Source: Candidatus Woesebacteria bacterium RIFCSPHIGHO2_01_FULL_39_32 (GTDB lineage Bacteria; Patescibacteriota; Microgenomatia; UBA8517). From it: 47,243 nucleotides of DNA. The stretch is taken from positions 1 through 47,243 of the forward strand of contig MGGJ01000002.1 in NCBI GenBank assembly GCA_001792345.1. Reading direction: 5' to 3'. This document shows, piece after piece, positions 1-47,243 of this stretch (its first letter is position 1; each line of letters begins with the position of its first letter). The notes under the pieces are model-generated. The model was not told where the DNA came from, searched no databases, and worked only from the letters and a program-made list of their open reading frames with translations. The translations under genes and the position numbers were made by a program.

Positions 1-96
1 AGAACACCACAAAAGGCAGTTGAGGACTGGATACTATCAAACAACCACAACCAATTATCTGATGTCAACGAAACTCTGATACTGTACAAAATTTGA
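1..96 (+). CDS. C-terminal end of an unidentified protein (partial)
   Basis: Frame 1 is open from the window edge for 31 codons and stops with TGA at 94-96. The last residues contain AVEDWILSNNHNQ followed by a short hydrophobic end. The W..S..H spacing is faintly like the C-terminal part of CAP/SCP-type secreted domains, but this is a guess from a very short piece. The stop codon overlaps the -35 box of the promoter for the next gene, so the genes are packed closely. Confidence 0.35.
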   Translation, partial: RTPQKAVEDWILSNNHNQLSDVNETLILYKI

Positions 97-122
97 CTTT
101 TAGGGGTTTTACAAGGTATAAT
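93..122 (+). promoter_or_regulatory. Sigma70-type promoter for the M23 peptidase gene
   Basis: TTGACT at 93-98 and a perfect TATAAT at 117-122 are separated by 18 bp. The expected transcript start is near 129, exactly where a GC hairpin begins, and the next start codon is at 166 or 178. The match to consensus is strong; activity is inferred. Confidence 0.7.
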
Positions 123-128
123 TGTCGA

Positions 129-156
129 TATCTCGCAATTTTGCGGGATTTTTTTG
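129..156 (+). terminator. Hairpin plus T-tract directly at the predicted transcript start
   Basis: ATCTCGCA and TGCGGGAT pair (one G-T wobble) around a 4-nt loop and are followed by seven T. It looks like an intrinsic terminator. Because it lies just downstream of the promoter at 93-122 it would be in the 5' end of the M23 transcript, or else ends the upstream gene's transcript. Confidence 0.5.
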
Positions 157-165
157 TGATCATAA

Positions 166-843
166 TTGATCAAAAATATGGTACTAATATCAATTCATCT
201 GCCCGCCAAGTACCGCTTGAGTATTAACCTAGCGAAAAAGCGGAAGGACTTGGACGCCGTTTCCCTCTTGCCTAACTTGGGAAAGGTCTTGCGTGCTAAG
301 AAAGGAAATAAATTTTCTCGATATTTTAGACTTCTTTTCGAGAACGAAAGAATTAAAAAGGTTATTGGTACAAATTTGGCTGTCTTAATCATTGCCTCAT
401 CTTTATTACCTACACCCACCTCGGGTTCCCAAGAGGCAGATGTAAACAGCATTAGCTCTCCTCTCGTTTTAAACACAGAGGAAGGCATCCAGTTCCCACT
501 AAAAGATATAAAAATTACGCAAAGTTTCCGTTTTTATCATGCAGGAGTCGATTTTGACGGTGTTACGGGCGATGCAATTTATCCAATAATGGCTGGCATC
601 GTTTCCAAAGTTGAGTATTCTCGATTCAACTATGGAAAATCTGTAATTATTTCCCATGGAGAAGAAATTGAGTCTTTGTACGCTCATTTGTCCAAAATCG
701 AAGTAGTTGAAGGCCAAGAGGTTACAAAAGAAACAAAACTCGGAGAAATGGGAGCAACAGGTCGCGCCTTTGGAGATCACTTACACTTAGAAATTCACGA
801 GAACGGAAACACTATAAATCCTCTAACTATTCTCTCTCGTTAA
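166..843 (+). CDS. Membrane-anchored M23 (LytM-type) metallopeptidase
   Basis: This is a probable peptidoglycan endopeptidase or an inactive LytM-type activator at the cell surface. A basic N-terminal part is followed by one membrane segment (about residues 66-82), a short linker, and an M23 domain at residues 108-222. The zinc ligands of the family are visible: H125 and D129 in HAGVD, and H207 in HLHLE, with H174 (YAHL) and H205 as the other conserved histidines. The first codon of the frame is TTG (166); ATG at 178 is an alternative, and neither has a clear Shine-Dalgarno sequence. The 3' end overlaps the tail of a broken Nudix gene on the other strand by 17 bp. Confidence 0.85.
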   Translation: MIKNMVLISIHLPAKYRLSINLAKKRKDLDAVSLLPNLGKVLRAKKGNKFSRYFRLLFENERIKKVIGTNLAVLIIASSLLPTPTSGSQEADVNSISSPLVLNTEEGIQFPLKDIKITQSFRFYHAGVDFDGVTGDAIYPIMAGIVSKVEYSRFNYGKSVIISHGEEIESLYAHLSKIEVVEGQEVTKETKLGEMGATGRAFGDHLHLEIHENGNTINPLTILSR

Positions 844-1270
844 GGGCATCTCTTACAAGCGTAAGAATTCTTTTTGAAATTGGACGCCCACAGATCTCTT
901 CTGCTTCATCTAAAGTTGCCCAAAAGGGTCTATTTCTGTCTTCATTATTTACAACTTCACCCTGGTAATCTGTTATCAGAAATACATGTCTTATATTTAA
1001 AGTTCCATCTGCCTACAATTGTTCTACATCTCCGATTTGTTTAAAAACAGTTGGAGTTATCGACCTTTCCTCGTTAACTTCCCTCATCATTATTTCTTCT
1101 AACGTTTCACCTTCCTCCACTCCCCCCCAGGCACAATCGTGAAACCATAAAAAGATCGTTCCGGATCTGTTCTTTCTTTTAAAAGTATTTTATTGTCTGT
1201 ATATATTACCAATATCACCCCATGTTTTTTTTGGGTATTCTTTTGTTTCGGGAGTTTTCGAAACTGCCAT
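827..1270 (-). pseudogene. Broken Nudix hydrolase gene (two frameshifts and one stop)
   Basis: No long frame is open here, but joining three minus-strand frames gives a full Nudix protein of about 147 residues. It starts MAVSKTPETKEY at 1270 and ends at TAG 827-829. The Nudix box is recognisable as GGVEEGETLEEIMMRE followed by VNEER, preceded by FYGFTIVPGG. The frame breaks in a run of eight A (near 1230) and again in a run of seven G inside the Nudix box (near 1130), where one more base in the G run would restore it. A separate in-frame TAG lies at 1013-1015. Either the gene is decaying or the two homopolymer breaks are assembly errors; the TAG is not a homopolymer error. Confidence 0.8.
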
Positions 1271-1385
1271 ATTAATTGACTTAACCGTTATCTAGAACTT
1301 GCTAAATATACCCCCAGCACCAAACTTACTTGCTTCCGAATACTACTTGTTCGTATCGCAAGAGCGTTGGTGCGGGGCAATCAAC
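1271..1385. other. Short spacer, no gene seen
   Basis: The spacer holds an imperfect inverted pair, CCCCAGCACCAA near 1313-1325 and TTGGTGCGGGG near 1366-1376, about 40 bp apart. No tRNA fold could be made. A TATATT-like -10 for the broken Nudix gene is possible on the minus strand. Confidence 0.35.
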
Positions 1386-1979
1386 TTATTTATTATCTAA
1401 CAACGTCCATAAGTACCATGATGCTACCGTCCTGTAAGGTTTCCAACGAAGGGCGAATTTTGACATTTCTTCGGCTTTCAATTCTTTATTTAAAAGCTTC
1501 CTCATCCCCTTTTTTATACCTAAATCATCATCAGGAAATATATCTTGCCTCCCCAAAGTAAACATTAAAAACATCTCAGCGGTCCAGCGACCAATCCCTT
1601 TTACTGCTATAAGCTCTTCCATAACTTCATCATCAGGCAACTCATTTAACTTTCTTATGTGTAATTTCCTACCTTTTACTCTCTGAGCCAAGTCTTTAAT
1701 TGACCTTACCTTTGCCCAAGCCATTCCACAATTTCTTAAGTCTTGATCAGAAAGAGCCAAAAGTTTTCTGGGAGTTAATCTTCCTCTAGTTTTTCCTTTC
1801 AAACGCTCGAAAATGACATCGGCTACTCTTCCAGAAAGTTGTTGGCCTATGATTTCTCCAGTTAATCCTTGAAAATAGTCGATATGAACTCTTGGTTTTA
1901 TTTTACAGGAACCGTATTTTTTAATGAGCGGTCCGATGTACTTATCTCTTGAGAGAACCCTTTCCGCCTCATTCCACAT
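1386..1979 (-). CDS. DNA-3-methyladenine glycosylase II (AlkA-type, HhH-GPD family)
   Basis: This enzyme excises alkylated bases, starting base-excision repair. The helix-hairpin-helix with the GPD signature is seen as VKGIGRWTAEMF followed by FPDDDLGIKKGM; the conserved catalytic Asp lies in the DDD run. An early segment, FQGLTGEIIGQQLSG, matches the usual substrate-pocket helix. The frame is open back to ATG 2024, but that would overlap the end of groEL by 20 bp. ATG 1979 (MWNEAERVL) begins where AlkA-like proteins of this size usually begin, giving 197 residues. It lies 25 bp after groEL and may be read through from it. Confidence 0.88.
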   Translation of the reverse strand: MWNEAERVLSRDKYIGPLIKKYGSCKIKPRVHIDYFQGLTGEIIGQQLSGRVADVIFERLKGKTRGRLTPRKLLALSDQDLRNCGMAWAKVRSIKDLAQRVKGRKLHIRKLNELPDDEVMEELIAVKGIGRWTAEMFLMFTLGRQDIFPDDDLGIKKGMRKLLNKELKAEEMSKFALRWKPYRTVASWYLWTLLDNK

Positions 1980-2004
1980 GAAGTAAATTATATTGAAGAA
2001 TTTT

Positions 2005-3639
2005 TTAGTAGTCCATTCCGCCACCCATTCCTCCGCCTGGCATGCTAGGCATATCTTTCTTTTCTTCCGGAAGATCTGTTATCAATCCTTCTGTAGTCAA
2101 AACCATCATTGCAACACTTGCTGCGTTTTGGAGTGCCGATCTGGTCACTTTCAAAGGATCTAAAATCCCGAATTTAATCATTGAACCAAATTCTCCCGTC
2201 AAAGCATTAAAGCCGTAATCATCATCTTTGTTTTCTTCAACTTTTCTTAGTACAAATCCATCATCTTCTCCTGAATTTTTGGCAAGCCATCTTAATGGTT
2301 GTTCTAGTGCGCTTCTTACAATGTCTATTCCTATCTGTTCATCGTCATTTTCTGCTTTAAGTGTATCTAAAATAGCCCTTGCACGAAGCGGCGCAACTCC
2401 TCCTCCGGGTAGTATGCCTTCCTCAATAGCAGCCTTTGTTGCGCCAACCGCATCCTTCACTCTTTCTTTCTTCTCATTGAGTTCAATTTCAGTTGCAGCT
2501 CCTACATTAATCTGTGCAACGCCACCTGACAACTTAGCCAATCTTTCTTCAAGTTTTTCTCGATCAAAATCTGAGTCGGTTTCAGCAATTTGACGCTTCA
2601 AAAGCGCAATTCGACCATTTATTTTTGCCTTGTCTCCTTTACCCCCAATTATTCTGGCATTATCCTTGTCGGCCCAAACTTTGTCTGCTTGGCCAAGGTC
2701 TGTTATTTCAATCGACTCGTAAGTTCGACCAGTGTCTTCGCTTATAACGGTTCCTCCTGTTAAAACTGCAATATCTTCTAAGCTTTCTTTTCTTCTGTCG
2801 CCGAAACCGGGCGCCTTAACCGCCAGGACGTTAAACGTTCCTTTCAGTTTATTAACTACCAAGGTAGCCAGAGCCTCTCCTTCAACTTCGTCAGCAATAA
2901 TAACCAAATTTTTTGATACCTTTACAAATTTTTCCAAAAACGGAAGCATATCCTGAATAGAAGAAACTTTCTTGTCCGTAAGAAGAATGTATGCATCTTC
3001 TATTTCGGCTTCCATTCTGTCGGGGTTGGTCACAAAATAAGCAGAAACATAACCGCGGTCAAATTCCATTCCTTCCTTATATTCGATATCTATTGTTAGG
3101 CCTTTCCCCTCCTCAACGGTTACTACCCCATCTCGACCAACTTTGTCTAAAGCCTCTGCAATTTTTGATCCGATTGCTGAATCTCCAGCTGAAATTGTCG
3201 CTACCTGTTCTATTTCTTCCTTATTTTTAATTGGTTTTGAGATCTTTTTCAGCTCAGATACAACCGATTCAACTGCCTTCTTGATTCCATGCTTTATAAT
3301 CATTGGGTTTGCACCAGCTGTAATGTTTTTCATTCCAGCTTGAGTCATTTGCTGGGCAAGAAGGGTTGCTGTTGTTGTTCCGTCTCCCGCAACGTCATTC
3401 GTCTTATCAGCTGCTTCTTTAACAAGCTGTGCACCCATGTTTTCGAAGGGGTCTTTGAGTTCGATTTCTTTAGCAACGGTTACTCCATCGTGAACAATAT
3501 TTGGTGCTCCCCACTTTTTGTCGAGTGCAATGTTACGACCCTTTGGACCAAGCGTAGTAACAACAGCTTTGGCAACGATATCAATCCCCTTCATAAGGGA
3601 CTGCCTTGCTTCATCAGAAAATTTTAACTGTTTTGCCAT
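2005..3639 (-). CDS. groEL: Chaperonin GroEL (Hsp60)
   Basis: ATP-driven folding chamber subunit working with GroES in the cytoplasm. The protein starts [12 protein letters not shown] and ends in the Gly/Met tail [10 protein letters not shown], and contains the ATP-site motif [11 protein letters not shown] and the VALQP-like block [13 protein letters not shown]. The frame extends five codons further upstream, but MAKQ at 3639 is the family start and lies 4 bp after the groES stop. It has 544 residues, the usual length. It follows groES in one transcript controlled by the CIRCE-like operator. Confidence 0.98.
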
Positions 3640-3643
3640 AAGT

Positions 3644-3952
3644 TTAAGCAACAACTGCTAATATATCATCAAATTTCGCGAACAGATATTCAACTCCGCG
3701 CAATTTGACTTCATTTCCGCCCCATTTTTTATAGATAACAACGTCGCCAACTTTCGCGGGTGCGCGTCTTTTAGCTCCAGAATCAGTTACTTCATCGTCT
3801 CCCACAGCGAGCACCTTTCCTTGTTGAGGCTTTTCACTTGCCGTATCAGGAAGGTAAATTCCAGAGGTTGTTTTTTCTTCTGCCTCGGGAGGTTCAATCA
3901 CAAGATAACCGGGCGCGGGTTTAAGGTTTAACTTTGAAGTTGTCTTAGTCAT
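3644..3952 (-). CDS. groES: Co-chaperonin GroES (Hsp10)
   Basis: Seven-membered lid of the GroEL chamber. It is 102 residues long with the mobile-loop region [13 protein letters not shown] and the C-terminal strand [17 protein letters not shown]. It is the first gene of the groES-groEL operon, with a leader of about 90 nt containing a CIRCE-like operator and a hairpin. The N-terminus is slightly extended relative to classical GroES (about ten residues before the conserved P-L/P-GYLV block). Confidence 0.97.
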
Positions 3953-3990
3953 GTCTATAAAATAAAAATGCTGTCAGTTTATCCTGAGTA

Positions 3991-4013
3991 GTTCGACTTT
4001 GCTCACTATCGAA
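3991..4013. repeat. Hairpin in the groES leader, resembling a dispersed palindromic repeat
   Basis: GTTCGA (3991-3996) and TCGAAC (4008-4013) form a perfect 6-bp stem around a 11-nt loop. The surrounding words (CTGAGTAGTTCGAC and GCTCACTATCGAACG) look like a diverged copy of the widespread GTTCGACAAGCTCA-type dispersed palindrome. The stem and resemblance are seen; the family assignment is inference. Confidence 0.45.
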
Positions 4014-4016
4014 CGA

Positions 4017-4043
4017 TTAGCAAAACCTAACAGCGAGTGCTAT
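4017..4043 (-). promoter_or_regulatory. CIRCE-like operator (HrcA site)
   Basis: On the minus strand the site reads ATAGCACTC, nine bases, then TTTTGCTAA. The CIRCE consensus is TTAGCACTC-N9-GAGTGCTAA. The left arm matches 8 of 9 and the right arm 6 of 9, with the exact 9-bp spacer. It overlaps the -10 box of the groES promoter, the usual place for HrcA repression. hrcA itself is not in the window. Confidence 0.72.
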
Positions 4044-4071
4044 TTTAATAAACATATAGGTCATTTGTCAA
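4042..4071 (-). promoter_or_regulatory. groES-groEL promoter
   Basis: On the minus strand a perfect TTGACA (4066-4071) is followed after 18 bp by TAAAAT (4042-4047). The CIRCE-like operator begins at the -10 box, so HrcA binding would block transcript start. Confidence 0.75.
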
Positions 4072-4088
4072 GACCTGCATTATTTTAG

Positions 4089-5579
4089 TTATTTTAAAGG
4101 TATCGTGTACTTTGATAAAATTGCCTGTACGTCGTTAGTCAATTTATTAAGTTTTTCGACTCCACCGCCACTTCCCCAATCATTTATTGTTTGTCCAAAA
4201 ACTTGCTCGAGTTGAGAGTTAATACCTGTTGTGCCATCATTGGTATTATCTGCAAGATACCAATTTTTAGATTCTTGCACCAATGCAACAACTGACCCCA
4301 AAATCGGATCGTCTCTATATTGTATATTCATTTCGGGACGCGGATAGGTTCTAGGATATCCTTCAAGCTCTTCAATATTACTATTGATATTTTCTAAAGA
4401 TTCCCTTTGAGCTAAAAATTTCAAAAATCCCCAAGCTGCTTCTTTGTTTCTACTTCTTTCCCAAACACCATGTGCCCAGAAGGTAGCATAAGAATAATTG
4501 GGATCAGAAGGCGCGTTTTTGGGCAATTGCGGTAAGGGAACTGTACGAAATTTCAGACTTGGGTTTCCTCTGGTTATATCTGATGCTCGACTTGTTGGTC
4601 CAAAATACATTGCCACATTCCCTCTTGAAAAAGCTATTGTTGAAGGAGGGAGTGTATTATCCCACGTTCCTAGACTTCTGAATTCTATATAAAAGGAAAG
4701 AACTTGTCCCGCCAATTCTGAGTTCGGTTTTGAAGGATTAACTCTGTTTTGCATAAACATAAGAGCAATTACCTCCGGCCAGTAGTCCACATTTGAAGTA
4801 AAACCCAATGCAGCACCAGATTGGATAATCCTGCCTTCTTTTTCTCGAATTGTCAAACCATCTTTGCTTGCGTCGGCCAGATCCCTAAGTTCAACCCAAG
4901 TTACAGGCGGTTTTTTGATTGCCGAAGCAAAAATATCCTCGTTTATATATAAAGTTATGGCATCGTATTCCAATGGCATCGCGACGGCTTTACCTTCAAG
5001 GGACAGCGCCGAAGAAATGACAGGATAAAATGTCTGATTATACTCATTTTGGCCCATAACCGAAGATGGCAATGGTGCTAAATCATTTTTGAACATATGG
5101 GGCCAAGTGCTGTGAATTTCAAAAATGTCTGGCCCCTCACCCTTCGCTAATGCGTTAGTCAGGCGTTCGCGGTAATCCTGGGCAGATTGTTTTTGGTATA
5201 TTATCTTTACATTAGGGTTTTGTTTTTGATATTCTTCAATAAGAGGTTTATAAACAACTTCTTCGTGTTGTATACCCCACCATACAATCTCTCCCGGAGT
5301 GCCTAATAAAGTTGTTCCGGATTTACGAAACAATAAAACTATAACAATAATTATTGCCAAGATTGATAATCCAAGTACTATAAATAGCATTTTGGGGCGT
5401 TTTTTCTTAGGAACGAAGGGTATTGTACCGGAAGGCAGATTTGTTTGCGATTCTGTACTCACCTGCGGAACTGGTGGAGAAATCATTACATCGGAAGGTG
5501 ATGTTCCTCCAGTATTTTCGCTAATCTCCTGTACTTGATAACGCTTAGTTTGATTAGTATTTTGGTTATTATCCTGCAT
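4089..5579 (-). CDS. Membrane-tethered extracellular solute-binding protein (family 1, sugar-type)
   Basis: Residues 1-63 are a cytoplasmic Gln/Asn/Pro-rich tail, 64-84 a single membrane segment, and the rest an external periplasmic-binding-protein fold of the maltose-binding class. Typical pieces are GEIVWWGIQHEEVVYKPLI, the KGEGPDIFEIHSTWP block and MPLEYDAITLYINED. There is no lipobox cysteine and no cleavage site, so the protein should stay anchored by its own helix. No ABC permease or ATPase gene is adjacent, so its partner is unknown. It diverges from the VanW gene with only 40 bp between start codons. Family assignment is strong; ligand is unknown. Confidence 0.9.
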   Translation of the reverse strand: MQDNNQNTNQTKRYQVQEISENTGGTSPSDVMISPPVPQVSTESQTNLPSGTIPFVPKKKRPKMLFIVLGLSILAIIIVIVLLFRKSGTTLLGTPGEIVWWGIQHEEVVYKPLIEEYQKQNPNVKIIYQKQSAQDYRERLTNALAKGEGPDIFEIHSTWPHMFKNDLAPLPSSVMGQNEYNQTFYPVISSALSLEGKAVAMPLEYDAITLYINEDIFASAIKKPPVTWVELRDLADASKDGLTIREKEGRIIQSGAALGFTSNVDYWPEVIALMFMQNRVNPSKPNSELAGQVLSFYIEFRSLGTWDNTLPPSTIAFSRGNVAMYFGPTSRASDITRGNPSLKFRTVPLPQLPKNAPSDPNYSYATFWAHGVWERSRNKEAAWGFLKFLAQRESLENINSNIEELEGYPRTYPRPEMNIQYRDDPILGSVVALVQESKNWYLADNTNDGTTGINSQLEQVFGQTINDWGSGGGVEKLNKLTNDVQAILSKYTIPLK

Positions 5580-5619
5580 ATTTAGGCAGTTAATTCATGA
5601 TATCATACAAGAAACTTTA
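5580..5619. promoter_or_regulatory. Compact divergent promoter region with 10-bp palindrome
   Basis: Only 40 bp separate the start codons of the solute-binding protein and the VanW gene. It contains the palindrome ATGATATCAT at 5597-5606, which offers TATCAT as a -10 box to the right and a mirror-image box to the left. A shared bidirectional control site is plausible but no -35 boxes are clear. Confidence 0.4.
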
Positions 5620-7407
5620 ATGGCGAACTTTTTTAATTTCGGTCGAATGAAAAAAGGTTTCTATAGAGTAGCTAAAAAATATAAGTGGGTCTTTCTATCC
5701 GTTTCGTTACCCCTTATATTGTTATTTCTCACAATTCTCGGCTTTTCTTTATTTTATAGAAATAGAATTTTTCCAGGAGTATATGTAGTCGGGATTAAAG
5801 CTTCGGGAATGACCACCGATGAACTACAAACCGCACTTATTAAGGCAGTGGTCTTTCCAGAAAAATTAGTAGTCTTTGCTAAAGAAAAATCTTTTGATTT
5901 ATCTTTACATGAAATCGGTTTTGGTTATGATTATGACAAAACCGTAAAGTCTGCCTATTCTCTATATAGATCTGAGAATTTCCTTCTAAATTTCCTTTAC
6001 AATCTTCAGTCTCCTTTTCAAAAGAGGGAAGTTAATCTTGTAATTAATATCGATGAAGAAAAACTAAACGAGTACCTACAAGTAGTATCTAGCCAAGTAG
6101 CGGTTGAGCCAATATACCCAAATGTTGTTTACCAAGAAGCAAGAGTTGTTGTGAATAAAGGGGTGGCAGGAGAAGATATTGACCCCAAAGCAATTAAAAA
6201 AAAGCTAGAAAATAAATTATCAAGGCGCGATTATTCTCGAGTTGAACTTCCTTTAAAAAATATTGACCCCACGATTAGCGACGATGAGGCCGGTCGTCTA
6301 CAAGAGCGCGCAGAAAAACTTATCGGAAAAACACTTAATCTCTCCTATGAATACACAAACATTGTTTTAAAGGAAGATGATCTCTTTAAATTATTAGATC
6401 CTCATAAGTCATATAATGGCGAAAACATACTTGAATTCACAAATAAGGAGGTAGCACTGAAAGTTAATCGTGAACCACAAAATGCGGTTTTCCAATTCGA
6501 AAACGGTAAAGTTATTGAATTTACTCCTGCCAAGAACGGCATAACAGTTAATACCCAACTTTTTAAAGACCAGTTGATCGAAAAGCTAACGTTTTTAGAA
6601 ACATCCGAAGAAAAAACCTCTACGCTTAACGTTCCAGTTCAAACCGCACCTCCGTCCATAACAACTGAACAAGTTAACAATTTAGGAATTAAAGAGCTTC
6701 TAGGAAGTGGCGTATCCACATTTAGAGGTTCAATTCCAGGTAGGGTCTTTAATATCGGTCACGCCGCTTCGAAATTAAATGGAGTATTGGTTCCTCCCGG
6801 CGAAACCTTATCTTTTAACTCTGCAGTTGGGGAAGTATCAACTCTTACCGGTTATAAGCAGGCATACATCATTAAAGATGGTATGACCGTTTTAGGAGAC
6901 GGTGGTGGTGTTTGCCAAGTTTCAACTACTCTTTTCCGTGCAGCTTTAAATGCGGGGTTGCCAATCGAGGAACGACGAGCGCATTCATATAGAGTTGCAT
7001 ACTACGAACAAAATTCCGCTCCAGGACTCGACGCGACGGTTTATGCTCCAACAACCGATCTTAAGATTAAAAATGATACGCCTGGGCATATTTTAGTCCA
7101 AACAATATTCAAGCCGGAAGAAGTAACTTTAATTTTTGAAATTTACGGAACTTCCGACGGGAGGGTCGCAACAATCACAAAACCTGTTATTACCAGCGTT
7201 TCAGCTCCACCTGAAGACTTATATATAGATGATCCGACACTACCAATAGGACAAATCAAACAAATTGATTATAAGGCCTGGGGAGCTAAAGTTGTTTTCG
7301 ATTATGAAGTAGATAGGAATGGGGAAACTATTTACGAAAAAAAATTTGTATCTAACTTCCGTCCTTGGCAAGCAAAATTTCTCCGCGGCACAGGACCAAC
7401 TAATTAA
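5620..7407 (+). CDS. VanW-family surface protein with peptidoglycan-binding-like repeats
   Basis: A 595-residue envelope protein. After a short basic start there is one membrane segment (about 23-46), a long region with two YoaR/PG_binding_4-like domains (about 75-190 and 200-330), and a VanW domain near 385-510. The VanW domain shows PPGETLSFNSAVGEV, GGGVCQVSTTLFRAAL and ERRAHSYRVAYY. The single conserved Cys lies in the GGVCQ motif. VanW proteins are linked to cell-wall modification but their reaction is not established. The stop codon overlaps that of the convergent gene by 3 bp, and no terminator separates them. Confidence 0.9.
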   Translation: MANFFNFGRMKKGFYRVAKKYKWVFLSVSLPLILLFLTILGFSLFYRNRIFPGVYVVGIKASGMTTDELQTALIKAVVFPEKLVVFAKEKSFDLSLHEIGFGYDYDKTVKSAYSLYRSENFLLNFLYNLQSPFQKREVNLVINIDEEKLNEYLQVVSSQVAVEPIYPNVVYQEARVVVNKGVAGEDIDPKAIKKKLENKLSRRDYSRVELPLKNIDPTISDDEAGRLQERAEKLIGKTLNLSYEYTNIVLKEDDLFKLLDPHKSYNGENILEFTNKEVALKVNREPQNAVFQFENGKVIEFTPAKNGITVNTQLFKDQLIEKLTFLETSEEKTSTLNVPVQTAPPSITTEQVNNLGIKELLGSGVSTFRGSIPGRVFNIGHAASKLNGVLVPPGETLSFNSAVGEVSTLTGYKQAYIIKDGMTVLGDGGGVCQVSTTLFRAALNAGLPIEERRAHSYRVAYYEQNSAPGLDATVYAPTTDLKIKNDTPGHILVQTIFKPEEVTLIFEIYGTSDGRVATITKPVITSVSAPPEDLYIDDPTLPIGQIKQIDYKAWGAKVVFDYEVDRNGETIYEKKFVSNFRPWQAKFLRGTGPTN

Positions 7408-7955
7408 GAGATGTATCTTAGGGCCAACGATATATCAGCCAATTCACCCAAAGATTCCCTATACGTATTATCGCTCAACCATTCTCCATCTTGTGATAAA
7501 TGCTGGAAATCCTGTTGGCATTTACCATCTATAAGAAGATATAAAACTCTTTGGTCTTCACAATTACCTTGCAAAACTACTTCAAGATCTGATTTACTAC
7601 CGTTTTCGGGATGCCTTATAGTTACAGTTACTGATGAGTCTTCGTATTTCTCCATATCAACACCCAGAAAGGAAAGGGTTTCAGTAGAAAGCCTCATACT
7701 AGACGTCACTCTTAGGGGTGTAGTAAGAACACCATTGTTTCCATTGTGTTTCTTAGTTTTTTCTAGCATCTCAATTCTTGCCAATATTACATCTGTGCGA
7801 CCTATATGAGAATCATGCAGAGTAGCCTCGTCTGACGAGAAAGGTTTTTTAGGTGTATCAATAACCTCAGCCTGTTTAGGTGTCCCTAAACGGCTACTCT
7901 TAAGTAAATCGTTAAAAAACCTATCTTCTATAGTCATCTGTGAATTCTCCTCCAA
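7404..7955 (-). CDS. Hypothetical soluble protein, 183 residues
   Basis: I do not recognise this gene. It has no signal peptide or membrane segment, is acidic overall, and starts MEENSQMTIEDRFFNDLL; ATG seven codons in is an alternative start. The middle part, about 60-150, alternates short beta-like stretches (VTVTIRHPENG, LEVVLQG, RVLYLLIDGKC), suggesting a small beta-rich domain. It overlaps the VanW stop tail-to-tail and diverges from tsaD, with 79 bp between start codons. The open frame and normal codon use make it likely to be real. Confidence 0.6.
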   Translation of the reverse strand: MEENSQMTIEDRFFNDLLKSSRLGTPKQAEVIDTPKKPFSSDEATLHDSHIGRTDVILARIEMLEKTKKHNGNNGVLTTPLRVTSSMRLSTETLSFLGVDMEKYEDSSVTVTIRHPENGSKSDLEVVLQGNCEDQRVLYLLIDGKCQQDFQHLSQDGEWLSDNTYRESLGELADISLALRYIS

Positions 7956-8022
7956 AATTTAATACACAATTAAAATTTATAGCCACATCCATTAAAAACG
8001 AATTACTTGAGTAAAGTCAATG

Positions 8023-8028
8023 TATAAT
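8023..8028 (+). promoter_or_regulatory. -10 box giving a leaderless tsaD transcript
   Basis: A perfect TATAAT ends six bases before ATG 8035, so the transcript should start at or next to the start codon. No good -35 hexamer is seen at 16-18 bp. An upstream in-frame ATG at 8020 overlaps the -10 box and cannot be in this transcript. Confidence 0.6.
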
Positions 8029-8034
8029 TACCCT

Positions 8035-9105
8035 ATGAATATCTTGGGAATCGAAACTTCGTGTGATGAAACCGCGGCTAGTGTAGTTAAAAACGGAACG
8101 GAAATCTTATCAAATGTTGTGGCGACATCGGCCGAAATGCATGTAAAAACTGGGGGTATTATACCAGAACAAGCAGCAAGACAACAAGTTCGCAGCATCA
8201 TTCCCGTTATAGAGGAAGCACTAATAAAAGCTTTTGGTTCACCAATCACTAATTACCAATCACTAATCACCAAAATTGACGCAATAGCTGTAACTATTGG
8301 CCCCGGACTAATTGGCTCGCTTCTAGTCGGAGTGGAAACGGCAAAAACTCTTAGTTTCGTTTGGAAAAAACCTATCGTTCCAGTCAACCATTTAGTAGGA
8401 CATATTTACGCCAATTGGCTAGTAACAGACAAACGACAACCAACAACTAACTTACCTAAGTTTCCAGCTTTAGTTTTAGTCGTTTCCGGCGGGCATACGG
8501 ATCTAGTTCTAATGAAAAACCATGGAATATTTGAGTGGCTCGGAGGAACAAGAGACGATGCAGCGGGCGAATCATTTGATAAAACAGCAAGATTATTAGG
8601 GCTTCCCTATCCCGGTGGCCCTTCTATCTCTGCCGAATCCGAAAAGTATTTTAACCAACAATTAACTGTTGATAACTTACAGCTAAAACTTTTTCCGCGT
8701 CCTTTAATCCACGAGAAAAATTTCGATTGGAGTTTTTCCGGACTTAAAACTGCTGTTTTACGCGAATTAACAAATCAACCAATTAACAAAACTTCTATTC
8801 CCAAATTTGCGGCAGAAATCCAAGAAGCAATTATCGACTGTCTGGTTGAAAAAAGTATAAGAGCGATGAAAACATATAAACCGAAAAGTTTTCTGTTGGG
8901 TGGAGGCGTAGCTGCAAACAAAAGACTTAGGGAAAAATTTTTAAAACGAATAAAATCCGAAAAACTACAGGTCTTCCACGTGGCGGCGCCCGGAAACTTA
9001 TGCACAGACAATGCAGCATACATTGCATCTGCTGCTTTCTTTAACTTCAAACCAGTTAATTGGAAAAAGATTTTTGCAAATCCTCAGTTTACAATAATGG
9101 GTTAG
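8035..9105 (+). CDS. tsaD: tRNA N6-adenosine threonylcarbamoyltransferase TsaD
   Basis: Transfers the threonylcarbamoyl group to A37 of ANN-decoding tRNAs (t6A). It starts MNILGIETSCDETAASVV, the family N-terminus, and has the metal-binding histidines in VNHLVGH (about 118-122), the ATP-site SGGHTDLVLM and the C-terminal GGGVAAN and DNAAY motifs. The protein has 356 residues. It carries unusual low-complexity inserts: PITNYQSLIT at about 69-78 (encoded by heptamer repeats), and TDKRQPTTN and QQLTVDNLQL elsewhere. The gene for the partner enzyme, tsaC, follows after 18 bp, so the two steps of t6A synthesis are paired here. Confidence 0.97.
   Translation: MNILGIETSCDETAASVVKNGTEILSNVVATSAEMHVKTGGIIPEQAARQQVRSIIPVIEEALIKAFGSPITNYQSLITKIDAIAVTIGPGLIGSLLVGVETAKTLSFVWKKPIVPVNHLVGHIYANWLVTDKRQPTTNLPKFPALVLVVSGGHTDLVLMKNHGIFEWLGGTRDDAAGESFDKTARLLGLPYPGGPSISAESEKYFNQQLTVDNLQLKLFPRPLIHEKNFDWSFSGLKTAVLRELTNQPINKTSIPKFAAEIQEAIIDCLVEKSIRAMKTYKPKSFLLGGGVAANKRLREKFLKRIKSEKLQVFHVAAPGNLCTDNAAYIASAAFFNFKPVNWKKIFANPQFTIMG
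8241..8275 (+). repeat. Heptanucleotide repeat inside tsaD
   Basis: Five consecutive 7-mers: ACCAATC, ACTAATT, ACCAATC, ACTAATC, ACCAAAA. They encode PITNYQSLIT in a loop where TsaD proteins normally have a shorter link before IDAIAVTIGPG. The same repeat family occurs in comF at 46547-46581. Confidence 0.8.
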
Positions 9106-9123
9106 GTGTAATCTTAAAACAGT

Positions 9124-9768
9124 ATGAAAATTTTAAAAGTAAACACTAATAATCCAGACCAAAAAATTATCGAGTTGACCGTTAGAATTCTAACAAACGG
9201 CGGCCTTATTGTTTATCCGACAGACACAGCCTATGGTTTAGGAGGTAACGCCCTTGACGAGAAAGTTATTAGAAAGGTCTACGAATTAAAAGATCGTGAT
9301 TTTAAAAAGCCAACACACGTAACTGTCCACAACTGGAAAATGATTAATAAATTAACTTTTACTAATGATTTTGCGAAAGAACTTTATGTGACCTTTACGC
9401 CAGGACCACTTACTATTATCTTAAATAAAAAATCAATAGTCCCAGACATGCTTACTGCAGGATTGCCCACGCTTGGGGTACGAATCCCAAAACTCGCGAT
9501 TATAAAAAGAGTTTCAAATTTTGTTGATTTTCCTTTTACAACACCTTCTGCAAATAGGTCCGGTGGAGTAGCTCCTTATTCAATCAGCGACGTCAAAAAA
9601 GAATTAGATATAGAAAAAGTTGATTTGATTCTTGACGCAGGAGAACTGCCGAAAGTTCTTCCATCTACAATAATCGATTTGACTTTGGATCCTCCCAAAA
9701 TTCTCCGCCAAGGACCGATTTCCAGAAATGAAATAGAAAAAGTACTGGGAATTGAAGTGCTGGTTTAA
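9124..9768 (+). CDS. tsaC: L-threonylcarbamoyladenylate synthase (TsaC/Sua5/YrdC)
   Basis: Makes threonylcarbamoyl-AMP from threonine, bicarbonate and ATP, the donor used by TsaD. The YrdC fold is shown by GGLIVYPTDTAYGLGGNA near the start, KPTHVTVHNW, the TPGPLTIIL block and SANRSGG (the conserved SxN). It has 214 residues, the short TsaC form without the extra Sua5 domain. It follows tsaD closely and is followed by valS after 42 bp. Start ATG 9124 is preceded by a TGTAAT-like box 11 bp upstream. Confidence 0.95.
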   Translation: MKILKVNTNNPDQKIIELTVRILTNGGLIVYPTDTAYGLGGNALDEKVIRKVYELKDRDFKKPTHVTVHNWKMINKLTFTNDFAKELYVTFTPGPLTIILNKKSIVPDMLTAGLPTLGVRIPKLAIIKRVSNFVDFPFTTPSANRSGGVAPYSISDVKKELDIEKVDLILDAGELPKVLPSTIIDLTLDPPKILRQGPISRNEIEKVLGIEVLV

Positions 9769-9775
9769 CTTCTTT

Positions 9776-9804
9776 TTGAGCTTTGGCCTCGATTCAGATA
9801 TAAT
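9776..9804 (+). promoter_or_regulatory. valS promoter, leaderless type
   Basis: TTGAGC at 9776-9781, a 17-bp spacer, and perfect TATAAT at 9799-9804. ATG 9811 is six bases further on, so the transcript should begin at the start codon. This decides the start of valS: the upstream in-frame TTG at 9805 would lie before the transcript start. Confidence 0.72.
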
Positions 9805-9810
9805 TTGCCA

Positions 9811-12057
9811 ATGAGCATGGACAAAACATATAACCACAAGGAATATGAGGAGAAAATATATAAGCTCTGGGAAAAGTCGGGCGCTTTTACTCCAAAGATA
9901 GATCCAAAGAAAAGGCCCTTTACTATTGTTCTTCCTCCTCCAAACGCCAGTGGCAAAATGCACACTGGAAATGTTTTGATGATTGCGACAGAGGACCTTT
10001 TAGTCCGATGGAAAAGAATGCAGGGATACTCGGCTTTATGGCTTCCGGGAACTGATCACGCCGGGTTTGAAACCCAGATTACTTTTGAGAGAAAACTAAA
10101 GGAGGAAGAAAAGTCTCGTTTTGATTTTGACAGACAAACTCTATACAAAAAAATTTGGGATTTTGTTCAAGAGAATAAACATTTAATCGAAGATCAAATT
10201 CGATCGATGGGTGCGAGTGTGGATTGGACCCGTAATAAATTTACTTTAGATCTTGATATTTTAGAGTCAGTAGTTAAAACTTTCAATAAAATGTACGAAG
10301 ACGGTTTAGTCTATAGAGCAGACTATATGGTTAACTACTGTCCAATTTGCGGAACTACCTTTGCGGACCTGGAAGTAAAACACAAAGAAAGAAAAGATCC
10401 GCTCTATTATATAAAGTACGGACCCTTCGTACTTGCTACTGTTAGGCCGGAAACAAAATTTGGCGACACTGCTGTCGCTGTCCACCCTAATGACAAAAGG
10501 TATAAAGGGTATATCGGTAAAGAGATTGAAGTTGATGGGCTTTTAGGAAAATTCAAATTAAAAGTCATCGCGGATAAGTTTGTAGATCCGAAATTTGGAA
10601 CCGGCGTTGTTAAAGTGACACCCGCTCATGATAAAAATGATTATGAGGCTGGCAAAAGACATACCCTCGAAGTAAAACCTGTAATTGGATTAGATGGAAG
10701 GTTAAATGAAAAGGCCGGTAAATATGTAGGCTTAACAATAAGTGAAGCAAGAGAAAAAGTAGTCGAGGATTTAAAAAAATATGGGTTACTTGAAAAAATC
10801 GATGAGAATTATACCCACACTGTTGCAGTCTGCTATAAGGGCGGACATGATATAGAACCAACAATTCTTCCAAACTGGTTCATTAAAGTTGAGTCCTTAA
10901 AAAAACCTGCGCATGATGTTGTTATAAAAGGAAAAGTTAAAATTTATCCAAAATGGCAAGAGGTTAAATATCACCGCTGGATGGAGTCTATGATGGACTG
11001 GCCGATTTCAAGACAAGTGGTATGGGGAATTCGAATTCCAGCATGGTATTCATTTAACGAAAATCCTAACTTACAAATAACATTTCTTAATAAAGACAAA
11101 GTTACTATTACGGGTAGATTGGCGGATTTACTTAAAAATTCTTCTTTAGATGATATTCGAGAAGGGTTACAAACACTTATCGCCCCCGGTGATGCAAAGG
11201 TCGTAATTAGTGATAAAAATCCAGGCAAAGATTACTTACAAGAAACTGACACTTTTGACACTTGGTTTTCTTCAGGACAATGGCCGTTGGTTACTTTAGG
11301 TTATCCCGAATCAAATGATTTCAAATATTTCTATCCTACAGATGTTTTGGAAACAGGTTGGGAAATTTTGAGGCTTTGGGTATCAAGAATGATCATGTTT
11401 GGAATTTATCTGACAGGCAAACCTCCATTTAAAGATGTTTATCTCCATGGAATCGTGAGAGCTCTTGATGGAAGAAAGATGAGCAAAAGCCTTGGTAATG
11501 TAATTAACCCCGAAGAATATCAGGCAGAGTTTGGGACCGACGCCCTACGAATGGGATTGATAAGTGGAACAGCCAACGGGAAAGACTTCAACTTTCCGGC
11601 AGATAAAGTAATCGCTTTTCGAAACTTTGCCAATAAAATCTGGAACATGGCTCGCTTTATGCTTATTATGTTTGATAAATATAAAGAGGATGTTCCGTTC
11701 TATTCTGCTGAACTTGAAAACAAACTAAAGAAAGAGGATAAGGACGTTCTAAAAGAGTTAGAAAATACAATAAAGAAGGTAAATACCTCATTGGAAAAAT
11801 ACCGATTCACAGATGCAGCTGAGTCAATTTATCACTTTATGTGGGATAAGCTGGCTTCAGAGTATTTAGAAGAAACAAAAGATCGTGAGGACAAAGAAGT
11901 TTCGCTTTCTGTATTAAGATATGTGTATTTTAATTCTTTGAAGCTTCTTCATCCATTTATGCCTTTTATTACTGAAGTAATTTGGCAGGAGTTAAAAGAT
12001 TTAAGAAAGTATCCCAATCAACTTTTAATAACTTCTTCCTGGCCAAAGATAAGTTAA
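9811..12057 (+). CDS. valS: Valyl-tRNA synthetase
   Basis: Charges tRNA-Val. The class I signature appears as PPPNASGKMHTGN (HIGH equivalent, about residues 45-57) and KMSKS at about 556-560. Between them are the editing domain (TVRPETKFGDTAVAVHP and FGTGVVKVTPAHDKND) and a zinc-type CPIC stretch. Start ATG 9811 is chosen from the promoter; TTG 9805 and ATG 9817 are alternatives. The protein is only about 749 residues, ends soon after the anticodon-binding domain, and lacks the long C-terminal coiled coil found in most bacterial ValRS. Confidence 0.96.
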   Translation: MSMDKTYNHKEYEEKIYKLWEKSGAFTPKIDPKKRPFTIVLPPPNASGKMHTGNVLMIATEDLLVRWKRMQGYSALWLPGTDHAGFETQITFERKLKEEEKSRFDFDRQTLYKKIWDFVQENKHLIEDQIRSMGASVDWTRNKFTLDLDILESVVKTFNKMYEDGLVYRADYMVNYCPICGTTFADLEVKHKERKDPLYYIKYGPFVLATVRPETKFGDTAVAVHPNDKRYKGYIGKEIEVDGLLGKFKLKVIADKFVDPKFGTGVVKVTPAHDKNDYEAGKRHTLEVKPVIGLDGRLNEKAGKYVGLTISEAREKVVEDLKKYGLLEKIDENYTHTVAVCYKGGHDIEPTILPNWFIKVESLKKPAHDVVIKGKVKIYPKWQEVKYHRWMESMMDWPISRQVVWGIRIPAWYSFNENPNLQITFLNKDKVTITGRLADLLKNSSLDDIREGLQTLIAPGDAKVVISDKNPGKDYLQETDTFDTWFSSGQWPLVTLGYPESNDFKYFYPTDVLETGWEILRLWVSRMIMFGIYLTGKPPFKDVYLHGIVRALDGRKMSKSLGNVINPEEYQAEFGTDALRMGLISGTANGKDFNFPADKVIAFRNFANKIWNMARFMLIMFDKYKEDVPFYSAELENKLKKEDKDVLKELENTIKKVNTSLEKYRFTDAAESIYHFMWDKLASEYLEETKDREDKEVSLSVLRYVYFNSLKLLHPFMPFITEVIWQELKDLRKYPNQLLITSSWPKIS

Positions 12058-12095
12058 TTAAGTAATTAGGAGATTAAGTTACTAAGATTTGAGAT
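12056..12095. repeat. Degenerate octamer array after valS
   Basis: Five adjacent 8-mers can be laid out: AATTAAGT, AATTAGGA, GATTAAGT, TACTAAGA, TTTGAGAT. It fills the gap between valS and the convergent gene and overlaps the valS stop codon. It looks like a member of the iterated short repeats seen elsewhere in this window. Confidence 0.5.
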
Positions 12096-12108
12096 TCGCT
12101 ATCCGATT

Positions 12109-12705
12109 TTATTCCAAGAACTTAAAACTCTCAATTACCTTCTCTACTTGCTCGGGTACTGTACTTATTGAATAGGAATAGTCTCCTTTTGAAAAAATAA
12201 CTACTGAACGCTTTTCTCCTTCTCCTGTGGGCTCAAAATCAAGCCTCGTACCTTCGAAATCATCCACTGTAATTTTGTCTTCTTTAACTAACTTTGCACC
12301 AGATTCAGTTAAAATAGTTTTTGTGCCCTCAACCTCTTCCTCATAAGTTTTACCACTTACTCCGATTGCTACCCCTTTTTCAATCGAGAATTTCGTTTCT
12401 TCAAAACGAATAAAAAATACGTATCCTCCCTGGTCTTTAAACTCCCTCTCATAAAGAAACTTTGGGCGCTCTACCCGAAATCTGAATTCTTCATTTCTGT
12501 ATTCTTCCCATTTAAGATTTGGGGTGGCGGTTGGGTTAATATTGTCTCCAGTTGTCTTTCCAGGAGTTGGACTAACAACAGAGCTTGTTTGTACAAAGTC
12601 CGATTTATTCAAGTAGAGGTAGACCGACAAAAAAGCTAAAGCTAAAAACATTATAAACACTCCCACTTTTAATATGTCGGGTTTTTTTTGACCATGGCTT
12701 TGCAT
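12109..12705 (-). CDS. Membrane-anchored extracytoplasmic protein, PsbP/Mog1-like fold suspected
   Basis: A 198-residue protein: short cytoplasmic tail, one membrane segment at about 13-32, a Ser/Thr/Pro linker (about 40-62), and a globular domain beginning LKWEEYRNEEFRFRVERP. That opening (W..Y.N..F.F...P) followed by alternating strands and a closing VIESFKFLE resembles PsbP-like domains common in surface proteins of these bacteria. Function is unknown. It shares a palindromic promoter with the divergent TPR gene; its -10 is eight bases before the ATG. Confidence 0.7.
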   Translation of the reverse strand: MQSHGQKKPDILKVGVFIMFLALAFLSVYLYLNKSDFVQTSSVVSPTPGKTTGDNINPTATPNLKWEEYRNEEFRFRVERPKFLYEREFKDQGGYVFFIRFEETKFSIEKGVAIGVSGKTYEEEVEGTKTILTESGAKLVKEDKITVDDFEGTRLDFEPTGEGEKRSVVIFSKGDYSYSISTVPEQVEKVIESFKFLE

Positions 12706-12713
12706 ATATAAAT

Positions 12714-12725
12714 ATTATATATAAT
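12714..12725. promoter_or_regulatory. Palindromic bidirectional -10 element
   Basis: ATTATATATAAT is a perfect 12-bp palindrome that supplies TATAAT on both strands: rightward 15 bp before ATG 12741, and leftward 8 bp before the ATG at 12705. One site could start both divergent transcripts. Confidence 0.5.
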
Positions 12726-12740
12726 GAATTAGGAAAAAAA

Positions 12741-13064
12741 ATGAGAAAAACTGTATATATTTTATGCGCCGCCATCATACTTGTTGCACTATCTTTATTT
12801 AATTTATCTTTATATGTTACGAAAGGAAAACCTGAACGAAGTAAAAAGGTTCTTGGTACCGAAACTGCAGTTTATAGAGAAATATATTATTGGAAAGGAC
12901 TTCTCGAAGCTAACCCGCAATATCTTGAAGGATGGCTTGAATTAGCTAAAATAGAATATTCTATTGGAAATTACGAAGAGGCAAAAAATGCAATTAGCAA
13001 AGCTTCCGAAATTAATCCTAATTCTGAAGAGCTTAAAAAGGTAAGAAAGTTGATTAATTTTTGA
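12741..13064 (+). CDS. Small membrane-anchored TPR protein
   Basis: A 107-residue protein with an N-terminal membrane segment (about 5-27) and a C-terminal helical part containing one clear tetratricopeptide repeat: YLEGWLELAKIEYSIGNYEEA with KASEINPNSEE after it. TPR helices usually bind partner proteins, here most likely on the outer face of the membrane. An AGGA stretch lies about 8 bp before the ATG, one of few Shine-Dalgarno-like sites here. Its stop abuts the stop of convergent rplY with no gap. Confidence 0.75.
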   Translation: MRKTVYILCAAIILVALSLFNLSLYVTKGKPERSKKVLGTETAVYREIYYWKGLLEANPQYLEGWLELAKIEYSIGNYEEAKNAISKASEINPNSEELKKVRKLINF

Positions 13065-13754
13065 TTACACACCTTCCTTTTTAGATGCACTTGGGGTTTC
13101 TTCCGCCTGTATTTCTACCTCCCCTTCCCCTGTCGGAGCTTCCCCTTCTACGGCAACTTCCTCTGCCTCAGTGGGTGGTGCTTCAACTTCTTCTTCTTTC
13201 TTCGGAGGTTCAACTTTTACTACAATTTGCTCTGTATCTGCCTTGATTTCAACCTTCTTGGAATCGACAGGAAGGTTCTTTACAAAAACTGTTTGGTCCA
13301 CTTCGGTCAAAGAACTTGCATCTACTTCAAACTTATCGGGAAGGTCTCCAGGTAGTGCTTCGACTTCAATTTCATCAACGTATTGAACAACAGTGCCAAG
13401 GCCTTGTTTTTCTGCGGGCGATTCACCAGTCAATTCAACACGAACTTGGGCTGTAACCTTTTCTTTCAGATCTACCTGAAGTAAATCTGCATGAAGTACC
13501 ACATCTGTAACTGGATCAAGTTGCACATTATGGACAAGAACCGGTTTATGTTTTCCATCTAGCACCAATTCAACTAATCCAGTCTCTCCCACCTCACGGT
13601 AAACCTTCATAAATTCACTAGCATCTACCTGTACAGACTCGGATTTTATTTTCTTACCATATACATTTGCAGGTAAAATTCCCTCTCGACGGAGCTTCTT
13701 AACTTTTCTTCCAGTAACTTTTCTTTTGTCTGCTTTTAATGATAGTTTATTCAT
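13065..13754 (-). CDS. rplY: Ribosomal protein L25 (CTC type, long form)
   Basis: Binds 5S rRNA in the large subunit. The N-terminal L25 domain (MNKLSLKADKRKVTGRKVKKLR to about residue 90) is followed by the TL5/CTC beta domain to about 180 and an acidic, Glu/Pro/Ala-rich tail. ATG 13754 overlaps the stop of the upstream DUF4012 gene in an ATGA junction, so it is preferred to an ATG four codons upstream. It has 229 residues. Translational coupling to the DUF4012 gene is likely. Confidence 0.92.
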   Translation of the reverse strand: MNKLSLKADKRKVTGRKVKKLRREGILPANVYGKKIKSESVQVDASEFMKVYREVGETGLVELVLDGKHKPVLVHNVQLDPVTDVVLHADLLQVDLKEKVTAQVRVELTGESPAEKQGLGTVVQYVDEIEVEALPGDLPDKFEVDASSLTEVDQTVFVKNLPVDSKKVEIKADTEQIVVKVEPPKKEEEVEAPPTEAEEVAVEGEAPTGEGEVEIQAEETPSASKKEGV

Positions 13755-16288
13755 TTTTCTTTCCAAAAGATACGCGAGACAAAATCTCGCGACAATTCCG
13801 TATTATAGACAAAATTACTCCCATTGGTCAAGGCAAGAGGGGGGGTAGATGTAAAAGTTAAGTTTTCAGGAAACATTATTTCTACTTCCAGGGGATAACC
13901 TTCCATTCCAGCTTGTTTTCGCACTAATAACTTATACTCTCCCCCCTCTTTATAACTAAGCTTTGTGGCGCTTTCCCAAGAGAAAAGCAGTGCTTTAGTT
14001 TTTTTTGCCAGAATTTCTTCAAAAATGCCTGCTTCTTTAAAACTTCTTACGCCGCGAACCTCAAGTGATTTAGACATCTCGGATTCATTAGTAACTATCT
14101 CAACAGGGGAAAAACCGCTTTCAGAAGGAGAAAGCACACGCATATAAAAAGAGTACACATTATTTGAATTGTTCTCTAAAAAAACAAAGAGTTTTCTTTT
14201 AATTAAACCCTCTTCTAAAGATGCCACAAACTTATACTCCCGACTTACTTCTGTACTATTCCCCTCCTTTGTTGACTCAATTAACGAAACGGTATCTGAA
14301 TAACAATTGTTTGAGCACTCTTTATTTACAAGTCCGCCATCCCAACCCAATTCTGCTAGCAGTTCCATTATTTGGTAATTCTTAAGTGAAATCTGAATAT
14401 TTTTTCTTTCAAGCCGCTCTAAAAGAAATTTATTAAGTTTAAATCTGCTGGTGGTGTTCAGGCTTTCTGTATTATTGACAAAATTGGTTAAAAAATTTGT
14501 AACGCTACTTTCTAATTCTCCTGGGTACTCGCCATCGGTCGGTAAGTCCTTTATAGCCTTATTAAAATTTTCTTTTTGGGTACTTTTCGAGATATCCAGA
14601 AGTTGTGACAAAACTACATAATCTAGCGCAATAACTCCATCTACTTTTTCGTCTAATTCCTTATCAATAAACCACTCTATTTGTGAAGAAGTTGTAGTAA
14701 AATCAGGATCCCAGTTCGCATCTCTTAGATACCATGTTTTACTTCCAAAATATTTTTTTAATGGAGATGGTGGATCAACAGTGCCCACCAGGTTTTTGTC
14801 GGCGAACTTTGCTGAAACAACGTTTAAGTCAGTAATTTTCCCATTAGATATTGTAACCAAAACTAAAGATTCAATACGACCTCCGGTTGCTCGCAAAAAC
14901 CTATTATCTTGAATGACTAACGCAAAGCGCGCAGGTTTCTCTTTTCCTAAAATCGGGTCTAAGTTGGAAAATATTTTACTTCCTAAAAGAATTTTTTCGC
15001 GAAAAATTTTTAGATTTTGACTATCAAAAACTATCGTTGAAATCTTTTGAGTTAGTTTATCAGCTTCTTTAATTTCGCTTTCTAAAAAAGCCAATTCTTT
15101 GTACAAAGAATTTAACTCCAGCGAAAAATTTTTATTGTAAGAAGATAAATCATAAGGTTCATTGTTTGTTAATTTTTCCGTGAAGGTAATGAGATTATTA
15201 CTTATGCCTAAAAATTCCTCACCTATTTGGGCTTCTTTCTCTATAATTCTCGCCGACCTTTCTACTCTCAAAAAGGGATATTTAATGTAAGGTGAATTTA
15301 TAAAGATAGAAGTATATTTTCCTGACAATTTTGAGCTGGCAGAAGAAAAATTAAGTGCCCTGTTTGTTAGCGGAAGGTACCCCCACTGAAAAGATTTGTA
15401 AGCAATAAACAAAGATGAGATAGAAAGAGCAAGGAGAAAGAAAGGTAATAATAAAACGCTAGATAGCAACACAAGGAATTTAAGTTTCCAACGCCTAAAA
15501 ATTAGTGCTTTATTTAGCGTAAATTTTGATTTTTTTTCTTCCTGTGTTCGGATCAATAACAACGCATCCTTCTCAAGTAAACCTAAAACTGATCTTATTA
15601 ATTCCCTTTTGTTTTCCTTTACAATTATTCTTTCATCTGCCTCTTGATTTACTAATTTATTATCATCAAAAAGTATTTCTTTCGGGGCATGTATTCTTTT
15701 AAGGAATCTTATTAACTCGCGAGCAGCAACAGGTTTACCAAGTATGGCAGTTTTCTTTCCATAAACTTTCAACGAAAAAAGACTTCTTACTATCTGTTTG
15801 GCGGCTTCTTGGCTAGATATAGGATAGAAAACGTGATGCTTATTAAAATATGCATGGGGTTTATCATCTCTTAAATAACTTAAGATAAATTCTGTAAAAT
15901 AACTAGTTTCTCTATGAAGCGGGGAATCCCCAATAACGTCTCCCAAAAATATAATGCCTTCAAAATTTTTGCTGTTGTAAAGTACTTCTTTTGCTTTAGG
16001 TGAGGTATTAAAGAAAGATTTTTCATTTAGTGTATACGGAAAGACAAATAAAGTTTTTGTGTTAGTTGATAAATTAAGTTTTTTAGTAATAGTTAAATCT
16101 TTTTCCAGCTCTTCGCCATCTGGATCAAAGTAAATAATATAATCAAAAATTTTGCCACTTAATTTCCCGTCCAACTCTTGGACATTTTCAATCAAAGTTA
16201 CATCGCATTCTTTTCTTACCAATAACTTTTTTAACTCGCTTGTTAAACTATTTATATTTGAAACGATGAGAAAGCTTGGAAAGTACAT
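13751..16288 (-). CDS. Large DUF4012 membrane protein with a Rossmann-like N-terminal region
   Basis: An 845-residue protein. The first 200 residues read like a degenerate nucleotide-binding fold (FLIVSNINSLTSELKKLL, FDYIIYFD, FEGIIFLGDVIG, YGKKTAILGKPVAARELI). A membrane segment follows at about 268-298, then a large external part. The DUF4012 core is recognisable at about 450-560: ALVIQDNRFLRATGGRIES, DANWDPDFTTTSSQIEWF and VDGVIALDYVVLSQLL. The family is widespread in Patescibacteria and Gram-positives and has been placed near cell-surface polymer assembly by context only. The gene overlaps rplY by 4 bp. Confidence 0.85.
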   Translation of the reverse strand: MYFPSFLIVSNINSLTSELKKLLVRKECDVTLIENVQELDGKLSGKIFDYIIYFDPDGEELEKDLTITKKLNLSTNTKTLFVFPYTLNEKSFFNTSPKAKEVLYNSKNFEGIIFLGDVIGDSPLHRETSYFTEFILSYLRDDKPHAYFNKHHVFYPISSQEAAKQIVRSLFSLKVYGKKTAILGKPVAARELIRFLKRIHAPKEILFDDNKLVNQEADERIIVKENKRELIRSVLGLLEKDALLLIRTQEEKKSKFTLNKALIFRRWKLKFLVLLSSVLLLPFFLLALSISSLFIAYKSFQWGYLPLTNRALNFSSASSKLSGKYTSIFINSPYIKYPFLRVERSARIIEKEAQIGEEFLGISNNLITFTEKLTNNEPYDLSSYNKNFSLELNSLYKELAFLESEIKEADKLTQKISTIVFDSQNLKIFREKILLGSKIFSNLDPILGKEKPARFALVIQDNRFLRATGGRIESLVLVTISNGKITDLNVVSAKFADKNLVGTVDPPSPLKKYFGSKTWYLRDANWDPDFTTTSSQIEWFIDKELDEKVDGVIALDYVVLSQLLDISKSTQKENFNKAIKDLPTDGEYPGELESSVTNFLTNFVNNTESLNTTSRFKLNKFLLERLERKNIQISLKNYQIMELLAELGWDGGLVNKECSNNCYSDTVSLIESTKEGNSTEVSREYKFVASLEEGLIKRKLFVFLENNSNNVYSFYMRVLSPSESGFSPVEIVTNESEMSKSLEVRGVRSFKEAGIFEEILAKKTKALLFSWESATKLSYKEGGEYKLLVRKQAGMEGYPLEVEIMFPENLTFTSTPPLALTNGSNFVYNTELSRDFVSRIFWKEK

Positions 16289-16430
16289 AAAAGGAATTTA
16301 AGAAACTCATTATCATTTTACACATTTTGTAGCAAAAGATAATTTACTAAGTGTACTTTAATTGATAAAAGAGGTTTTAGATGGATTTTTTCAAGTGGCC
16401 GTTGGCCAGTAACTTTATCGTGACGTGAAA
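16289..16430. other. 142-bp spacer with a short hairpin
   Basis: The spacer contains the hairpin TGGCC-GTT-GGCCA (16396-16408) but no T-tract on either strand, so it is not a clear terminator. TTGCTA-N17-TAATGA on the minus strand could be the DUF4012 promoter. No RNA gene is seen. Confidence 0.35.
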
Positions 16431-16856
16431 TTAGACAAGGTTTTCATCGAGTTTTAAGTTGACTAATTTATCGGCTAACCTATTTTCTTCTCTCCCAACT
16501 GAAAGGTAAACCAATTCTACTTCACTTAGTGTTGATGTTAAATTTTCCACCCTTTTAACAAGAGGTTTTAGATTCTCGCTTTTTACTTTGTACAATTTAG
16601 TAAGCTGCCTTACAACCAACTGGGAGTCTAATAAAAACAATACATTCTTTTCCTTCAATTTTTCTTTATTATTTTTAAGCCACTCAAGTGCAATGATCAG
16701 AGCACGATATTCTGCCTCGTTATTTGTTGAAATGCCTAAAAATTTTGAGTCTTTATAAATTACCTTTCCATCCGCAACAACTACAAAGGCTGCAGCTGCG
16801 GGGCCAGGATTTCCCCTCGCCCCGCCATCTGTATAGATTTTTACGGAATTATTCAT
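16431..16856 (-). CDS. rnhA: Ribonuclease HI family protein
   Basis: Cleaves RNA in RNA-DNA hybrids. The acidic catalytic set is complete: Asp in YTDGGARGNPGPAA, Glu in NNEAEYRALIIALE, Asp in FLLDSQLVVRQL and Asp in ENRLADKLVN. At 141 residues it is the compact archaeal/Bacillus YpdQ-like form without the basic handle region. It stands alone after the jag operon, with 42 bp between them. Confidence 0.93.
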   Translation of the reverse strand: MNNSVKIYTDGGARGNPGPAAAAFVVVADGKVIYKDSKFLGISTNNEAEYRALIIALEWLKNNKEKLKEKNVLFLLDSQLVVRQLTKLYKVKSENLKPLVKRVENLTSTLSEVELVYLSVGREENRLADKLVNLKLDENLV

Positions 16857-16898
16857 AGAAAGGCTTTGACTTTAGGCTAATAATAATATTTTGAGAAA

Positions 16899-17429
16899 TT
16901 ATTTTTTGGAGCTGACAATAAGATACCGATCTTTTCCTTCCCCCACAGATTCGGTATTGATTTCAGAATCCTCCGACAAAGTAAGATGAATTATTCTTCT
17001 TTGGGCAGAACTTAAATTATATAGATGTTGAGGTTCCCCAGTGTCCTTTGCTCGCTCGGCCACTTGTGTTGCAAGTTTTTTAAGCCTTTCTTCTTCTTTC
17101 TCACGCCAATCAGATATGTTGACAATTATTCTTACCCACTCATTCAATTTGTTTCGCGCCATTATTCCGATTAGCGACTGGATTGACTGCAAAGTTCTAC
17201 CTCTGTTGCCGATGAGTAGTCCTGCTTCGTCTTTCGCATCTATGTCGATACGAATTGCTTCATTTTCGGTATCTTCGTAAACAGAGGCTTGTGCTTTTAG
17301 CCCCATCAAAGTAAGAAGTTCGTCTATAATGCTTTTTACAACAGTTGTCTTGTCGATACCGACCGATTCTTCTTTTTCTTTTTTTCCGCCAAAGGCCGAT
17401 CGCCCTTTGGTTGACTCTCTAGTTGTCAT
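16899..17429 (-). CDS. jag: RNA-binding protein Jag/KhpB (KH and R3H domains)
   Basis: A 176-residue cytoplasmic RNA-binding protein, last in the rpmH-rnpA-yidD-yidC-jag string. A charged N-terminus leads into a KH domain with the GLLIGNRGRTLQSIQ loop (GxxG-like) at about 72-88 and an R3H domain with ERLKKLATQVAERAK and the end block LSSAQRRIIHLTLSE. The specialised Jag-N domain seen in Bacillus is missing or very short. The start is 5 bp after the yidC stop. Confidence 0.94.
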   Translation of the reverse strand: MTTRESTKGRSAFGGKKEKEESVGIDKTTVVKSIIDELLTLMGLKAQASVYEDTENEAIRIDIDAKDEAGLLIGNRGRTLQSIQSLIGIMARNKLNEWVRIIVNISDWREKEEERLKKLATQVAERAKDTGEPQHLYNLSSAQRRIIHLTLSEDSEINTESVGEGKDRYLIVSSKK

Positions 17430-17434
17430 AATTT

Positions 17435-18253
17435 TTATCTTTCCGATTTTACCAATTTTGTTTTTTCAATCCAAGGAGTAAGTTCTCCCCATCCTTGCAT
17501 TCTCACCTGTTGATATGCTTGTGTCAACGAAAAGACCAGCCAATAAAGAGCTAGTCCTGACGCAAACTGCAAGCCAATAAAAAGAGTAAATAGTGGAAAT
17601 GTATAAACCATAGATTTCTGCATTGCAACTTGAAAGTCATCCGTTGCTTCCTTGGTCTTTTTTGCAATTTTTTCTTCTATCTTTGTATACGGAGTCATAA
17701 CTTTTGCGGAAACAAATTGAACGAGTGCTGCAAGAATTAGTATCGGACCAGGAATGGAAAACGGTAAAAATTCTAATTTAAATGAATCGGGTTTGGTTAT
17801 ATCCAAATACAAAAACTTAGTATTGATTACCTCATCTTGTTCAAATTTTAATGGAGTGTACAGAAGTTCATTAAATCGTAAGGCTGGATTTCCGTCCGGA
17901 GAAAGTACTCGAGTAAATACGTTAAAAAAAGCAATAAGCACAACTATTTGCAAAAGATAAGGTAAACAACCTGCACCGGGATTTATTCCTCTCTCTTTAT
18001 ATAGATCAGCTTGAGCTTGAGCAAATTTGACTCGATCTCCTTTGTGTCGAATTTTCAGTTTTTCAAGCTGCGGTCCCAGATCTTTCATCCTCTTCATAGA
18101 TTTCATGTATGGAGCCGTAAGAGGATTTAAAATAAACCTCAAAAAAAGGCTAAATCCGATAATAGCAAGTCCTAAATTCGATGCTAATAATCTGTAAAAA
18201 AGAATCAGACCATTAGCTAAAGGTTGTAGTAAGATAACGGTAAAAATATTCAT
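17435..18253 (-). CDS. yidC: Membrane protein insertase YidC (Oxa1 family)
   Basis: Inserts membrane proteins alone or with SecYEG. It is 272 residues with five membrane segments and no large external domain, like Gram-positive SpoIIIJ, although there is no lipoprotein signal. The groove arginine lies in SLFLRFILNPL (about residue 39), and the cytoplasmic hairpin MKRMKDLGPQLEKLKIRHKG and GCLPYLLQ block are present. The loop at about 118-155 is longer than in short homologues. It sits 6 bp after yidD and 5 bp before jag. Confidence 0.96.
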   Translation of the reverse strand: MNIFTVILLQPLANGLILFYRLLASNLGLAIIGFSLFLRFILNPLTAPYMKSMKRMKDLGPQLEKLKIRHKGDRVKFAQAQADLYKERGINPGAGCLPYLLQIVVLIAFFNVFTRVLSPDGNPALRFNELLYTPLKFEQDEVINTKFLYLDITKPDSFKLEFLPFSIPGPILILAALVQFVSAKVMTPYTKIEEKIAKKTKEATDDFQVAMQKSMVYTFPLFTLFIGLQFASGLALYWLVFSLTQAYQQVRMQGWGELTPWIEKTKLVKSER

Positions 18254-18259
18254 AAGTCT

Positions 18260-18481
18260 TTACGGTACTGGATCATATAGACCTTTTGTAAAAGGGTGAC
18301 AACGTCCAAATCTTTTGATTGATAGGATTCCACCTTTCCATACTCCATATTGTTTAATAGATTCCGCCGCATACTCGCTGCAAGTTGGAACAAATTTACA
18401 ACCCCCCCCAAAAACCCTTTCAAGTAGGGGAGATATGAATTTTTTGTAGAAAGACAAGAAAAGTATAGCAAGCTCCTTCAT
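18260..18481 (-). CDS. yidD: Membrane protein insertion efficiency factor YidD
   Basis: A 73-residue membrane-associated protein that helps YidC. Family marks are FYKKFISPLLERVFGGGCKFVPTCSEYA and the C-terminal RCHPF. Its ATG overlaps the rnpA stop by 4 bp and yidC follows after 6 bp, the classical order. Another frame on the same strand (18250-18471) is a shadow of this gene. Confidence 0.96.
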   Translation of the reverse strand: MKELAILFLSFYKKFISPLLERVFGGGCKFVPTCSEYAAESIKQYGVWKGGILSIKRFGRCHPFTKGLYDPVP

Positions 18482-18825
18482 AAATTTAAGTTCAAGCGAG
18501 AAAAAAAGTTTCCAACTTCTTCTATTATTTCTTCTGTTGTTTTGCCTCCAATGCTCCTTTTTGTTAAAAAAACAAAGTCATATCCTTTTGGTATATCTCT
18601 CAAATTCCTCCTAATTCCCTCATTCATAGAGCGCTTAATTCTATTTCTATGTACTGCGAGTTTCGAAATTTTAGTTGAAATTACAAAAGCAAATTTCGAA
18701 GGATCATTGTCATCTCTTTTGAGAATTGCCAGGCCAAAATTATCGCTTTGTATAATCCTACCACTGTTTTTGACTTCCTCAATCCTTTTGCTTCCAAAGA
18801 TACGGTTTTCGTTAGCCAACATCAT
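18478..18825 (-). CDS. rnpA: Ribonuclease P protein component
   Basis: Protein subunit of RNase P, which trims tRNA 5' ends. The RNR signature is seen as KLAVHRNRIKRSMNEGIR, with KFAFVISTKISK before it and the usual LANENRIFGSKRI start. ATG 18825 and the next codon, also ATG, are both possible. At 115 residues it is typical. It lies 4 bp after rpmH and overlaps yidD. The RNA subunit gene rnpB is not in the window. Confidence 0.95.
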   Translation of the reverse strand: MMLANENRIFGSKRIEEVKNSGRIIQSDNFGLAILKRDDNDPSKFAFVISTKISKLAVHRNRIKRSMNEGIRRNLRDIPKGYDFVFLTKRSIGGKTTEEIIEEVGNFFSRLNLNL

Positions 18826-18829
18826 ATTC

Positions 18830-18964
18830 TCAAGAAATAATCTTTCGTCCCTTTTTCATTCTTCTTTTAAGGACTAATCTTCCCTTCGAATAGGCCATTC
18901 TTTTTCTGAAACCGTGCCTTTTGACTTTTCTACTCTTGCTTGGTTGTAAAGTTCTTTTAGGCAT
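18830..18964 (-). CDS. rpmH: Ribosomal protein L34
   Basis: A 44-residue large-subunit protein. It begins MPKRTLQPSKSRKVKRHGFR and ends in a basic tail, KRRMKKGRKIIS, the full family length. The frame stays open for 38 more codons upstream, but the L34 start is unmistakable and a promoter lies in that extra stretch. First gene of the operon with rnpA, yidD, yidC and jag. Confidence 0.97.
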   Translation of the reverse strand: MPKRTLQPSKSRKVKRHGFRKRMAYSKGRLVLKRRMKKGRKIIS

Positions 18965-18974
18965 GACAGTAAAG

Positions 18975-19005
18975 ATTATATAACATGTAGAAGCTTTTTT
19001 GTTAA
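18975..19005 (-). promoter_or_regulatory. rpmH operon promoter
   Basis: On the minus strand TATAAT (18975-18980) lies ten bases before the rpmH ATG. TTAACA (19000-19005) is a possible -35 at 19 bp, or 17 bp to the overlapping TATATA. The leader would be only a few bases long. Confidence 0.6.
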
Positions 19006-19045
19006 TCAGTAGTAATTGATTCGGTATTTTTAGGGGTTGACGGAT

Positions 19046-19054
19046 TGTGGATAA
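19046..19054 (-). promoter_or_regulatory. DnaA box upstream of dnaA
   Basis: Perfect TTATCCACA on the minus strand, in the rpmH-dnaA spacer. It could serve dnaA autoregulation or belong to a two-part origin together with the boxes after dnaA. Confidence 0.75.
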
Positions 19055-19062
19055 CTTTGATA

Positions 19063-19160
19063 AAAGTACAAAGTGCAAAGAGCATAGCGCATAGGTAATC
19101 TTACTTCTTGCCCATACATTTCTTCTTTGAACTTTGCGCTATGTCCTTTTTACTATATTA
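19063..19160. repeat. Pair of inverted heptamer arrays over the dnaA promoter
   Basis: Left array, 19063-19097: AAAGTAC, AAAGTGC, AAAGAGC, ATAGCGC, ATAGGTA. Right array, 19126-19160: TTTGAAC, TTTGCGC, TATGTCC, TTTTTAC, TATATTA, which is the same A[A/T]AGNNC family on the other strand. The arms share CATAGCGCA (19083-19091) and TGCGCTATG (19135-19143). The right array spans the dnaA promoter and ends on the first base of the start codon. Confidence 0.65.
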
Positions 19161-20533
19161 TGATTGATAATAATATTCTTTGGCACGAAATTCTAGAAAG
19201 CATCAAGGTAACTGTTTCCCCTGCAAATTTTACAACATGGTTTGCTCAAACTCATTTATCAGATTTAAAAAGAGAGAGAAACAGATTTGTTGCTGAAATA
19301 GGTTGTTCCTCGGCGTTCGTAAAATCGACCATAGAAAGTCGTTATTTCGGTTTAATCCAAGACTCTCTCACGAAATCTCTTGATTTGGCTTGCGATGTTT
19401 CTTTCGTTGTAAAGGAAGATCCTCATATTAAAAGTGGTGATTCTGTTATTCCACCCCTTTTTCAGAAAAGCTCACAAAGCCAAGAAGAAATTAGTCAAAT
19501 AGCCAGAAATTTAGGTATGCGAATTGGCTTTACTTTTGAAAATTTTGCCGTTTCTTCATCAAATCAAATGGCCTGGGCCGCTTCCGACGCTGTGGCCAGA
19601 GATCCTGGAAATGCATACAATCCCTTATTTATTTGGGGAGGGGTAGGAGTTGGAAAGACTCATCTGATGAATGCGGTCGGGTATTCAATTTTAGAGAAAA
19701 ACGCTGATGCTTCCGTAGTTTTTTGTACAGGGGAACAGTTCACAAACGACATTGTTGAAGGCATAAGAAATAAAACGACTCCTCAAGTTAGAAATAAGTA
19801 TAGAAAGATAAAAGCACTCCTAATTGATGATATCCAATTCATTGCAGGAAAAGATGCTGTTCAAGAGGAGTTTTTTCATACATTCAATGCCCTTGTAAAC
19901 ACAGGAAGCCAAGTAATTTTGACTTCTGATAAACCACCAACAGAAATTGCAAGATTAGAAGAAAGATTACGAAGTCGTTTTGAGGCCGGATTAATTGTAG
20001 ATATTGCCCCATCTGATTTTGAATTACGTTGCGCAATTACACAAATTAAAGCTCAGCAAAGGGGATTAGAAATCCCGATGGATTTAATACAACTTATTGC
20101 TGGGAATATGGAAACCGCTCGTAAGATTGAAGGTTTTCTAATACGATTGACTTCAGAGTCCAATCTAAAAAATCTAGAAATAACCTCGGACCTCATAGAA
20201 TCGCTGCTTGAAAAAGCTCCTGAAATCAACGGTCAGTCAAACAAAAAATTAAATCCTACCGATACGATAAATGCCGTTTCTAAGTACTTTTCTCTTGGCA
20301 AAAGATCTCTCTTGGGAACATCTCGTGCTCGACCAATTGCCAGACCAAGACAAATTCTAATGTATATTCTAAGAATAGATCTTGGTCTTCCACTTGAGGA
20401 AGTAGGACGAATTGTAGGAGGGCGCGATCACACAACCGTAATGCACGCTGTTAATAAAATTACTCATCTAGCCTCAAACGATGTGGGTATCCGTGAGGAT
20501 CTGAGGGGGATAAAAAGTATGCTCTGGGGATAA
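19160..20533 (+). CDS. dnaA: Chromosomal replication initiator DnaA
   Basis: Binds DnaA boxes and opens the origin. Domain I covers about residues 1-75, a short linker follows, then the AAA+ domain with Walker A GGVGVGKTHL and Walker B ALLIDDIQFI, and domain IV with the DnaA signature VGRIVGGRDHTTVMHAV. ATG 19160 (MIDNNILWHEI) is chosen; the frame extends upstream only to a TTG inside the heptamer array. The protein has 457 residues, with a short domain II. A TATATT sits directly against the start codon, so its mRNA is probably leaderless or starts further upstream. Confidence 0.97.
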   Translation: MIDNNILWHEILESIKVTVSPANFTTWFAQTHLSDLKRERNRFVAEIGCSSAFVKSTIESRYFGLIQDSLTKSLDLACDVSFVVKEDPHIKSGDSVIPPLFQKSSQSQEEISQIARNLGMRIGFTFENFAVSSSNQMAWAASDAVARDPGNAYNPLFIWGGVGVGKTHLMNAVGYSILEKNADASVVFCTGEQFTNDIVEGIRNKTTPQVRNKYRKIKALLIDDIQFIAGKDAVQEEFFHTFNALVNTGSQVILTSDKPPTEIARLEERLRSRFEAGLIVDIAPSDFELRCAITQIKAQQRGLEIPMDLIQLIAGNMETARKIEGFLIRLTSESNLKNLEITSDLIESLLEKAPEINGQSNKKLNPTDTINAVSKYFSLGKRSLLGTSRARPIARPRQILMYILRIDLGLPLEEVGRIVGGRDHTTVMHAVNKITHLASNDVGIREDLRGIKSMLWG

Positions 20534-20708
20534 AAGTTTATGACTTACTCACTTATCCACAAAATTAAAGTGTTTATCCACAAAATTATCCACATTTTAC
20601 CACGTTTAATGTTAACAACTTATGCTGAGCCTGATTAAACTGAAGTGTCCACATATCAACAAGTACTACTACTAGAACTACTATTAAAAATGTGATAAAA
20701 GGGGATAT
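20534..20708. other. oriC: Replication origin (oriC) between dnaA and dnaN
   Basis: Three perfect TTATCCACA DnaA boxes on the plus strand lie at 20553-20561, 20574-20582 and 20586-20594, with a 7-of-9 box (GTGTCCACA) at 20645-20653. About ten bases after the last box begins a run of ACT triplets, TACTACTACTAG then AACTACTATT (20663-20684), the form expected of DnaA-trios in a basal unwinding element. AT-rich DNA follows up to dnaN. Position, boxes and trio tract together make a strong origin call. Confidence 0.88.
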
Positions 20709-21827
20709 ATGAAAGTACAAGTTCTTCAGGAAAATCTTTCTAAAACTTTAAACACCTGTTCCCGATTTGCAAGCTCTAGAGTACAACTTCCAGTACTTGC
20801 CAATATTTTATTTAAAACCAATAAAAATAAGCTTTTAATTGCAGCAACAAATCTTGAAATTTCTATTGCAATTTCGATTGGTGCCAAGGTTGTAAAAGAA
20901 GGAGAATTAACAGTACCTGCAAGAACGATAACAGATATTGTAACAAATCTAACTCCTGGCCAAATTGATTTAGAAGTAGAAAAGGAGTTACTGAAAGTAA
21001 CTACACCTAGTTTTGAGTCAAGTTTAATGGGAATGAATGCGGCTGATTTTCCTTCTATACCGTATGACTTGGGATTAGATTCGTTGACTATTCCCGCTAA
21101 AGATTTAGTTAATGCACTCGACTGCGTACTTTTTGCTGTTTCATTGGATGAAACTAGACCCACTCTTACTGGTGTACTTATTTTACTGAGAGAAAAAGAA
21201 ATTGTTTTTGTTGCAACTGATGGTTTTCGTTTATCTCAAAAAAAGATAGCAGTATCTGGTGTTAAAGAAGAGAAAAAAATGATTTTACCAAAAAATGCCC
21301 TATCTGAACTTTTAAAATTAGCAGCAGATTCTGATGATGTTAAATTTTCGTTTAAAAAAGCTGAAAATCAAGTTGTATTTGGAATTTCGGATTCGATCCT
21401 TGCTACACGCGTGATAGAAGGGGAATTTCCTCCCTATGAGAAGATTATACCAACAGATTTAAAAGTAAAGTTAGTTTTAGACAAAGAAGAATTTTTAAGA
21501 GCAGTTAAATTAGCTTCAGTTTTTGCAAAAGATGCGGCTAACGTTGTTAAATTATCAATTGGTAGTGATGTTTTAGAGGTTTTCGCTGAAAGTTCGCAAT
21601 CCGGAAGTCAAAAAGCTAAAGTTGATGCAAAAGTTGATGGTGTAAAAGATAAGGATAGTCAACTTACGGTTGCTTTTAACTATCGTTTTTTGGAAGACTT
21701 TTTAAACGCGGTCAAGTCCGACGACGTTCAAATGGAATTTTCAAATCCGAATGCCCCCGCTCTCTTTTTAGATCCAAAAGACACAAATTTCCTTCACATA
21801 ATCATGCCTGTTAGACTACAATCTTAA
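20709..21827 (+). CDS. dnaN: DNA polymerase III sliding clamp (beta subunit)
   Basis: Ring-shaped clamp that holds DNA polymerase on its template. It is 372 residues with three repeated clamp folds; recognisable parts are the start MKVQVLQENLSKTL, FVATDGFRLS in the middle, and the C-terminal FLHIIMPVRL, the hydrophobic-pocket end. A G-rich AGGGG lies a few bases before the ATG, so it may use a Shine-Dalgarno. Its stop is one base from the stop of the convergent gene. Confidence 0.97.
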   Translation: MKVQVLQENLSKTLNTCSRFASSRVQLPVLANILFKTNKNKLLIAATNLEISIAISIGAKVVKEGELTVPARTITDIVTNLTPGQIDLEVEKELLKVTTPSFESSLMGMNAADFPSIPYDLGLDSLTIPAKDLVNALDCVLFAVSLDETRPTLTGVLILLREKEIVFVATDGFRLSQKKIAVSGVKEEKKMILPKNALSELLKLAADSDDVKFSFKKAENQVVFGISDSILATRVIEGEFPPYEKIIPTDLKVKLVLDKEEFLRAVKLASVFAKDAANVVKLSIGSDVLEVFAESSQSGSQKAKVDAKVDGVKDKDSQLTVAFNYRFLEDFLNAVKSDDVQMEFSNPNAPALFLDPKDTNFLHIIMPVRLQS

Positions 21828-21828
21828 T

Positions 21829-22416
21829 TTAATAACGACCTTGTGGTATTTGCGTTGATGGAGGAGTTTTTGAATATTCTGATGCGAATTTGCTATTAAA
21901 TATTTCCAAAGTGTTGGTGGGGAAATACCAAACTTCCAAGAGTACACCACTTTCTTCTTGCCCTATATATGCAACTCCCTTTTCAGGATAGACGTACAAA
22001 TTAAATCCAGCAATGTATCTTGGTCCATAAAGAACGTCTTTCGGTTCTCCAAAATTCTTTTTAATATCATTAATAGTTTTTTGGTCGCTTATGTAAACAG
22101 TTTCTTTTATTAAGGTAACTTTATCTTCTTCGAAAAGTATTTCGTGGGGTTTGCCTGGAGCGGAGGATTTAAATTGGAGTAAATTCCCACTTTGATCTTC
22201 CTTCAGGGGAGTTCCCAGCTTTTCAATCACTTCCGCTTTGGTGCTAGTTCCAGGAGAAATGTTTTTAAAGTTTGTTAGCTGTTCCAATGGTTTATTTTCA
22301 ACAGGTTCTTCTGATTCCTTTTGAAGAAAGATTTTATCTATGATGATGAGCGAAAATAGAATTGCAAGAAGGATGACGATTGTTTTATGTGTTTTTATAA
22401 ACTGAATCATTGTCAT
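21829..22416 (-). CDS. Membrane-anchored protein with SmpA/BamE-like domain (tentative)
   Basis: A 195-residue protein with one membrane segment at about 11-30 and an external domain. The stretch ISPGTSTKAEVIEKLGTP, repeated in weaker form as DQKTINDIKKNFGEPK, resembles the helix-turn motif of SmpA/OmlA (BamE) folds. It follows the J-domain/metalloprotease gene after 12 bp on the same strand and is the last gene of the secretion cluster. Its role is unknown; a chaperone-like or docking function at the outer face is only a suggestion. ATG two codons in is an alternative start. Confidence 0.68.
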   Translation of the reverse strand: MTMIQFIKTHKTIVILLAILFSLIIIDKIFLQKESEEPVENKPLEQLTNFKNISPGTSTKAEVIEKLGTPLKEDQSGNLLQFKSSAPGKPHEILFEEDKVTLIKETVYISDQKTINDIKKNFGEPKDVLYGPRYIAGFNLYVYPEKGVAYIGQEESGVLLEVWYFPTNTLEIFNSKFASEYSKTPPSTQIPQGRY

Positions 22417-22428
22417 TAATTATATCTC

Positions 22429-25302
22429 TTACTCTTGAAAAACTGTATTTTTTGCAAAATCGTAATGGATTGGATACAAGTCCTGGAAAGTAGTTCCGGG
22501 CCCGCAATATGTTGGACCCGACCAAAAAGTAGGCATTTGAGCATATAGTGCGTTTCCTTCTGCGAAACCTTCAGAAGGATCCGATGTGGACGAGTAGCTG
22601 CATAAAGGTAGTTCAGACGATGCTCCTGAACCTTCGTATGCTGATTGAAGTTCAGGCATTATTTCAGGTTTTTGTAAATGATGTGAGGACTCATGAGTTA
22701 AGATGTAGATCGAGTCCTGTAGATTATCTACGCCTCCAGCATCAAATTTAATATCGCAAGCCTTCGTGTGTGTGTGCCATCCCCATAGGCTTACTGCGGG
22801 CGGATCGTAGCATAGATTGACAGGTCCCCATGAAGTACTGCTGCAAACTTTAGCAACAAAAAGCGGGTGTTGGGAAACTAAATCAGATACGGCCGCTTCC
22901 ATATTAGCCTTGTAGTTTGCAGGCCAAGGATAAGCATTATCAACAACCGCGTAACATCCAGTCGGACATTCTCCAATACAAATACTAGCAAAACCAGATG
23001 CTTCTGAACGATTGGCACCTTCAGGGGTAGCCGCAACCGTAAATGTGTCAACTATTAAAGAATCGTTAAAATCTGTAGATCCGTTGCCATCAACATCTCC
23101 ATAGACAACGTCATACATTATTACGTACGACGTGCCAGCTGAGATACTTGGGGGAACAGCGTCTGTAAATGATGGAAATGTTTGTGGTCCAACCCGAATG
23201 TTTTTGGGGTCAGGACAGGTTTGACTATAATCCGCTTTGACTTCACATTTGTAAGTAAAAGTAATTGCTGTCAAAGTACCTTGTTTAGCTGTAATCGTAA
23301 TAGTATAAGTTGCATTAATTTCTGTATTATTTGGTCCTTCGGTGGGGGAAGCTACTTTTTTGACCTCAATATAAGGTGATTCAGGTACTCCGGGAGTAAA
23401 GTTATACCCTCCCCACGGAACTACGAAGGCGCTGTTGTTGATAATAAATACTATAAATATAAATAGTAATGGTACGGCAATTACCCCAATTAATATCGCA
23501 GGTGTAAATATTGGTGCAGCTACCGTGATTGCACCGAGCAAGAGTGTATTCACAAAGCCTGCTGCCTGTCCGCCTGCCGCCATTGCCCCAACCGAGCTTA
23601 AGTAAGAAGCCCCCATTGTTCCAGCTCCAGCTAGTGCGAGACCAGAACTTCCCGTGGCTAAACCTCCAACCAACATAAGCGCCCCTAAACCCATTATTGC
23701 TTTTCTGGTATCTTTTTCTCCGGTTAATAATCGGGGAATAAAAGAAAGAATATTTTTAGCGACATTTTTTAGAGTACCTAGAACCTGCAAAGCAATTGCT
23801 ACAGCTGTGCCGACTCCGGGTGCAACAGCGCTTGCTATAGCAGTGATACCTAATTTTGTAGCCAACCAAGTGGCACCCTTTTTAAGAATTCCCTTTGCTC
23901 CCGCCTTAACGCTACTTACAGCAAGTTGTTTAACTTCAGTTTTTGCAATCGTCTTCGTTGTGGTTTTTAGTGCTTTTCCTGCTAATTTCTGACTGGTTTC
24001 AATAAGTGACTTTGTTTGATTAAAAAATGAACCAATATCGGGAGAAAGATATCCGTTTTGTCTTTCTAGACGTAAGGTGGGTAATTCTGCGCTGGTCGGA
24101 ATGGTTGATTGTATAGATATTTCGGGATTTCTGTTGGCAATTTCTAATTGTTTACTAACGTCTTTATCAAATCCTTCTAGTGCAATTAAAGCCTTATTTA
24201 AGTCTTGTTCTTGTTGGAGTGTGATTATGTTATTATTGACTGCCTCAATTCCGGCCCCTTCTAGTTTTTCAGGTGTTCCTCCTCCAAGATGGAACGCAAG
24301 CGCGGTATTTATATGTCTATCGTCTAAACCGATCTCGTCAATTGCATCTTGACTAAAACCTGCATTTTTTAAAGCTTCATTTGTTTCAAACTTAGTGGTT
24401 ACATCTGAAGTAAAGGGACCTGCGGCTGATACGGTATTTGCATAATCCGCTGTATTTACTCTTGCTTCAGTAGTTTTTTTTGATTCAGCAGTCGTCGGAG
24501 TAAAGACTATGTAAACATCGCGTGACCCTGTTGGGGTTCCTGCCTCTGTTGGTTGTTCTTGTGCTGCGGCCTCCTTTGTTCTCCAGGGCTCCTTACCACT
24601 AACACGATCATAATTTTCTCGGTTTGTATCGTTTGATAAAACTGCGTATGCTTCGTTGATGTCTCTCGTTTTTTCTCCATACTCAATTTTTAGATTTTGC
24701 CATTCTGCTTCTGATATTTTTCCGCTTCGAAACATAGCCTCTGCTTTGTCGGGATGGTATTGTAAAAGCTGTTTTCTATATGCGCTTTTAATCTGATCTT
24801 GGGGTATATCAGGATCAACGCTAAGAATTTGATAGTAATCACGGACAGTAGTTTTGGGTGGGGCTTTAGGTCCAGCCTCATAAGTTTTTTCTCTTTGTCT
24901 TTCCTCATATCTAGCCTTTTCACCCGTTTTTTCCTTGTCAGTTTCTGGCTGTTCTTCTACAATTTGGAGTTCTTTTGTCTCGGGGATCATTTCCGCTTCT
25001 TCCCCCTCTATTGTTCCTAGCGCTTTTTCTTTTTCCGAGGTATCTTGAAGTGCTTTATATAATTCTTCGTAAGCAATAGGCTCTATTTTTAAAAGTTCTT
25101 TTTCAAGGTTTTTAGCTTCGCCTGGAGGAAGTAGCTCAATTTCTTTTTGGGAAAGCGGTTTTATCTTTAATCTCGAGTCTGGGATGAAGCGAGATATTGA
25201 AAGTATAAACTGAGTAAGTCCCCAAAGACCTTTAAATTTATACCTATTTTCTAATAATCCTACTACCTCCGAATGTTGAGAACTTGCTAAGATATTTGCC
25301 AT
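22429..25302 (-). CDS. Chimera: J-domain, membrane region and external HExxH metalloprotease
   Basis: A 957-residue protein. Residues 1-150 are charged. A J domain at 154-232 carries the HPD triad at 183-185, needed to stimulate a DnaK-type chaperone. Residues 470-625 are hydrophobic with several membrane segments. After about 630 the protein is extracytoplasmic and Cys-containing: a beta-sandwich-like stretch, an EF-hand-type loop with D736, D738, N740, S742, D744 and D747, and a terminal domain with HESSH at 870-874 followed by SEGFAEGNALY (E911/E915), the arrangement of zinc metalloproteases. It sits 19 bp downstream of virB4 in the same operon. Domain calls are firm for J and HExxH; the combined function is unknown. 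Confidence 0.85.
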   Translation of the reverse strand: MANILASSQHSEVVGLLENRYKFKGLWGLTQFILSISRFIPDSRLKIKPLSQKEIELLPPGEAKNLEKELLKIEPIAYEELYKALQDTSEKEKALGTIEGEEAEMIPETKELQIVEEQPETDKEKTGEKARYEERQREKTYEAGPKAPPKTTVRDYYQILSVDPDIPQDQIKSAYRKQLLQYHPDKAEAMFRSGKISEAEWQNLKIEYGEKTRDINEAYAVLSNDTNRENYDRVSGKEPWRTKEAAAQEQPTEAGTPTGSRDVYIVFTPTTAESKKTTEARVNTADYANTVSAAGPFTSDVTTKFETNEALKNAGFSQDAIDEIGLDDRHINTALAFHLGGGTPEKLEGAGIEAVNNNIITLQQEQDLNKALIALEGFDKDVSKQLEIANRNPEISIQSTIPTSAELPTLRLERQNGYLSPDIGSFFNQTKSLIETSQKLAGKALKTTTKTIAKTEVKQLAVSSVKAGAKGILKKGATWLATKLGITAIASAVAPGVGTAVAIALQVLGTLKNVAKNILSFIPRLLTGEKDTRKAIMGLGALMLVGGLATGSSGLALAGAGTMGASYLSSVGAMAAGGQAAGFVNTLLLGAITVAAPIFTPAILIGVIAVPLLFIFIVFIINNSAFVVPWGGYNFTPGVPESPYIEVKKVASPTEGPNNTEINATYTITITAKQGTLTAITFTYKCEVKADYSQTCPDPKNIRVGPQTFPSFTDAVPPSISAGTSYVIMYDVVYGDVDGNGSTDFNDSLIVDTFTVAATPEGANRSEASGFASICIGECPTGCYAVVDNAYPWPANYKANMEAAVSDLVSQHPLFVAKVCSSTSWGPVNLCYDPPAVSLWGWHTHTKACDIKFDAGGVDNLQDSIYILTHESSHHLQKPEIMPELQSAYEGSGASSELPLCSYSSTSDPSEGFAEGNALYAQMPTFWSGPTYCGPGTTFQDLYPIHYDFAKNTVFQE

Positions 25303-25321
25303 ACCAAGATTTTACACTAAT

Positions 25322-27256
25322 TTATTGTGTTTCTTTAGTTATTACTCGCGCGGTCTCACCCGGAGAAACTGCGTTTGTAAAGCTTGTCAGTTGTTGTGCT
25401 TGCTGTAATAATTCTGAAGGTTTTGTAGTAATTAATTTATGTTCTTCAGCCGAAGCTACAACGCTAATTGGAGCATGGTTTGTTCCGGCAAAAAAGATAC
25501 CTTCCCCGATATTTGCACCCAGCAAAAGATTCCGTTCTCCTTGAGATAAATAAAAAACTTCTCCTACCCTGTCTATCGCTGCAGGAGACTGCTTGAAAAG
25601 AACTCTAAGGGCGCTGTTGGTCACAATTGCTTTACCTATATCTTGTGCAAGGAAATCTTCCACATCCTGAGTGATTGTAGTTAAACCAAGATAGTATTTT
25701 CTGGCACGTTTTACAATAGACCAAAGAAACTGTGCCGAATCTTCATACCTCATCATATGCCAGGCCTCATCGACTACCATAAGTCGAGGTTTTAAATCTT
25801 TTCTAATTCGAGTCCATATAAAGTCCAGAATTACAAACATTGCGATTGGTCTTAACGCATCTTGAAGTTCACGAATTGAAAAAACGGTGAATGGGTTTTC
25901 AATTTCTATATTTGTTTGTTTGTCAAAAATTCCAACAAAAGATCCTCTTACAAATTTTTCAATTCTAGCTGCCAGGTCAAGTGCTTCTGGAGTTTCCATT
26001 CCGATCAGGATTTTATAAAGATCCTCCATTAAAGGAGCTTCTTTAGTTTGCGTAATAGGATCTTGTGTTATGCCCTTGCTTCTATATGTGGCAACAATCG
26101 CTCTATCCAAAAGGGCATCTTGTAAAGGAGTGATAGCACCCATTATTACTTTAAAAAGTGAATGTAGGGATAGAATTTTTAAGCCTAAATTATTTTCTCC
26201 CGGTTCATATACCTGAGCAAGATCAAAGGGATTAATTTTCGACGGTGAAGAAAAAGAAAAGGATATATGCTGCCCTCCTACGGCCTCCGCTAGGGCTTTA
26301 TATTCGCCTTCGGGGTCTATTACTATTACTTCTGTTCCCAACATTAATGAACGTACGGACTCCAGTTTTACAAAATAGCTTTTTCCGGCGCCGCTAGTCG
26401 CGAATATGGTCATATTGCTGTTCTCTAGAGAAAACCTATCGAAGATGATAAACGAGCCGTTTTGCGTGTTAATTCCATAAAGAACACCTTTGTCGCCGGA
26501 TAGTTCTGCAGAGGTAAGGGGAAAAGTTGTTGCTAGGGAAGTTGTATCCATATTTCTTGTAATAGAGAGCCTGTCGAGGCCAAAAGGAGCAGTTGATAAA
26601 AATCCGTTTTCCATATCAAGAGTTGTGTGCTGTGCTTTAATTAAAGTTGATCCTAGAGTGGATTCGACCTGCTTTGATATGTGATTGAGTTGTTCCAAGT
26701 CAGCAGCACGAACAGTTATATAGAATCCGAATTCATAAAAATGCTCAGCACCTTTAACCAATTCTTCTTGAAGTAGCCTAGCGTCTTCAAGTTTTGCTGT
26801 TGTGGCGGGATCGACTATTTTTCCTCTTTCCAAATCGGTTGATATTTCTGCCTCCATCTCTGCAACTTTTCTCATAAGGTCATCCAATACGCTTTTCCCC
26901 TCGATTGGGTAGATGAAAAAGGAAACATCTAATGAACTGTTAAAATTTATTATTTGTTCGAGCCAGCCTGGAGAAACAAATCGAGGGTAACCCGAAATAA
27001 AAAGTGTTCGTAGATAGACGCCGTCTATTTGTAAGTAATCAAAGTCAATTTCCACTTTTCTAGGTGCGATGACGTCCAGTAAATCCATATTTTGAGTTGC
27101 TATTGCTGCTACAGGATCGACAATTTCGGGCTTGTTTGTAGAATCTTGCAGTGCTTCTTGGGGTTGGGTCGAGAGATTTTGGACGATGGCAGAAGCACCC
27201 TTCGGATTTTCAGGAGGACTGGATTTTTTGATGCGTTTTAAAAAATTAAAGGCCAT
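25322..27256 (-). CDS. virB4: VirB4/TraC-type T4SS ATPase
   Basis: The motor ATPase of type IV secretion systems, at the inner face of the membrane. It is 644 residues: an N-terminal CagE/TrbE-like part to about 270, Walker A in TIFATSGAGKSYF (about 286-293), VIVIDPEGEY after it, Walker B in RLMVVDEAWHMM (491-502), and an arginine-rich C-terminal part with the TTITQDVEDFL block. A Pro/Gln-rich tail precedes the domain. The TraC-like gene 5 bp upstream probably supplies the missing N-terminal region. Operon order is PrgI, TraC-like, VirB4, J-protease. Confidence 0.93.
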   Translation of the reverse strand: MAFNFLKRIKKSSPPENPKGASAIVQNLSTQPQEALQDSTNKPEIVDPVAAIATQNMDLLDVIAPRKVEIDFDYLQIDGVYLRTLFISGYPRFVSPGWLEQIINFNSSLDVSFFIYPIEGKSVLDDLMRKVAEMEAEISTDLERGKIVDPATTAKLEDARLLQEELVKGAEHFYEFGFYITVRAADLEQLNHISKQVESTLGSTLIKAQHTTLDMENGFLSTAPFGLDRLSITRNMDTTSLATTFPLTSAELSGDKGVLYGINTQNGSFIIFDRFSLENSNMTIFATSGAGKSYFVKLESVRSLMLGTEVIVIDPEGEYKALAEAVGGQHISFSFSSPSKINPFDLAQVYEPGENNLGLKILSLHSLFKVIMGAITPLQDALLDRAIVATYRSKGITQDPITQTKEAPLMEDLYKILIGMETPEALDLAARIEKFVRGSFVGIFDKQTNIEIENPFTVFSIRELQDALRPIAMFVILDFIWTRIRKDLKPRLMVVDEAWHMMRYEDSAQFLWSIVKRARKYYLGLTTITQDVEDFLAQDIGKAIVTNSALRVLFKQSPAAIDRVGEVFYLSQGERNLLLGANIGEGIFFAGTNHAPISVVASAEEHKLITTKPSELLQQAQQLTSFTNAVSPGETARVITKETQ

Positions 27257-27261
27257 ATAAT

Positions 27262-27930
27262 TTAAGCAAAAATGTCCTTCTCTTTTACGGGTGTTTCAGG
27301 ATTATAGACATTATAGAAAAGTTCAATTAGCTCCTCTGTTGTTAATTGTTTCAGTTTAATGGTTAGTCGACCCGCCTGTCTAATTAAGTGGTCTCGTTTG
27401 GGGAAAAGAGAAATTTTTGCTTTACGGATTACATATGATTTTGGATAAGGCAAGGGAGCTATCTTTTTTGAGGTTCTAAAAGTTGAAGCAATTGACTTTG
27501 CAACACCAAGTTCATAGGGAGTGAAAAGAATGACGATATAAAATCGTTTACTTAATACATTCTTCTTTTTAATAGCATCTTGGATAAACTTTTTGTAGTC
27601 TTCCATCAACCCAAGTAATTTTTGATTCTTGATTCTCTTTCCGGCTTCTACTAGAAAATCCATATAGCTACTTATATCTTTCTTTTGGCTTCGTACTACA
27701 ATTTGAACAGCAAAGTTAAAAGAATTAAGTAGTCCTGCGTAACTTGCAATTACAGCTCGCTGTTCCGTTTCGGATAACAGCCCGAAATTTAGAGACGTTG
27801 ATTCCATGACAAGTGCTGCACCACCGTTTTCGTAAATTACAACCCCATCGACAATGTCGGCAATAGGTAGTAGGTCCTGAGTGGACGAGCTTAATGCTTT
27901 ATCCGGCGTACTTAGTAAAGGTATTCTCAT
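27262..27930 (-). CDS. TraC-like N-terminal domain protein of the VirB4 module
   Basis: A 222-residue soluble protein. The pattern IADIVDGVVIYENGGAALVMES, then LLSETEQRAVIASYAGLLNSF, then FAVQIVVRSQKKDISSYMDFL is that of the N-terminal domain of VirB4/TraC ATPases, which docks to membrane components. Here it is a separate gene between PrgI (4 bp gap) and VirB4 (5 bp gap). It has no nucleotide-binding motif. Splitting of this domain from the ATPase is seen in many Patescibacteria and some Firmicutes systems. Confidence 0.82.
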   Translation of the reverse strand: MRIPLLSTPDKALSSSTQDLLPIADIVDGVVIYENGGAALVMESTSLNFGLLSETEQRAVIASYAGLLNSFNFAVQIVVRSQKKDISSYMDFLVEAGKRIKNQKLLGLMEDYKKFIQDAIKKKNVLSKRFYIVILFTPYELGVAKSIASTFRTSKKIAPLPYPKSYVIRKAKISLFPKRDHLIRQAGRLTIKLKQLTTEELIELFYNVYNPETPVKEKDIFA

Positions 27931-27934
27931 TTTA

Positions 27935-28912
27935 TTAAGATATTAAGTTTTCAGATTGTTTTTTCGACCATATTGCGATTGGCGGAATAATTTCACCTTT
28001 TGCTTCAAGAGTGATGGGTTCAAAAGTGTAGCCTTCTTTTTCTGTGATTATTTCATACATTCCGTTAAGTAGCGGTGTAACAATCATAAAGTGTCCCAGT
28101 TTATTGCTCTTCAACGCCCTAACCGGCCTACCTTCCGAATCTCTTATTTCCAAAATTGCTGCTTCGATTATTCCGCCACTTGGGTCCACAACCTGACCTA
28201 CTATTACGTTCGGTTTTGTAGGAGGACTGGGGGGAGCAGCTTCCTGAGAAAATTGAGCAACCTGTACTCCTTCAATTTTTTTACCCACAGAAGGAGTTAG
28301 CGTAGATATATTTGTCGGCTGAGGTGTTGCCTCAGGCGTTTCATTTATTCTAGCTTTTTCCTCTTGTGATACGGTAATTATTGGAGACGCAGGGACTTTC
28401 TCTTCCTGTGAAGGAGGTTCTGGGAGGGTTACTGATTGGGGAGAAATCCCTTGGACGCTTGCTAACTGTTGAGTAACGCTTGAGAGAAATGCACTTTCCT
28501 TTTCCTCGAGGTTTTTCAGCTCAGGTGCAGGAGTCATAACAGGAGTGCTTTCGCGCGGAATAGATATTTGAGTTTCAGTAGTGCCGGGTTCAGGCGAAAA
28601 AAAATTTTGTTTCTTTTGGCCCTTTCGCCACACATAAAGGGTTGGGGAATATATCGATTTAATGAATAGAAAGATCCACGTTGAGAGCGGACGATCTTGA
28701 AGTGGGAAAAAAGCAAAGGCGATCCCTGTTAGAAAAGAAAGTATGATAAGTGGCCACTTTACATAACTTGCTGCATTACTGGTGTAAACCAAAAGTGCCA
28801 CAAGTGCTCCACCCGCCACTTGGAAAAACTGCTTGATCGTCATGTCTCCCACAAGCCTGAATTGGTAGGCAGAGATCTGTTGTGGTATCGGATGCTGTTC
28901 TTCGAGTTCCAT
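27935..28912 (-). CDS. PrgI/VirB3-like membrane protein with Ig-like C-terminal domain
   Basis: Residues 1-100 form a PrgI-type protein: HPIPQQISAYQFRLVGDMT, then two membrane segments (about 30-48 and 52-70) and a short tail. A Pro/Ser/Glu-rich linker of about 110 residues follows. Residues about 233-318 form a carboxypeptidase-regulatory-like beta-sandwich (VIVGQVVDPSGGIIEAAILE, GHFMIVTPLLNGMYEI). PrgI proteins sit beside VirB4 as a VirB3 equivalent; the attached domain is unusual. By analogy to VirB3 both ends may face the cytoplasm, but this is not settled by the sequence. Confidence 0.85.
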   Translation of the reverse strand: MELEEQHPIPQQISAYQFRLVGDMTIKQFFQVAGGALVALLVYTSNAASYVKWPLIILSFLTGIAFAFFPLQDRPLSTWIFLFIKSIYSPTLYVWRKGQKKQNFFSPEPGTTETQISIPRESTPVMTPAPELKNLEEKESAFLSSVTQQLASVQGISPQSVTLPEPPSQEEKVPASPIITVSQEEKARINETPEATPQPTNISTLTPSVGKKIEGVQVAQFSQEAAPPSPPTKPNVIVGQVVDPSGGIIEAAILEIRDSEGRPVRALKSNKLGHFMIVTPLLNGMYEIITEKEGYTFEPITLEAKGEIIPPIAIWSKKQSENLIS

Positions 28913-28950
28913 AATTAGAGTAAATGAGCGTGAGAGTATAAGTTAACTTT

Positions 28951-29327
28951 TTAACTTCTCAAGCTCTTCTGATAACTGTACAAAAGCTTTTTAGCTTCTA
29001 AAACAAGCGAACTTATTTCTTCGAATTTCATTTTATCAAAATATCCTAGTTCATATGAAACCTTAAAATATATTCTAGTTCATTAATTGATCCCTTACTG
29101 ATATCTAAGAAACGTATTAACTCTTTTCTTGAGGTCTTTGAGTATCCTTTAACTATATTAGCAGTTATAGAAATTGCAGCACGTCGCATTTGTGGTGCTA
29201 AAACAAACAGCTCTTCTTTAGGATACCCTTTTGTTAACTTGTATGTGGCTAATACCAATCCAAAAGACTTTTGATATACAATTAATTTTTCGTAACCTTG
29301 TTTCTGGTAGGCAGTTTTAATACTCAC
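28951..29327 (-). pseudogene. Four-helix-bundle (23S rRNA intervening-sequence type) gene with a frameshift
   Basis: The open frame 29046-29327 gives only 93 residues (helices 1-3, ISITANIVKGYSKTSRKELIRFL, ending at ELEYILRFHMN). The fourth helix continues in another frame as SYELGYFDKMKFEEISSL to a stop at 28951-28953. One extra A in the TTTAAGG stretch near 29070 would restore a 125-residue protein of normal size. Homologues often lie in 23S rRNA insertions but none is present here. A full-length paralogue is at 38512-38916; both genes end with the same 14 bases around the stop. Confidence 0.75.
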
Positions 29328-29430
29328 GCACTTATACCCTTCTACTCTTATACTCTATATCGTGAACCCTTTTTTTCAAGACTATAGCTTTTTCACAGGG
29401 AGAGTTGTGTTAAAAGGTGCGTTGGGGTGG

Positions 29431-29436
29431 TAAAAT
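29431..29436 (+). promoter_or_regulatory. -10 box of the 753-residue protein gene
   Basis: TAAAAT ends eight bases before ATG 29445, implying an almost leaderless transcript. A weak TTGTGT lies upstream at 20 bp. The longer frame start at 29427 would precede the -10 and is unlikely. Confidence 0.45.
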
Positions 29437-29444
29437 ATGGGTAT

Positions 29445-31706
29445 ATGGTAGAACAAGGATCAACGGAAAAGGCCGACAAAGAAGAAAGAGCTCCATTGCA
29501 GCCGGATGTAAAATCCGATAAGGGTGCTACTGAATCTGATGAAACCCAAAATTCTTCTAAAAAAAGTAAAGAGGACGAACTGGTTGAAGCAGTAAGAGAG
29601 ATTACTTCTGCAGTAAATCAGGCAAATAAGGACATTGTGGCGTCCGTTAATAATCTAGCAGGCCAACTTGAAGCTTACGCTAAAGCAATAGGCCAGCAAA
29701 TAGCCCTACTCGAGAAAAGAAAAGATACGGCATTGGTTGACGCAACGATTGATGCAATGGTCAAAAAATTAGAGCCGGTTATTAGAGAATTTACTGAGGC
29801 ACTAGATGGTGTAAAAGACGCTTCAGATCGGGAATTTAGACAACTTAAATATAACGAAGATTTGATGAAGGCTTATTTAGAACAAATCGAGCAGGCACAA
29901 AATATTCCAGACGAACTTAAAAACCCCACCCTTGACAGGATGATCGGACGTTTATCCGATGAGGATAAAGCGGAGTATGAAGCTACTGTAAGAGAAGAAG
30001 TAAGAAATGGTAGAACAGTGGAAATCCATCAGGTACGCGGTAAGGAATGGAATGAGACAAATGAAGTTTACCAAAACATGGTTGAGGATTGGTTTGAAGA
30101 AAGAATTAGGGAAATGGAATCAGTCGAGCAATCATTCGAAGAACAACCCGATGTTTATCGATATTTATCTCTTTATGCAAACAACTATGTTCTTAGGAAA
30201 GATACGAAACCGTTTGGGGAAAGAATTAGAGACAACCTTGAGACAAGAAGAATTAGACATAGAGTCGTTAGAGTTTGGAATATGGCGGGACCTGAAGGAA
30301 TTTTAAGTGAAGCTTCAAGAATTACCTTCACTACTTGGAGAAAGTTATTTAAGACCGAAAATATTGGAACTTATGTGTTAGATAGACGTGGTAATAGAGT
30401 AAAAGATCCGAAAACGGGTGAAGATAGAAAAGAAAACCACATTGAAAACGAACTTCAAAATTACGAGAGAATGGGAAGAATTTTGAGGGGGAAAAGAGAT
30501 AGGTTAAGACAAATTCAAAGGTCGCCTGGGGGTGGAGATAAGACAGAAATTAAGGCCTTGGAAAAAGAGATAAAGATTAAAGAGCAGTATATTTTTGACT
30601 ATTACAGTCTGGGGGGTTCGATAGAGGATACAAATCCAGACTTTTTTGTAAAGCTGGGTGGTGAGATCGAAAAACCCAAAGACGAAGATTTCAGAAAATA
30701 TCAGATAGAGCACCCAAATCCTGATTTAAGTAGCAAAAAAGCCAGAGAGCATAGAGATGCAATTTGGGCCAAGAGATATGCCGGAGGACTTTGGAGTATG
30801 ACTTTGAGAGCCGCCACCCACGACATTCAACTAAATGGTAGTGGTGATTTTTTTGCAGCAAGAATAATGAATTTCAGCGACCGTCTGACTAGAAATAACC
30901 TAATGAGAGATTCAAGCGAAATATGGGATCCGACTAGGGTGGATGACCCCTTTGATTTGGGGTATATGGATGTAATGACTTCGCTCTTGGGGAATGTTGA
31001 GAACCTAGATAGTTTGGGAGTTTCAGGGAATCAGAAAGTGGTGTCTGGAGAAAAAGTTGTCGGCATAAAAAGCTTAGAAAATTTTAAGTGGGGCAGTAGC
31101 GAGGTTTGGGATAAAGCGTTAATGAAAGAGGATATTAGACCACCAGAGGGGATGTATGTTATTAGGATGACGTATTTTAACGATGCCGACAATACTCGAA
31201 AGAGAATGTGGGCTGCAGATAGCTATTTCCATAAACCAACGCTTGAAAATTTAATCAATATGGAAGGTGTATTTGCACATTCAGGAACTGGAAAAAGAGA
31301 CGCGATAATAAAAGATAGTTCCGGCGAAAGGGTAATTGGAACCGTAAAAGATATTACTCCTATCGAAGTAAAGTGGATGGAGCTTCTTGATAGGTCGTTA
31401 GAATACTTAAAAACCAAACAAGGTGCGGAATGGATGAGCGATCCTACAACTGGTTATCCTCGTCTTGCTATGACTCGTGAGTGGATCAATACTGCACGTA
31501 GAAATGGAATGATTGGTGAAGAGACAAAAAATATTTTATTAAGAAAATATTTTGGAACAAGGAATACCTTTCTGCTTAATAGGATATCGGAAATTAACGT
31601 GTGGGGGGCTGATTTAATACATAATGCAGGAGGTATGACTTGGAGCGCCTTCATGGAATATATTAAAAGAATGTTTAAATATATGTTTTCAGATGAAGTT
31701 AGATAG
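29445..31706 (+). CDS. Large soluble coiled-coil protein of unknown function inside the T4SS cluster
   Basis: I do not recognise this 753-residue protein. It has no signal peptide or membrane helix. Residues 1-45 are polar and disordered; about 50-150 are helical with coiled-coil character (VREITSAVNQANKDIVASVNN); the rest is very rich in Arg, Lys, Asp and Glu and ends with a short amphipathic helix, FMEYIKRMFKYMF. It is the only plus-strand gene between 21.8 and 40.4 kb. Candidate roles are a cytoplasmic scaffold for the machine or a cargo protein; both are guesses. Start ATG 29445 is chosen from its -10 box. Confidence 0.82.
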   Translation: MVEQGSTEKADKEERAPLQPDVKSDKGATESDETQNSSKKSKEDELVEAVREITSAVNQANKDIVASVNNLAGQLEAYAKAIGQQIALLEKRKDTALVDATIDAMVKKLEPVIREFTEALDGVKDASDREFRQLKYNEDLMKAYLEQIEQAQNIPDELKNPTLDRMIGRLSDEDKAEYEATVREEVRNGRTVEIHQVRGKEWNETNEVYQNMVEDWFEERIREMESVEQSFEEQPDVYRYLSLYANNYVLRKDTKPFGERIRDNLETRRIRHRVVRVWNMAGPEGILSEASRITFTTWRKLFKTENIGTYVLDRRGNRVKDPKTGEDRKENHIENELQNYERMGRILRGKRDRLRQIQRSPGGGDKTEIKALEKEIKIKEQYIFDYYSLGGSIEDTNPDFFVKLGGEIEKPKDEDFRKYQIEHPNPDLSSKKAREHRDAIWAKRYAGGLWSMTLRAATHDIQLNGSGDFFAARIMNFSDRLTRNNLMRDSSEIWDPTRVDDPFDLGYMDVMTSLLGNVENLDSLGVSGNQKVVSGEKVVGIKSLENFKWGSSEVWDKALMKEDIRPPEGMYVIRMTYFNDADNTRKRMWAADSYFHKPTLENLINMEGVFAHSGTGKRDAIIKDSSGERVIGTVKDITPIEVKWMELLDRSLEYLKTKQGAEWMSDPTTGYPRLAMTREWINTARRNGMIGEETKNILLRKYFGTRNTFLLNRISEINVWGADLIHNAGGMTWSAFMEYIKRMFKYMFSDEVR

Positions 31707-31736
31707 AATAGAAATTAAAAAGAAGTAAAATATATT

Positions 31737-33305
31737 TTAATTTGAAATTCTAAGTATTTTTCCCAACCGACTTCCTGCCAGCTGTTCGTATAATTTCTGA
31801 CCTCTTTGTTTTCCGTAAGCCTCCTTCAATGAACCCAATTGGTACCCAAACGGTGACCAAACAGCTCCGGCACCCGCTGCAATCGGTGCTCCAATTGCGG
31901 TTCCGTAGCCAAATGGTCTACCTGATAGTGCGGATTGAATAATGTTGGCAATACTCGGAGCTAGCATTAAAATACCAAAAGCAACAAGAAAGCCGAAGAT
32001 TCCACCTACCGGTAAATTAAATCCCGGCAGTTGAATTGATCCGGTGGTACCCAAAGGATCAATTTCTAAAGGGTTTATTATATTTACATTGGGAAAGAGA
32101 TTATTAAGAGCAATAAACAATTGATCCATAAGAGACGCATTTGGATTTGCGTCCAAAGAACTCCAAAATATATAGTGGGCCAAGAAAAACATTGCAATCA
32201 CCCCCGGAAACACAGCCACTTGAGAAGCTAGATTTTTCAGCCAACCACCGAAACCCCCACTACCGGGAAAAACACCCGCCAATATTAAAAGAGGACTAAA
32301 TATAATAAGAAGAACAACGTTGATAAATGTTCTAAAAAGAACCCATATAATTCGTACCCAGACTATGATGTAAACAATTATTAATATTATAAAAATTACA
32401 ACCGAAAGAATTGACAATAGTGCACCTAGGCCGAAAGCGAAGGTCAGTCCGGATCCTCCGGGAAACATAATTAAACCGATGATATAGACCAGAAGCGTAA
32501 TGGCCATTGAGGTAAAAAGATTAACACCCAATAGTTGTCCGAAAAGTGCAGTACCGTCAAGACCGCTAATTGGATCTGCGGCTAGGGCGAGGATTCCTAC
32601 CAAGGCATAGGAAAGATCGATAATAAAACCTGCTATTGCATACGAAAACGTGATGAAAATAAGAATCATAACAAGTCGAGGTATGGCTGATTGGATAGTA
32701 ATGACGGTTTGTGGAGAAATTTTTACCCTAAACATTATCATGAAGGCTAGAACCACAAATGCCAAAACCATAAGGAAATAGGCGAAGTTTCTTGTTGCGC
32801 CCCATATTTGTTGAATCGGAGAAAGTGTTCCAAAACCAAATCCTGTCTGGGCTTTCGCTTCGGGTATTAAGTGTAGTTTCGATAGAGTATTTCGAATGTA
32901 ACCAATTCCGGAAGAAGTAGACGATAAAGTTATACGGTTAAATGTGGAGGCAAGAGAGGGTTGTCCAGCGTCTCCAGTGCCAAAATTCTCATCAATCCAT
33001 GGTTTTATACAAGCAGCTATTGCGTTTAAGTCGGCACTATCTGCTTTTGTAAAACACTGCAATAATTCTTCTGGCATTAGAACCGCAATCAGTGAATACC
33101 AAATCCAGACAACCTGGGCTTGAGTATAGCGCTCACCAAAAATTTCGTCTTCATTATTTGGGTCATATACTTTTGCAAAAAATTCGTTAATTGTCGGGTG
33201 ATACCAGGTACCGCCTTTTGTAACTTGTGCATGTGCGTAAGGGGTAACTAAAGTTACCAAAAGAAAAGAAGCCAGTATTATTGAGAGGAGGAGTTTTTTA
33301 AACAT
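31737..33305 (-). CDS. VirB6/TrbL-like polytopic membrane protein
   Basis: A 522-residue protein with a cleavable-looking signal (MFKKLLLSIILASFLLVTL, then AHA before QV), an external segment to about 160 and some eight membrane segments through residue 460. Long runs such as TLLVYIIGLIMFPGGSGL and IRIIWVLFRTFINVVLL fit the VirB6/TrbL channel class. The C-terminal 50 residues are cytoplasmic and basic. It follows the Cys-rich gene after 60 bp and forms the likely inner-membrane channel of the machine. Family assignment is by topology and position. Confidence 0.75.
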   Translation of the reverse strand: MFKKLLLSIILASFLLVTLVTPYAHAQVTKGGTWYHPTINEFFAKVYDPNNEDEIFGERYTQAQVVWIWYSLIAVLMPEELLQCFTKADSADLNAIAACIKPWIDENFGTGDAGQPSLASTFNRITLSSTSSGIGYIRNTLSKLHLIPEAKAQTGFGFGTLSPIQQIWGATRNFAYFLMVLAFVVLAFMIMFRVKISPQTVITIQSAIPRLVMILIFITFSYAIAGFIIDLSYALVGILALAADPISGLDGTALFGQLLGVNLFTSMAITLLVYIIGLIMFPGGSGLTFAFGLGALLSILSVVIFIILIIVYIIVWVRIIWVLFRTFINVVLLIIFSPLLILAGVFPGSGGFGGWLKNLASQVAVFPGVIAMFFLAHYIFWSSLDANPNASLMDQLFIALNNLFPNVNIINPLEIDPLGTTGSIQLPGFNLPVGGIFGFLVAFGILMLAPSIANIIQSALSGRPFGYGTAIGAPIAAGAGAVWSPFGYQLGSLKEAYGKQRGQKLYEQLAGSRLGKILRISN

Positions 33306-33365
33306 GGACTTAATAAGTTAATAATAGCATACCACTTATACTTAAATGCAAGTGTATTTATTTCG

Positions 33366-36188
33366 TTAAAGACAAGATCCGTAAATAGTCAGTGCATTAA
33401 CAGTGTGATCTGCAGGATTACACGACCCGGCCCAGTTTACGAGTGCGGTAACAACGTCTTCACAACTCCAACTACTTTTTTGACAACTGCTACCTCCTCC
33501 GGCTGGATCTGAGAGATCATAGTTTATACTACCAGGCTTACAAGGTGAATTAGCGAGGTTGAAAAGCGCTTTATGATTATTAGCTAGCCATTCTGCCATA
33601 TTCATGGTTGCTTCGTAAAAATTACACGGGTTATAACCGCTTGGACACTGCTGATAGGGTCCGAAAGCACCCCCACCAACATAACAGAAGTCTCCCTGGT
33701 TTGCATTATAATTACAGGGTGGATCGTAGTATGTGGGGTTACAATTAGGAAATTCACATAATACGGCATTGGTAATATTTTCCTGTGTATATCTTCCATA
33801 GCAACTCGGGTTTGCAACACGGGGTTCAAACCCGCCCTCTGCATACATCAGGGCTGCGATAAGATCAGGCGGAACATTATATTGGCTACCCGCGGATTCA
33901 AAAACCTTTCTCATAAGATCAGGTATTGTTTCGTTTCTTATCTGGGTGTGAGAAAGCTTACAACTAGAGTCAGTGGGTAGAGGCGGTATTTCGGTAAATG
34001 GACACTCAGCCGGTGGGATAGGCTGAGCCGAGGCGGAAAGACAGCCTTGTCCATATCCTTGTGGTCTTAAAGCAGTTTGCATACACTGCAGGAAATATTG
34101 GTGAATTCCCCCGATGTAGCGGAAATAAAGTTCAGCCTGGCCAGGAATTCGGTTGTTGCCCGCCCTTATTGATAAACCAGGTGTTAGCGGGATAAAATCC
34201 ACGGGCGTTGCGCCGGGAATTGCCCAAAGCCGTCTTATGGGACGCCCTTCCACGTCTTCGATTTTAGGGAACATTCTTTTGAAAACACTGGAAGGACCGG
34301 CAACAAGTTTCGACCAGACTTCTTTGGCGAGAGGAGTTTTGGTTATAGTTTTAAAATTAACGGCAACTGTATTGCTACAGGTTTCAGTAAAGTCAAATGC
34401 TGAAATATCGACAGTTATGGGTTCGCATTTTTTGTATACAGTTATATTTCCGGAACATTCAAGTCCACCGCAACATTCTCCGATCGGTGTTCCAAACATC
34501 TCACAAGTTTCATCCTCTCCTAAGCAGCCGGGAGGTGAAGGCCAAGAACCACAGCCGACTCCGCAAAACTCATTATCACCACAATCAACTTGTCCGTAGT
34601 ATGTTGTACAATCCAAATCCTCTTGCGGTAAGGGTTCGCAATTACCCCCGGACGCTTCGCAAACTCTTCCTTCACCTGCTACTGCTTTAGTAAAGGTGCA
34701 GGCAACTTGGGCTGTATATGCAACTGTTGCGGAGAGCTCGCCCGCAAAAAGATCATCCCCCGGATTTGTGCGAACTTCGGTCAGGTCACAAAATTTATCA
34801 TAAGGGACATAGCTTGATCCCGGTTCGGCGTCAAGGTCGGCTTCCTGGGGTGAATAAACTTGCTGCAAAAGATCTGCCAACTCAAATGATTCCTGCATGT
34901 GGGCAAAGAAAAGATCTGCCGGTTCCTGATTTATTATTGAAGAATCAATAATAACTACATCATTCGGATTGGAAGGCTGAATTGCATAGTCGTCTATTTC
35001 TACATTGCCAAGTCTATCTTCGGTTGACGAGAAAGGGATGTAGGTGAATAACCTCCAGGGATTATCTGCTCTCCAGGATAGATAAGCTGACCAGAAGTCC
35101 TCCCAAGTGCCGAAGTTACGTCTCAATGGGGGAAGGTTAAACTTACTAATCCAGTCGGTGAGGCGAATCTTATCCTTAATAATATTAGTATAACAACCTG
35201 CGGGATGCCCCAAAAGATTTGTACAACCGATTATTTGGTCATGTCTTATGCAGTTTGGGTCTTTTGGAACGGCATTCGGATCACAGTTAATCGAGCGCTG
35301 TGCTTTCCTTACTTCCTCACCCCTTCTTACTATTTGACTTTCCCAAGACAAAAGTCGTTTCAAAGGGCCGGAGAAATCAACCAACCTTTTCTCTCCCTCT
35401 TCTGAAAGTCCGCCCAAAAGATTTGTGTCCGGCGGATTATACTCTGCCCGTCCGATGAGGCCGTTTATGTACCAACTGACATATTCATTTACTTTGGTTG
35501 GATCATCAACCGTTTCATCTCCCTGAAAAAGGCTATTTACTACCTTATATGGATCAGATTCATTTCCCAATGAGGGTTCGGTAAAACCCATGATGGGAAA
35601 GTAGGCTTCCCTAAGATCAACCGCAATATCCCTTACCCGATCTATAATAAAGTAACAAGTTTCTGTCCCATTTCCATTATCTATGCACTCGCTTGCCGCA
35701 CAGTCATTATTATCTTTACAACCTACGTCCGGTATACAAGCGCTGATATTTCTGTCTACACATTGTCCACTGCCATTACAGTATTTGCAGCTAAAAAAGA
35801 AGTCAGAGCCGCCTGAGATTGGAGGAAACGGTTGAATTTCATTTCCTTCAAAAAAATACTTCCAGTCAAGGGAAGGAATCATGTTGCCGTCGGAATATCT
35901 TTTTTCGATAACTATTGGATCAAGCAAAACCAGATCGTTTCCGCAAAAAAGAGCCAGATCTTCAGCATCAGGATTGCAAGGACTTGCTTGGTAAGGCCTT
36001 AGAGAGTGGAATTCGTTGTCACTAGTTTCGTTACAAGGAAAGGGCGTGGGGGTTGGCATAGGTATAGCCTCTTGAGCGATGACCGGTTTTCCGAAATCGA
36101 TGTATGGGAAAAGCAGGTATAGAAAGAACCCAAAAAGTATGGATAGGAGTAGATAAATATTTTTTTTGTAAGTTCTAAATAAGCGCAT
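33366..36188 (-). CDS. Large Cys-rich surface protein with C-terminal transglycosylase-like domain
   Basis: A 940-residue exported protein: basic start, membrane segment or signal at about 11-33, then a Cys-rich external region with many paired cysteines. One segment (DNA 34425-34526) fits C-x6-C-x9-CC-x4-C-x9-C, a cystine-knot-like spacing also present twice in the upstream pilin fusion. The last 190 residues look like a lytic transglycosylase (SLT/VirB1-like): YNVPPDLIAALMYAEGGFEP with a candidate catalytic Glu, and GGGAFGPYQQ. A VirB1-type role, opening the wall for the machine, would fit. The gene is 4 bp from the pilin gene before it. Confidence 0.8.
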   Translation of the reverse strand: MRLFRTYKKNIYLLLSILFGFFLYLLFPYIDFGKPVIAQEAIPMPTPTPFPCNETSDNEFHSLRPYQASPCNPDAEDLALFCGNDLVLLDPIVIEKRYSDGNMIPSLDWKYFFEGNEIQPFPPISGGSDFFFSCKYCNGSGQCVDRNISACIPDVGCKDNNDCAASECIDNGNGTETCYFIIDRVRDIAVDLREAYFPIMGFTEPSLGNESDPYKVVNSLFQGDETVDDPTKVNEYVSWYINGLIGRAEYNPPDTNLLGGLSEEGEKRLVDFSGPLKRLLSWESQIVRRGEEVRKAQRSINCDPNAVPKDPNCIRHDQIIGCTNLLGHPAGCYTNIIKDKIRLTDWISKFNLPPLRRNFGTWEDFWSAYLSWRADNPWRLFTYIPFSSTEDRLGNVEIDDYAIQPSNPNDVVIIDSSIINQEPADLFFAHMQESFELADLLQQVYSPQEADLDAEPGSSYVPYDKFCDLTEVRTNPGDDLFAGELSATVAYTAQVACTFTKAVAGEGRVCEASGGNCEPLPQEDLDCTTYYGQVDCGDNEFCGVGCGSWPSPPGCLGEDETCEMFGTPIGECCGGLECSGNITVYKKCEPITVDISAFDFTETCSNTVAVNFKTITKTPLAKEVWSKLVAGPSSVFKRMFPKIEDVEGRPIRRLWAIPGATPVDFIPLTPGLSIRAGNNRIPGQAELYFRYIGGIHQYFLQCMQTALRPQGYGQGCLSASAQPIPPAECPFTEIPPLPTDSSCKLSHTQIRNETIPDLMRKVFESAGSQYNVPPDLIAALMYAEGGFEPRVANPSCYGRYTQENITNAVLCEFPNCNPTYYDPPCNYNANQGDFCYVGGGAFGPYQQCPSGYNPCNFYEATMNMAEWLANNHKALFNLANSPCKPGSINYDLSDPAGGGSSCQKSSWSCEDVVTALVNWAGSCNPADHTVNALTIYGSCL

Positions 36189-36192
36189 AAAC

Positions 36193-36507
36193 CTACTGAG
36201 TTATTTTAAAGTTTAAAATATTTAGTTGTCCTGTAAAGACGCCGACAAATCTCAAAAACATATAAGAAAGCGCTACAAGGACAATTCCTCCGATTGCATA
36301 GGTTAATGTCTTTTTGGCTTGTTCAAGTGCTTTAGGATCACCGGCTGAAGTTATAAATTGAATTCCTCCCCAGATAAGCATTGCAAAAAGAAGTATCCCA
36401 CCAAGTCCGAGAAGTGCTGCGAGTGTGTTTGCAAATATTCCTTCAAATCCTTGTAAGGTTGCAATTCCGTTAACGTTAGTTACTTGAGCAAGTAAAAAGG
36501 AACTCAT
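36193..36507 (-). CDS. VirB2/T4SS-pilin-like protein (array member 8)
   Basis: A 104-residue protein with an N-terminal hydrophobic leader, two membrane helices (about 29-50 and 72-92) and the polar inter-helix loop FITSAGDPKALEQAKKTL that marks the family. It is separated from the other pilin genes by a terminator and has its own promoter, and it is followed after 4 bp by the 940-residue gene. This may be the pilin-like subunit tied to the assembly proteins rather than the bulk pilin. Confidence 0.85.
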   Translation of the reverse strand: MSSFLLAQVTNVNGIATLQGFEGIFANTLAALLGLGGILLFAMLIWGGIQFITSAGDPKALEQAKKTLTYAIGGIVLVALSYMFLRFVGVFTGQLNILNFKITQ

Positions 36508-36513
36508 AACTTT

Positions 36514-36542
36514 AGTGTAGCGAAAGAACCAAAGAAGGGCAA
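36514..36542 (-). promoter_or_regulatory. Leaderless-type promoter of the pilin gene at 36507
   Basis: On the minus strand TTGCCC (36537-36542), 17 bp, TACACT (36514-36519), then six bases to the ATG. It restarts transcription after the terminator at 36548-36573 and should also drive the 940-residue gene. Confidence 0.6.
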
Positions 36543-36547
36543 CTCCA

Positions 36548-36573
36548 ATAAAAAACCCCGCATCTGCGGGGTT
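36548..36573 (-). terminator. Rho-independent terminator within the pilin array
   Basis: On the minus strand the sequence AACCCCGCA-GA-TGCGGGGTT forms a 9-bp GC-rich stem with a 2-nt nominal loop (4 if the closing pair opens), followed by a run of T. It lies 20 bp after the stop of the pilin gene at 36594. This is the strongest terminator in the window and ends the pilin operon. Confidence 0.9.
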
Positions 36574-36593
36574 ATCCTCTTTCCTTAGCTATT

Positions 36594-36953
36594 TTAGACA
36601 CCACCTTGGGCGTTTGGAATGTTGAGCGACAAGATATTTATACCAAAAAAGATGTTAACAAGATTTATTATCGCCCAGGCTGCAAACACAATTACTAAAC
36701 CAATTAAAGCTGCTGTAATTTGGCCTCTGGCTGCCTCGGTCTGAGCTTTATCTCCTCCAGAGGTGATGTACTTAATACCACCCCAAACCAGCATGAAGAA
36801 GAAAATTAGTGCTGCAATGATAAGAACAAGAATTATGAGCGCTGAAATAATTGTAGCAATCGTAATATTATTGAGACCCGAAAATTGTCCTCCCGGACCA
36901 ATGTTAATGGCTTGATCTGCTTGGGCTAATATTGTGCTGAAAGCTGTAAACAT
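36594..36953 (-). CDS. VirB2/T4SS-pilin-like protein (array member 7)
   Basis: A 119-residue protein: a leader with a candidate signal (ILAQA), two membrane helices, and the loop YITSGGDKAQTEAARGQI between them. It has a strong promoter of its own (TTGACA-N18-CATAAT) and is followed at once by the strong terminator, so it can be expressed as a single-gene unit. That layout suits an abundant structural pilin. Confidence 0.87.
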   Translation of the reverse strand: MFTAFSTILAQADQAINIGPGGQFSGLNNITIATIISALIILVLIIAALIFFFMLVWGGIKYITSGGDKAQTEAARGQITAALIGLVIVFAAWAIINLVNIFFGINILSLNIPNAQGGV

Positions 36954-36969
36954 ACTTATACTGATTAGT

Positions 36970-36999
36970 ATTATGCTGATAACTAAAATCCTTTGTCAA
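36970..36999 (-). promoter_or_regulatory. Strong promoter of the single-gene pilin unit
   Basis: On the minus strand a perfect TTGACA (36994-36999) and CATAAT (36970-36975) are 18 bp apart. The expected start is about ten bases before the ATG at 36953. Confidence 0.68.
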
Positions 37000-37023
37000 G
37001 TGGGAAAATCTATCAATATTTAT

Positions 37024-37398
37024 TTAGGGACAGATTACCCCGGAGAACGTTATATTAAATTCTCCCACATTAATCCGTCCGATACCGATGCCAAAGAAAC
37101 ACGATACCAAATTTAGTATTGCAAAAAAACCAAGTAAAATTACAACTCCAACTAGAGCACTTGCAATTTTACTGCGAGCAGACTCCATTTTCATTTTGTC
37201 TCCACCTGAGCTGATCCACTGAATTGCACCGTAAATTAAAATAAAAACAAATACGATTGCCCCAATTACAAAACCCAAACCAACAAGAGCAGGTATCAGT
37301 TTGCCAAAAAATTCCGGGCCAGTGAGAGCCCCAAGATCTCCCAATGCGGGATTACTTATTATCTGTGCGATTAGAGGTGAAACAATAAGTGTTTCCAT
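37024..37398 (-). CDS. VirB2/T4SS-pilin-like protein (array member 6)
   Basis: A 124-residue protein with two membrane helices and the loop WISSGGDKMKMESARSKI. The frame extends eight codons upstream into the previous gene, but ATG 37398 follows the stop at 37400 by one base and begins METLIVSPLIAQ, matching the leader shape of the other members. The C-terminal tail (IGRINVGEFNITFSGVICP) is longer than in its neighbours and ends with an extra Cys, so an external tail is possible. Confidence 0.85.
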   Translation of the reverse strand: METLIVSPLIAQIISNPALGDLGALTGPEFFGKLIPALVGLGFVIGAIVFVFILIYGAIQWISSGGDKMKMESARSKIASALVGVVILLGFFAILNLVSCFFGIGIGRINVGEFNITFSGVICP

Positions 37399-37399
37399 T

Positions 37400-37771
37400 T
37401 TACGGTAGTCTAATTGCTTCAATCATAGCACCCAAATCAAGAATACTAGGAAGACCAAGTAAAATTGCGATTAGGCTCATGATAAACATTCCGGCTATAA
37501 CCGCGACAAATCCAATAACACCAGTAGATAGTTTTCTTCTCGCATTCTCGTAGGCTGCTTTATCTCCTCCCGAAGAAATAATTGCTATAGCTCCAGTTAT
37601 GAGCATAAACATAAAATATAACGCTCCTATTATTGTCAGAAGACCAATAATAGCTGAGATGACCTGGGCTAATAATGTAATTGCGTTACTATACGTCCCT
37701 CCTTGCAACCCCAAGTTTCCTATTCCACTTAAAGGACCTATGGGGTTGGACTGTTGTGCTAGATAATTCAT
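37400..37771 (-). CDS. VirB2/T4SS-pilin-like protein (array member 5)
   Basis: A 123-residue protein: a Gly/Pro/Leu-rich leader (MNYLAQQSNPIGPLSG), two membrane helices, and the loop IISSGGDKAAYENARRKL. ATG overlaps the stop of the preceding pilin gene by 4 bp, indicating coupled translation within the array. Confidence 0.86.
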   Translation of the reverse strand: MNYLAQQSNPIGPLSGIGNLGLQGGTYSNAITLLAQVISAIIGLLTIIGALYFMFMLITGAIAIISSGGDKAAYENARRKLSTGVIGFVAVIAGMFIMSLIAILLGLPSILDLGAMIEAIRLP

Positions 37772-38127
37772 TGTGGTGTAAAGTATTGAATGTTTAGTAG
37801 CGCCCCCGGATTACCATAAAGGATCTCTCCTATTATTGCTGCGATTAGAAATGCGCCGGCGGCGACTAGTAATCCCAGTAGACTTTGCCAGATTTTCGCA
37901 GTTGCGTCGCTGATTCTTTTAGGATCTCCACTCGCAGATATGAAAGCAAGGCCCGCTATAACTAGGTTTATTACCGCGTATATTCCTGCAACGACGATAA
38001 GGGTTCTTAATATAATATTCAATAGGACTGCTATCCCGCCAACCCCTCCTCCATCAAATGCTTGTAAGAAGTCGGGTGGATTAACAGGACCCCAAGGATT
38101 TTGTGCTATTTTCATATTACTAAACAT
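37768..38127 (-). CDS. VirB2/T4SS-pilin-like protein (array member 4)
   Basis: A 119-residue protein with two membrane helices and the loop FISASGDPKRISDATAKI. The leader (NPWGPVNPPDFLQAFDGGG) is Pro/Gly-rich. It starts one base after the stop of the upstream pilin gene and overlaps the next by 4 bp. Part of the same coupled set. Confidence 0.86.
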   Translation of the reverse strand: MFSNMKIAQNPWGPVNPPDFLQAFDGGGVGGIAVLLNIILRTLIVVAGIYAVINLVIAGLAFISASGDPKRISDATAKIWQSLLGLLVAAGAFLIAAIIGEILYGNPGALLNIQYFTPQ

Positions 38128-38128
38128 T

Positions 38129-38443
38129 CTACTCGAAAATAGGGATACCTAGCGAGCTTTCAATAAACCGTACGATCAAGAATGCCGCTAAGACTATTAT
38201 AAACCCAATAAAGCCTGCAGTGATAATATTTTGTCCTTGCTGGAATTTTTGAGAGTCACCACCCGCGGTTATCATTTGAAATCCGGCAAAGATGATTAAG
38301 AATAGAAATATTACTCCGGCAACAACTATTGCATTATTAGCTATAAGAGAAACCAACTGTCCAAGACCAGGTAAGTCGGCCAAAAAATGACCTGTTTTTC
38401 CAAAAAATGTGTCTCCGATGGGAACTTGGGCAATTTTATTCAT
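38129..38443 (-). CDS. VirB2/T4SS-pilin-like protein (array member 3)
   Basis: A 104-residue protein with two membrane helices and the loop MITAGGDSQKFQQGQNII. It is first in the four-gene coupled run (members 3-6) after the inserted four-helix-bundle gene, and has its own promoter whose -10 is five bases before the ATG. Confidence 0.86.
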   Translation of the reverse strand: MNKIAQVPIGDTFFGKTGHFLADLPGLGQLVSLIANNAIVVAGVIFLFLIIFAGFQMITAGGDSQKFQQGQNIITAGFIGFIIVLAAFLIVRFIESSLGIPIFE

Positions 38444-38448
38444 ACTTA

Positions 38449-38478
38449 ATTCTAGTACAATATTATGTTATAACTCAA
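38449..38478 (-). promoter_or_regulatory. Leaderless-type promoter of pilin member 3
   Basis: On the minus strand TTGAGT (38473-38478), 18 bp, TAGAAT (38449-38454), then five bases to the ATG at 38443. It overlaps a degenerate heptamer array that trails the four-helix-bundle gene. Confidence 0.5.
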
Positions 38479-38520
38479 ATTTTAAATCTCAAAACAATAT
38501 CTTAAAACTTTTTAACTTCT
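38458..38520 (-). repeat. Degenerate heptamer array at the 3' end of the four-helix-bundle gene
   Basis: Reading the minus strand: AAAAGTT, TTAAGAT, ATTGTTT, TGAGATT, TAAAATT, TGAGTTA, TAACATA. It begins at the stop codon of the four-helix-bundle gene and runs into the next promoter. The first 14 bases recur at the end of the related pseudogene (28946-28959). Confidence 0.5.
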
Positions 38521-38916
38521 TTTACCTTTCAAAGTTAGAAGGCTTGCAGCAATCATCTTTCCGATTTCTTTTACCTCTGTGATGAGAGGTTCTGATTTTC
38601 CCGCTTCCACTAATTTGGAATCTTTAAGAAGCATCAACCAATAAATGGTTTCGTTGGCGCTTTTGAGAGCAATCTCATAAAATTTTATGAAATCTCTCCT
38701 CGAGCTAGAGGATTTGGCTTCGACCAAATTTGCTCCGATAGAAGTTGAACTACGTAACAGTTGATCTCCTATTATCCAGTAGGCTCTTTTTTGAGGAAAA
38801 TCTTTAACTAGATCAATTATAGTAAGCGAAAACTTATAAGCTCGGTATTTTACGTTAGATTTAAGATTTGCGTTGTGGTTTTGAGTTTTGACATATGACA
38901 TTTGAGTTTGATTCAC
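38512..38916 (-). CDS. Four-helix-bundle protein (23S rRNA intervening-sequence type)
   Basis: A 134-residue helical protein with the family marks RAYKFSLTIIDLVKDFP, LLRSSTSIGANLVEAKS and FIKFYEIALKSANETIYWL. It sits between two pilin genes. The frame starts with GTG 38916, overlapping the pilin stop by 4 bp, but the first 22 residues (MNQTQMSYVKTQNHNANLKS) are the translation of a heptamer array, so the conserved protein begins near residue 23; ATG 38901 is another start. Its biochemical role is not known; the family pairs with phage-diversification and rRNA-insertion loci in other bacteria. Confidence 0.82.
   Translation of the reverse strand: MNQTQMSYVKTQNHNANLKSNVKYRAYKFSLTIIDLVKDFPQKRAYWIIGDQLLRSSTSIGANLVEAKSSSSRRDFIKFYEIALKSANETIYWLMLLKDSKLVEAGKSEPLITEVKEIGKMIAASLLTLKGKRS
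38847..38915 (-). repeat. Degenerate heptamer array at the 5' end of the four-helix-bundle gene
   Basis: Minus-strand units: TGAATCA, AACTCAA, ATGTCAT, ATGTCAA, AACTCAA, AACCACA, ACGCAAA, TCTTAAA. Two units are identical and most keep A-A-N-T/C-C-A-A. It is translated as the odd N-terminus of the protein. Confidence 0.5.
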
Positions 38917-39293
38917 CCAAAAATATCTATAATTGGCGGCAGATCTAGAATTCGTGCAACGAGTTGTACTAGCCAGAAAGATACAAAAACTATTATAAAC
39001 CCAACAATTGCATTATAAATTTTTTGTTGGCCGGCGGCTAACGCCTTAGGATCATTTTGTGAAGTAAGAATTTGGAACCCTCCGAGAATGATGAATAAAA
39101 GAATAAGAAAGCCAGCAAGACCAAAGACATAAGGTAATAATTCTTGAATTATTCTGCCAATAGTAAAATTTCTTAATCTGAAGATGGCTGTTCCCATTAG
39201 ATTTGAAAAATCAATACCAGCACTCGGTACTTGAGCATGTACTGTCTGGGGAAAGATGGAAGTTATAATTGTTAATACAATAAGAAATAGCAT
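38913..39293 (-). CDS. VirB2/T4SS-pilin-like protein (array member 2)
   Basis: A 126-residue protein with a classical signal peptide (LFLIVLTIITSIF, then VHA before QV), two membrane helices, and the loop ILTSQNDPKALAAGQQKI. It follows the Cys-rich pilin fusion after 7 bp. Of the small members it has the clearest signal cleavage site. Confidence 0.87.
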   Translation of the reverse strand: MLFLIVLTIITSIFPQTVHAQVPSAGIDFSNLMGTAIFRLRNFTIGRIIQELLPYVFGLAGFLILLFIILGGFQILTSQNDPKALAAGQQKIYNAIVGFIIVFVSFWLVQLVARILDLPPIIDIFG

Positions 39294-39300
39294 ATATGTG

Positions 39301-40419
39301 CTATTTTAAACCTGGTATTTTGAGTATTTCAACCCCGATTAAGTTAAGAATGTACGCTCCAAATAGAAGTAAGACTACGCCCATCACGGCTGCCGTGAGA
39401 AGCTCTTTTCCTGCTTGAAGTCTTTGTGGGTTACCCCCAGAAGTAATAATCATAAACCCTGCATATATAATAAGTATTAATGCAATACCACCAACTATTC
39501 CAATTCCCCAAAGTATAACAAATCTTGCAAATGCATTCTGTTCAGTAATAGGAATACATCCAATTGCAGTATAAATTTCTGCTGTACAGTCACCTATGCC
39601 TGGAGTATCGCAAGGCTTTCCATTTTTGTCACAGAAAATTTTAATAGGCGAGGCTTTGATTGATTTGCAGGCTGCTTCACAAAGAGCGAGATCTCCATAA
39701 GTGCCTGTCCCTGATTCATTACAGCCCACACCAGGAATACACGCATATTTTAATGGTACGCCCCCACTACAAGCCTGATCGCAAGATGTATAGTCGGCGT
39801 ACTCTGGGGGCGCGCATCCAAAATTTGTGCTAGTTGCGTAACACGGCAAACACAATCCTGCCGTCTCACAAAAGTACCCGGTAACAGCGGCCGGTGGCTC
39901 TTGGCATTTTAAATTAGCGCCTCCACCCGCATAATTATTACACACAAGTCCACTACAACAACCATCTTGTGTTCCTGGTGGACCAGTACAAGGATCATCT
40001 AAATTGCCACAGGATGCGGGAGTTGTGCAAGTTAAATTCCCCGCAACGTTGTTGCATACAAATCCATCACAACAGCTTCCTTGTGTGCCGACGGTTCCTG
40101 TGCAAGTATCTCCTTCGTTGTCACATACAGGAGCTTCTAAGCAGTTCCCAGCCGGTTGGCCGGCCATACACGGGAAAGTGAGGGTGTTACATAAATTGGG
40201 GTCTGGAAAATAACCAGCCAGATTACAACTCGATAAGTTAAAATCTACTCTACAACCAGCGCTTGGGTTAGCGTCATCCACGGGGTAACAATATGTACAA
40301 GGCAATCCTGTTACGGGGTCACAGTCGGTAACTTGAGCAAATACTGGACTAGAGACAAAAGAAGAAGAAAGTAAATAAAAAGTAATTATGGAGAAGAGGA
40401 TTAATAGAAACTTTCTCAT
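39301..40419 (-). CDS. Cys-rich, cystine-knot-like surface domain fused to a T4SS-pilin-like domain (array member 1)
   Basis: A 372-residue exported protein. A signal peptide ends near residue 28 (VFA before QV). Residues 33-280 are extremely Cys-rich and include two tandem repeats fitting C-x6-C-x9-CC-x4-C-x(8-11)-C at 99-131 and 137-172, the spacing class of inhibitor cystine knots. Two further units of the form C..G.C...Y..L..C..AC follow (about 184-258). The last 80 residues are a two-helix pilin domain with the loop MIITSGGNPQRLQAGKELL. It opens the array, with its own leaderless promoter. It could be a tip adhesin or decorated pilin; disulfide formation outside the cell is assumed. Confidence 0.85.
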   Translation of the reverse strand: MRKFLLILFSIITFYLLSSSFVSSPVFAQVTDCDPVTGLPCTYCYPVDDANPSAGCRVDFNLSSCNLAGYFPDPNLCNTLTFPCMAGQPAGNCLEAPVCDNEGDTCTGTVGTQGSCCDGFVCNNVAGNLTCTTPASCGNLDDPCTGPPGTQDGCCSGLVCNNYAGGGANLKCQEPPAAVTGYFCETAGLCLPCYATSTNFGCAPPEYADYTSCDQACSGGVPLKYACIPGVGCNESGTGTYGDLALCEAACKSIKASPIKIFCDKNGKPCDTPGIGDCTAEIYTAIGCIPITEQNAFARFVILWGIGIVGGIALILIIYAGFMIITSGGNPQRLQAGKELLTAAVMGVVLLLFGAYILNLIGVEILKIPGLK

Positions 40420-40426
40420 TAAATTG

Positions 40427-40465
40427 AGTGTAACACAAAAATAAAAATGGTTAAATTGTTATAAT
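40427..40465. promoter_or_regulatory. Divergent promoters between the pilin array and the SpoIID gene
   Basis: Leftward: TTTAAC (40450-40455), 17 bp, TACACT (40427-40432), then seven bases to the ATG at 40419. Rightward: a perfect TATAAT at 40460-40465, ten bases before ATG 40476. The leftward promoter gives a leaderless transcript for the cluster. Confidence 0.6.
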
Positions 40466-40475
40466 GAAAAGCGCA

Positions 40476-42224
40476 ATGAATAGCGAAAAGCAGCGAGAAA
40501 CAAGTAAGGGGTTATTTTTAAAAGGAAAAATATTTATTTCTTTGTTTGTTTCCCTTTTCTTACTTCTTACTTCTTACTTCTTACTTCTTAAATCTATTTC
40601 CGCTGAGCCTGACTGCGACAACCCTAATCCGGGTGACATAGACTTTTGTTTACAAAGAATTGAAGCTGAATTAAGCGCCCTAAAACCGGCCCAAGAATAT
40701 AACAAAAAAGAACTTGCTGATTTACGAACACAGATTTCCAGCTTGGAAAAAAGGATTTCCGGGATTTCAAACCAATTGGGAGTACTTGAAGGGGACATTG
40801 GAAAAAGAGAAGAGGATCTTGCCTACGCCCAGGAAATTTTTGTTGAGAAAACCAAAAACCACTACAGATTCTTGCGCTTTTATGATCCGCTTTTACCCTT
40901 TTTATCTACAGAGAACGCATCAAGTGCATTTAGAGAAATAATATTTAGACAAAAAGCCGCAAACGAAGACATTAAAACGATGGAGGGGTATGGAGCTGAT
41001 TTACTTGCCCTTAAAACCGACAAAGAAAATCTCGAAAAAAGTAAGACCAGCCTTTCCTCTATAAAGAGTCAGGTTGGTCAAAGAGCGCAATTTTTAGCCG
41101 GTGAGGTTGAGAAAACCGAGAAGTATCTTTCCGCCCTTTCTTCAAAACAAGAAGAACTTATTGCTCTAAAAGCCGGAGGATTTCAAACTTCAGTTGGAGA
41201 TACTCCCGCAACAGCAGAACCATGCTCCGGTCCTCCCGGATCTTCGAATTATTGCGATCCCGGTTTTAGACCTGCCTTTGCTGGGTTTTCCTTTGGTGCT
41301 CCTCATAGAACAGGCTTAAGTCAATACGGTGCATATGGAAGAAGTAAACAGGGACAGTCTGCTGAAGCTATTTTAGGAGCATATTATCAGGGAGCTGAAC
41401 TCAATAAATCCTTTCCCATTCCTGATACGATTGGAGTATCAGGCTACGGGAGAATTCCTTTTGAGGATAATTACTTACTGGGAATTTATGAGGTTCCTGA
41501 GTCCTGGGGTAATAATGGTGGTTTTGAGGCTTTGAAAGCGCAGGCTGTTGCGGCCCGCTCGTATGCCTTAGCAGTTACCGGCAACGGCGCCGGAACTATT
41601 TGTCCTACGGAATCCTGCCAGGTTTATAAACCCCAACTAAAAAGCGGTAAATGGGCAGAGGCGGTGCGTGCAACACGTGGTTGGGTAATGGTAAAGGGAG
41701 GAACGGCTGCAACAACTTATTATGCCTCAACCTCCGGTGGATATACGATTTCTCAGTGGGGTTGGTCAGGTATAAAAGACACTAACGGTGATTGGCCAAG
41801 TGGCGCCTATGAGAAATTATCTGGATCTCCTTGGTTTTATAAAGCATGGTTTAGAACTAGAGGGGGGGCGACCTGTGGCAAGGCGAACCCCTGGTTAAAT
41901 AATCAGGAAATGGCAGATATATTAAATGCTTGGCATGTTTTATATAAAGGTGGAGGAGATTCGGGAAGAGTCTCACCTATCGACACGAATTGTTGGGGAG
42001 GAAATCCGTATTCGATTAGTGAACTCGCAGGAATGGGAGGATATACCAGCGTTTCAAGTGTAGCCGTTACTTATTCTAACGCGGGGAATACGCAAACTGT
42101 TACATTTGGTACAAATAAAGGTAGTGTTAATCTGTCCGGCGAGGAATTTAAAAAAGCATTTAACCTGCGTGCGCCTGGATACATCGGGTTAAAAAGTAGT
42201 TTATTCAACATCGAGAAGCTGTAA
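40476..42224 (+). CDS. Exported SpoIID/LytB-domain protein with coiled coil
   Basis: A probable peptidoglycan-acting or wall-associated protein of 582 residues. It has a membrane segment at about 18-43 partly encoded by a heptamer repeat, a long coiled coil at about 60-240 (AELSALKPAQEYNKKELADL and following), and a SpoIID domain to the end with FEALKAQAVAARSYAL and YYASTSGGYTIS. SpoIID is a transglycosylase acting on denuded glycan strands. ATG 40476 is preferred because the ATG at 40464 lies inside the -10 box. It diverges from the pilin array, and the coiled coil plus wall enzyme resembles EnvC/PcsB-like architecture. Confidence 0.88.
   Translation: MNSEKQRETSKGLFLKGKIFISLFVSLFLLLTSYFLLLKSISAEPDCDNPNPGDIDFCLQRIEAELSALKPAQEYNKKELADLRTQISSLEKRISGISNQLGVLEGDIGKREEDLAYAQEIFVEKTKNHYRFLRFYDPLLPFLSTENASSAFREIIFRQKAANEDIKTMEGYGADLLALKTDKENLEKSKTSLSSIKSQVGQRAQFLAGEVEKTEKYLSALSSKQEELIALKAGGFQTSVGDTPATAEPCSGPPGSSNYCDPGFRPAFAGFSFGAPHRTGLSQYGAYGRSKQGQSAEAILGAYYQGAELNKSFPIPDTIGVSGYGRIPFEDNYLLGIYEVPESWGNNGGFEALKAQAVAARSYALAVTGNGAGTICPTESCQVYKPQLKSGKWAEAVRATRGWVMVKGGTAATTYYASTSGGYTISQWGWSGIKDTNGDWPSGAYEKLSGSPWFYKAWFRTRGGATCGKANPWLNNQEMADILNAWHVLYKGGGDSGRVSPIDTNCWGGNPYSISELAGMGGYTSVSSVAVTYSNAGNTQTVTFGTNKGSVNLSGEEFKKAFNLRAPGYIGLKSSLFNIEKL
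40559..40590 (+). repeat. Perfect heptanucleotide microsatellite in the SpoIID gene
   Basis: CTTACTT is repeated four times exactly plus CTTA. It encodes a Leu/Thr/Ser/Tyr/Phe stretch of the membrane segment. Gain or loss of one 7-nt unit would shift the frame. Confidence 0.9.
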
Positions 42225-42245
42225 AGGTGATATAATCTGAATGTA

Positions 42246-42944
42246 ATGCCTGATGTTTTTAACTCTCACAAACAGGTTGAAAGTGTAGAACAAAATTCTT
42301 CCAAAAAACAGATTGAAGTTAAAAAACCTGAGAAGAAATTTAAAACTCCTGAGGATATGGATAGGCATGAATTACCAGGACACAATCATAATCCTTTTGC
42401 AGCTTATTGTTATTATCCTGATCATGTAAATTTCGTTAATGCGGATCCTGAGGAAAAAGTTGTTCTTCTACTTCGTAGACACCCAATAACGAATCTTAGT
42501 TGGATAAGTATAGCTTTTTTGATGGTTATTGCACCTTCCTTTTTTGTTCTTATAGCCCCTTTTAGCTTATTACCGCCTGGTTTTCAAGTTGTTCTGACAA
42601 TCTTGTGGTATTTGATTGTTACTGCTTTTATTCTCGAGGAATTTTTAAGTTGGTTTTTCCATGTAAATATTGTTACGGATGAAAGAATTATAGAAGTTGA
42701 TTTTATAAATCTAATCTACCGAGAGGTAACAGACGCCAACATTGACCAAATCCAAGATGTAACAGTGGTAGTTGGAGGTGCGCCAAGGACATTTTTTCGC
42801 TACGGTAATGTAGTAATTCAGACTGCCTCAGAGATTCCGAAAATAGAATTTGAGGCAATTCCAAACCCAGATGCCGTTGCAAGAGTACTACGTGAATTAC
42901 GGATTGAAGAGGAACAGGAAAAATTAGAGGGGAGAGTGCGCTAG
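42246..42944 (+). CDS. Membrane protein with bacterial PH domain
   Basis: A 232-residue protein. A polar N-terminal region of about 75 residues is followed by two membrane segments (about 93-112 and 117-138) and a bPH2-type pleckstrin-like domain: VTDERIIEVDFINLIYREVTDANIDQIQDV and FFRYGNVVIQTAS. Such domains lie on the cytoplasmic side and are thought to bind proteins or membrane surfaces. TATAAT at 42231-42236 lies nine bases before the start. The next gene begins one base after its stop. Confidence 0.88.
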   Translation: MPDVFNSHKQVESVEQNSSKKQIEVKKPEKKFKTPEDMDRHELPGHNHNPFAAYCYYPDHVNFVNADPEEKVVLLLRRHPITNLSWISIAFLMVIAPSFFVLIAPFSLLPPGFQVVLTILWYLIVTAFILEEFLSWFFHVNIVTDERIIEVDFINLIYREVTDANIDQIQDVTVVVGGAPRTFFRYGNVVIQTASEIPKIEFEAIPNPDAVARVLRELRIEEEQEKLEGRVR

Positions 42945-42945
42945 A

Positions 42946-43170
42946 GTGGAAGCCATAAGTAGCTTTACACCAACTGTTTTAGTTGCTATAAAGATTGCTC
43001 TTTGGTTATTTTTAATTCTTTATATTCTCTTCGCCGGAATTGTGATAAAGCAGGTACGTGTTATGACTGAGACTCTGCAAGTAGGTCTTGAAAAGTCGAT
43101 AAGAACATTAGCGGTTATACATTTCATCGTATCTGTTTTTGTGTTTATACTTTCGCTCATTATTTTGTGA
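42946..43170 (+). CDS. Small two-helix membrane protein
   Basis: A 74-residue protein of unknown function starting with GTG one base after the previous stop. It has two hydrophobic helices (about 10-32 and 51-73) joined by a polar stretch, KQVRVMTETLQVGLEKSIR. It resembles small conserved membrane proteins of Microgenomates. Coupling with the PH-domain gene suggests they work together. Confidence 0.7.
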   Translation: MEAISSFTPTVLVAIKIALWLFLILYILFAGIVIKQVRVMTETLQVGLEKSIRTLAVIHFIVSVFVFILSLIIL

Positions 43171-43189
43171 AGATGTGTGGACATGTCTT

Positions 43190-43218
43190 TTGTAAATCTA
43201 TTGAAAATGGATTTAATA
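43190..43218 (+). promoter_or_regulatory. Promoter of the phosphatase-like/propeller gene
   Basis: TTGTAA (43190-43195), 17 bp, TTAATA (43213-43218). The transcript would start near 43225 and include the inner hairpin listed next. Confidence 0.4.
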
Positions 43219-43256
43219 ACTCGCCGAAGGCTTAAAACGAGCCTGAAAGACGAGTT
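43218..43256 (+). promoter_or_regulatory. Nested hairpin just before a start codon
   Basis: Outer stem AACTCG (43218-43223) with CGAGTT (43251-43256); inner stem AGGCT (43228-43232) with AGCCT (43240-43244). It ends five bases before ATG 43262 and has no T-tract, so it may control translation rather than stop transcription. Confidence 0.4.
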
Positions 43257-43261
43257 CTGTA

Positions 43262-45166
43262 ATGAGTTATATTATTACCTCGGCAAAAATTACCGGGAAT
43301 CCTGACAAGGGAGGGTGGGCACAGGCTTATCAATTTACACCAGCTGATCCCGAAAAACTTACAAGCCGAGGGCAATTCTTTGCTGTCATTTCCACCGGCA
43401 CTAAAGAAGAAGGTATAGATGCTGTTTCCGCTGGACGCGAGCTACTTTCAAGGGTGCATGAAGAATATTTTGGTAGGGGGGAGGGATCGGCGTTTAGCAC
43501 GCTTTCCTCTTCGGTAGAAAAAGTAATTGAGGAATTTTCTTCTTGGGAGGACGTTGAGATAGGTTGCATTATATATTTAACCGACATTGTATATATTGTG
43601 GTAGGTGGAGGGGCGAAAGTCTACCTTTTACGAAACGATATATTAACCCCCCTTATTCAAAGTGAGAATGGAAAATGTTTGGCCGCTTCGGGGCATCCAC
43701 ACGATTCCGACCTTTTCATTATTGGATCAAGTTCTTTTTTCACTAGTTTTTCGGCGGGTGTTATAAAGGGATCCGCCATTGGAAAGGATCCAAACTATGC
43801 GGTTGAGTCTTTAGCACCGACCCTTCACGCATTGCCTGCAGCTGGAAAAGTTGGCGCTTTGTTTCTTAGTTTCGCGCAAGGCCCAGAAGTTAATGAGCGA
43901 ATTGCCAAAATTGAAAATAAAATACAAAAAGTTCCTATTCCTAGATCTAGCACGAGAGGGGAACTTCCGCCTCAAAATGAAAATGTCGGTACAGGATTTA
44001 TTAAATCCTTACTGAAGCGCGTCAAAGAGACAAGAGTTTATGTACAAGCTGATGCAGGATTTGATCGAGAATCGAATCCCAAAAGAAGGATATCGTTGGG
44101 TTTGGGAGCAGCTCTTCTTGTCCTTCTTGTAGTTAGCATAGTATTTGGTATTAGAGAGAAAAAACAAAAAGATATCAAAGAAAACTATGTTGAGACTTTA
44201 GCTTCCGCATCCCATAACTTGAGTGAAGCAGATGAACTTTATTCTCTTAACCCAGAGCGCTCTCGTGAACTTTTAATTGAAGCACGTCAAAAGGTTCTTG
44301 GTTTATCTTCCGAAGGAGTTCAAGACTCTACATTGGATGAGTTAAAGAAAAAAATTGAAGAGAACGAAAAAAAGATTTTAGGGGAGTTTAGAGTTGAAGC
44401 TGAATCTTTTGTTGAACTCGCGCTTTTATCTGATGGTTTTGAAGCCGACGAGGTAGTTATGTCCCAGGAAGTAGCCTATGTTGTTGACAAGGATAGTAGA
44501 AAAATTATCCGTGTCGGAGTGGGTAACAAAAGGAGTGAAGTTATAGTAGGTCCTCACGTTATAGATAAAATTGATAATATAGCTGTCTACTCGGATAGAG
44601 TATTTGTAGTTAATTCAGAGGGGGTATTTGAAATTGAAGAGGGAAGGGTAGATACGAAGATTGATCCTGAGTGGATGGGGAGTGTTTTAGCATACTCTTA
44701 CGCTGCTAACTTTTATATTCTTGATAAAGGGGCTTCAACAATATATCGCTATACGTCAACTGAGACTGGTTTTGGCAGCAAAAAGGATTGGTTTAACGAG
44801 GGTGTCACTTTTGACGTTTCGGAAGCAAGAGCTTGGGTAATTGATGGCGCAATTTGGTTAGTGACTGAAAAGGGTCAGATTTTAAAGTTTTCGCTTGGGC
44901 TACCACGCCCCTTTTCCTTAACAGGAGTTTTTCCGGTAGTTGGTAAATCCCTTGCAATATACACCGATGATCAACTGGAAAATCTTTACATTCTTGATAA
45001 TGAGAATGAAAGGGTTGTTGTTGTTACTAAAGATGGAGAATATAAGGCGCAGTACATTTCATCGGATATACGGGAATCAAAAGGGTTAGTAGTATCGGAA
45101 AAAGAAAAAAAGATTATTCTACTAAATTCCGATAAACTTCTTTCAATTGAGTTGGAACACCTATGA
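43262..45166 (+). CDS. Membrane protein with PP2C-like N-terminal domain and external beta-propeller
   Basis: A 634-residue protein. Residues 1-210 look like a PPM/PP2C phosphatase (QFFAVISTGTKEEGIDAVS, IGCIIYLTDIVYIVVGGGAKVYLLRND), but the metal-binding DG motifs of active enzymes are not seen, so it is probably a pseudo-phosphatase. A membrane segment lies at about 277-297, a helical linker at 305-375, and repeated beta-strands of an NHL/YVTN-like propeller follow (YVVDKDSRKIIRVG, VFVVNSEGVFEI, FYILDKGASTIYRY, LYILDNENERVVVV). It may sense outside conditions. The stop overlaps smpB by 4 bp. Confidence 0.78.
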   Translation: MSYIITSAKITGNPDKGGWAQAYQFTPADPEKLTSRGQFFAVISTGTKEEGIDAVSAGRELLSRVHEEYFGRGEGSAFSTLSSSVEKVIEEFSSWEDVEIGCIIYLTDIVYIVVGGGAKVYLLRNDILTPLIQSENGKCLAASGHPHDSDLFIIGSSSFFTSFSAGVIKGSAIGKDPNYAVESLAPTLHALPAAGKVGALFLSFAQGPEVNERIAKIENKIQKVPIPRSSTRGELPPQNENVGTGFIKSLLKRVKETRVYVQADAGFDRESNPKRRISLGLGAALLVLLVVSIVFGIREKKQKDIKENYVETLASASHNLSEADELYSLNPERSRELLIEARQKVLGLSSEGVQDSTLDELKKKIEENEKKILGEFRVEAESFVELALLSDGFEADEVVMSQEVAYVVDKDSRKIIRVGVGNKRSEVIVGPHVIDKIDNIAVYSDRVFVVNSEGVFEIEEGRVDTKIDPEWMGSVLAYSYAANFYILDKGASTIYRYTSTETGFGSKKDWFNEGVTFDVSEARAWVIDGAIWLVTEKGQILKFSLGLPRPFSLTGVFPVVGKSLAIYTDDQLENLYILDNENERVVVVTKDGEYKAQYISSDIRESKGLVVSEKEKKIILLNSDKLLSIELEHL

Positions 45167-45594
45167 AAATTATCAATAAAAAGGCAAAATTTAACTACAT
45201 TTTATTTGAGAAATTTGAAGCGGGGGTGTCATTAACTGGTGCTGAAGTGAAAGCAATAAAGACAGCTCGTGCTGATTTGTCAAATTCATATGTAAAGATT
45301 ATTCGAGATGAAGCCTATCTTGTTAATGCGAACATTCCTGCTGACGGAGTACAAAATTACAATCCAACACGATCTCGAAAACTTCTTTTGCATAGGGCTG
45401 AACTGGTTTCGTTGTCTACAAAAATGAAGCAAAAAAAATTGACTTTGGTGCCTGTCAAGGTGTATACTAAGGGCCGATTGGTGAAGCTGGAAATAGCTTT
45501 AGCCAAGGCAAAAAGGAAGTTTGAGAAGAAAGAGTCGATTAAGAAAAAAGATATTGAAAGAGAAATTGCACAGCAATTAAGAAGTAGGTATTAG
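45163..45594 (+). CDS. smpB: SsrA-binding protein SmpB
   Basis: Partner of tmRNA in rescue of stalled ribosomes. The 143-residue protein has the family start IINKKAKFNYILFEKFEAG, the SLTGAEVKAIK block, and the basic C-terminal tail (KAKRKFEKKESIKKKD and following) that enters the empty mRNA channel. ATG overlaps the previous stop. The tmRNA gene itself begins six bases after the stop. Confidence 0.97.
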   Translation: MKIINKKAKFNYILFEKFEAGVSLTGAEVKAIKTARADLSNSYVKIIRDEAYLVNANIPADGVQNYNPTRSRKLLLHRAELVSLSTKMKQKKLTLVPVKVYTKGRLVKLEIALAKAKRKFEKKESIKKKDIEREIAQQLRSRY

Positions 45595-45600
45595 TTTTTT

Positions 45601-45951
45601 GGGGACGACCGGATTCGACGGAGAGCGTACTTTAAAAACTGCGAGCCAAGTTTGACTTACACTTGTAAAAAGAAGTTAAAAAAATAATTGCTAAACCCAA
45701 TTATAATTTCGCATACGCCTAATAAGTGTTTTTGCGAATGTTTGCTGTTTTGTTTCTCAACCGAAACAGACAAGCATAAACCAGTTGGGATGCGGTAAGT
45801 GCCACTGACTTTAGGTATTTGCCAAAGAGTTAAAGTCAAGCCCCCAATTACTTTGTTGGTTTGGCGAATTGGGAGTCATAAAAAATCAACTAAGCTTGTA
45901 GAAGTTTTTATCTTACCTTTTCGGACGAGGGTTCAACTCCCTCCGTCTCCA
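45601..45951 (+). ncRNA. ssrA: Transfer-messenger RNA (tmRNA)
   Basis: The 5' end GGGGACG pairs with the 3' end CGTCTCC (45944-45950) through seven pairs with a G-U at the third position, the alanine identity mark. The 5' part has the typical GACCGGATTCGAC, and the T arm GAGGG-TTCAACT-CCCTC is present at the 3' end. Base 45951 is the discriminator A; the CCA end is not encoded. The tag reading frame lies at 45690-45722, and regions after it can form the usual pseudoknots (for example GCCCCCAATT with AATTGGG). Adjacent to smpB, as often in bacteria. Confidence 0.96.
45690..45722 (+). other. tmRNA tag reading frame: AKPNYNFAYA
   Basis: GCT at 45690 fits the resume codon, preceded by TAATT (compare TAGTC before GCA in E. 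coli). Ten codons then two TAA stops follow. The tag ends AYA rather than the common ALAA, which matters for recognition by Clp proteases. An earlier resume point would give a longer tag, but a TAA limits this to five codons upstream. Confidence 0.75.
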
Positions 45952-45961
45952 CAAATAAAAG

Positions 45962-45986
45962 ACCCGCTATTAAATGCGGGTTTTTT
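45962..45986 (+). terminator. Rho-independent terminator of tmRNA
   Basis: ACCCGC and GCGGGT form a perfect 6-bp stem around an 8-nt loop, followed by six T. It lies 11 bases after the tmRNA end. Confidence 0.9.
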
Positions 45987-46005
45987 GGTGGAATAATAGA
46001 TACAA

Positions 46006-46686
46006 ATGGGTTTAGTCGATCTAATTTTTCCTAGAAGTTGCCTTTCGTGTGGAAATCAAGGGAGGTACGTTTGTGATTCATGCATAAAAAAAGTACCGAG
46101 TCCAAAGTTGGTTTGTCCTGAGTGTCAACGACCCTCAATTGACGGATTTACTCACATTAAGTGTAAAAGAACCTTAAGTCTGGATGGAATTATTTCCATA
46201 TGGTGCTACCAAGGTGTGGTTAGGACCGCTCTTCTTAAATTGAAATATGCGTATGCGAGGGAAATTGCGACCGAAATTTCGGTATATACCAATTCTCAGC
46301 TTGATAAATTCCTTATTGCTTTACCCAAAAACCCTACTCTTGTGCCTATTCCACTTTATTTTTTGAAAGAAAATTTAAGGGGTTTTAATCAAACAGAAAT
46401 TTTAGGGAAAGCGATGGCAATGCGGCAGACTTGGAAATTTGTTCCCGACCTTCTCCTTAGAAAGATGCTAAAAAAACCTCAAGCTGAATTAAAGGGGGAT
46501 GAAAGAAAGGAAAATATCAAAGGAGTTTTTGCACTTAACAGTTTTTACCAACCACTAATCACTAATCACCAATCACTAATTTTATTCGATGATATCTATA
46601 CAACAGGTTCAACATTGAAAGAAGCTTGTAAGGTTTTAAAAAGAAATGGAGCAAATGTGGTTTGGGGACTAACTATTGCAAGATAA
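46006..46686 (+). CDS. comF: ComF-family phosphoribosyltransferase-like protein
   Basis: A 226-residue protein linked to DNA uptake in competent bacteria. The N-terminus has a zinc-finger-like set of cysteines (CLSCGN, VCDSCI, CPEC, then IKC). The phosphoribosyltransferase fold follows, with VPIPLYFLKENLRGFNQTEIL, KPQAELKGDERKENIKGVF and the PRPP loop LILFDDIYTTGST. A heptamer repeat inserts LITNHQSLI just before the PRPP loop. DNA uptake would fit with a pilus-like machine nearby, but no ComEA or ComEC gene is in the window. Confidence 0.93.
   Translation: MGLVDLIFPRSCLSCGNQGRYVCDSCIKKVPSPKLVCPECQRPSIDGFTHIKCKRTLSLDGIISIWCYQGVVRTALLKLKYAYAREIATEISVYTNSQLDKFLIALPKNPTLVPIPLYFLKENLRGFNQTEILGKAMAMRQTWKFVPDLLLRKMLKKPQAELKGDERKENIKGVFALNSFYQPLITNHQSLILFDDIYTTGSTLKEACKVLKRNGANVVWGLTIAR
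46547..46581 (+). repeat. Heptanucleotide repeat inside comF
   Basis: Five 7-mers: ACCAACC, ACTAATC, ACTAATC, ACCAATC, ACTAATT. They encode QPLITNHQSLI, nearly the same peptide as the tsaD insert at 8241-8275. Confidence 0.8.
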
Positions 46687-46726
46687 AACTTATATAGAGA
46701 TGGTGCCTACTTGACTATGCTGTAAC

Positions 46727-47194
46727 TTATTTTCTGGAAATACCATCTACGTGTGCATCAACATAACTTAATAGCAACCTACCAATATCGTCCTCATATT
46801 TATAAAATTGCCGATCAAGATCATATAAAAACTTCTCTTTCTCATCTCCTAAAGCCTCCACTTCATTGATACGTGTGTCTCTATCTATTGAAGGTGTAGT
46901 ATTTGAAAAAACTGATAAAGCTCTAGCAAAGATATCAAGCGTCTTGAGTGCGCCTATTTCCTTTAAAGTTTCTTGTGTTTGCTTCCAATAATTTCCCGAG
47001 CTGTTAACAAAAAATTGATTAAACCCTCCGTTGTTTACTTCACGCTCCAAATTTTCAATACAAAATATTACCTTTTCTGTATTAGTTAAATTATCGAACC
47101 CTTTTGACTGCTCAAGCTCGAAAATATAGTTATCAAGTTCAATAACTTTATTTTCATTGTTAGGTAGTTTTAGAATTTCTTCGATAGTTTTCAT
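46727..47194 (-). CDS. DUF4375 (DMP19-like) protein
   Basis: A 155-residue soluble protein with the family motif EVNNGGFNQFFVNSSGNYW and helical flanks. DMP19-type proteins are acidic and have been described as DNA-mimic or regulatory proteins in Neisseria; that role cannot be inferred here. It points towards comF and ends 40 bp from it. Its isolated position and accessory-type family suggest gain by transfer, but codon use does not obviously differ. Confidence 0.82.
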   Translation of the reverse strand: MKTIEEILKLPNNENKVIELDNYIFELEQSKGFDNLTNTEKVIFCIENLEREVNNGGFNQFFVNSSGNYWKQTQETLKEIGALKTLDIFARALSVFSNTTPSIDRDTRINEVEALGDEKEKFLYDLDRQFYKYEDDIGRLLLSYVDAHVDGISRK

Positions 47195-47243
47195 AACTGG
47201 GGGTGGGTATTTGAAAATATCCGAACCGATTTCATTAACGGGC
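47195..47243. other. Upstream region of the DUF4375 gene, cut by the window edge
   Basis: About 49 bp with no gene. No clear -10/-35 pair or Shine-Dalgarno is seen for the gene at 47194. Confidence 0.3.

Follow-up and report, generated by a model that had tools for sequence, protein, structure and literature searches.

The window analysed here is a stretch of 47,243 nucleotides (contig MGGJ01000002.1, positions 1 to 47,243, assembly GCA_001792345.1) of Candidatus Woesebacteria bacterium RIFCSPHIGHO2_01_FULL_39_32. It lies in a 1.17 Mb genome that is 95% complete and whose nearest named relatives are Candidatus Woesebacteria (Microgenomates). On the minus strand the order of the genes is a PrgI-like gene, a VirB4 N-terminal/TrsD-like gene, virB4, a gene for a 957-residue membrane protein that starts 20 nt after the virB4 stop codon, and a gene for a 195-residue protein, which runs towards dnaN and dnaA on the plus strand. 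The features of the region are the following.

21829-22416 (-): partner gene, 195 aa, N-terminal TM plus a part weakly resembling BamE/DUF4309
22429-25302 (-): T4SS protein downstream of virB4, 957 aa, one uninterrupted reading frame
24607-24840 (-): J domain, residues 155-232, predicted cytoplasmic; HPD (residues 183-185) at 24748-24756
23440-23853 (-): membrane region, residues 484-621, with one strong TM (603-621), weaker Gly-rich hydrophobic segments and K/R-rich flanks on the inner side
22948-23385 (-): external stalk, residues 640-785, modelled as an Ig-like beta sandwich, exchanged together with the enzyme
23062-23097 (-): EF-hand-like loop DVDGNGSTDFND, residues 736-747, an insertion seen only in this protein, function doubtful
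22432-22947 (-): gluzincin domain, residues 786-957, related to PPEP/ATLF (M34-type) peptidases
22681-22695 (-): HESSH, residues 870-874, two predicted zinc ligands and the catalytic Glu
22594-22596 (-): Y903, predicted oxyanion-hole Tyr, equivalent to Tyr178 of PPEP-1
22558-22572 (-): EGFAE, residues 911-915; E911 is the predicted third zinc ligand
25322-27256 (-): VirB4 ATPase (NF045971, E=1e-110)
27262-27930 (-): VirB4 N-terminal/TrsD-like protein (NF041427 TrsD, E=0.003, and VirB4 models)
27935-28912 (-): PrgI-like protein (PF12666, E=1.1e-5) with a C-terminal carboxypeptidase-regulatory-like domain (PF13620)
29427-31706 (+): 759-aa protein on the opposite strand inside the T4SS region, no family; a homologue was found only in relative genome G009 among the loci examined
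31737-33305 (-): conserved T4SS-cluster protein, 522 aa, no family, with homologues in other T4SS clusters
33366-36188 (-): 940-aa protein with a weak SLT (lysozyme-like) match (PF01464, E=0.03), possibly a wall lytic enzyme
36193-40419 (-): array of about eight VirB2-like pilin genes (NF045849, PF18895) that match one another in phmmer searches, one of them 372 aa long
166-843 (+): free-standing Peptidase_M23 protein, 225 aa (E=3.8e-27), so wall-type peptidases exist outside the T4SS gene
45601-45952: tmRNA gene with the tag AKPNYNFAYA

The cluster fits the chromosomal, dnaA-proximal T4SS of the MPF-FATA-like type described for Patescibacteria (PMC12102498). The VirB4 match was strong, whereas the PrgI, TrsD and pilin matches were below the curated cut-offs. 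The same paper notes that VirB6 is scarce in Microgenomatia. An identity of the 957-residue protein with VirB6 was rejected, since no VirB6 model of Pfam or NCBIfam matched it, nor was VirB6 among the families matched by its 37 aligned homologues. A SLT, CHAP or other wall-hydrolase domain was not found in this protein.

The observation of the initial annotation, a J domain and an external HExxH domain joined in one protein directly behind virB4, was confirmed, with HPD, the EF-hand-like loop, HESSH and EGFAE all at the residues it had named. The J domain matched PF00226 over profile positions 1-63 with E=1.4e-15, above the curated cut-off. A search of the genome contigs with the protein alone found no relatives, so VirB4 was used as bait. 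A search of 95 relatives then gave about 40 homologues, in nearly all cases directly after virB4 and near dnaN. The membrane segment and the external stalk are their common core. Of 37 homologues aligned, 21 match Peptidase_M23, 4 carry a J domain and 2 match CHAP. A later scan added a phosphodiester glycosidase (NAGPA) end, unusual for a T4SS, at the loci L214 (5223-7595) and L216 (6456-8828); the Pfam match was obtained in L214, and L216 has a near-identical C-terminus. The VirB4 of several relatives holds an intein of 547-614 aa inserted in the Walker A motif after residue 292 (loci L052:5201-8716, L048:4496-8083 and L065:1730-5326). Intein_splicing and LAGLIDADG matches were confirmed in L052 and L048, and genome G019 shows a similar break in its VirB4 match.

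The topology was tested by the distribution of cysteines. In 39 homologues we counted 8 Cys in 20,046 residues before the last TM and 296 in 11,348 residues after it (Fisher 6e-119), so the C-terminal part is extracytoplasmic. The number of TM helices, one strong and two or three weak, is not settled. Together with the K/R-rich inner flanks the cysteine distribution places the J domain inside and the enzyme outside.

Neither Pfam nor NCBIfam names a family for the C-terminal part, and weak M64, M91 and reprolysin hits probably reflect only the HExxH motif. Fifteen homologues from the search carry the HExxH domain. When more distant ones were included, H870, E871, H874, Y903 and E911 were invariant in 30 aligned sequences, and E915 was nearly invariant. 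The HExxH plus Glu site is not chance. A profile of these sequences found the Pro-Pro endopeptidases at E=1.7e-8 over almost the whole domain, including the whole active site, and ATLF domains at 5e-6. In PPEP-3 the corresponding residues are H153, E154, H157, Y190 and E197, where Glu197 is the third zinc ligand and Tyr190 the oxyanion residue (PMC12828418). They match in order and similar spacing, with the Tyr 8 residues before the Glu here and 7 in PPEP-3. Foldseek with a 328-residue model was dominated by Ig-like matches, and the domain was therefore modelled alone (pLDDT 93.9, pTM 0.91). With this model Foldseek found metallopeptidases, PPEP-1 (TM 0.63/0.57, probability 0.99) and ATLF, but the E-values to solved gluzincins were weak (0.01-0.07; 0.07 for PPEP-1), which leaves it undecided whether the overall fold is that of the PPEPs. 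The initial annotation had set a fold that does not bring H870, H874 and E911 or E915 to one metal site, or the loss of these residues in homologues, as grounds for giving up its reading. At the level of homologues and fold the reading withstood this, while the active-site geometry in the model was not measured. The S-loop that closes on the substrate, with Lys101 and Trp103 in PPEP-1 or Tyr113 in PPEP-3, was not recovered. A stretch of about 26 PPEP residues is unmatched in the profile alignment, corresponding to PPEP-1 residues 88-114 by our offset from H142. Pro-Pro specificity should therefore not be assumed, and cleavage between two prolines was not assayed.

Residues 640-785 were modelled by AF2 as an Ig-like sandwich (pLDDT 86.6) with Foldseek hits to Ig-like folds. 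The EF-hand-like loop has the canonical spacing, but it is an insertion in one loop of this stalk and was absent from all homologues examined. A function as a calcium loop, as the initial annotation suggested, has no comparative support and was rejected for lack of conservation.

To investigate how the external part is inherited, a VirB4 tree of 46 loci was labelled with the profile-based enzyme types (14 gluzincin, 19 M23). The labels need 10 changes between gluzincin and M23, and nine of these are forced by strongly supported branches, although the tree is a quick one with SH-aLRT support only. The labels were no more clustered than shuffled ones (178-186 of 500 as low). Pairs of one genus differ: G044 and G026 have VirB4 proteins that are 98% identical but gluzincin versus M23, and likewise G046/G028 with 92% and G014/G041 with 83%. 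The best match of the external stalk shares the enzyme type in 27 of 29 proteins, the best match of the cytoplasmic arm in 11 of 27 (Fisher 3e-5). The exchanged unit is therefore the outside part, on a base inherited with VirB4.

The gluzincin travels with the 195-residue partner. Close homologues of the partner are present in 14 of 14 gluzincin loci and in 0 of 22 M23 loci on the tree, and 9 of 9 independent contrasts agree (p=0.004). Three of these M23 labels were assigned by eye from the HxH motif, and the fourth without a profile label (G020) rests on its Pfam match. In 380 genomes across the phylum, 8 of 9 genomes with a strong gluzincin match (E<1e-20) have a strong partner match (E<1e-15), and none of the other 371 does. 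Distant gluzincin proteins in T4SS clusters have the partner next to them in 17 of 19 cases. The exceptions are L132, at a contig end, and L081/L227 (G299), where none was detected. Weak partner-like matches occur at the same place in some M23 or other loci, so the position itself may hold a cognate gene for each enzyme type. The partner has no PDB relative and only weak BamE/DUF4309 similarity; an inhibitor fold was not tested.

The J domain is confined to five genomes, the window's own, G009, G020, G001 and G037, which all lie in one strongly supported clade (98*) of seven rows on the VirB4 tree, with three changes. The G009 homologue (L033:6277-9585) has two J domains in tandem, residues 109-189 and 203-283, of which the first lacks HPD. 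G020 and G001 end in M23, and G037 is cut by its contig end. Most gluzincin-bearing relatives have no J domain. Large J-domain reading frames in G023, G069 and G075 proved to be ordinary DnaJ-sized proteins of 275-300 aa. The J domain is thus a property of the inherited cytoplasmic arm. The genome has a DnaK (HSP70 at G000:C4:73074-74858, E=2.4e-247) and a separate, regular DnaJ. Recruitment of DnaK to the VirB4 side is plausible but unshown, and stimulation of the DnaK ATPase was not measured.

The interpretation of the initial annotation was only partly supported. The cytoplasmic J domain, the external zinc-metalloprotease-type domain and the T4SS context were correct, and, as it had stated, no described system with this arrangement was found; the literature gave no paper joining a J domain, a T4SS and Patescibacteria in this sense. 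That the J domain and the protease form one coupled unit which unfolds and cuts is not supported.

We consider with moderate confidence that the gene encodes the membrane-anchored enzyme component that follows virB4 in the chromosomal T4SS of Microgenomatia. The sequence comparisons demonstrate the homology, the position, the topology by cysteine bias, the exchange of the whole external part among unrelated hydrolases on an arm and membrane segment inherited with VirB4, and the co-occurrence with the partner, whereas enzyme activity, substrate, a role in opening an envelope or host surface, the function of the partner and the recruitment of DnaK are our inference. In this view, the enzyme sits at the outer mouth of the T4SS and cuts surface proteins or wall cross-links, of the cell itself or of a neighbouring host cell, so that the pilus or channel can be built or can engage, and it is changed when the surface to be crossed changes. 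The partner would fold, anchor or restrain the protease, and the J domain would be a clade-specific addition that can recruit the cell's own DnaK and is not tied to proteolysis. No substrate, activity or zinc has been shown. M23, CHAP and NAGPA act on wall or glycan bonds whereas PPEP relatives cut proteins, so a single common substrate is not evident. Nearly all the named relatives are metagenome assemblies, and the hosts are unknown. In Ca. Southlakia epibionticum, peptidase and lysozyme homologues immediately downstream of virB4 are essential for epibiotic growth (PMC12102498, citing its ref. 37), which supports this explanation.

Among the alternatives, processing of the cell's own surface or pilus proteins to detach or mature them, unrelated to crossing a barrier, is unlikely but survives best. 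The closest solved relatives are the extracellular PPEPs, and PPEP-1 of C. difficile releases cells by cleaving adhesion proteins (PMC11460543, PMC12828418). In family f73 the enzyme-partner pair lies next to pilin genes. However, the segment for Lys101/Trp103 is unmatched, and an exchange with M23, CHAP and NAGPA is not expected for a dedicated adhesin sheddase. Somewhat less likely is a toxin-immunity-like pair, where the external domain attacks neighbouring cells and the anchored partner protects the producer. The strict pairing of one enzyme type with one partner type, exchanged together, the location of the partner on the opposite strand in G004/L063 and the high variability of the gene beside a conserved VirB4 speak for this. 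On the other hand, the gene is the fixed component downstream of virB4 and not an orphan effector, M23-type loci show no close partner homologue and only weak matches at that place, and the partner resembles BamE-like folds only weakly. The coupling of DnaK-assisted unfolding of T4SS substrates to their trimming as they leave is doubtful, since, although both ends are intact in this protein and in G009 and DnaK is present, the J domain also occurs with an M23 end (L036, L067), is absent from most gluzincin proteins, and the arm and the external part evolve independently.

The protein was compared with the closest known systems. It differs from the PPEPs (PPEP-1/Zmp1, PPEP-2 and PPEP-3; MEROPS M34 type) and the ATLF-like domains in its fusion to a T4SS membrane protein and an Ig-like stalk and in its dedicated partner gene; its specificity is unknown. 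With the VirB1-like wall hydrolases of monoderm (MPF-FATA) T4SS, such as the two-domain peptidoglycan hydrolase TraG of pIP501, it shares the link of an external hydrolase to a T4SS, and homologues on the same chassis carry M23 or CHAP, but here the catalytic end is a protease-type gluzincin and exchangeable, and the cytoplasmic arm may carry a J domain. With the virB4-downstream homologues of Ca. S. epibionticum it has in common the relative position, a peptidase and a Patescibacteria T4SS; sequence homology was not tested, and no gluzincin/partner exchange is described in that paper. Like the membrane-anchored class C J-domain proteins such as DjlA, it has a J domain with HPD tethered to the inner membrane, but the J domain sits on a T4SS protein with an external enzyme and is a clade-limited addition.

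What is new is the exchangeable external enzyme with a nearly obligate partner gene on a conserved T4SS base. A more far-reaching reading, which we regard as possible but tentative, is that patescibacterial T4SSs carry an exchangeable external tip cassette of stalk, enzyme and cognate partner gene on a vertically inherited cytoplasmic and membrane base. Recombination of this cassette among gluzincin, M23, CHAP and glycosidase types would retool the machine for different host surfaces, much as phages exchange tail-tip enzymes. It predicts binding of the partner, a substrate type for each cassette and an enzyme type that correlates with the host rather than with phylogeny. How Patescibacteria engage their hosts is open, and their T4SS is essential for epibiotic growth in the one system tested. 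A conserved motor with a rapidly exchanged external enzyme and an enzyme-specific partner points to the component most likely to meet the surface of the other cell.
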